Of a stretch of 32,880 nt of DNA, positions 1-32,880 are shown in pieces (the first letter of the stretch is position 1; each line of letters opens with the position of its first letter). A model generated the notes under the pieces. That model did not search any database. It was not told where the DNA came from and saw only the letters and a list, made by a program, of their open reading frames with translations. The position numbers and the translations under genes are program-made. The stretch is taken from positions 1 to 32,880 of the forward strand of contig JAFRLY010000039.1 in the NCBI GenBank assembly GCA_017431005.1, written 5' to 3'. The stretch comes from Clostridia bacterium (lineage in GTDB: Bacteria > Bacillota > Clostridia > Christensenellales > Aristaeellaceae).

Positions 1-62
1 TCAAGCTGACCTTCGGCGACGGCTGCGTGCTGTACGATGAGTATACCTGCAAGAAGTTGTGA
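1..62 (+). CDS. C-terminal fragment of an upstream protein
   Basis: Reading from base 3, an open frame runs off the left edge and gives about 19 residues ending YDEYTCKKL before a TGA stop at 60-62. A hairpin terminator follows at 119-144, which fits a real gene end. The fragment is too short to assign a family. Codon choice is GC-rich like the rest of the window. Confidence 0.5.
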   Translation, partial: KLTFGDGCVLYDEYTCKKL

Positions 63-118
63 CGAAAGGCAAAATCGGAGGAAAACACAGCTGAAATTCT
101 ATGCAAATTCCGCCTATG

Positions 119-144
119 AGCGTCTCTTCGGAGGCGCTTTTATT
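119..144 (+). terminator. Rho-independent terminator of the upstream gene
   Basis: AGCGTCTC (119-126) pairs with GAGGCGCT (131-138) around a TTCG tetraloop, with one G-T wobble, and is followed by TTTATT. It lies 57 bp after the stop codon of the partial upstream gene. Confidence 0.75.
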
Positions 145-162
145 GTGCTCACATATACCTTT

Positions 163-235
163 TAACGATGAACCCACCCGACCCCATTTTGAACCCGATT
201 CACAATCGTTAATGGGGTTCCCGGGTTCATCGTTA
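163..235. repeat. Nested inverted repeat (cruciform-like element)
   Basis: TAACGATGAACCC (163-175) is the exact reverse complement of GGGTTCATCGTTA (223-235). Inside this, ACCCCATT (181-188) pairs with AATGGGGT (211-218), and CGATT (196-200) pairs with AATCG (204-208) around CAC. The 73-bp element can therefore fold into one long imperfect hairpin on either strand. There is no T-run at its end, so it is not a simple terminator. It sits between the upstream terminator and the promoter of the serine hydrolase. Confidence 0.7.
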
Positions 236-272
236 CATTGTATCAAATAGCCGTGCAAAATAGAGATAAGGA

Positions 273-301
273 TTGCATATTCCATATGCCGGCTATATAA
301 T
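273..301 (+). promoter_or_regulatory. Sigma-A-type promoter for the serine hydrolase
   Basis: TTGCAT (273-278) and a perfect TATAAT (296-301) are separated by 17 bp, and the start codon lies 65 bp downstream of the -10 box. The rest of the 63-366 gap holds the terminator and the cruciform listed separately, with no credible gene. Confidence 0.7.
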
Positions 302-366
302 GAAATTCCGGTATAGATCAATTAAATAAACAGCCGGTCGGAATGGCAGGCAGAGGAGGCATCGTC

Positions 367-1791
367 ATGTTTGAACAATGCAGACCTGAAGACGTCGGTG
401 TGGACAGCCGTGGGCTGATCCAATTCCTGGATGACATGAAGGCAAAGCGGCTCCATATGCATAAAATGATGGTTCTGCGCCACGGCAAAGTCCTGATGAA
501 GACTTCATTCGCACCGTGGAGCACGGATGACCTGCATATGCTGTTTTCCCTGTCCAAATCCTTTACCTCCACCGCAGTGGGCTTCGCGGTGCAGGACGGG
601 CTGCTGAAGACCGAGGACCGGCTGATCGATTTCTTTCCGGAGCTTCTTCCCTGCGAGCCCTGTGACAACATGCGGAAGGTCACCGTACGCCATCTGCTGA
701 CCATGAATACCGGTCACGACGAGGAGCCGCGCCTGAACGGTGACAGCGACGGCAGCTGGGAGCGCATCTTCGTACGCTCCTACATCGCCCACGAGCCCGG
801 AACCCATTTCGTGTACAACACAGCCGGCACCTACATGCTGTCCGCAATCGTGCAGAAGGCGACCGGCAAAAACACGCTGGACTATCTGAAGGAAAAGCTT
901 TTCGTTCCGCTCGGAATCAGCAGCGACGCCTGGTCGGAGGAATCCCCGTCCGGCGTGCCCACCGGCGGCTACGGGCTGAATGTCCGGATCGACGATATCG
1001 CAAAGCTGGGGCAGTTCTTCCTGCAGAAGGGAAAATGGGAAGGCAGGCAGCTGCTGAACGAGCAGTGGATCCGGGATGCGCAGACTCCCTGGTCCGATAA
1101 TTCGAAATGGTCCGGCGGTCCCGACTGGAACAGCGGATACGGCTACCAGTTCTGGATGTGCACGCCCGCGAACGTCTTCCGCGGTGACGGCGCGTTCGGC
1201 CAGTACTGCATCATCTGCCCGGATCAGGATATGGTCATCGCCATCAACAGCGGGGTGGACGACATGGGAGAGGTCATGCGTTCCCTCTGGAAACACGTGC
1301 TGCCCGCGGTGGACCGCGCCGGCGAGAGCGGCGGCGCCCTTGAGAAGCGCCTGCTTGAAACTGAAACTCCCGCGGACTGGGAGGATCACGGCGAGACTGC
1401 GGAGGATCCCGTCCTGGAGCCCGGATGGGCAGGCAGCTACCGCCTGGCCGCCGGAAATCCGCTGGGGCTGACGCAGATCGATCTGACGGATCAGGGCGTC
1501 TGCATTACGGATGCGCAGGGCCGCAAAATCCAGTTTGCGCTGCAGCGCAGCGGCTGGCTGAAGGCATCCCTGACGCCCTCACTGCCCGGCAGGGAAGGTT
1601 ATTTTGATCAGGCGGCCGTCCGCGCGGCGCGCGTCGGGGACCGTCTGGTGATCCATCTGTGCTACACGCTCACACCCTTCGAGGATGTACTGAAGCTTTC
1701 CTTCACGGAGCACGGTATCGTCATCAGCGCCGGAAGAAACATAAGCTTCGGCAATAACGGCCCGCACGAGATCATCGGCTTCAGGCTGTAA
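367..1791 (+). CDS. Serine hydrolase of the beta-lactamase / class C family
   Basis: A 474-residue protein of the PF00144 family (class C beta-lactamases, DD-peptidases, esterases, 6-aminohexanoate-dimer hydrolases). The SxxK motif is S61-L-S-K64 in the context LFSLSKSF, and the second conserved Tyr is in HFVYNTAG. A FGQ segment about 280 residues in corresponds to the third motif of the family. The last 120 or so residues form a beta-rich extension after the catalytic domain. No signal peptide is visible, so the protein is probably cytoplasmic. ATG 367 is preferred over ATG 343 because AGAGGAGG at 352-359 sits 7 bp before it. The gene has its own promoter and a strong terminator. The substrate cannot be read from sequence; an esterase or amidase is more likely than a true beta-lactamase. 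Confidence 0.88.
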   Translation: MFEQCRPEDVGVDSRGLIQFLDDMKAKRLHMHKMMVLRHGKVLMKTSFAPWSTDDLHMLFSLSKSFTSTAVGFAVQDGLLKTEDRLIDFFPELLPCEPCDNMRKVTVRHLLTMNTGHDEEPRLNGDSDGSWERIFVRSYIAHEPGTHFVYNTAGTYMLSAIVQKATGKNTLDYLKEKLFVPLGISSDAWSEESPSGVPTGGYGLNVRIDDIAKLGQFFLQKGKWEGRQLLNEQWIRDAQTPWSDNSKWSGGPDWNSGYGYQFWMCTPANVFRGDGAFGQYCIICPDQDMVIAINSGVDDMGEVMRSLWKHVLPAVDRAGESGGALEKRLLETETPADWEDHGETAEDPVLEPGWAGSYRLAAGNPLGLTQIDLTDQGVCITDAQGRKIQFALQRSGWLKASLTPSLPGREGYFDQAAVRAARVGDRLVIHLCYTLTPFEDVLKLSFTEHGIVISAGRNISFGNNGPHEIIGFRL

Positions 1792-1803
1792 GCCAATTAC
1801 AGG

Positions 1804-1845
1804 CAGGGGCAGGAGAAATCAGTCGTTCTCCCGCCCCTGTTTTTT
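1804..1845 (+). terminator. Strong Rho-independent terminator between convergent genes
   Basis: CAGGGGCaGGAGAA (1804-1817) pairs with TTCTCCcGCCCCTG (1826-1839) with one internal mismatch, followed by TTTTTT. It lies 12 bp after the hydrolase stop and directly against the stop codon of the minus-strand glycosidase. Confidence 0.88.
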
Positions 1846-1847
1846 AT

Positions 1848-2780
1848 TCACTGCTCCGGCAGCCTGAATTCAAACGGCTCATCCCGCCTGGCCATCAGTT
1901 TCCCGTCCGCCACATACAGCTCCGCCACCTGCACGCTGGAGCGGCGGGACAGGTGACTGCCCAGTTCCGGATCAAAATCATATTTTCCCATACCGGGATG
2001 GACAAAATAGAAAATGTAGGCATGGTCGCCCGCCATCAGCACGTCCGCGTGATGCGCCCGGTTGTTATCCTCCTTCCGCGTTCCGGCGCCTCCCATGATG
2101 GTGCCCTGACGCTCCCAGCGGGTCAGATCGTCGCTGACATACACCGCCTGACCCTCCCACACATCAGCGATCATCCAGTGTTTTCCGCCCAGCGTGAACA
2201 CATTGGGCCCCTCCTGCGCCTGGTCCTCCGTGGCCCGGCCCCGGTGCTCCCAGGTATACAGATCCGGACTGTCGGCATAATGGGTATGCGAGCCGTCATT
2301 CTCATCCTTGTACCACATGCGCCAGCCGCCCTGAACGGGATGCACGCAGGCGTCGATGACCCGCTCGCTCTCCAGCGTCACTTCGCCGCGGAATTCCCAG
2401 TCCCACAGATTGCCGGAGGTGTAATGCAGGATTTTCCGGCCGTAATTCCAGTTGACCGGCACGCCGGTGATATAGCTGACAAACATATGATAGCAGCCGT
2501 CTGCCCAAAGGATTTCGGGTGCCCAGAAGGTGTTTCTCCCGGGCTCAACGGGTTCCAGGTTCAGCGTGCCGCGGTAGAGCCAGGTCTGCCCGCCGTCGTT
2601 CGAGGACGCGGCTCCCAGATCAGTGCCATGCACCCAGCTGACGTTATGGCAGGGAACATTGGCGCGGCGCGATGTATAGACGATCCACCAGTTTTTCTCC
2701 TGTCTGTTGTAAATTACCGTGGGGTCGGTCGGTCCGTCAAAGATCGGATCGCGGAACAGCGGCGCGGGTGCAATGGGCAT
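1848..2780 (-). CDS. GH43-like five-bladed beta-propeller glycoside hydrolase
   Basis: A 310-residue protein with the layout of the GH43/GH117-like five-bladed propellers: an early DGPTDPTV with the presumed general-base Asp, a WAPEI strand, a VIDACV segment matching the pKa-tuning Asp, and an EGPNVF segment with the likely catalytic Glu. There is no signal peptide, so it probably acts in the cytoplasm on imported oligosaccharides such as arabinosides, xylosides or galactosides. The specificity is not readable. The start is the ATG at 2780 because GGAGGT (complement at 2787-2792) lies 6 bp upstream; the longer reading with 11 extra residues has no such site. It converges on the serine hydrolase. 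Confidence 0.82.
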   Translation of the reverse strand: MPIAPAPLFRDPIFDGPTDPTVIYNRQEKNWWIVYTSRRANVPCHNVSWVHGTDLGAASSNDGGQTWLYRGTLNLEPVEPGRNTFWAPEILWADGCYHMFVSYITGVPVNWNYGRKILHYTSGNLWDWEFRGEVTLESERVIDACVHPVQGGWRMWYKDENDGSHTHYADSPDLYTWEHRGRATEDQAQEGPNVFTLGGKHWMIADVWEGQAVYVSDDLTRWERQGTIMGGAGTRKEDNNRAHHADVLMAGDHAYIFYFVHPGMGKYDFDPELGSHLSRRSSVQVAELYVADGKLMARRDEPFEFRLPEQ

Positions 2781-2892
2781 AGGTTTACCTCCGTTCGTAA
2801 TGAATTGATTCAAATCAGTTGCAGCGGTTCTTCAGCGTCTCCCTTATGTTATACACGATTTTCGCTTTTCCGGCCATACCGGTTTCCGTTAT

Positions 2893-2920
2893 TTGCTTTC
2901 AGGCGCCGGCATGGTAGAAT
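2893..2920 (+). promoter_or_regulatory. Promoter for the first GNAT gene
   Basis: TTGCTT (2893-2898), a 16-bp spacer ending in TGG, and TAGAAT (2915-2920) lie 39 bp before the start codon. The TGg before the -10 box resembles an extended -10. Confidence 0.55.
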
Positions 2921-2958
2921 GCACAGAGCGGCAGGTATTGCAGGAAAGAGGTGGACGG

Positions 2959-3420
2959 ATGCTTGAGACAGTGATACCCGCGCCGGAGGATCTGTGGTTC
3001 AGGGAACAGCTTCTGGCCGATGAAGCAACCATGTCCTATAACCATGCCTGGGGCGGAACAATCCCGTTTCCCAGGGAGAAATGGCAGGAATGGTATGAGC
3101 ACTGGATTGTTCATCACGAAAACAAAAGATACTACAGGTACCTGAGGGATGATAACGGCTTTGTGGGGGAAATCGCCTGCCATTACGATCCGGAATATGA
3201 CGGATATGTCGCGGATGTCATCATCTTTTCCAAATACCGCGGAAAAGGATACGGAGCACAGGGGCTGAAGCTTCTCTGCGCCGCGGCAAAGGAGAACGGC
3301 CTTACCGCTCTGTATGACGATATTGCCATTGACAATCCGGCGATCAGGCTTTTTCTTAAAGAGGGCTTTTATGAAACAGGCAGAACAGACGAAAAAATCA
3401 TTCTGAAAAAGAATCTGTAA
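2959..3420 (+). CDS. GNAT family N-acetyltransferase
   Basis: A 153-residue single-domain GCN5-related acetyltransferase. The acetyl-CoA pyrophosphate-binding motif A is clear as RGKGYG (residues 94-99) after the beta-4 strand YVADVIIF. The following segment with DNPAIRLFLKEGF is typical motif B. Enzymes of this family transfer an acetyl group from acetyl-CoA to an amine of a small molecule or protein; the acceptor is unknown. The ATG at 2959 is chosen because AGAGGTGG (2948-2954) precedes it and because the promoter overlaps any longer reading. The gene is monocistronic, between its own promoter and a hairpin terminator. Confidence 0.85.
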   Translation: MLETVIPAPEDLWFREQLLADEATMSYNHAWGGTIPFPREKWQEWYEHWIVHHENKRYYRYLRDDNGFVGEIACHYDPEYDGYVADVIIFSKYRGKGYGAQGLKLLCAAAKENGLTALYDDIAIDNPAIRLFLKEGFYETGRTDEKIILKKNL

Positions 3421-3451
3421 GGACCGGCTCTCTTCATGGAGAATCCCGGCG

Positions 3452-3479
3452 GCCGCAGCATGCGGCTCCTGGTTTTTTT
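3452..3479 (+). terminator. Hairpin terminator after the GNAT gene
   Basis: GCCGCA (3452-3457) and TGCGGC (3461-3466) pair around GCA, with a T-run at 3473-3479. The short gap TCCTGG between stem and T-run makes it less than ideal. Confidence 0.55.
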
Positions 3480-3483
3480 ATCG

Positions 3484-3512
3484 TTTCCCGGCTGGCTGAA
3501 ATATGGTATAAT
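3484..3512 (+). promoter_or_regulatory. Extended -10 promoter for the second GNAT gene
   Basis: TGGTATAAT with a perfect TATAAT at 3507-3512 lies 47 bp upstream of the start codon. The -35 region at 3484-3489 (TTTCCC) is poor, so the extended -10 TGn probably compensates. Confidence 0.6.
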
Positions 3513-3559
3513 CCGGATAATTGTTTGAACAGATGCCTTCAGGAACAAGGGAGGGCTCT

Positions 3560-4108
3560 ATGAACCATTGCGGAACATGCAGAATCGAAACGGACAGGCT
3601 GATCCTGAGGAGGATCACGGAGGCAGACGCGGATGCTGTGTACAGGAACTGGGCCTCCGATCCTGAGGTGACCCGGTACCTGACCTGGCCCACGCATACC
3701 GGCTCGGATGTGACAAAACGGGTGATCGCCGGCTGGCTTCCGCTTTATGAAAGCGAATCGTATTACCACTGGGCCATCACGCTGAAGGAGAACGGAGACG
3801 AACCCATCGGAACCATCCACGGTCTGGCGAATGATCATACTGAATCCGTACAGATCGGCTACTGCCTCGGCAGAAGCTGGTGGCATCAGGGCATCATGTC
3901 CGAAGCGGTGCAGGCGGTCATCAGCTTTTTCTTTGACCGGGTTCAGGCAAACAGCATCTGTTCTTACCATGACCCGAGGAATCCGCACTCCGGCATGGTC
4001 ATGAAGCATTGCGGGATGAAATATGAAGGAACAAGACGGGCTTCGGACCGCAACAATACCGGCATCTGCGACGCAAGCTGGTATTCCATACTGCGGACAG
4101 AATGGTAA
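3560..4108 (+). CDS. GNAT acetyltransferase, RimJ/RimL type
   Basis: A 182-residue member of the Acetyltransf_3 / RimJ-RimL group. The hallmark start ETDRLILRR (residues 10-18) is present, as is the motif-A region GRSWWHQGIMSEA, in which the usual GxGxxS/A is replaced by the QGIMSEA variant common in this subgroup. Relatives acetylate N-terminal residues of ribosomal proteins or small amines such as antibiotics and spermidine; the substrate here is unknown. The start at 3560 is supported by GGGAGGG about 5 bp upstream and by the promoter. It is unrelated in sequence detail to the preceding GNAT, so this is not a recent duplication. Confidence 0.85.
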   Translation: MNHCGTCRIETDRLILRRITEADADAVYRNWASDPEVTRYLTWPTHTGSDVTKRVIAGWLPLYESESYYHWAITLKENGDEPIGTIHGLANDHTESVQIGYCLGRSWWHQGIMSEAVQAVISFFFDRVQANSICSYHDPRNPHSGMVMKHCGMKYEGTRRASDRNNTGICDASWYSILRTEW

Positions 4109-4140
4109 AGCTGCCGGAATACTGACCTGATGAAGGGTGG

Positions 4141-4560
4141 ATGAAAGGATTGGATTTCAAGTATTGCCGTATCCAGGGCCTTGAGCTGGCGGAAAACACC
4201 ATGTATGCCAAAGGCATTTTCAGCATGTGCATGCAGCTGATCAGCAACGATGTCATGGAAGAGGAGGATGCCGATCTGTACCGGGAGATCGACAGCTGGT
4301 TTGCCGAAAACCTGCCCTGGCCGCCGCCGTGCAAAAGGCAGGAAAAAGTGGTCTGCTTTTTCAAAACTGAAAACTCGGAGGAAATGATGAAAATGATCCG
4401 TCCGGCGCTATGGCTGCTGGAGAAATATCATCATCCGTTCTATCTGGTATATACCAACACCCCGGGAGAAATCGTATACGAGGACAAGTATCAGGTAGCC
4501 GTAAAGGTGCCGGGTGTCCTGCAGATTGAGAAGCTGCAGGAGAACTGGAGTCCGGAATAA
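4141..4560 (+). CDS. Conserved hypothetical protein
   Basis: A 139-residue soluble protein with no domain I can name. It is acidic in the first half (EEEDADLYREIDSWF), has a WPPPCK turn, and shows a stretch KVVCFFKTEN followed by a helix EEMMKMIRPALWLLEKY and strand FYLVYTN. I recall similar small proteins in Clostridia, but no function. The ATG at 4141 abuts the GGGTGG ribosome binding site with no spacer, so initiation at the TTG at 4150 (9 bp after GGTGG) is an equally good or better reading. It lies 32 bp after the GNAT gene and may be co-transcribed with it. Confidence 0.7.
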   Translation: MKGLDFKYCRIQGLELAENTMYAKGIFSMCMQLISNDVMEEEDADLYREIDSWFAENLPWPPPCKRQEKVVCFFKTENSEEMMKMIRPALWLLEKYHHPFYLVYTNTPGEIVYEDKYQVAVKVPGVLQIEKLQENWSPE

Positions 4561-4567
4561 AGCTTTT

Positions 4568-4616
4568 CCCGGAAAAGGGCGAAACACTTTGCCCGTTCGC
4601 GCTGTCCCGGGTTTTT
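4568..4616 (+). terminator. Branched hairpin terminator
   Basis: CCCGG (4568-4572) pairs with CCGGG (4607-4611), enclosing GGGCGAA/TTTGCCC (4577-4594), and is followed by TTTTT at 4612-4616. It sits between the hypothetical gene and the Nudix gene. Confidence 0.6.
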
Positions 4617-4644
4617 ATGCGAAAAGCGGATCAGAAAGGAAATC

Positions 4645-5100
4645 ATGACGATGGATAAACCGGAACGGGTTATTCTGACCAATATGTGCGTGATTCAGAA
4701 CGGCACAAAGGTGCTGGTTGAGGACAAGGTAAGTCCGTGGGCCAGCGGCATCATCTTTCCGGGCGGGCACGTTGAGGAGCATGAGCCCGTTGTGGATTCT
4801 GTCATCCGTGAGATGAAGGAAGAAACCGGACTGACCATACGGAACCCGCGGTCCTGCGGCATAAAGGAATGGATCAACGAAGACGGATCCAGGTATATCG
4901 TCTTCCTGTTCAGAACGGATGAGTTTTCCGGTGAGCTGACCTCCTCCGACGAGGGTCGCGTCTTCTGGATGGAGAAGGAGGACGTCCTGAAATCAAACTG
5001 GATCTGGCATCTGGACGACCTGATGAAGGTGATGCTGGACGGCGAATATACGGAGCTCTTCCTGGACTCCGCCAATGACTGGAAACCCGTATTGAAATGA
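4645..5100 (+). CDS. Nudix hydrolase (MutT / 8-oxo-dGTPase-like)
   Basis: A 151-residue protein with a complete Nudix box: G41, E47, R55-E56, E59-E60 and G62 match GX5EX7REUXEEXGU, the Mg-binding and catalytic helix that cleaves nucleoside diphosphates linked to another group. The fold starts with VILTNMCVIQNG and the GG before the box is intact. The YtkD/MutT-type sequence near the start suggests a nucleotide-pool sanitising role (8-oxo-dGTP), but the substrate is inferred. The start at 4645 has AGAAAGGA at 4633-4640. It stands alone after a terminator and is followed by a palindrome before the MATE gene. Confidence 0.88.
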   Translation: MTMDKPERVILTNMCVIQNGTKVLVEDKVSPWASGIIFPGGHVEEHEPVVDSVIREMKEETGLTIRNPRSCGIKEWINEDGSRYIVFLFRTDEFSGELTSSDEGRVFWMEKEDVLKSNWIWHLDDLMKVMLDGEYTELFLDSANDWKPVLK

Positions 5101-5122
5101 CGGTGCATACCCTGCAAATAAC

Positions 5123-5139
5123 GAATCAGCGTCTGATTC
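5123..5139. promoter_or_regulatory. Perfect inverted repeat before the MATE ribosome binding site
   Basis: GAATCAG (5123-5129) and CTGATTC (5133-5139) are perfectly complementary around CGT. No T-run follows, and GGAGGAG starts 3 bp downstream, so the hairpin or DNA palindrome could act as an operator or translational control site for the exporter. The function is inference. Confidence 0.4.
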
Positions 5140-5152
5140 CCCGGAGGAGACA

Positions 5153-6538
5153 ATGAGCATCGATACAAAAGTGCAGAAAAAGCATTATCCGGATCCTGAG
5201 CACCTGATTTCCTCATATTTTCATCTGGCTCTGCCGGTGGTTCTCAGTTCCATCATTACAATCGTCTACAATCTGGCGGATACCTATTTCATTGCGAAAA
5301 CAGGAAACGCCCTGCTGGTTGCCGGGGTGTCTCTCTGCGCGCCGCTGTTCACCATTCTGATGGCCTTCGGGAACATCTTCGGTCAGGGCGGAAGCTCCCT
5401 GATCTCGCGCCTTCTGGGGAAGCAGGATAACATTTCCGTAGCCCGGGTCAGCTCCTTCTGCTTCTATGTCGCGCTTGGAACCGGCATCGTGATCGGCGGC
5501 AGTATTCTGCTTTTCCGGGATCCGTTCCTGCGTCTGCTGGGTTCCAGTCCGGACACGCTTCCCTATGCCCGTGAGTACGGAACCATTCTGCTGCTCGGAG
5601 CGCCGTTTATCGTTGTCAATTTCATTCATATGAATCTGCTGCGGTGCGAAGGCATGGCCGGGCTCTCCATGCTGGGCACTGTCACGGGCGCCGTGGTCAA
5701 CGTCATTCTGGATCCCGTCATGATCCCCTTCATGGGCGCAGCCGGCGCCGCGCTGGCGACCGTGATCGGCTATATTGCCAGCGACGCGCTCCTGCTGGCC
5801 ATCGTTCTCCGCCGCAGCCGCTGCCTGTCCGTCAGACCCCGCCTGACCGTCAGCGGCGCATTCCTGCGGGATATTCTGTCGATCGGCATCACCGCAGCCA
5901 TCACGAATATCGCTTCCAGCGTCTGTCTGATCCTGCTGAACCAGCAGCTGCTCCATTACGGGGACGCTAAAATCGCCGCTATGGGTATCGTGCTGAAGGT
6001 GACCATGATCGTCCAGATGATTCTGGTCGGTTTCTCCTTCGGCGGCGTTCCGCTCTTCGGCTTCCTGACCGGCGCGGGGGAAAAGCGGAAGGTGCAGTCG
6101 CTGCTGAAATTCTGCCTTCTTTTCCTGACCGTTCTGTCCCTGACGATGACCCTTGCGGTCGGCGTGTGTGCAGGTCCTTTGCTGAGACTTATCACTCCGG
6201 ACACGCAACTTGCCGCGGACGGGATCCCGATGCTCCGCTGGCAGGTGGCGGGAAGCGTTTTTGCCGGCGCCGTGATGCTGCTGACCTGTCTTTTCCAGGC
6301 TTCCGGACAGGCAGTTCCGGCGCTCGTCCTCTCCCTCAGCCGCCAGGGAGTCATTTTTGTGGCCGTCCTGTTTTCAGCGGCGGCGGTCGCCGGATATACA
6401 GGCATTCTTGCTTCCCAGTGCGTCTCCGATATCCTGAGCGCGGGGATTGCTGCGGCCATATTTTTCCGCGGCCGGGGTGTCCGGCAGAGCCGGACTGAGG
6501 AAAAAAGCCGGACATCAGTGCCGATAAAGGATTCCTGA
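5153..6538 (+). CDS. MATE family multidrug efflux transporter
   Basis: A 461-residue polytopic membrane protein with about 12 hydrophobic segments. The MATE signature is clear: LALPVVLSSIITIVYNLADT with the conserved Asn-Leu-Ala-Asp in the first helix, then FGQGGSSLISRLLGK in the loop after TM2, and the second-half repeat beginning ILSIGITAAITN. Family members export drugs or metabolites in exchange for Na+ or H+. The NorM/DinF-like length is normal. The GGAGGAGA ribosome binding site directly precedes ATG 5153. A second MATE gene, now broken, lies 0.8 kb downstream. The cargo is unknown. Confidence 0.92.
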   Translation: MSIDTKVQKKHYPDPEHLISSYFHLALPVVLSSIITIVYNLADTYFIAKTGNALLVAGVSLCAPLFTILMAFGNIFGQGGSSLISRLLGKQDNISVARVSSFCFYVALGTGIVIGGSILLFRDPFLRLLGSSPDTLPYAREYGTILLLGAPFIVVNFIHMNLLRCEGMAGLSMLGTVTGAVVNVILDPVMIPFMGAAGAALATVIGYIASDALLLAIVLRRSRCLSVRPRLTVSGAFLRDILSIGITAAITNIASSVCLILLNQQLLHYGDAKIAAMGIVLKVTMIVQMILVGFSFGGVPLFGFLTGAGEKRKVQSLLKFCLLFLTVLSLTMTLAVGVCAGPLLRLITPDTQLAADGIPMLRWQVAGSVFAGAVMLLTCLFQASGQAVPALVLSLSRQGVIFVAVLFSAAAVAGYTGILASQCVSDILSAGIAAAIFFRGRGVRQSRTEEKSRTSVPIKDS

Positions 6539-6564
6539 TTTTACGTTCCATGGAGGGCTGCAGA

Positions 6565-7305
6565 ATGTCCGGGCAAAACATCTACGATAACGAAGCTTTC
6601 TTTGAAAACTTTCAAAACAGCAGGGACAATCCCGTGAATTTCAACGACTGCATTGAAACGCCGATCCTGTTTGCCATGCTGCCGGATCTCCGCGGCAGGT
6701 CGGTTCTGGATATCGGCTGCGGCATGGGACAGCACGCCAGGCAGTATTCCGAAATGGGTGCTGAATCCGTGCTGGGAATCGATCTGTCTGAAAGGATGCT
6801 GGCGTATGCAAGGGAGCACAACAGCGCAGACAATATCGTCTATCGGCGGATGGCCATGGAGGATATTGAAACGATCGGTCAAAGCTTTGACCTGATCACA
6901 AGCTCCCTGGCTTTTGACTATGTTTCGGATTTTACCGGACTGATGAGGAAAATCCACGGGCTGATGAAGGATGAGGCAAGGTTCGTTTTCAGCATGTCCC
7001 ATCCGATTGTTACGGCATGGGACGGTGTTTACGACCGGTACACCCGCACGGAAACAGGTGAACGGCTGTACGCGAATCTCCGGAATTACTGTCTGGAGGG
7101 TCCCCGGAAGGTGGACTGGATCGTTAAAGGATACGAATGCTATCACAGAACCGTTTCAAGCCTGATCAACGCGCTGACCGGAGCGGGCTTCATCATTGAG
7201 GAGTGCCAGGAGGCTCATATTTCGGACGAAATGAGAAATCAGCATCCCGCTTTGTTCGGCGGAACGATTCACCGTCCTGAATTCATTTTCTTCAGATGCC
7301 GGTAA
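6565..7305 (+). CDS. Class I SAM-dependent methyltransferase
   Basis: A 246-residue methyltransferase of the Methyltransf_11/25 type. Motif I is VLDIGCGMG (residues 47-55), the acidic residue of motif II is in VLGIDLSERML, and motif IV is FDLITSSLAFDYV. A C-terminal region with FSMSHPI is typical of small-molecule methyltransferases found in Bacillota. The acceptor is unknown. I prefer the ATG at 6565 to the one at 6550 because GGAGGG at 6553-6558 lies inside the longer reading at proper spacing. It follows the MATE gene by 26 bp and could share its transcript. Confidence 0.88.
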   Translation: MSGQNIYDNEAFFENFQNSRDNPVNFNDCIETPILFAMLPDLRGRSVLDIGCGMGQHARQYSEMGAESVLGIDLSERMLAYAREHNSADNIVYRRMAMEDIETIGQSFDLITSSLAFDYVSDFTGLMRKIHGLMKDEARFVFSMSHPIVTAWDGVYDRYTRTETGERLYANLRNYCLEGPRKVDWIVKGYECYHRTVSSLINALTGAGFIIEECQEAHISDEMRNQHPALFGGTIHRPEFIFFRCR

Positions 7306-7353
7306 ACGCCCGGTTGCGGGGGCAGCGGAATCTGCAAAGGAGGAAACTGCTGT

Positions 7354-7867
7354 ATGTCCATTACGGATCTGTCAGAAGAACAGACTGAGGACAGCGGGGC
7401 TGGATGCCTGTATGACCGCCTTCAGAGATCCGGAAAAAGCACAGATGCAGGGCTGCACCTTCCCGGGGCCTGGTTTTGTGCCGGGGTGCTTCGCGGCGCT
7501 TGTAATTCTGCTTGTGCGCAGCCCCATTATCAATTATTATAAGGTGTCCGCCGAAACAAATGCGATTGCCTGGCAGCTCATGGACGCCATCAGCTTTATT
7601 GCGGTGTTCCTGCCCATGAATTTCATCCTGACCAAGTGCGTACTGCAGACAGGCGGGGACCCCCGGTTTCTCATGGCGGGCGATATCCTGTTTCTGTGGG
7701 CGGCGTCCGTTCCTCTGGGTTTGCCGGCGGGCTTTGTGTTCCGCCGGACGCTTTTCCGGATTTACACCATGCTGAAGATCGACCGGGTGATCAAATGCGT
7801 CTGTTGCTTCTTCCGTCTGCGCCGCCGCAAATGGATGAAGAGAATACTGGCGGCCGGCGGTTCATGA
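7354..7867 (+). pseudogene. Truncated and frameshifted MATE transporter remnant
   Basis: From about 7460 to 7855 the frame starting at 7412 encodes a typical MATE C-terminal quarter: ILLVRSPIINYYKVS, then FIAVFLPMNFILTKCVLQTGGDPRFL, then a helix with WAASVPLGLPAGFVFRR and an end with CVCCFFRLRRRKWMKR. The first three quarters of a MATE protein are missing. A good AAAGGAGG ribosome binding site at 7337-7344 points to an ATG at 7354, but that frame (MSITDLSEEQ) stops at 7542 and is not the MATE frame. This is best explained by an internal deletion plus frameshift. It is a different paralogue from the intact MATE at 5153. Confidence 0.8.
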
Positions 7868-7952
7868 ACCTGCGCCCGGTGCGCCTTTCAGGCATTGCGG
7901 GAACGGTCTTCCGGTTATCCGCTGCCATTATACCGATTCGGAGATGAGAACC

Positions 7953-8864
7953 ATGGATTGGGAAGTCGGACTGATTGAATGGATTCAGAAAAGCCTCGGA
8001 AGCCTGAACAGCACGGTCGGGACGGTTCTGAGCTTCATTGCCGGTGAATTCGGCCTGATGCTGGTGCTTCTGATTGTTCTTTTCTGCTGGAAAAAGCAAA
8101 GCGGAAAGCGGCTGGCTCTGACCGTCATTGCGGTAAACACCTGGCTGCCGATGCTCAAGGCTGCCGTGCTGCGTCCCCGGCCTTATATGGAACATCCGGA
8201 CCGGATACACGGCGTTGCGGACCTCGGAAACAGCGCTTCCATGGATGATATTTCCGCCCAGGGCTATTCCTTTCCCAGCGCCCACAGCGCTTCAGCCACG
8301 GCGCTGTTCATTCCTCTCGCGGATGAAGTGAAGAAAAGATGGATGTGGATCGCCGCTGTCATCATCACGCTCCTGGTAGGCATCAGCCGGGCCATAACCG
8401 GCATGCACTATCCGACAGATATCCTGGCCGGATGGGCGCTCGGTCTTGCTGCCGCCGGGCTCTGCCGGCTGCTGGAAAAGAAAGTAAGAAATGAATGGAT
8501 CCGGCATCTGATTCTGCTGGCTACTGTGCTCCCCGGACTGTTCTTCGTCCGGACTGAGGATTATTTCACATCCCTGGGCATGCTGATCGGTATGATCGCC
8601 GCCATTCACTTTGAAGAAAAGTTCGTGAATTTCAGGGATACCCGGAGCATCCCGGCGATGATCCTGCGTCTGGCCGGCGCGTTTGCGCTGTATTTTGTGC
8701 TGAATACCCTGCTGAAACTGCCCTTCAGCAGTGAATTCCTGTCCGGCGGAACCACAGCGGCATACCTGGTCCGCGCGGCGCGCTACTGCCTGATCATATT
8801 TGTGATTGTCGGCGTCTACCCGAAGGTCTTCCCGCTGTTTGAAAAAGCAGGAAAAAAGAACTGA
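7953..8864 (+). CDS. PAP2 family phosphatase
   Basis: A 303-residue integral membrane phosphatase with all three PAP2 motifs: KAAVLRPRP (KX6RP, residues 69-77), FPSAHS (PSGH-type motif, about 107-112) and SRAITGMHYPTD (SRX5HX3D, 135-146). The predicted active site faces outward. Relatives dephosphorylate phosphatidic acid or undecaprenyl pyrophosphate; since the exopolysaccharide operon starts 630 bp downstream, recycling of the lipid carrier is a reasonable but unproven role. The C-terminal half has about four more membrane helices. ATG 7953 has GGAG at 7940-7943 at suitable spacing; ATG 7944 is too close to it. A hairpin terminator follows. Confidence 0.9.
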   Translation: MDWEVGLIEWIQKSLGSLNSTVGTVLSFIAGEFGLMLVLLIVLFCWKKQSGKRLALTVIAVNTWLPMLKAAVLRPRPYMEHPDRIHGVADLGNSASMDDISAQGYSFPSAHSASATALFIPLADEVKKRWMWIAAVIITLLVGISRAITGMHYPTDILAGWALGLAAAGLCRLLEKKVRNEWIRHLILLATVLPGLFFVRTEDYFTSLGMLIGMIAAIHFEEKFVNFRDTRSIPAMILRLAGAFALYFVLNTLLKLPFSSEFLSGGTTAAYLVRAARYCLIIFVIVGVYPKVFPLFEKAGKKN

Positions 8865-8922
8865 TCCATAACGCGTGCGCTCCGGAATCCGCCGGGAATG
8901 TACGCAGAAGATATATTCTCAG

Positions 8923-8947
8923 AGCACCTCTCCGGAGGTGCTTTCTG
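8923..8947 (+). terminator. Hairpin terminator after the PAP2 gene
   Basis: AGCACCTC (8923-8930) pairs perfectly with GAGGTGCT (8935-8942) around TCCG and is followed by TTCTGT, a short U-rich tail. Confidence 0.65.
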
Positions 8948-9494
8948 TCCCGTCCGCAGTAGTATGGATTGCCGGATCAGCTCCCTGCTGTGGGACACTG
9001 CCTCGGATATGCTTCTGTACCCCCCCCCACCCCGGAAACCTGCCTAGGCCGGCTGCGTACGGATCTGTCCATAGCCCGATCACATCATATCCTTTTGTCA
9101 AAAGAAAGCTTCCTGTGTTCTTTCTCATTAATATCATGCGGAATGTCATTTTTACAGTGTGCTTCCGGACATAAACCGGCCGCTTTACAGCCCGGCCTTC
9201 CGCTTTTGTGAACTCTATGCACAACGATTCCTGTAACATGTAATATTAGGCAAAATGCAGGATTCATGGCCTTTTGCGACGAAATAATAATGTTAAAATT
9301 TCAAACTGATCATACACAGGTTTTTCTGTCTGCAAAGCGCGTAAAACCGCCTTGGCAAACGGAAGAACCCGGGATCACAGAATTATCCGATCCTGATACC
9401 GCGTATCGCCGTGTTGTTTTTCTTAAGCAGGTTTTTGACAACCAGACAGCAAGACAATTTATTCTGAATAATTATATCAGGGTGAACTGCAGAA
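8948..9494. other. Gene-free leader upstream of the exopolysaccharide operon
   Basis: This stretch has no reading frame with a family-like sequence or a convincing ribosome binding site. The left half contains an uninterrupted run of nine C (9020-9028) followed by A and four more C. The right half, from about 9240, is distinctly AT-richer than the genes around it, as promoter regions often are. It contains small imperfect hairpins only, and no riboswitch class I can name. Confidence 0.6.
9435..9464 (+). promoter_or_regulatory. Possible promoter of the exopolysaccharide operon
   Basis: A perfect -35 box TTGACA lies at 9435-9440. The best -10 candidates at 17-18 bp spacing are TTTATT or TTATTC (9458-9464), which are weak. 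The first start codon is 31 bp further on. A weak -10 under a perfect -35 suggests an activated or conditional promoter. Confidence 0.4.
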
Positions 9495-10424
9495 ATGAAG
9501 ACAGGAACTGAGCCGGTTATGGAAAGCACACCTGTAAAGGATACAAAAGGAGCAGAAAAGCATAAGCACAGATTTCTGAAAGTGTGTGTCCGGATTGCCG
9601 TTATTCTGCTTCTGCTGGCGCTGATCTGCTGCGCCGTCGCGGCCGGGTACGCATGGCATTACAGGTCGCACTACAGAATCAGTTTCTATCAGGAAACATC
9701 CCCCAAGGTCAGCGGCAGCCTCCGGATCGCTGTTATTTCCGACATTCATAACCGCGAATACGGAGAGCACAATGCAGCGCTTCTTTCCGATCTTCGCGCG
9801 CTGAAACCCGATCTTATCCTTTTCCCCGGCGACATGGTGATCCGGGAGCAGGCGGATTATCAGGCCGCGCTGGAGCTTATTTCGGAATCCGCCGCAATCG
9901 CGCCGTGCTACGGCGTGCTGGGCAACCACGAAAGTGAACGGATTTATTATAAGGATGACAAAGAGCTGCCCAAAAAGCTTGAAAACGCGGGATTGAAGCT
10001 CCTTCGAAACGCCTCTGAGAAAATTCTCATCGGACGCGATACCGTTCAGCTTTTCGGCACAGAGGGCACCGCCTACGGGTTCGAGCAGTACGGCGGGCGG
10101 GAATTCATGGATAAAGCAGAAGCGGATCCCGATGCGTACGGTATCGTCATGGCCCATATTCCGGTTCTTTTCAACGCGCTGTCCGATTATGATTTTGATC
10201 TGGGAATTGCTGGGCATGTGCACGGCGGAATCATAAAGCTTCCTTTCATCGGAGGGCTGTACACGCAGGAGGAAGGTTTTTTCCCAAGGCTCTGTGTGGG
10301 AAAATACACACTGGATAAAGGACAGTCTCTGATTATCAGCGCAGGGCTCGGGGATTCCGCGCTCTTCCCGCCGCGGATCAACAATCCCCCTGAACTGGTT
10401 ATCATTGACGTTGACCGGTATTGA
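9495..10424 (+). CDS. Membrane-anchored metallophosphoesterase
   Basis: A 309-residue protein with a basic N-tail (HKHRFLK), one membrane helix at about 31-51 and a calcineurin-like phosphoesterase domain. The metal ligands are all visible: D83-x-H85 (SDIHN), G112-D113, G143-N-H-E146, H221 (MAHIP) and GHVHGG (240-245). By the positive-inside rule the catalytic domain should be outside the membrane. YaeI/YkuE-type relatives hydrolyse phosphoester or pyrophosphate bonds, including lipids such as UDP-diacylglucosamine. It is the first gene of the operon, where Gram-positive capsule loci often carry a CpsB phosphatase, and its stop lies 21 bp before the Wzz-like gene. Removal of phosphate from a lipid or polymer intermediate is inference. 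The ribosome binding site is weak. Confidence 0.85.
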   Translation: MKTGTEPVMESTPVKDTKGAEKHKHRFLKVCVRIAVILLLLALICCAVAAGYAWHYRSHYRISFYQETSPKVSGSLRIAVISDIHNREYGEHNAALLSDLRALKPDLILFPGDMVIREQADYQAALELISESAAIAPCYGVLGNHESERIYYKDDKELPKKLENAGLKLLRNASEKILIGRDTVQLFGTEGTAYGFEQYGGREFMDKAEADPDAYGIVMAHIPVLFNALSDYDFDLGIAGHVHGGIIKLPFIGGLYTQEEGFFPRLCVGKYTLDKGQSLIISAGLGDSALFPPRINNPPELVIIDVDRY

Positions 10425-10444
10425 CAGGCAGAAGGAGAAAAGGT

Positions 10445-11794
10445 ATGCAGGAGACAAACAGATTAAAAGCATCCGGAGAGGCAGCTTCATCCGGTATCCC
10501 CGGCAGAAGGCGGGGCAGCCTGCGAAGCACTCTGGAGCTGTTTTGGAAACACAGGTTTCTCGTTATCGTTTCCTTTCTGATCATTTCCCTTGTATTGTGC
10601 GGCTTTCAGTATTACAGGAATACTTACACAGCCGGCACAGTGCTGTCACTCGATTATGAGGAAGCATCCAAAGGTCTGGCGCCTAACGGGACCAGGTTTA
10701 ATATTTTCGAGATCCGAAGCGCCGAAGTCATGGACCGGCTGATCGGGCACGCAGGCCTGGAGGGAAAAGTCACGCCGGAGGAGCTGAGCAGATGCATCAG
10801 CGTAAAAGCAACACATGACAAAAATATCAGCGGCAGCGTGAACTATATCAGCACCTCTTTTGTGATCAGGTTCACAAACACAGGCATCATCCCGGATATA
10901 AGCGCGGAGGATATGCTGTCCCTCCTCTGTAAAACATACCGTGAATACTTTGTGGAGCACTACGGATTCAGCCATTCCATCCTGTCCTTTAATATCGATG
11001 ATCTGAAATTCAATGACGAGTACCTGATGACGGTCGACCTGCTGGAGCTCAAATGCAGCCAGCTGGAGAAATATGTGCAGCTTCGCAACCGGGAAAGCAA
11101 GAACTACCGGGATCCCGGTACGGGAATGACCTTTTCCGAGCTGGAACAGCGGGCGAAAAACTTCCATACCTACGATATTGCCAAGGCGCGTTCCTACATC
11201 ATCGAGAACGGCATCGTGAATGACAGACCGAGCCTGAATACCACGCTGAGCTATAAAATCCGGATGGACCGGCTGATGTACAACCAGCTGATTGCCGCAT
11301 ACAACGAAGACAGCAGGGGCATCCGGCTGTACGATACCGCCATGAGCGCGATTGTCATGATTCCCACACAGGATCAGGCCATGCAGTACTATATGTCCAG
11401 AACCAAAACAGGGATGGACAATATGGCGCTTCACGCAGACGCGCAGCTGACAGGCGCAACGGAGCGGATGGAGAAGATCAAGTACAACACCTACCTGACG
11501 GACAAGCTGAAAGAGAATGGTTCCGATCCGATTCAGAAGAAAAAGGCTGATGCCATGATCGATGAGATGCAGGCATCGCTTGAAAAGCTTGCCGCGGACA
11601 TCCAGGCGGCGGACAGCTCGTATACGAGCGCAAAGGCCCGCAACTATCTCAGCTTCAGCGATGACAGCGTCGGATTCGCGGGACAGATCGGCCTGATCAG
11701 ATCGCTACTCTGCGCCGCGCTGATCCTGGCTGCCGCATTCATCTGTGTGTTCCTGTGCAAAACTCTCTCCGGGAAGAAGGTGAACGAAGCATGA
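10445..11794 (+). CDS. Wzz-like polysaccharide chain-length / co-polymerase protein
   Basis: A 449-residue protein built like a polysaccharide co-polymerase: an N-terminal membrane helix (about 35-55, in FLVIVSFLIISLVLCGFQYY), a long extracellular region rich in helices and a C-terminal membrane helix (RSLLCAALILAAAFICVFLC) followed by a short basic tail. Such proteins set repeat-unit chain length with Wzy. The segment after TM1 (TAGTVLSLDYEEASKGLAPNG) matches the equivalent segment of the next protein, so the two are paralogues. There is no Walker-A kinase domain. ATG 10445 follows GAAGGAG (10431-10437). Its stop overlaps the next start as ATGA (11791-11794), implying translational coupling. 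Confidence 0.75.
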   Translation: MQETNRLKASGEAASSGIPGRRRGSLRSTLELFWKHRFLVIVSFLIISLVLCGFQYYRNTYTAGTVLSLDYEEASKGLAPNGTRFNIFEIRSAEVMDRLIGHAGLEGKVTPEELSRCISVKATHDKNISGSVNYISTSFVIRFTNTGIIPDISAEDMLSLLCKTYREYFVEHYGFSHSILSFNIDDLKFNDEYLMTVDLLELKCSQLEKYVQLRNRESKNYRDPGTGMTFSELEQRAKNFHTYDIAKARSYIIENGIVNDRPSLNTTLSYKIRMDRLMYNQLIAAYNEDSRGIRLYDTAMSAIVMIPTQDQAMQYYMSRTKTGMDNMALHADAQLTGATERMEKIKYNTYLTDKLKENGSDPIQKKKADAMIDEMQASLEKLAADIQAADSSYTSAKARNYLSFSDDSVGFAGQIGLIRSLLCAALILAAAFICVFLCKTLSGKKVNEA

Positions 11795-13626
11795 AAGAAT
11801 TCAGTGTTTTCCGCTATCTGAAAAAGTTCAGCCTGTTGATCTTCCTCCTGGCCGTCATCGGCTCCCTGGCCGTATATCTCTACGGAAAATCTCAGCAGCG
11901 TTATATTGCCTCCACGGTCATTCAATACACAAATGACGGTGCGAAAGACGGCTTTACTCCGGACGGAAGCCCGCTGAATGTTGAGGAAATCTTTTCACCG
12001 ACAGTTATCGACGCCGCTCTGGCGGATCTGGGTCTTCAGTCCAATATTGATTTCATCCGTTCCAGCGGCTATGTGGAGGAAGTGATTCCGGAAAAGCAGC
12101 AGAAGCTGAATGAAGCGCTGCTGGAAAAGGGTGAGGAATCCAGTTATATTGCGGATACGTACCGGGTATATTACGTCGGAGACAACGATTCCGGCGAGGA
12201 ATTCGCGTTGAATATGCTGGACGCGATTATCAACAACTACTATGAATTCTATGCCGGGAAATACGTGGAACAGCCGCTGCAGAACAACGGCGTTTCCGTG
12301 CTTTCCGAAGGAAAATACGACTATCTGGAAAGCGCGCAGGTGCTCGATGATTCCGTTTCGGAGATGATGGATTACCTGCTGGACAAGCGGTCCTCCTATC
12401 CGTACTTCCGCTCGGTTGAAACGGGATATACCTACAGTGATCTGTATCAGATCTACAGCTTTTTATACGATTATGAGATCCCGAGCCTGTACGCTTCGAT
12501 CCTGACCAGCGCGGAAACAAACGATATTGATCTGCTGACAAGCCGGCTGAAGCAGGACTGCGAAGACATGCAGCTGTATATCGACAACAGGCAGGAGCGC
12601 GCCGACGCCCTGAAAAAGCTGATCGATACATACAGTGAAAGAAACAAGGAAATCATGGATTACCATTATCACGGTTCATCTGATCAGGAGATCACCACAG
12701 AGTATATTCTGAAGGATGTGGAGTATGATCAGAAAAACGGTGAAAAGGAAACGACGTATGACGGACTCATTCAGGAATATGTGAACCTGAACATCAGCAT
12801 CCGTCAGAAAGCCATTGAGAAGGAGCACAAGGAATACCTGCTTTCTGTATTCGATGAAGCCGGCCGGAGCAATGGCAGCGCCCCTGCACAGGAAGAGCTC
12901 CTGGGCAAAATTGAACACTGTGCAAATCTTGCAACGGAATACTATCAGTATGTGGAAAATACGGGACATGAGCTGAACCGCTATCTCAGCGCGAATTACC
13001 TGGCGATGGTCAGCAGCATCAGCGTTCAGCCGGCGGTGAACATCAGGCTCTACCTCATCATTGCGGTTGTCCTGTTTGTGCTGGTGGGCGGGATCATCGC
13101 AGTCCTGCTGGGAAGAACCCTCGACTTCATTGACTATTTCCGGTATGTCGATAAAACCGTGCAGCTGCCGAACCGGGCCAGATGCGACGTATACATCAGC
13201 GAGTGCGCGGAACGTCTTCTCGCCGAGAATTACTCCTGTCTGGCTCTGAAGATGGATTCCCTGGGCCGCCTGTCAAGTACATACGGACGCGAGGCCGGCG
13301 ACAAAGTGCTGCGGAATTTCGCAATGATTCTGAAGAGCTTCGGCGATCCGCACGGATTTGTGGGCTATAACGGCAGCGGCGTTTTCCTCGTCTTCTTCCC
13401 GGATTGTTCGGTTCAGAAAACAGAGGTGATTCTGGAAGCAATCGACCGGCAGGTTCAGAAGCATAACAAGCTGAACCCGGATATGACAATTGATTATACC
13501 TGCGGAAAGGCTGTTTCAAGCGCGGACAACACTTTTGAGATCAGAAAACTGCTCCGCCTTGCGCTGCAAAGGATGGAGGAAAAGCAGGCCTCCCCTGCCC
13601 GGAAGGACAGCAGCGATAAAAACTGA
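11791..13626 (+). CDS. Wzz-like protein fused to a degenerate GGDEF domain
   Basis: A 611-residue protein. TM1 is at about 14-32, followed by a 390-residue extracellular helical region, TM2 at about 420-441, and a cytoplasmic C-terminal domain of about 150 residues. That domain follows the diguanylate cyclase pattern: LPNRARC at 459 (usual LTGLPNR), LALKMDSLGRLSSTYGREAGDKVL (usual DxDxFKxxNDxxGHxxGDxxL) and then Y526 followed by NGSGV (527-531), where GGDEF is expected. The catalytic GG and the metal-binding acidic residues are absent, and no RxxD inhibitory site precedes it. It should therefore not make c-di-GMP; ligand sensing or protein contact is likelier. It is translationally coupled to its Wzz paralogue. 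Confidence 0.8.
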   Translation: MKEFSVFRYLKKFSLLIFLLAVIGSLAVYLYGKSQQRYIASTVIQYTNDGAKDGFTPDGSPLNVEEIFSPTVIDAALADLGLQSNIDFIRSSGYVEEVIPEKQQKLNEALLEKGEESSYIADTYRVYYVGDNDSGEEFALNMLDAIINNYYEFYAGKYVEQPLQNNGVSVLSEGKYDYLESAQVLDDSVSEMMDYLLDKRSSYPYFRSVETGYTYSDLYQIYSFLYDYEIPSLYASILTSAETNDIDLLTSRLKQDCEDMQLYIDNRQERADALKKLIDTYSERNKEIMDYHYHGSSDQEITTEYILKDVEYDQKNGEKETTYDGLIQEYVNLNISIRQKAIEKEHKEYLLSVFDEAGRSNGSAPAQEELLGKIEHCANLATEYYQYVENTGHELNRYLSANYLAMVSSISVQPAVNIRLYLIIAVVLFVLVGGIIAVLLGRTLDFIDYFRYVDKTVQLPNRARCDVYISECAERLLAENYSCLALKMDSLGRLSSTYGREAGDKVLRNFAMILKSFGDPHGFVGYNGSGVFLVFFPDCSVQKTEVILEAIDRQVQKHNKLNPDMTIDYTCGKAVSSADNTFEIRKLLRLALQRMEEKQASPARKDSSDKN

Positions 13627-13672
13627 GCAGCGGAACAGAATCCTGCAAAGACCATGAACACGGAGACAGACT

Positions 13673-15052
13673 GTGACGAACAACAGACACATTCGCTATG
13701 GCCCGGACGCTGAGCCGTTTCAGGAAAAGGTACGGAAATGTCCGGCATTCATCGCATTCATCGCCGTTGCGTGTACTATTCTGGCCGCCCTCGGGGACTG
13801 GAAGACGCTCAATGACGCGTATGGAGCGCTGCCGAAGGCCGTCGCGCTTGGGACAATTGTCTGTGCTTTCCTGAATTTTCTTGTTGCCGCTGATTTCGCA
13901 AAGCTGAAAAAAGCAATGGGCTTTTTCCCGGTATTCCTGCTTCTGATCGCCGTCTATATCCTGATCAGCATGTATATATGGGTCACGGATTTCTCCCGGA
14001 CCTCCTCCATCAGCAGAGCGGGACAGAAGATCCTGTTTCAGACGATTACGATCATCTATGCGGTCTTCATGTGCTATCTGTTTGAGGAAAAAGCGGTCAA
14101 TTACCTGTTTTTCAGCCTGTGCGCGGCAAACGCCGCCATTATGCTGCTGGAGATGCCCAGGTACGGATTTGCCGAGAGCATCACCTCCGTTGTGACATGT
14201 ATCGTCACCTTCGGAGAGGCGGAAGGGTTTGTGCGCTCACTGGAAATACACGACATCACCTTCCTCTTCGGGCAGTTTCTGATCTACTATTTGATGTTCG
14301 CGCCCCGGAGCACGAAGGCGGAAAAGCGGATGAAGCGCTGGGGCGTGATTCTCTGTGTCTTCTTTATGCTGGTGGGGCTGAAAAGAAGCACATTCCCGGC
14401 AGTGCTTCTTGTGTGTATATATGTGAAACTGCTCCGCCTGCCGCGGAAACCGCAGAAGTTTATTCTGGCAACAGGAATCGGCCTGTTCCTGTTTTTCTAC
14501 CTGTATCTCTGGCTCACACGGTCCGGAATCCTTGTAGCTTTTCTGGAATCGCTGGGAGTCGACATGATGGGACGCGATGTGCTGTGGAGCCTGCCGAACG
14601 ACTATTATCAGCTTTCCCCTTTATGGAAGGGGCTGGGCTTTGAAGCCGTCACAGACCTGGTGAATATGTGGCATCTGGAAGGGCTTATCAACCGTGCGTA
14701 TCCGCTGCATAACGACATCCTCAGGATCTTTATAGAGCTCGGCGCACTGGGGTTCACCCTCTGGGCCGGCATCAATTATATCGTGTACCCGAATTACTGG
14801 ATAAAGAAGCACAATACGGACACCGGCCTGCTGTATATGGCGATCCTTGCCTACATGACTGTAACGTATCTGACAGACAACACCGCGTTCTATTTCTGGA
14901 GCAGCATCGGACTGAAGCTGATTCCCATGAGCTTCAGCTACCGGATTCTGAAATCCGGCAGCCAGGAGAGATGGCGTGCGCCGACGCCGGAGGAATCCGC
15001 CAATGAAATCTGGATGATCGGTATGGAGAGAAGGGCGGAAAATGCTGAATAA
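13673..15052 (+). CDS. Wzy-type O-antigen/exopolysaccharide polymerase
   Basis: A 459-residue polytopic protein with about 11 hydrophobic segments and a long outer loop late in the sequence. The loop contains GRDVLWSL and then HNDILRIFIELGALGFTLW, the pattern typical of the Wzy_C / O-antigen ligase family. These enzymes join lipid-linked repeat units on the outer face of the membrane. The start is GTG at 13673, with GGAG at 13662-13665 seven bp upstream; no ATG fits. Its last 11 bases overlap the following gene. The position between the Wzz-like pair and the glycosyltransferases is normal for a Wzx/Wzy-dependent locus. Confidence 0.85.
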   Translation: MTNNRHIRYGPDAEPFQEKVRKCPAFIAFIAVACTILAALGDWKTLNDAYGALPKAVALGTIVCAFLNFLVAADFAKLKKAMGFFPVFLLLIAVYILISMYIWVTDFSRTSSISRAGQKILFQTITIIYAVFMCYLFEEKAVNYLFFSLCAANAAIMLLEMPRYGFAESITSVVTCIVTFGEAEGFVRSLEIHDITFLFGQFLIYYLMFAPRSTKAEKRMKRWGVILCVFFMLVGLKRSTFPAVLLVCIYVKLLRLPRKPQKFILATGIGLFLFFYLYLWLTRSGILVAFLESLGVDMMGRDVLWSLPNDYYQLSPLWKGLGFEAVTDLVNMWHLEGLINRAYPLHNDILRIFIELGALGFTLWAGINYIVYPNYWIKKHNTDTGLLYMAILAYMTVTYLTDNTAFYFWSSIGLKLIPMSFSYRILKSGSQERWRAPTPEESANEIWMIGMERRAENAE

Positions 15053-16226
15053 ACTGAAGCGATTGCCGGTTTATCTGAAAAATGTATTTCTCCTCGCCGT
15101 TCTCTCGCCCGTTGCCGCGGTGCTGCGCAGAACGAACGGGGCCTACCGTCATGTCTGGCTGGTAACGGAGCGCGGGTTTGACGCCAGGGATAACGCCTAC
15201 TGGTTTTTTCGTTATTTACGAAAGCACCATCCGCAGATCAACGCATGCTATGTAATTGATCCGGAAAGCCCTGACTTCCCGAAGGTTGCGCAGCTTGGCC
15301 GTACCGTCAGATGGCGGTCGGTTCAGCATTATCTGCTGTACCTGGCTGCCGATTATCTGATCAGCACCCATGTACAGCCCGGAGCCCCCGATCTGATGGC
15401 ATATTACCATCTGCGTCATATCGGAATACATCCGGGAGGAAAAGAGATTTTTCTGCAGCACGGGATCATCAGCAACGGAATGGACTGGATGCATTATCCC
15501 CGCCTGAAGGTTGATTTTTTTGCCAGCGGCGGAAAGATGGAATATGATTACCTTGTCGCGGAATATGGTTTCCCGGAGGGGATTATTCAGTACACAGGGC
15601 TGTGCCGTTTCGACAACCTCATCCGGGGAAATGCCCCATCCGGGGAAATCCTTGTCATGCCAACCTGGCGCGGGGTAAATTATCCTCAGGGGGAACGTTT
15701 TCCGGAAACCGCTTATTACCGGCATTTTCAGTCCCTGCTGAATAATCCGCGCCTGCTCCGTCTCCTGGAGGAGCGGGATCTCAGGCTGATTTTTTATCCC
15801 CACATTGAACTGCAAAAGGAACTGGACAGATTCAGTTCACCCTCAGATCGGATTATTCTGGCAAGCTGGCGGGATTATGACGTCCAGACTCTTCTGATGC
15901 GCTGCAATGTGCTGATTACAGATTATTCCAGCGTGTTTTTCGATGCGGGCTACATGGAAAAGCCGGTGATTTATTATCAGTTTGATCTGGAGGAGTTCCG
16001 GAAATACCATTATCAGGAAGGTTTTTTTTCCTATGAGAAGCACGGCTTCGGGCCTGTCGTGCAGACAGAGGATGAGCTGCTGAACGTCCTGTATGCGTGT
16101 GCCGGAAATGATTTTCAGATGCAGAAGGAGTACCGTGACCGCCTGGATGCATTTTTCCCGGTTCGGGACGCGCAGAACTGTGAGCGGACATATCGGATTC
16201 TCCGGCAGATGACTGCCGGAATATGA
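15042..16226 (+). CDS. CDP-glycerol glycerophosphotransferase-like protein (TagB/TagF family)
   Basis: A 394-residue protein covering the PF04464 domain. The hallmarks are FLQHGIISNGMDW (catalytic His in the QHG motif), ILVMPTWRG, FYPHIEL (second His) and TDYSSVFFDAGYMEKPVIYY near the C-terminus. The family adds glycerol-phosphate or ribitol-phosphate from CDP-polyols to a glycan or lipid-linked acceptor, as in wall teichoic acid. Here it may decorate or bridge the exopolysaccharide repeat unit with a polyol phosphate. No gene for CDP-glycerol or CDP-ribitol synthesis is present in the window. It overlaps the Wzy gene by 11 bp. Confidence 0.85.
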   Translation: MLNKLKRLPVYLKNVFLLAVLSPVAAVLRRTNGAYRHVWLVTERGFDARDNAYWFFRYLRKHHPQINACYVIDPESPDFPKVAQLGRTVRWRSVQHYLLYLAADYLISTHVQPGAPDLMAYYHLRHIGIHPGGKEIFLQHGIISNGMDWMHYPRLKVDFFASGGKMEYDYLVAEYGFPEGIIQYTGLCRFDNLIRGNAPSGEILVMPTWRGVNYPQGERFPETAYYRHFQSLLNNPRLLRLLEERDLRLIFYPHIELQKELDRFSSPSDRIILASWRDYDVQTLLMRCNVLITDYSSVFFDAGYMEKPVIYYQFDLEEFRKYHYQEGFFSYEKHGFGPVVQTEDELLNVLYACAGNDFQMQKEYRDRLDAFFPVRDAQNCERTYRILRQMTAGI

Positions 16227-16263
16227 TCGGCAGAAAAAAAACGGAAACCGGAGGAATAGAGAG

Positions 16264-17382
16264 ATGCTGCGTGTGCTTCATTCCGTCAGCAATATGGCGC
16301 GTGCGGGAATCGAAACCATGCTGATGAACTACTACCGGGAGATGGACAGGAGCCGGATCCAGTTTGATTTTCTGGCAAACAAACCCGTCCCCGGAGAATA
16401 TGATGATGAGATACGCGGGATGGGAGGCAGGGTTTTCTTCAGTCCGGGACTCAACCCGCTGCATTATCCGCAGTACAGGCGTTTTGTATCGGATCTTCTG
16501 AAAAACAATCCCGACATCCGGATCGTCCACGCGCACAACGAGGCGATGGGACTCTATGCTCTCCAGAGCGCCAAAAGCGCCGGAATCCGTGTCCGGATCG
16601 CGCACGCGCATAATACACGTATCATCCGTGATTACAAGTATCCCCTGAAGCTGGTCTGCAAACAGCTTCTGCCCGGCGCAGCGACTGATTACTGGAGCTG
16701 CGGAACAGAGGCCGGGATCTATTATTACGGAGAAAAGCGATGGAAGGCTTCCGGTTTCATTCTGCATAACGCGATCGATGTGAGTAAATTCGCTTTCCGG
16801 CCGGAAACGCGCGAACAGCTCAGGCGGCTCCACGGTGTGAACAACTGCTTTGTAATCGGCCACGTGGGCAGGTTTAATGTTCAGAAGAATCACAGCCGTC
16901 TCCTGGATATTTTCGCAGAAACTGCAAAGGCCGCTCCCGATGCCCGCCTTGCCCTGATCGGTGTGGGCGAACTGGAGCAGTCTTTAAAGGATAAAGCCCG
17001 GACAATGGGCCTTCAGGATAAGATACTCTTTCTGGGGCAGATGGCCGACGTCAGCGGCTGGTATCACGCGATGGACTGCTTTGTAATGCCTTCACTGTTT
17101 GAAGGGCTGCCGGTGGTTGGCATCGAGGCGCAGGCTGCCGGATTACCCTGCTTCTTCTCCGATCCGGTCACGGATGAGGTATTGCTCTCTCCGGATGCGT
17201 GCAGAATTTCCCTCCGGGCAGACGACACGGAATGGGCCAAAGCAATTCTGGCAGTAAAGAACTCGGAAAAAGCGCGGATTCAGGGAGCAGATATTATCCG
17301 CCGGGCTGGATATGATATTCATACGGAAGCACGGAAACTGCAGGAGACCTATCTGGAGATGGCGGAGCGTGCGTATTCCTGA
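16264..17382 (+). CDS. GT4 family glycosyltransferase (EpsF-like)
   Basis: A 372-residue GT-B glycosyltransferase. The N-terminus MLRVLHSVSNMARAGIE with the donor-side Gly, the middle HVGRFNVQKNHSRLLDIF and the C-terminal EGLPVVGIE (EX7E motif) are characteristic of GT4 retaining enzymes. The closest pattern I recognise is the EpsF-like group of Gram-positive exopolysaccharide loci. It would add one sugar to the lipid-linked repeat unit on the cytoplasmic face. GGAGG at 16250-16254 supports ATG 16264. The sugar donor and linkage cannot be read from the sequence. Confidence 0.88.
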   Translation: MLRVLHSVSNMARAGIETMLMNYYREMDRSRIQFDFLANKPVPGEYDDEIRGMGGRVFFSPGLNPLHYPQYRRFVSDLLKNNPDIRIVHAHNEAMGLYALQSAKSAGIRVRIAHAHNTRIIRDYKYPLKLVCKQLLPGAATDYWSCGTEAGIYYYGEKRWKASGFILHNAIDVSKFAFRPETREQLRRLHGVNNCFVIGHVGRFNVQKNHSRLLDIFAETAKAAPDARLALIGVGELEQSLKDKARTMGLQDKILFLGQMADVSGWYHAMDCFVMPSLFEGLPVVGIEAQAAGLPCFFSDPVTDEVLLSPDACRISLRADDTEWAKAILAVKNSEKARIQGADIIRRAGYDIHTEARKLQETYLEMAERAYS

Positions 17383-17448
17383 ACCTGGCTGAAGCACTGG
17401 CAATTGAAAGCTAATCGTGTCGTATGCGGGCTGTTGTGAAAGGAAAGA

Positions 17449-18600
17449 ATGATCAATATGCAGAAAACGCCGAAGCGGATCGCGATGATCGGTCACAAAT
17501 TTATCCCGTCCAGGGACGGCGGGGTGGAGGTTGTTGTCAGCAACCTTGCGCCGCATCTTGTGGAAACCGGATACGATGTGACCTGTTATAACCGGACGAA
17601 CGAACAGTTCAGAAAGCTTCGCAGGGACGGGAAACTGGCATGGGAATACCGGGGCGTCCGTCTGGTCTGGACGCCGACCGTGAACCGCCGCGGACTGGCT
17701 GCCATGTCCTCATCGGTTATCGCGACGGTCATGGCAGCCTTCAGCCGGTTTGATCTCATTCATTTCCATACGGAAGGCCCGTGCGTTCTCTGCTGGCTGC
17801 CGAGGCTGTTCGGCAAAAAAATCGTGGTTACGGTCCACGGGCTCGATCATCAGCGGCAGAAATGGGGCAGGTTCGCTTCCGCCTATATCATGCTGGGTGA
17901 GAAGATGGCCGTCCGCCATGCCCACAGCATCATTGTGCTGAGCGAGGGTGTGAAGACCTATTTCCGGAAAAAATACGGACGGGAAACCGTTCCGATCCCG
18001 AACGGAATCGATCCGGCTGAGATCCGCCCCGCTTCTGAGATCACGAAGCAGTTCGGCCTCTCCCCCAGGGACTATATCCTGTTCCTGGGCCGGCTGGTGC
18101 CGGAAAAGGGCATCCATTATCTCATCGAAGCCTATCAGAAGCTGTCGACGGACAAAAAACTGGTAATTGCCGGAGGCACATCGGACACGGATGATTACGT
18201 GAAGCGCCTGCATGAAATGGCGGGAAGCAATCCTTCCATCATCTTCACTGGTTTTCAGCAGGGACAGGTTCTGGAGGAGTTATACAGCAACGCCTATCTG
18301 TATGTGCTGCCAAGCGATCTGGAGGGAATGCCGCTGACGCTTCTTGAAGCCATGAACTACGGCTGCTGCTGCGTGACTTCCGACATCGGTGAGTGCGCGG
18401 ATGTTATGGACGGCTGCGGCATCACTTTCCCCCGCGGGAATACGGAGGCTTTGCGGGAAGCGCTGCAGAACCTGTGCGATCATCCCGAAAAGGCGGAGGC
18501 ACGCCGCACGGCGTCCCGTGAAATGGTCACCTCCAAATATACCTGGCAGGAAATCACGGCGCAGACGCATGAACTGTACCGGAAGCTCCTGGAGCGTTGA
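17449..18600 (+). CDS. GT4 family glycosyltransferase (second)
   Basis: A 383-residue GT-B enzyme. It starts with a Rossmann strand and the loop IPSRDGGVEVVVSNLA, typical of GT4 rhamnosyl/galactosyl transferases. It continues with VVTVHGLDHQRQKW and VPNGID-like IPNGIDPAEI, FLGRLVPEKGIHYLI (donor-domain start) and EGMPLTLLEAM, which carries the EX7E motif. It would add another sugar to the repeat unit. The start is uncertain between 17449 and the in-frame ATG 17458, because AAAGGAA (17439-17445) is close to the first and far from the second. It is only distantly related to the preceding GT4. Confidence 0.87.
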   Translation: MINMQKTPKRIAMIGHKFIPSRDGGVEVVVSNLAPHLVETGYDVTCYNRTNEQFRKLRRDGKLAWEYRGVRLVWTPTVNRRGLAAMSSSVIATVMAAFSRFDLIHFHTEGPCVLCWLPRLFGKKIVVTVHGLDHQRQKWGRFASAYIMLGEKMAVRHAHSIIVLSEGVKTYFRKKYGRETVPIPNGIDPAEIRPASEITKQFGLSPRDYILFLGRLVPEKGIHYLIEAYQKLSTDKKLVIAGGTSDTDDYVKRLHEMAGSNPSIIFTGFQQGQVLEELYSNAYLYVLPSDLEGMPLTLLEAMNYGCCCVTSDIGECADVMDGCGITFPRGNTEALREALQNLCDHPEKAEARRTASREMVTSKYTWQEITAQTHELYRKLLER

Positions 18601-18671
18601 ACCGGAACGGTAAAGACATCTGATCTGAAGTTTTCTCAAATTCCCGACCGAAAAGGAGCCTGGCAGGCCGT

Positions 18672-20225
18672 ATGAAGCTCGAGCGCACAAAAAACGCGGC
18701 AAGAAACATTGTGTTTGACGGAATATCGGAAATGACGAATATGCTGTTTCCTTTCGTCATCCGCTCTGTCATGCTGCATTTTTTGGGAGCGGAGTACCTG
18801 GGGCTGAACGGCCTGTTCAAATCGCTCCTGATGTTCCTGAACCTGGCGGAGCTGGGTGTGGGCAGCGCGATGGTATTCAGCATGTACAAGCCGATCGCGG
18901 AGGATGACACCCCCACGATCTGCGCCCTGCTGCACCTGTACCGCACCCTGTACAGGATCATCGGCCTTGCGATCGCCGCGGTGGGACTGCTGCTGATCCC
19001 TGTTCTGCGCAGCCTCATCAGGGATGAACTGCCCGCGGACATGAACCTGTTTGTCCTGTATCTGATGAACCTCGGCAACACGGTGCTGACATACTGGCTG
19101 TTCGCCTACAAAGGCAGTCTGCTGCAGGCGCATCAGCGGCGGGATCTGATCAGTAAAGTCACTTTGGCCGTGCGGCTGGCGGAATATACCCTGAAAATTC
19201 TGATCCTGGTCTATACACGGAATTACTACCTGTACCTGGCTGTTCAGCTGCTGTGCCAGATCGTCATCAATATTCTGACAGCGGTATGCGCGTCAAAGAT
19301 GTATCCTCAGTACAGACCGGCCGGGAAGCTGCCGAAGGAAAAAACGCTGGACATTTTCCGGAGAGTGCGGGATCTGTTTACATCCAAGCTTTCCGCCACA
19401 GTTTTCGACTCCGCGGATACCCTGGTGATTTCCGCATTCATGGGTCTGAGCGTTCTGGCGGTTTATCAGAATTATTATTTTATCATCACGGCGCTGCGTA
19501 TGATGCTGGTGGTTGTCCTCAACGCCTGCATGGCGGGTGTGGGCAACAAGCTGGTCATGGAAAGCAGGGAAGCAAATTACCGGGATCTGGAAAAGATCAG
19601 TCTGCTGTTCAGCTGGCTTCTGGGAGTGAGCAGCGCTATGCTGCTCTGCCTGTATCAGCCGTTCATGCAGACCTGGATGGGTGAGGAAAACATGCTGGCG
19701 GTCGGGCTTGTATTCTGCTTCGTTGTTTATTACTATTTCATGGGCGCAAACAAGCTCCTCAATATGTTCAAGGACTCGGCGGGTATCTGGAAAATGGACC
19801 GCTGGCGCCCCTTAACCGCGGCTCTGGTAAATCTGGGCCTGAATCTCGCGACGGTTCAATGGATCGGACTGTACGGCGTGCTTCTTTCCTCTGTCGTCTC
19901 CATTGTTTTTATTCAGATTCCGTGGCTGCTCCGCAATCTCTTTCAGGCAGTGTTTCCCCGTGCAGACAGAGGAAGGTTCGTGCGGCTCTTCTGCGGACTG
20001 ACGGCAGTCGCCCTGATCTCCTGTGCGGCCTCGTGGTTCATCTGCAGCCGGTTTTCCCTGGGTGTATGGCAATCACTTCTCCTGAATGCCGCGGTAAGCT
20101 TCGCGGTGCCGAATCTGTGCTACTGCGTTTTCTTCGGACGCAATCCCCTGCTGAGGGAGAGCCTCACGCAAATAAAAAGAAGCCTGCTGTCCGGATCGGC
20201 GGCAAAGAAAGGTGAAGCCAGATGA
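18672..20225 (+). CDS. Wzx-type polysaccharide flippase
   Basis: A 517-residue membrane protein with about 14 hydrophobic helices, of the polysaccharide transporter (PST) branch of the MOP superfamily. The N-terminus RTKNAARNIVFDGISEMTN followed by FLGAEYLGLNGLFKSLL is typical of Gram-positive capsule flippases. The role is moving undecaprenyl-diphosphate-linked repeat units to the outer face for Wzy. The ribosome binding site AAAAGGAG (18651-18658) is 13 bp from the ATG, somewhat long. Its stop overlaps the next start as ATGA (20222-20225). Confidence 0.9.
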   Translation: MKLERTKNAARNIVFDGISEMTNMLFPFVIRSVMLHFLGAEYLGLNGLFKSLLMFLNLAELGVGSAMVFSMYKPIAEDDTPTICALLHLYRTLYRIIGLAIAAVGLLLIPVLRSLIRDELPADMNLFVLYLMNLGNTVLTYWLFAYKGSLLQAHQRRDLISKVTLAVRLAEYTLKILILVYTRNYYLYLAVQLLCQIVINILTAVCASKMYPQYRPAGKLPKEKTLDIFRRVRDLFTSKLSATVFDSADTLVISAFMGLSVLAVYQNYYFIITALRMMLVVVLNACMAGVGNKLVMESREANYRDLEKISLLFSWLLGVSSAMLLCLYQPFMQTWMGEENMLAVGLVFCFVVYYYFMGANKLLNMFKDSAGIWKMDRWRPLTAALVNLGLNLATVQWIGLYGVLLSSVVSIVFIQIPWLLRNLFQAVFPRADRGRFVRLFCGLTAVALISCAASWFICSRFSLGVWQSLLLNAAVSFAVPNLCYCVFFGRNPLLRESLTQIKRSLLSGSAAKKGEAR

Positions 20226-21256
20226 TCAGCGTAATCGTGCCGGTTTACAAGGTGGAAAAATACCTGCGCCGCTGCGTGGACAGTATTCTCTCCCAGACCT
20301 ATACGGATTTTGAGCTGCTGCTGATTGACGACGGTTCGCCGGACGGATGTCCGCAGATCTGCGACGAATACGCGAAGCTCGATTCCCGTGTGAGGGTAAT
20401 CCATAAACCCAACGGCGGGCTGATCTCGGCCCGGAACGCAGGAATCCTTGCAGCCAGAGGAGACTATGTCTGTATTGTGGACGGGGATGACTGGGCGCTT
20501 GAAAACATGCTGCAGTTCATCCATGACACGGTGTCGCGGTCTCCCGTGCCGCCGGATATGGTTCTGTTCGCGGCAAACAATGTGTATGAGGATCATCTGG
20601 AGGAAACTCTCAACAACGTGCCGGAGGGATACTACGACAGAGCCAGGCTGGAAAAGGAGATTTTCCCTTTTCTTCTTACGGACATGCGGAACGGACTTCA
20701 GGGGGGCGTCATTCAGGCCCATACCTGGGATAAGGCGTTCAGGCGGGAGCTGCTGCTAGAACACTATACACGCGAGGAAAGAATCCGTGTTTTTACCGAC
20801 GTGCCCATGACCTATGAATGCCTTCTGCACTGCCGGAACGTGTATATATGCAACGAACGCTTGTATATGTACAATAAAACCAACGAGGATTCCATCCGCG
20901 CAAAGAGCAGGGAGAACCTGCTGACAAAAAGCTTCCGCTATTTAATCGAATATATGCGGGAGCATATGAGCGGAATCGGACCTCAGATTGACCGCCAGCT
21001 CAACGCATATGCGGCAATGCTGATCATCCGCACGGGAAAGTGGCGCGCCGAAACGGAGCCTTCCCTGCAGGAAGCCGCGCGGCATCTGAAGGAAGGACTC
21101 CGTGAAACGGATATGCTTTCCTTTGTGACCGTAAAAGGCCTGCCCCGGAAAGCAGGCGCCGTGATCCTCCTGCTGAAGATGCGCCTGTATCTGCCGGCGA
21201 TACTGCTTTGCGCCGCCAGGGTCAGGCAGCAGGAAAAGCAGATGAAACAGCCATGA
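20222..21256 (+). CDS. GT2 family glycosyltransferase
   Basis: A 344-residue GT-A glycosyltransferase. It begins MISVIVPVYKVEKYLRRCVD and has the nucleotide-binding IDDGSPDG motif at about residues 36-43, NGGLISARNAGI, and the metal-binding DGDDW (DXD) at about 90-94. This is an inverting enzyme that should add one sugar to the repeat unit. The C-terminal 100 residues are a variable helical extension. The start overlaps the flippase stop, so the two are translationally coupled. Confidence 0.9.
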   Translation: MISVIVPVYKVEKYLRRCVDSILSQTYTDFELLLIDDGSPDGCPQICDEYAKLDSRVRVIHKPNGGLISARNAGILAARGDYVCIVDGDDWALENMLQFIHDTVSRSPVPPDMVLFAANNVYEDHLEETLNNVPEGYYDRARLEKEIFPFLLTDMRNGLQGGVIQAHTWDKAFRRELLLEHYTREERIRVFTDVPMTYECLLHCRNVYICNERLYMYNKTNEDSIRAKSRENLLTKSFRYLIEYMREHMSGIGPQIDRQLNAYAAMLIIRTGKWRAETEPSLQEAARHLKEGLRETDMLSFVTVKGLPRKAGAVILLLKMRLYLPAILLCAARVRQQEKQMKQP

Positions 21257-21312
21257 TGGCTTTATGATTTATGACCATGGTGAAAAAAACCGGAAACGGA
21301 AGGTGGGTAATC

Positions 21313-22803
21313 ATGTATAAACGGAGAGTGCGCGGCTGGTCTCAGCATGTTGATTTCATGCTTCTGGACTGTCTTTGTCTTTTTCTAAGTCTGCTGGCCG
21401 GGTTCCTGCTCATTGAAAAAGAGGGGGTGCTGACTTCCCGTTTTTTCTGGAGGCTGGCGATGGAAGCCACCCTTGTCAATCTGGTCATTATGGTTATCCT
21501 GGATACCTATCACAGCGTGCTGCATCATTCGCCGTGGGATGAGATGGTCCGGCTGCTCAGCCAGACAGGGCATGTGGTTCTCATCCTGCTGATTCTGCGG
21601 CTGCTGAGCCAGACAGCTGAAGCTGATCTGGCAAAGATTACGCTCATTGCTGCTCCCCTTTATATTCTGTCCTGCTACGTCATGCGGCAGACATACAAAG
21701 GCTTTCTGAAGAAAAAGCATCACATTCTCAACCGCTATTCCCTGCTCATCGCGCTTGAAGCCTCCCAGATCCCCACTGTCGTTCCGCGCATCATCCGCTC
21801 AAATTACGGAATCTACCGGTTTATCGGTTTTGCGCTCATGGGCGCTGATCCTTCTGAAGAACAGGCGCGGGAGGCGCTCCGTTCGATCAGGACTCAGTAT
21901 CCGGAGGTTGATACGATCCCCATCGTCGCCACTGCCGATACATTGGAGCAGTATCTGACCAACAACTGGGTGGACGAGGTGTTCCTGGATGTGCCGCCCG
22001 ATGCAAATCTGCCTGTGGATCTGATCAACAGTCTTATGCGCATGGGCATTACGATTCATACTGCGCTGACGAATCTGGATGAAATCGAATCCAGAAATAA
22101 AAATGTGGAATGGATCTGCGGGCAGCTGACGCTTACGACTTCATTAGGCTACATCACAGGCCGTGACCTTCTCCTCAAGCGCGCCATGGATATCGCGGGC
22201 GGGCTGATCGGCAGCCTGATTACGATTATTGTGACGCCTCCGGTTGCGGCGGCAATCTGGCTGTCTGACCCGGGACCCATCTTTTTCTCCCAGACCCGGA
22301 TCGGTGAGAACGGAAAACAGTTCCAGATGTATAAGTTCCGCAGCATGTACAAGGATGCGGAAGCACGCAAAAAGCAGCTGGCCCAGGAGAGCGGCCAGGA
22401 GGACCAGCTCATGTTCAAGCTGGAGCATGACCCACGCATCATCGGACAGAAGCAGCTTCCCAACGGTGAATGGAAAAAAGGTATCGGCGGCTGGATCCGG
22501 GATCTGTCCATTGATGAGCTTCCTCAGTTTTTCAATGTCCTGAAGGGTGACATGTCTCTGGTCGGAACCCGCCCGCCCACAGTGGACGAGTGGCATCGTT
22601 ACGAGCCCTTCCACCGTTCCAGAATGTCCACCAGACCGGGAATCACCGGCCTCTGGCAGGTCAGCGGACGCAGCAAGATCCGCGACTTTGACACAGTCGT
22701 CCGTCTGGACCGGGAATACATCGAAAACTGGTCCCTGAAACAGGATATCCATATTTTGTTCAAGACCGTATGGGTTGTGCTGAAGCGAAAAGGGGCCATG
22801 TAA
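21313..22803 (+). CDS. Polyprenyl-phosphate sugar-1-phosphate transferase (WcaJ/CpsE type)
   Basis: A 496-residue initiating enzyme. Four or so N-terminal membrane helices and a CoA-binding-like region come first. The PF02397 catalytic domain begins at KRAMDIAGGLIGSL and contains FFSQTRIGENGKQF, YKFRSMYKDAE, DELPQFFNVLKGDMSLVGTR and RPGITGLWQVSGRS. It transfers a sugar-1-phosphate, often Glc or Gal, to undecaprenyl phosphate and so starts the repeat unit. Being last in the operon is unusual; in many loci it is near the front. ATG 21313 is chosen because AAGGTGG (21300-21306) lies 6 bp upstream, whereas ATG 21271 lacks a site. Confidence 0.92.
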   Translation: MYKRRVRGWSQHVDFMLLDCLCLFLSLLAGFLLIEKEGVLTSRFFWRLAMEATLVNLVIMVILDTYHSVLHHSPWDEMVRLLSQTGHVVLILLILRLLSQTAEADLAKITLIAAPLYILSCYVMRQTYKGFLKKKHHILNRYSLLIALEASQIPTVVPRIIRSNYGIYRFIGFALMGADPSEEQAREALRSIRTQYPEVDTIPIVATADTLEQYLTNNWVDEVFLDVPPDANLPVDLINSLMRMGITIHTALTNLDEIESRNKNVEWICGQLTLTTSLGYITGRDLLLKRAMDIAGGLIGSLITIIVTPPVAAAIWLSDPGPIFFSQTRIGENGKQFQMYKFRSMYKDAEARKKQLAQESGQEDQLMFKLEHDPRIIGQKQLPNGEWKKGIGGWIRDLSIDELPQFFNVLKGDMSLVGTRPPTVDEWHRYEPFHRSRMSTRPGITGLWQVSGRSKIRDFDTVVRLDREYIENWSLKQDIHILFKTVWVVLKRKGAM

Positions 22804-22811
22804 AAAAACAC

Positions 22812-22839
22812 TTGCCAGGCAAAGGACATCCGGTATAAT
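22812..22839 (+). promoter_or_regulatory. Strong promoter with a palindrome over the -35 box
   Basis: TTGCCA (22812-22817), a 16-bp spacer and a perfect TATAAT (22834-22839) lie 51 bp before the PNPOx gene. The -35 box is the left arm of an 11-bp palindrome, TTGCCAGGCAA (22812-22822), a possible operator. No terminator was seen for the exopolysaccharide operon before this point. Confidence 0.75.
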
Positions 22840-22890
22840 AACAGACAGAGAAGGCATAAAACAAAACTGAAAAGGAAAGGAAGTATTCAT

Positions 22891-23283
22891 ATGGAAAAAG
22901 CTTTGGAGTTTCTGAAGAAATGCGGAACCTTCTATCTCGCGACTGTTGAGGAGGATCAGCCGAGGGTGCGGCCCTTCGGTGCGGTATGCGCCTTTGAGGG
23001 AAAACTGTACATCATCACCAACAACCAGAAAAAGGTATATGCTCAGCTCCGTGCCAACCCGAAAGCGGAGATTTCCGGAATGAGCGAAGGCAAGTGGATC
23101 CGGCTGGCCGGAGAGTTTGTGCTGGATGAACGCCGTGAGGCCCGTGAAGCGATGCTGGCCGCAAATCCGATGCTGAAAAACATGTACAGTGCGGACGACG
23201 GGATCATGGAAGTGCTGTACCTGAAAAATGCGGAAGCTGCTGTCTGCTCGTTTACGGCGCCGCCGGAGACGTGGAGCTTCTGA
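22891..23283 (+). CDS. Pyridoxamine 5'-phosphate oxidase family flavoprotein
   Basis: A 130-residue single-domain split-barrel protein of the PNPOx-like / NimA-like family. Typical features are the N-terminal CGTFYLATVEEDQPRVRPFG, LYIITNNQKKVYAQLRANP and a WIRLAG strand followed by FVLDERREA. Such proteins bind FMN or another flavin (some bind heme or F420) and are common in anaerobes; nitroreductase or redox functions are proposed for many. It is too short to be true PdxH. It has AAAGGAAAGGA as ribosome binding site and its own strong promoter. Confidence 0.87.
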   Translation: MEKALEFLKKCGTFYLATVEEDQPRVRPFGAVCAFEGKLYIITNNQKKVYAQLRANPKAEISGMSEGKWIRLAGEFVLDERREAREAMLAANPMLKNMYSADDGIMEVLYLKNAEAAVCSFTAPPETWSF

Positions 23284-23301
23284 AATGTGAATATAAAAAG
23301 A

Positions 23302-23334
23302 GACGCCCCAGCCGCGGTATGCGGCCGGGGCGTC
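23302..23334. terminator. Long stem-loop between the PNPOx and MoaF-fusion genes
   Basis: GACGCCCC-a-GCCGC (23302-23315) pairs with GCGGC-c-GGGGCGTC (23321-23334) around GGTAT, giving 13 base pairs with one A-C mismatch. On the plus strand no T-run follows; the A-run at 23296-23299 would give a U-run only on minus-strand transcripts. It lies 14 bp before the AAGGAGG of the next gene, so it may be an attenuator or processing element as well as a terminator. Confidence 0.55.
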
Positions 23335-23362
23335 CCTCTGTTCGGAAAAGGAGGTTTGTCTG

Positions 23363-24895
23363 ATGAAAATTGCCGTCATTGGCGCCTCGGGAAAAGCCGG
23401 CAGCCAGATTGTACGTGAAGCTCTTTTGAGACGGCATGAGGTCACCGCCATTGTCCGGGATGCGTCAAGGCTGGAAAACCGCAGTCTTCCCATCGTTGAG
23501 AAAAACCTTTTTGATCTGACAACGGACGATCTGCGCCCGTTTGATGCCGTCATAGATGCCTTCGGCACCGCCTTTGATCCGGAAAGCGCAAAGGCGCATC
23601 CGAAAGCCATGGCGCATCTGATTGAGATCATGACCCCGATTCCCCGGACGCGTCTGCTGGTGGTCGGCGGAGCGGGCAGTCTGCTGAAGAGCCGTGCATC
23701 CGGACGCCGGGTCCTTGAGGATATTCCGGAGCAGTGGCGTGCCGTGCCGGAAAATATGGCCGTGGCTTTTGAACTGCTGCAGGCCAGCCGGGTGAACTGG
23801 ACCTGTTTCTCCCCGGCGTTCACGTTTGACCCGGAAGGGCCGCGGACGGGGAAGTATGTCCTGGGCGATAATGAACTGACGTATAACAGCGAAGGCGAGA
23901 GTTACCTGAGCTATGCGGATTTTGCTGTTGCCATGCTGGATGAAACGGAGGACGGCAGATTCAGGGGAAAGCGTTTCACAGCCGCCTCGGAGAAGGAGCC
24001 GCACAGGGACGGCTACTGGGGTACGGAGCCTGTCCGGCCGCAGTTTGAGGGGCTCAGCAATTACCGTCCCCATCTTAATTATGAGCTGACCGGCCAAACC
24101 TTCCGGCTGGTAATGGATACCACGGATGACATAACCGTTCGTTTTCTGACCCGGACCCGGCTGGAATACCGGCGCGGCGGCCACTCCTGGGAGGAAAGCT
24201 ATGAATGCGCCAAAGGCGCGGAAATGGCCTACTTTGTCAACTTCGAGCTGACCGGCGTGCAGCCACGGACGAATATTACGCTCTTCCTGGATACCATGAC
24301 CCGGCTGGTGACGGTCGTTACAACCCGGGCCGGCGTCAAGCCAGGATATCCGACACTGTGCGATGATCAGTTCGAGTTCGGCGCCATCGACGTCGGCGGT
24401 CTCCCCCTTCCGAAAAAGCGGCATCGCTGCACAACGGATCTTGTGGGAAAGAGGATTCACTGGCATTACGGCCCGGGCTTTTCCATCATTCATGTGTATT
24501 ACCACCCCAACTTCATCCGCGCTACCTTTACTCCGGAACGCCTGGCTGAGATGGCGCCTCCTTCCCCGGAGCGCAGGAATGCCTGGAAAGAAAACCCCTA
24601 TGACGAAAAAGCCACCTATGTCAAACTTCGGGAGGGGCTGTACGCTGTGGCCTTCGTGGAGCAGAGCATGGCCCGCACCGGAGGCATAGGCAACAGCCTG
24701 CTGTTTATGATGGATACCGACCGGCTGCATGATGTCGGCCGTTCCTTCGGGCACAGCGGCCAGTTCAGCGGACCCGGATATATGCCGGAAAACTATCTGT
24801 TCGGCGCATACGGCGAGTATGTGGAAAACAGCGTTCCGGATACACTGGATGATGATCCGCCGTTCTACCAGGTTGCAGAGGAGGGGCTGAAATGA
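23363..24895 (+). CDS. Rossmann (NAD(P)H-binding) - MoaF-like fusion protein, copy 1
   Basis: A 510-residue two-part protein. Residues 1-210 form an atypical SDR / NmrA-like domain: GASGKAG (7-13) is the dinucleotide-binding loop, and LLVVGGAGSL and WTCFSPAFTFDP are typical of the YhfK/YwnB-type group. Residues from about 235 to 490 resemble MoaF, in two beta-barrel-like halves: one with AYFVNFELTG and RTNITLFLD, and one with DLVGKRIHWHYG followed by GLYAVAF and a C-terminal ENYLFGAYGEY. MoaF was named from a molybdenum cofactor operon, but its lipocalin-like fold suggests small-ligand binding. The substrate is unknown. AAGGAGG precedes ATG 23363. The stop overlaps the next start as ATGA. Confidence 0.78.
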   Translation: MKIAVIGASGKAGSQIVREALLRRHEVTAIVRDASRLENRSLPIVEKNLFDLTTDDLRPFDAVIDAFGTAFDPESAKAHPKAMAHLIEIMTPIPRTRLLVVGGAGSLLKSRASGRRVLEDIPEQWRAVPENMAVAFELLQASRVNWTCFSPAFTFDPEGPRTGKYVLGDNELTYNSEGESYLSYADFAVAMLDETEDGRFRGKRFTAASEKEPHRDGYWGTEPVRPQFEGLSNYRPHLNYELTGQTFRLVMDTTDDITVRFLTRTRLEYRRGGHSWEESYECAKGAEMAYFVNFELTGVQPRTNITLFLDTMTRLVTVVTTRAGVKPGYPTLCDDQFEFGAIDVGGLPLPKKRHRCTTDLVGKRIHWHYGPGFSIIHVYYHPNFIRATFTPERLAEMAPPSPERRNAWKENPYDEKATYVKLREGLYAVAFVEQSMARTGGIGNSLLFMMDTDRLHDVGRSFGHSGQFSGPGYMPENYLFGAYGEYVENSVPDTLDDDPPFYQVAEEGLK

Positions 24896-26418
24896 AAATT
24901 GCAGTAATCGGAGCAAATGGCAAAGCGGGCAGGCTGATCGCTTTTGAAGCCTGGAAACGCGGACACGAAGTGACCGGTATTCTGCGGGATGCGGATAAGG
25001 CTCCCGGTGTGCGCTATCCTCTGCTGGAAAAGGATCTCTTTGATCTGACCACGGATGATCTTCGGGAATACGACGTCGTCATCAGCGCATTCGGACTGCC
25101 GTTCGGCGGCGATCATCCCGCTGATGCCTATCAGCAGGCTTACGCGCATCTGGCTGAAATCTTCAGTCATCTGCCGGACACCCGGCTGCTGGCGGTCGGC
25201 GGCGCCGGATGCCTGTATACGGATGAAACGCATGAAAAAAGGCTGGTCGACACATTCCCTGAAAACAGCCGTAAGGATCCTGCCGACATGTTCGGAGCTT
25301 ACAGGCTGCTGCAGGAGAGCGGTATCAACTGTACATGGTTCTCCCCTGCCGTCATCTTTGATCCCCGCGGAAAGCGCACGGGTGAATATATAACCGGACC
25401 GGATGAAGTGGTTAAGAACAGCAGCGGGGAAAGCTATATCAGCTACGAGGATTACGCATGCGCAATGGTGGATGAGGCCGAAAACGGAAAATATATCCGC
25501 CGTCTCTTCTCCGCAGCCAGCGACAGCAGGCCGGTGCGCAAAGAGAAGCCATACCTGGGGCTGCGGCCCGTCAGGCCTGAGTTTGAGGGGCTGAGCCAGT
25601 ACCGGGAACCCTTTAACTATGAACTGGCCGGAACGCTTCAGCGTCTGGTTCTGGATGACGGACGCCGGTTTGCCGCGGAGTTTCTGGACGGACATACGCT
25701 CCGCTGGACCGAACTCGGTCAAAGCGGCACGGTGGAGCATTATGACTGCGCGAAAGGCGGAGAAGACGTATACTTTGTCAACTTTGAGTTTGCCGGCCGG
25801 AAGCCCCGCACAAACATCACCCTGGTGCTGGATACCGGAGACAGGCTGGTGACTATGGTGGAAACCGTCGTTGGCTACCATCCGAAATTCCCTTATATGG
25901 TGGACAGTCAGTTCACGTTCGGAGCTCTGGAGGTGCCGGGTTATCCTCTTCCTGAGCGGAGGCACAAGTACACCGCGGATCTTCTGGGCAAGCGGATTCA
26001 CTGGCACTACGGACCGGACATGGAAATCATACACGTATACTACGCGACGGATTATATACGCGTGACAATGCCCGAAAAGACCGGCTGGGGCGACCGTGAC
26101 CGGAAATCCTGGGACGAACTGGTGGAGCGGGAACCCTATGACGAGCCCGCGCATTATATCAAAATCAAGCCCGGTCTGTATCTGGTCAGCTGTCAGGAGA
26201 AGAACATGGCATGCCGCGGCTGGACAGGCAACTCTCTGCTGTTCCTGATTGACACACGGCGTGTGCATGACGTGGGACGTTCCTTCGGCCATGCGGGATC
26301 TGAAACAGGAAAAATTCATCCGGAAAACTATATCTTCGGCGCTTTCGGTGAATTTGTTCCCAGCGACGGCGTGCTGGAATCGCAGCCCAATCTGTACAAA
26401 GCCAGGCAGGTCTGGTAA
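24892..26418 (+). CDS. Rossmann (NAD(P)H-binding) - MoaF-like fusion protein, copy 2
   Basis: A 508-residue paralogue of the preceding protein along its whole length: GANGKAG (7-13) as nucleotide-binding loop, LLAVGGAGCL, GIN-CTWFSPA, a MoaF-N half with VYFVNFEFAG and RTNITLVLD, and a MoaF-C half with DLLGKRIHWHYG, GLYLVSC and ENYIFGAFGEF. Conservation is strongest in the MoaF-like half (for example KRIHWHYGP and HDVGRSFGH are shared). The two genes overlap by 4 bp, which favours equimolar expression and possibly a heterodimer. They diverge enough to be an old duplication. Neither has a signal peptide. Confidence 0.78.
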   Translation: MKIAVIGANGKAGRLIAFEAWKRGHEVTGILRDADKAPGVRYPLLEKDLFDLTTDDLREYDVVISAFGLPFGGDHPADAYQQAYAHLAEIFSHLPDTRLLAVGGAGCLYTDETHEKRLVDTFPENSRKDPADMFGAYRLLQESGINCTWFSPAVIFDPRGKRTGEYITGPDEVVKNSSGESYISYEDYACAMVDEAENGKYIRRLFSAASDSRPVRKEKPYLGLRPVRPEFEGLSQYREPFNYELAGTLQRLVLDDGRRFAAEFLDGHTLRWTELGQSGTVEHYDCAKGGEDVYFVNFEFAGRKPRTNITLVLDTGDRLVTMVETVVGYHPKFPYMVDSQFTFGALEVPGYPLPERRHKYTADLLGKRIHWHYGPDMEIIHVYYATDYIRVTMPEKTGWGDRDRKSWDELVEREPYDEPAHYIKIKPGLYLVSCQEKNMACRGWTGNSLLFLIDTRRVHDVGRSFGHAGSETGKIHPENYIFGAFGEFVPSDGVLESQPNLYKARQVW

Positions 26419-26457
26419 CAGATAATTACAGAGTCGTTTTTCAAGGAGGATTACTTC

Positions 26458-26682
26458 TTGCGTTTATTGGCCATCGCGGTTCTCTTATTGTCTTTATTAT
26501 TTTCATGCGCTCCCTCGTATACATCAGCAGAAACCGCCGCTGAAATACAGAAATACGCGGCGGAAGCCGCAGATTCCCTCACAGACACCGGAGCTTCTTC
26601 CAGCCCGGATATCCAATACCTTCTCCTTCTGCAGGATTTCCGCATGTCGACGGCAAACTGCTGGTGGATCCGCAGAAAATGA
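26458..26682 (+). CDS. Doubtful small lipoprotein-like reading frame
   Basis: A TTG start at 26458 lies 8 bp after a strong AAGGAGG (26443-26449). The 74-residue frame begins with a hydrophobic stretch ending LLFSC, which resembles a lipobox, followed by an Ala/Glu-rich segment. Against it: the last 25 residues run through DNA whose other frame is PAP2-like, and the start region uses TTA/TTG codons rare in neighbouring genes. It may be the surviving 5' end of a lost gene. Confidence 0.25.
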   Translation: MRLLAIAVLLLSLLFSCAPSYTSAETAAEIQKYAAEAADSLTDTGASSSPDIQYLLLLQDFRMSTANCWWIRRK

Positions 26683-26993
26683 TGAATGACGGATACGGGG
26701 ATACCGCGTTTCTGATCGCCTTTTGTGCCGGACGCTGGATCGAACGCAGATGGATCAGGTTCCGGCCCGCCGGCATCAATGCGGCTGGAATCCTTCTGTG
26801 CGCAGCCGGCATGGTGATTTTTGTTCTGCTGAACAACAATATCGGCAAGCCGCTCGACAATATGCTGGGCAGCCACTGGGGGCATTTTGCCAGAAGGATG
26901 ATCACAATCCTCTACTATACGGCGCTGTATCCGCTGATTATCAAAAGGGTTATGAATCGGGTCAGCCCTCAGAACGGCAAGCCGGAGGCTTAA
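26544..26993 (+). pseudogene. C-terminal remnant of a PAP2-like membrane phosphatase
   Basis: The frame that contains ATG 26664 is open from 26544 and encodes GFPHVDGKLLVDPQKMMN, GDTAFLIAFCAGRWIERRWIRF, two membrane helices (one with ILLCAAGMVIFVLL) and ends LIIKRVMNRVSPQNG. This resembles the C-terminal membrane region of PAP2 phosphatases such as the one at 7953-8864 (compare LGMLIGMIAAIHFEEKFVNF). No KX6RP, PSGH or SRX5HX3D motif is present upstream in any frame, and an in-frame TGA stands at 26541. The catalytic half therefore seems deleted. An alternative is a small independent membrane protein starting at 26664. Confidence 0.5.
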
Positions 26994-27033
26994 TGGATTA
27001 CCGGCGGATCAGGTTTTGAACAGGAGGCCCGCA

Positions 27034-27453
27034 ATGACAGAAGACAGAAAAGCCGCCGCCCGGCGTGAGGACTGGAAAACGGAGCCCATGCCTGAACAGC
27101 ACGCCTCATTCGTACTTGACAGGTCTTTCAGCGGCGGGGAAATGGATGCGCTCCGCCGCGGCAATATCCCGCAGGCTATGGAGGATAAATGGTTCTGGTA
27201 TATGGAGGGTTCAACCCTCTGGGCGCACCGCAGCTGGACAGGCTGCTGTATCTACCGGATTGATTTTAAGGACGACAATCATCATCTCGTAACGGTCAAC
27301 CGCGATCCGGAGCAATACGGGTGCACAAGCATCAGGGAAGACGTCGAAGCTTTAAACAAGCTTCTGGACTGGTGGACTCAGGCTCCTTATGATCCCTGTC
27401 ATGAATGGCTTTCCGAAACATATGATGCATTGAAGAAAGCAGGCAGGATTTAA
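27034..27453 (+). CDS. Conserved hypothetical protein
   Basis: A 139-residue soluble protein without a named domain that I can assign. Recognisable conserved-looking blocks are FSGGEMDALRRGNIPQAMED, KWFWYMEGSTLWAHRSWTG, CIYRIDF, VTVNRDPEQY and a C-terminal LLDWWTQAPYDPCHEWL. The richness in Trp, Tyr and His suggests a compact ligand-binding or protein-binding fold. I recall similar proteins in gut Bacillota but no function. ATG 27034 follows CAGGAGG (27021-27027) with 6 bp spacing. It begins 40 bp after the PAP2 remnant and may once have been co-transcribed with that gene. Confidence 0.75.
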   Translation: MTEDRKAAARREDWKTEPMPEQHASFVLDRSFSGGEMDALRRGNIPQAMEDKWFWYMEGSTLWAHRSWTGCCIYRIDFKDDNHHLVTVNRDPEQYGCTSIREDVEALNKLLDWWTQAPYDPCHEWLSETYDALKKAGRI

Positions 27454-27626
27454 TCTGTTCCGGTCCCGCGGGCAGATAACAAAACAAAAACATAACTCCT
27501 CTGAATTTTTGAAAAAAGTTTTTTTAATCCGCTGCCACCCCTGCAGGAATCAGCGTAACAAATTGTGTAAATGAAATCAGCGCCTGCAAACAGGCAGCGC
27601 AGTTTTGAGAGGAGAGGTAACCCGCT

Positions 27627-28025
27627 ATGAAGAAAAAAATGTTTATCCTGGTCCTGGCTCTGGTGATCGCCGCTGTCGCAATCGTATGCACATCCTGTGC
27701 GAAGAAGGAAGAAACGTTCGAAAAAGGCAAAGTCAGCTACACGATTGTTAACAACACCGGTAAGAATGTGACTGCGATCACCCTGTCCGATATGAGAAGC
27801 GAGAACAAAATGGAATCAATACCGGACGGCGGCCTGGCTGACGGCGAATCCGTCGGTATTGAGTTACCGGCCATGCTGGAGAAGAATGCGCCTGACGTGC
27901 TGTTCAGCTTCACGGTGGAAGGCGGCAATAACCTGTCCGTGCATATCAGTCAGAAGAGCGGCACCATTACGATGCTGACCGGTAACGATGGCCTCACAAC
28001 CCGGATTTCAGAGCCCGGAAAGTAA
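27627..28025 (+). CDS. Small secreted lipoprotein of unknown function
   Basis: A 132-residue protein with a basic start (MKKKM), a hydrophobic signal region and a lipobox ending in TSC, so Cys25 is the probable lipidation site after signal peptidase II cleavage. The mature part of about 108 residues is beta-rich (VSYTIVNNTGKNVTAITLSD) and suggests an Ig-like or small beta-sandwich fold exposed on the outer membrane surface. The function is unknown. GAGAGGAGAGG lies upstream of ATG 27627. A small hairpin (27582-27595) sits in the leader, and a very strong terminator closes the gene, so it is monocistronic. Confidence 0.82.
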   Translation: MKKKMFILVLALVIAAVAIVCTSCAKKEETFEKGKVSYTIVNNTGKNVTAITLSDMRSENKMESIPDGGLADGESVGIELPAMLEKNAPDVLFSFTVEGGNNLSVHISQKSGTITMLTGNDGLTTRISEPGK

Positions 28026-28037
28026 ATCTTACAGAAC

Positions 28038-28074
28038 AAAAAGCATTGCAGCGATATCACTGCAATGCTTTTTT
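28038..28074 (+). terminator. Strong Rho-independent terminator of the lipoprotein gene
   Basis: AAAAAGCATTGCAG (28038-28051) pairs perfectly with CTGCAATGCTTTTT (28060-28073) around an 8-nt loop and ends in a T-run. The A-run on the left makes it usable in both directions. Confidence 0.92.
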
Positions 28075-28105
28075 ATTCAAGCAGTTCGGGAATGCGGCTT
28101 ATAAC

Positions 28106-28152
28106 GCCAAAGCAAAAGGAGCCATTCTGCAATGGCTCCCTTTTACTTTGGC
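28106..28152. terminator. Near-perfect 47-nt hairpin, bidirectional terminator
   Basis: GCCAAAG-c-AAAAGGAGCCATT (28106-28126) pairs with AATGGCTCC-c-TTTT-a-CTTTGGC (28131-28152) around CTGC, interrupted only by one mismatch and one bulge. On the minus strand the GGAGCCATT core is followed by TTTTG, placing it 45 bp after the stop of the DUF3267-type gene; on the plus strand it is followed by CTTTT. Confidence 0.8.
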
Positions 28153-28196
28153 ACATAGCGGATTTGAAGCGCTGTACTAACCAAAAATCGGTTGTT

Positions 28197-28652
28197 TCAT
28201 CTGTCAATATTCAAGTTGCATACTGCCAGAAAATCAAAACAACAGCCTGCCGCATTACACATTGCGATGATCACAAAAATCAATTCCACATGATCAGCAA
28301 AGCAGAAGATTATGTCTGGTATGATGGTCAAAATGAATAAAGGCGCAAGAAAAATAACCAGCCGCTTCCATCTTGAGATTTCTCCTTTTGCTATCGCCCT
28401 CAATGAAGGCAGTCCAAGTGGATCTTTGGCCCTTTCAATTCTGGCGTCTTCCATACGGAACACCTTCATAAACATGTAATGAATCAGTTCGTGCAAAGGG
28501 AGCGTGACTAAAACCGCCACGAGAATGAACAATAATCTTTGGATTATCGGAATATCCATATTCAATTTTGTCCGAAATAATACGATATGGAAAATACATA
28601 CCATTGAAATCCACAATATGGCAACTATAGGAGTATATTTGTCCTGTTTCAT
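28197..28652 (-). CDS. DUF3267-type putative zinc metalloprotease
   Basis: A 151-residue membrane protein with about four hydrophobic segments. HELIH (residues 54-58), at the end of the second helix (VAVLVTLPLHELIHYMF), is the zinc-binding HExxH of the DUF3267 putative zincin family. This family often sits in accessory regions and has no firm function. The protein ends CNLNIDR soon after the helix CNAAGCCFDFL; family members usually continue with another 20-40 residues, so the C-terminus may be truncated. Base composition is clearly AT-richer than the flanking genes, suggesting acquisition. AAAGGAA precedes ATG 28652 on the minus strand. Confidence 0.78.
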   Translation of the reverse strand: MKQDKYTPIVAILWISMVCIFHIVLFRTKLNMDIPIIQRLLFILVAVLVTLPLHELIHYMFMKVFRMEDARIERAKDPLGLPSLRAIAKGEISRWKRLVIFLAPLFILTIIPDIIFCFADHVELIFVIIAMCNAAGCCFDFLAVCNLNIDR

Positions 28653-28719
28653 GCAATTTCCTTTTGCGTTACTGCGGTCTATCGCGTTGGGGGAGCATTC
28701 GGGTTAAACTACAAATAAT

Positions 28720-28748
28720 AAGTATACTATTGCAGGCCTTGAAAAACA
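28720..28748 (-). promoter_or_regulatory. Promoter for the DUF3267-type gene
   Basis: Read on the minus strand, TTGTTT (complement at 28743-28748), a 17-bp spacer and TATACT (complement at 28720-28725) lie 67 bp before the start codon. The remainder of the 28653-28964 gap holds the GH2 terminator and nothing else I can support. Confidence 0.5.
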
Positions 28749-28840
28749 AGGCTCACGATGGAAAGCATCCCCATGCGCGGCACATCCCTGTTTCCCCTGT
28801 TTATAGGGTAAAAATGTCGGCACGGCACCTGGATTTGCGT

Positions 28841-28876
28841 AAAAAAGGGCGGCCTGTCATTTCCGACAGGCCCGCC
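28841..28876 (-). terminator. Rho-independent terminator of the GH88-GH2 unit
   Basis: On the minus strand, GGCGGGCCTGTC pairs with GACAGGCCGCC around GGAAAT with a single bulged base, and is followed by CTTTTTT. It lies 89 bp after the GH2 stop codon. Confidence 0.88.
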
Positions 28877-28964
28877 TGTTGCAGCGGATCTCAATGGATG
28901 TTCCCGGGAAACGGGCTGGCTGCGCCTGAAAGCGCTTCTCCCCGTTCCCGCTTTCCCGGAGCGG

Positions 28965-31283
28965 TTATTCCTTTGGAATCCGGGTCAGCATCCAGTTCAC
29001 TGCCTTCAGCAACGCCGGATCTCCCTTCAGCGGCCCCAGCTTCTCCAGCGGACCGTCCGGGAATCGGCCCAGCATTCCCTTTACGTCCATCTTCGCATAT
29101 TCACCCAGTTTGAACGCCAGGAAGATGGCCTTTTCCAGCACCGGTCCCGTTTCCTTCCCGGCTGCCAGCTCACTTACCAGATCCCGGACGGACCAGGATC
29201 CTTCCGGATAGTCCGCCGGTCCGGCCAGCACCTCCGGAGGCACCTCCGCCATCAGCTGCTCCCTCATCGCGTGCCGAAGCCTGACAGAAGGCAGCGTATA
29301 AATTTCAGGCTCCTTATCCACTTTTTCCAGCACCGTGGAATCCGATACCTCTCCGGCAGCGGCGGTCAGCGTATTCATTCCCTCCTGCAGGCGGACCGTG
29401 AACACAAAAACCTTCTCCCCTGTTCTGACCTCCTGCAGCTTTCCGTTCAGATACAGGGATACCATAGGCTGATTGGAATAAACCCGGATTTCCGTGGTCT
29501 CCCCGGCCCGCCGGGCGTATCTTTTCCCGCACAGATGAACCATGGGCTTTGTCGTCCAGTAGGCCTGATAGATATAATAGCTGTCCTTCTTTATCTTCCG
29601 GTCCATGGTCATCAGGCCCTTGTTGTTCCTTCCGGCAACACCCCCCTCATTCCGGGCCGCCGCGCCGAAATCGAACATGTTCCAGAGGAAGCTTCCCCAG
29701 ACCCAGGGCCGATCCTGGAATACCTTCGCCATGTGCTCATGGTACAGGGTCTGATAGTCTTCCGAATAATCCTTCACTTCCGGACGGGCGGAATGGTAGG
29801 TCAGAATTCCTTCCGCGCCGTATTCAGAAATACCGATACAGCGGTTAGGATGGTTCCGGTGATACTGATCCAGCCAGGGACCGTTATCCTCCACAGTACC
29901 GACATACCAGCCCATATAATGGTTATAGGCTTCCACGTCCGTAATATCATGGAGTCCGCAGTCTTCCGGCGTGCCCGCCACATGCGCCAGGGTCGTCAGG
30001 CGGGTAGGATCCAGTTTCTTGACCAGCTTTTCCAGAGCGCGGTGATTTTCAACCAGCTGATCGGAAAGCTTTCCGCCCAGCAGCACTTCGTTGGACAGGC
30101 CCCAGAAGCAGATACAGGGATGATGCGCGTTCTGAATAATCAGCTCCGTCATCTGTGAAATACAGTTTTCATGGGCGGCGGGATCCTCGTTCATGATGGT
30201 GATAAAGGGTATCTCCGCCCAGACCACAAAGCCCAGCTCATCGCAGGCATCATAGAAATCCTGCGAATGCTGGTAATGGGCCAGCCGGATCGCGTTCGCT
30301 CCCAGCTCCTTGATAATCCGGGCGTCCTGGTAATGCTCCTCCCGGGTCAGCGCATTTCCCTTATACAGCTGATCCTGATGCCGGCACACGCCCCGCAGGG
30401 GAAGCGCCTCTCCGTTCAGGAAGAAGCCCTGATCCGGTGTGCAGGCAAAGGAACGGATTCCCGTGCGAAGGCTTACCTCGTCCACCACCTCATTGCGGCG
30501 GATCAGCTGCGCCAGGACTGTATACAGGTTCGGATGATCCGGACTCCAGCATTTCGGACCGCAGACCTGCAGCGATACCTCCGGATGATCCGCCGGACGC
30601 AGCGCGCTGGCTGCCTCTTTCCCTTCCGGATCCAGAATCGTCCAGAGCACCGTATGGCTTTCATCCGTTCCCCGGACCCAGGCTTTCAGATCAAAGACGG
30701 CAAAGGAACCCTCCGGACGGGCCTGTACGCTGATCCCGGGTCCGCCGTGGTAATCCAGGTCAAAATGGGCAGAGGCCGCGCTGATCAGATTCACGCCCCG
30801 GTACAGACCTCCGTAGAAGGTAAAGTCCGCATGCTGCGGATAAACCCTGGTCAGGAATTCATTGCTGACGCGGATCGCCAGCAGATTCTGCCCTTCTCCG
30901 CAAAGATCCGTCACATCCGCCCGGAAGGCAGCATATCCGCCCTCGTGCTCCGCGGCTTTCCGCCCGTTCACATAAATTTCCGCCTGCTGCCCGGCAGCGG
31001 GGACTTCCACATAAACCCTTCCTCCCGGCAGCGGCTGTTCCGGTTTTTCAAAGGCATGGAAATACCAGCAGCTTCCCCGGTAATAATGCTCCGCCGGCGC
31101 TGCCTTCAGATCTCCCTGGGACCAGTCTTTGGCAGGAACATCTATATCATGGCCGTCATGCCCGTCCACGGCATTCCAGCTGTGGGGCAGGCTGACTGTT
31201 TTCCCTTCCTCCGGCATCTCGGACGGATCGGCAGATCCCCGGACAAAAACCCAGTTCTCATTCAGCGGAATCACTTTTCTCAT
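28965..31283 (-). CDS. GH2 family beta-glycosidase
   Basis: A 772-residue glycoside hydrolase family 2 enzyme (beta-galactosidase, beta-glucuronidase or relatives). In order: an N-terminal jelly-roll domain (about 1-185, starting LNENWVFVRG and including VEVPAAGQQAEIYVNG), an Ig-like domain (about 185-290) and a TIM barrel from PLRGVCRHQD. The acid/base is E399 in WGLSNE and the nucleophile is E487 in GISEYGAEG. A DUF4982-like beta domain (from VHLCGKRYARRAGE) follows, and then about 100 helical residues similar to the extra C-terminal region of some gut GH2 enzymes. No signal peptide is present, so it is intracellular. The pairing with GH88 suggests action on oligosaccharides derived from uronic-acid polymers. 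AAAGGAAG precedes ATG 31283. Confidence 0.9.
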   Translation of the reverse strand: MRKVIPLNENWVFVRGSADPSEMPEEGKTVSLPHSWNAVDGHDGHDIDVPAKDWSQGDLKAAPAEHYYRGSCWYFHAFEKPEQPLPGGRVYVEVPAAGQQAEIYVNGRKAAEHEGGYAAFRADVTDLCGEGQNLLAIRVSNEFLTRVYPQHADFTFYGGLYRGVNLISAASAHFDLDYHGGPGISVQARPEGSFAVFDLKAWVRGTDESHTVLWTILDPEGKEAASALRPADHPEVSLQVCGPKCWSPDHPNLYTVLAQLIRRNEVVDEVSLRTGIRSFACTPDQGFFLNGEALPLRGVCRHQDQLYKGNALTREEHYQDARIIKELGANAIRLAHYQHSQDFYDACDELGFVVWAEIPFITIMNEDPAAHENCISQMTELIIQNAHHPCICFWGLSNEVLLGGKLSDQLVENHRALEKLVKKLDPTRLTTLAHVAGTPEDCGLHDITDVEAYNHYMGWYVGTVEDNGPWLDQYHRNHPNRCIGISEYGAEGILTYHSARPEVKDYSEDYQTLYHEHMAKVFQDRPWVWGSFLWNMFDFGAAARNEGGVAGRNNKGLMTMDRKIKKDSYYIYQAYWTTKPMVHLCGKRYARRAGETTEIRVYSNQPMVSLYLNGKLQEVRTGEKVFVFTVRLQEGMNTLTAAAGEVSDSTVLEKVDKEPEIYTLPSVRLRHAMREQLMAEVPPEVLAGPADYPEGSWSVRDLVSELAAGKETGPVLEKAIFLAFKLGEYAKMDVKGMLGRFPDGPLEKLGPLKGDPALLKAVNWMLTRIPKE

Positions 31284-31359
31284 TTTCTTCTTCCTTTCCG
31301 GTTACTGCCCCTCTTCAGGGTTCCATGATCATGCTGCAGCATACCTGCTGTATCCCAGT

Positions 31360-32514
31360 TCATTCCCCGCGGTTGGGATACCAGAACAGCAGCTGATCTC
31401 CCCGGAGCTTGTTGACCGCCTCGATAAAATAATAGTCGCCGTAGGTCATGGTGATATGCCTGCCCGGCTCGTCATGCCATGCGGAAGTGCATTTGGTAAA
31501 AATCGCCGGATCATCCGTTTCCCAGTTGGCCGCATCCTTTTCCTGAGCCCGCAGAATCCGGACCGCTGCGTCAAAGTAGAATTTTCCTTCCAGCTCCGGC
31601 AGCACCCGGGCCAGCTCCAGCAGGCCGCAGGCCGCCACATTCCCGGCCACGTTGTCCTTCAGGTCCGGCTCCGCCGGCTGCCGGAAATCGCACCGGGGCA
31701 TCCAGTCATCCGTGATCTGGCTGATGAAATAGTTGGCGATCCGTTTCGCCGTGTCCAGGTATCTCTGTTCCCCCGTATGGATCCAGGACAGGACAAAGCC
31801 ATACAGGGCCCAGCTCTGGCCCCGGCTCCAGCTGGATCCGGATTCATAGCCCTGGCCGCCGGGATTATCCAGGAAGGCGCCGGTTTCCGCGTCGAAAATC
31901 ACGATATGGTTGCAGGAGCCGTCCGCCCGGACGAAATGCTCTATCGTGGTATCCGCGTGGCGCATGGCAATCTGGCGGAACCGGGGATCCCCGGTTTCCT
32001 CCGACGCCCAGTAAAGCAGGGGCAGGTTCATCATGCAGTCCACAATGGCCCAGCCTTCCCGTCCTTCCCCGTTCCATGCCCGGATAAATCCGTTCGGATT
32101 ATACCGGCCTGCCAGCATATTCGCCGCAAAGAGCGTCCGGTCATAGCTGTCCGCATTTTTCTCCATCGCATACCGGACACCGCTCTGGATCAGCCACATG
32201 AAGCCGACGTCATGGCTCAGGTTCTTGAAATCCCGCAGCGCTTCATCCAGCATCAGCTCCGCCCGCAGCGCTTCCTCACGGTACAGTTCCTTTCCCGTCA
32301 TGCGGTACATCTGCCACATATTGGCCGGCCAGAAACCGTTGGTCCACCAGCCGATTCTGTTTTCCTTCCATTGTTTCCCGTCCGTGGTATAAGGGATCCA
32401 GGGTGTTTCCCGGGCCTTTTCCACAGCATAGGCCATTTTGCGGTCAAGCCTGTTTACCATCTCTCCGAGCCAGGCCTGATCCTGAAACGCATTTACATTG
32501 TTGAAATTTGACAT
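31360..32514 (-). CDS. GH88 unsaturated glucuronyl hydrolase
   Basis: A 384-residue alpha/alpha-barrel enzyme. The two catalytic-pair Asp residues appear as D102 in SHDVGFMW and D159 in AIVDCMMNLPLLYWA, matching the D88/D149 pair of the Bacillus GL1 enzyme. SSWSRGQSWALYGF is the family's substrate-binding segment. The enzyme hydrates and releases the 4,5-unsaturated uronic acid left at the end of fragments produced by polysaccharide lyases (glycosaminoglycan, xanthan, gellan or ulvan type). There is no signal peptide, so it acts on imported di- or oligosaccharides. ATG 32514 has GGAGAG upstream; longer in-frame readings run into the tandem repeats and are rejected. It lies 76 bp upstream of the GH2 gene, on the same strand. 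Confidence 0.92.
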   Translation of the reverse strand: MSNFNNVNAFQDQAWLGEMVNRLDRKMAYAVEKARETPWIPYTTDGKQWKENRIGWWTNGFWPANMWQMYRMTGKELYREEALRAELMLDEALRDFKNLSHDVGFMWLIQSGVRYAMEKNADSYDRTLFAANMLAGRYNPNGFIRAWNGEGREGWAIVDCMMNLPLLYWASEETGDPRFRQIAMRHADTTIEHFVRADGSCNHIVIFDAETGAFLDNPGGQGYESGSSWSRGQSWALYGFVLSWIHTGEQRYLDTAKRIANYFISQITDDWMPRCDFRQPAEPDLKDNVAGNVAACGLLELARVLPELEGKFYFDAAVRILRAQEKDAANWETDDPAIFTKCTSAWHDEPGRHITMTYGDYYFIEAVNKLRGDQLLFWYPNRGE

Positions 32515-32528
32515 GATTTTCTCTCTCC

Positions 32529-32544
32529 TGTCCATGTCTGGACA
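32529..32544. promoter_or_regulatory. Palindrome in the GH88 leader
   Basis: TGTCCA (32529-32534) and TGGACA (32539-32544) are perfectly complementary around TGTC. The palindrome lies 15 bp upstream of the GH88 start codon and touches its ribosome binding site, so it could be an operator for a sugar-responsive repressor or a small hairpin controlling translation. Confidence 0.4.
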
Positions 32545-32570
32545 TACATTTTTCTGATTCTGGAGCCATC

Positions 32571-32880
32571 GGCGGTCGTCGAATTCCTTTCCGGTCGCCG
32601 ACATAGTCGCGGCTCGCCACCGGCAAGACCGCTTGTTGCCGGCTCTGTTAAAATTCGACGAAACTCCCGCCACCGGCGGTCGTCGAATTCCTTTCCGGTC
32701 GCCGCCATAGTCGCGGCTCGCCACCGGCGAGACCGCTTGTTGCCGGCTCTGTTAAAATTCGACGAAATTCCCGCCACCGGCGGTCGTCGAATTCCTTTCC
32801 GGTCGCCGCCATAGTCGCGGCTCGCCACCGGCGAGACCGCTTGTTGCCGGCTCTGTTAAAATTCGACGAAATTCCCGCCA
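32571..32880. repeat. Tandem array of 104-bp self-complementary repeats, open at the window edge
   Basis: Units start at 32571, 32675 and 32779, exactly 104 bp apart; the third runs off the window. Units 2 and 3 are identical over the 102 bp visible. Unit 1, at the array edge, differs from them by three substitutions. Each unit opens with GGCGGTCGTCGAATT, whose parts TCGTCGAATT and GGCGG recur as complements near the unit end (AATTCGACGA and CCGCC). In the middle, GCGGCTCGCC pairs with GGCGAGaCCGC around ACC. There are no spacers and no protein family signal in any frame. Confidence 0.92.

Follow-up and report, generated by a model that had tools for sequence, protein, structure and literature searches.

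A co-polymerase (PCP) encoded in a gut Clostridia bacterium ends in a GGDEF domain whose former active site carries a fixed motif of its own, and this tail occupies the position at which Wzc carries a tyrosine kinase. We propose, with a probability of about 0.6, that the tail is a non-catalytic receiver, within a regulatory PCP, that ties Wzy-dependent polymerisation to GGDEF/EAL signalling. The receiver would probably work through the docking of a partner. The GGDEF tail and the riboswitches found near EAL-tailed cousins suggest that the polymer is controlled by a second messenger rather than by phosphorylation. In the sections of PMC12220298 cited here, the regulatory part of PCP-2 systems is a tyrosine kinase, fused or separate, and the chain length of Wzy-dependent polymers is attributed to PCP-2 tyrosine phosphorylation, the step from PCP to Wzy being still unclear; control by c-di-GMP is described for synthase-type systems. 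PCPs with GGDEF or EAL modules at the kinase position suggest a second, independent control route for Wzy systems.

The DNA analysed, referred to as the window, comprises positions 1-32,880 of the forward strand of contig JAFRLY010000039.1 (Clostridia bacterium, assembly GCA_017431005.1), and all features described below are on the + strand. The protein with the pseudo-GGDEF tail, PCP2 (11791-13626, 611 amino acids), has homologues that begin at the same residue, and its ATG and the preceding gene's stop overlap by 4 bases (ATGA). This preceding gene encodes a tail-less paralogue, PCP1 (10445-11794), for which the ATG at 10445 is by inspection a likelier start than the TTG at 10421 of the listed ORF. 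A gene for a membrane metallophosphoesterase (MPP, 9495-10424; Pfam Metallophos, 60.5 bits) lies upstream. PCP2 is encoded together with Wzx, Wzy and glycosyltransferase genes, as expected of a PCP: it is followed by a Wzy-like polymerase/ligase (13673-15052; PF04932, 29.1 bits, slightly below the cut-off of 31.7), a CDP-glycerol glycerophosphotransferase family gene (15042-16226; PF04464, 141 bits), two GT4 glycosyltransferases (16264-18600, consisting of 16264-17382 and 17449-18600), a Wzx-like flippase (18672-20225; PF01943, 41.8 bits), a GT2 glycosyltransferase (20222-21256) and an initiating sugar-phosphate transferase (Bac_transf, 21271-22803; PF02397, 200 bits). Most other family members likewise have a PCP paralogue without a tail and a Wzy-like gene beside them. 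The gene next to the tailed PCP is of the PCP1 type in 68 of 70 GGDEF-tail ORFs and in all 9 EAL-tail ORFs counted, and MPP is at most two genes away in 50/70 and 9/9 cases, respectively, a count that includes loci of 4.8 kb, whose length does not extend as far as MPP.

The AF2 models of PCP2 consist of a first transmembrane helix (residues 14-34, 11830-11892; hydrophobic in sequence and helical in both models), a large helical domain assigned with Foldseek and presumably located on the outer (exocytoplasmic) side of the membrane (residues 35-417, 11893-13041), and a second transmembrane helix, again present in both models (residues 418-447, 13042-13131). When residues 1-448 were compared using Foldseek, each of the 12 matches at E ≤ 0.001 was Wzc or WzzE, with Wzc at the top (E = 4.6e-7); Wzc was also among the matches of the whole-protein fold search. 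The PCP region was folded alone for VIA because the GGDEF domain fills the matches of the full model. Its Z score of 13.5 for Wzc is only modestly higher than that of unrelated helical proteins (10.9), and therefore the case for a PCP rests on the Foldseek ranking, the topology and the neighbouring genes. The Wzz Pfam profile PF02706 did not match the window protein, and four relatives matched it with E values of 0.003-0.006, below the cut-off. Its Wzc/WzzE-like predicted fold and its gene context indicate that PCP2 is a putative polysaccharide chain-length protein. Like Wzc and CpsC-CapA (PCP-2a/2b), it has a helical outer domain flanked by two helices and a cytoplasmic C-terminal part after the second helix, and its gene is located near those for Wzx, Wzy and a sugar transferase. 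Unlike in those systems, the PCP genes are paired in tandem, and the tail is a pseudo-GGDEF (or, in relatives, EAL) domain instead of a BY-kinase. The kinase of PCP-2 systems, fused or co-encoded, was sought and not found: neither blastp of the ORFs nor six-frame tblastn detected a tyrosine-kinase gene in the examined loci, and the same blastp detected all 7/7 kinase loci that served as positive controls. TIGR01007 scored above its cut-off in 18 of 24 genomes, on other contigs or more than 500 kb away.

The tail (residues 451-602, 13141-13596) is a member of the GGDEF family by both sequence profile and fold. A preliminary description of the window had recognised a degenerate GGDEF domain built into a PCP, with NGSGV at residues 527-531 and without RxxD. 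This was confirmed: the model of the tail has the GGDEF fold, and the domain, which judging by its residues is non-catalytic, is conserved in many Clostridia, the resemblance being common to 72 distinct sequences (93 before the removal of duplicates). The description had named two outcomes that would refute it, a tail with some other fold and a resemblance limited to one sequence, and neither was obtained. The motif GG(D/E)EF is found in 0/72 sequences of the family alignment. In its place stands a fixed [YH]NGxGxF, which reads YNGSGVF in the window (residues 526-532, 13366-13386) and includes N527 in 72/72, G528 in 67/72, G530 in 65/72 and F532 in 71/72 sequences; few stretches of the tail are as well conserved as this former active-site loop. 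Positions 492, 530 and 531, which we take to be the phosphate and metal residues of GGDEF domains, are Lys in 3/72, acidic in 3/72 and acidic in 0/72 sequences, respectively. The aspartate of the GD step and position 495, which presumably contact guanine in active GGDEF domains, are better preserved, with the aspartate in 70/72 and N or S at position 495 in 68/72. At the place of the inhibitory site (residues 519-522, 13345-13356), RxxD occurs in 0/72 sequences. An active diguanylate cyclase is ruled out by these residues, since GG(D/E)EF with its metal and phosphate ligands is present in none of the 72, and an I-site receptor is ruled out as the mechanism. Conservation of the tail about equals that of the outer domain (0.68 versus 0.70 in a close group of 24, and 0.26 versus 0.27 between groups), and dN/dS was 0.05-0.20 in 6 of 15 pairs, those with dS < 1 in both regions. 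Judged from these comparisons, the tail is under purifying selection.

Of 64 loci, 58 yielded a PCP-GGDEF ORF, two of these ORFs being partial. L050 and L059 are missing from the ORF table despite whole-protein tblastn cover, presumably because an antisense ORF was kept, and the matches in L079, L095, L097 and L098 run up to, or almost up to, the locus boundary. Two EAL-tail genes missed by the simple ORF caller were recovered by direct reading. In a tree of 154 of the 196 rows, from which near-copies and weak tail-less rows were left out, the GGDEF-tailed proteins form a single clade within the PCP2 clade, as do the EAL-tailed ones, and tail-less rows also fall there. The GGDEF tail is kept in one clade at identities down to about 26%, and an EAL domain occupies the tail position of sister PCPs in 11 of 391 genomes of the class. 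A search for spread outside the class, in 398 genomes of the phylum at E ≤ 1e-30, gave three matches: the window's own genome, the tail-less protein of G585, a member of the same class, and G1050, where neither GGDEF nor EAL matched the 552-amino acid frame. A fusion limited to the window sequence was rejected, given the other members of the family. Short TM-GGDEF proteins from G451, G600, G792 and G759 matched the tail alone and were left aside; the two genes looked at (L140 of G451 and L141 of G792) are not in polysaccharide clusters.

The interpretation in the preliminary description, in which an intracellular ligand or partner could gate polymer length or output, is partly supported: there is a family-level link to c-di-GMP, consisting of the EAL-tailed sisters and of riboswitches, cyclase and EAL genes inside the clusters. 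Of the 11 EAL-tail clusters, 7 contain a c-di-GMP-I riboswitch, and none was found in the other four; six of the seven riboswitches stand ahead of the gene run containing PCP-EAL. No riboswitch was found in the three tail-less clusters scanned (L146-L148). In a distant GGDEF-tail clade, a TM-EAL gene lies 5.7 kb downstream in 24/24 loci reaching that far, and in 6/8 genomes the PCP gene has, at a distance of 8-11 kb, a gene for a membrane GGDEF protein with an intact RMGGDEF. A remnant GGDEF suspected by eye near the N-terminus of the TM-EAL protein of these clusters was not upheld: Pfam gave EAL only, and the GGDEF profile scored no more than 1.4 bits. The far-clade clusters of G047 and G485 include a riboswitch, and none was found in the scanned stretches of G477, G468, G503 and G476. 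A genome-wide search of 10 genomes located c-di-GMP-I riboswitches elsewhere in G503 and G572; its negative results carry less weight than those from cmscan because at most 150 candidates per genome were scored and the 14 control genomes gave none. All GGDEF and EAL matches of the G047 and G477 genomes are inside one polysaccharide cluster. The chances are about even that some clusters hold a whole circuit of riboswitch, cyclase, EAL proteins and receiver co-polymerase. PilZ was found in 0/19 genomes, and the tailed PCPs are a candidate c-di-GMP output in these gut and rumen Clostridia.

The window genome encodes five other GGDEF domains, two of them with RYGGDEF, and one EAL domain. With our own HMMs, the PCP was the only GGDEF or EAL gene found among the ORFs of L036-L063, and scans of the window and of nine other loci from its clade found no c-di-GMP riboswitch. 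The genome of G092 (90% complete), whose PCP-GGDEF is 69% identical, has no other GGDEF, no EAL and no PilZ match, and the genome-wide search, with at most 150 candidates scored, found no c-di-GMP-I riboswitch in it. Since this clade shows no such local genes or riboswitch and G092 shows no c-di-GMP enzymes, we infer the c-di-GMP step for the window's clade. In the proposed mechanism, a Wzx/Wzy-type polysaccharide operon encodes two PCPs in tandem, of which PCP2 would be the regulatory subunit; where Wzc or CpsCD has a tyrosine kinase, PCP2 has a GGDEF domain that is without catalytic activity and carries a motif of its own. A GGDEF/EAL-type partner would dock onto the tail, and the bound state may set the PCP ring, presumably through PCP assembly, and with it polymer length or output. 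The window's clade would still respond to c-di-GMP via proteins encoded elsewhere.

The tail could instead be a structural module alone, a compact replacement for the kinase ring that holds the PCP oligomer and reads no signal. Such a role would agree with the retention of the tail in G092 without visible c-di-GMP enzymes, with the missing I-site and catalytic residues and with the lack of visible local signalling genes in the window's clade. We nonetheless consider it unlikely: tail-less PCP2 proteins exist within the same PCP2 clade, so the tail is dispensable for assembly in general; c-di-GMP riboswitches are often present in the clusters of EAL-tailed sisters; and conservation is among the highest at the former active-site loop. 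It is less likely still that the former active site binds GTP, GDP or ppGpp and reports the nucleotide or growth state to the polymerase. This would explain the preserved GD aspartate and position 495 and would account for G092, where c-di-GMP would be unneeded, but the phosphate and metal residues at 492, 530 and 531 are lost and the GD aspartate is possibly structural.

Direct reception of c-di-GMP through the inhibitory site, as in PelD, was the analogy drawn in the preliminary description, and the degenerate GGDEF of a Gram-positive PelD does bind c-di-GMP (PMC7112168, in the part cited). As a ligand mechanism the comparison did not hold, because PelD uses RxxD according to the same source and this motif is missing from the right place in all 72 sequences, which makes such a receptor improbable here. 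Least credible of all is a decaying or accidental fusion without function; the catalytic motif is gone, but the tail persists in one clade down to about 26% identity, the dN/dS values are low (0.05-0.20) and a new motif is fixed across the 72 sequences.

The receiver that we favour has partial counterparts in known systems. The use of GGDEF and EAL domains as docking surfaces is shared with the LapD-GcbC pair, in which LapD contacts GcbC, and with degenerate hubs such as CdgI; GcbC is also one of the matches tied for first place in the VIA search with the tail. Degenerate GGDEF domains of E. coli form protein contacts, as described in the sections cited from PMC5635695. Unlike PCP2, LapD-GcbC and CdgI are outside any co-polymerase, and CdgI retains its I-site (PMC5635695, same sections). 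PelD, including that of Bacillus cereus, is another membrane-bound component of polysaccharide machinery whose GGDEF is degenerate and without catalytic activity. In the cited portions of PMC7112168 and PMC8461298 it consists of GAF and GGDEF domains and binds c-di-GMP via RxxD, and the former source places Pel among synthase-type systems; PCP2 differs in its PCP fold, its Wzx/Wzy-type cluster and its lack of RxxD. BcsE and Alg44 exemplify post-translational control of exopolysaccharide machines by c-di-GMP (PMC8461298 and PMC4443731, passages cited), but they serve cellulose and alginate, use other receptor folds or sites and are not PCPs of Wzy systems. PMC8461298, which reviews how c-di-GMP controls biofilm polysaccharides, contains none of the terms Wzx, Wzy, Wzc and Wzz, and among the open-access PMC papers listed by our searches no title or abstract opening dealt with PCPs that have a GGDEF or EAL tail. 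The natural series of tails (none, GGDEF or EAL) is a system in which to ask how a cytoplasmic tail governs polymer length.

Related genomes were searched with the window protein, PCP2, a polysaccharide co-polymerase (PCP) with a degenerate GGDEF tail. Of 396 genomes from the order, 9 gave matches (E<=1e-20), all over nearly the full protein length; in the class sample, 54 of 391 genomes did so (E<=1e-25). Sorting the class matches by match range, open frame and subsequent reading yielded 20 full-length GGDEF-tail proteins (our own counted), 11 proteins with an EAL tail, 19 matching the PCP part only, whose frames do not exceed 514 aa and are too short for another domain (one is cut by a contig end), and 4 matching the GGDEF part alone. 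The phylum sample gave matches in 3 of 398 genomes (E<=1e-30), with no new GGDEF-tail protein among them. The named relatives are chiefly gut or rumen metagenome genomes, labelled Clostridia or families thereof. The PCP plus GGDEF-tail architecture is near certain. The tail resemblance is not confined to one sequence, an outcome that the preliminary description had named as a refutation. Searches of the open-access literature listed no paper on GGDEF- or EAL-tailed PCPs, and the regulatory module of these PCP-like proteins is missing from the published descriptions compared. One relative (L144:8678-11317 (+), genome G572) carries about 270 extra residues in a charged low-complexity tail. Outside polysaccharide clusters, a related degenerate GGDEF (NGGNEF) occurs in short transmembrane proteins (L140:8562-9299 (+) and L141:8100-8843 (+)), beside a gene that, by likeness, is presumably a PHP-like phosphoesterase.

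The tail was compared across 72 distinct sequences, the window protein among them, left from 93 ORFs after removal of duplicates. NGSGV at residues 527-531 had been proposed to stand in place of GGDEF. The motif is indeed absent, but the register lies one residue later, since GGEEF of DgcR aligns with GSGVF at residues 528-532. GG(D/E)EF was found in 0/72 sequences, and the family has [YH]NGxGxF at this stretch, with N527 kept in 72/72, G528 in 67/72 and F532 in 71/72. Residue 530, where GG(D/E)EF has its first acidic position, is Gly in 65/72, and position 531 is acidic in none. Arg occupies position 500, where His is usual, in 69/72, and aspartate 504 of the GD step is retained in 70/72. As had been noted for the single protein, no sequence (0/72) has RxxD at inhibitory-site spacing. 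The stretch is thus a motif that is new and fixed, and not the product of random decay. Conservation of the tail equals that of the outer domain. Of 15 sequence pairs, 6 had dS < 1 in both regions, and in these dN/dS was 0.05-0.20 for the tail vs. 0.07-0.12 for the outer domain; the remaining pairs were near or past saturation.

The window operon includes genes for a metallophosphoesterase, the tail-less paralogue PCP1, PCP2, a Wzy-like protein (Pfam score slightly below the cut-off), a CDP-glycerol transferase, glycosyltransferases, a flippase and an initiating sugar-phosphate transferase. Among 70 distinct ORFs for GGDEF-tail PCPs, a PCP1-type gene is adjacent in 68, and a Wzy-like gene and a phosphoesterase lie at most two genes away in 61 and 50, respectively, the exceptions being mostly short loci. 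The metallophosphoesterase gene (window 9495-10424) accompanies the PCP pair in clusters of the GGDEF and EAL types and in some without tails, and may be part of the polysaccharide machine. A second tandem PCP pair in the window's genome (G000:C12:79513-81617, L145) is tail-less. No match to a genome's own tyrosine kinase was detected in the ORFs or reading frames of the loci examined, while the same blastp recovered all kinase loci from seven of these genomes. Kinases above the family cut-off were present in 18/24 genomes, but they and the PCP genes were on different contigs or separated by more than 500 kb.

A tree of the PCP part only (154 rows, quick method) parted PCP1, whose 65 rows all lack a tail, from the 72 rows of PCP2, with 17 more tail-less, long-branched rows outside both. 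PCP2 contains a single EAL clade (10 rows, support 97), a single GGDEF clade (55 rows, support 99) and seven tail-less rows; the sole two tail-less labels within the GGDEF clade (L062, L095) are proteins cut by contig ends. Tail labels require 4 changes, vs. a shuffled mean of 53. One origin for each tail is the simplest reading, though not proven, because the tree is unrooted with long branches.

Phosphorylation of PCP-2 proteins is believed to govern ring assembly and hence chain length (PMC12220298). The best-supported reading is that the PCP2 tail is a receiver occupying the kinase's place: a GGDEF/EAL module, docked or liganded, could do the job of phosphorylation. We give regulatory coupling of the tail to GGDEF/EAL signalling a probability of about 0.6; confidence in its precise mode is low. 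For the GGDEF type, docking of a partner is favoured over direct c-di-GMP binding, because both known nucleotide sites have lost their residues, while EAL partners occur as neighbouring genes in one clade and as fusions in the sister clade. In the far clade of GGDEF-tail PCPs, about 28% identical to the window protein, a separate EAL gene (452-460 aa, hydrophobic N-terminal stretch) lies 5.7 kb downstream in 24/24 loci reaching that far. In 6/8 far-clade genomes, a gene for a membrane GGDEF protein (764-803 aa, intact RMGGDEF) lies 8-11 kb away from that for the PCP (upstream in five, downstream in G485), in stretches chosen for an already known match there; candidates lie at a contig end in G522 and on another contig in G559. 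Every GGDEF/EAL match of G047 and G477 (both 96% complete) falls within one 20-22 kb stretch around the PCP genes. Riboswitches occur in the G047 and G485 clusters, that of G047 being its sole c-di-GMP-I riboswitch found; the scanned stretches of G477, G468, G503 and G476 have none, and G503 and G572 have c-di-GMP-I riboswitches elsewhere in the genome.

For the EAL type, direct c-di-GMP binding is plausible. Nine EAL tails keep the E..IRW-like, N, E, D, K and Q positions with CG[IV]E vs. the usual EG[IV]E, a pattern that would suit a binder, not an enzyme. Those of G635 and G452 retain nearly all motif residues except what we take to be the loop-6 glutamate, and G635 also lacks the second Asp of DDFG. 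A c-di-GMP-I riboswitch scored above Rfam gathering in 7/11 EAL-tail clusters (L129, L130, L132, L134, L135, L138, L139), ahead of the gene run with PCP1 and PCP-EAL in six and, in L139, after PCP-EAL and ahead of later genes. Riboswitches of this class in related polysaccharide clusters include L163:6545-6628 (+), L138:4734-4825 (+) and L130:13805-13888 (-). A GGDEF or GGDEF-EAL gene is present in 4/11 EAL-tail stretches (L133, L134, L136, L139). PilZ was detected in 0/19 genomes searched, with control genomes positive in 5/14.

For the window itself, its own clade argues against the c-di-GMP link. The ORFs of loci L036-L063 of this clade yielded no further GGDEF/EAL gene, and riboswitches were likewise not found in the window, L142, L036, L037, L045, L046, L055, L061, L173 or L176. 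G092 (90% complete) has a PCP-GGDEF with no other GGDEF, EAL, PilZ or c-di-GMP-I riboswitch found in the genome; incompleteness may explain these absences, but they count as real evidence for persistence of the tail in the absence of c-di-GMP. Besides the PCP tail, the window's genome does have five GGDEF domains (RYGGDEF in two) and one EAL. This sole EAL match (G000:C29:50756-52519 (-)) belongs to a 758-aa frame whose domain order, GGDEF-EAL-GGDEF, is unusual; in G045, G097 and G116, two GGDEF matches and one EAL share a frame of 745-747 aa.

Elsewhere in the window, two neighbouring ORFs (510 and 508 aa, 23363-26418) resemble tandem duplicates by eye, with similar starts and motifs, and a 104-base tandem repeat (three copies, 98% match) at the contig end (32565-32880) lies within ORFs repeating the same peptide.
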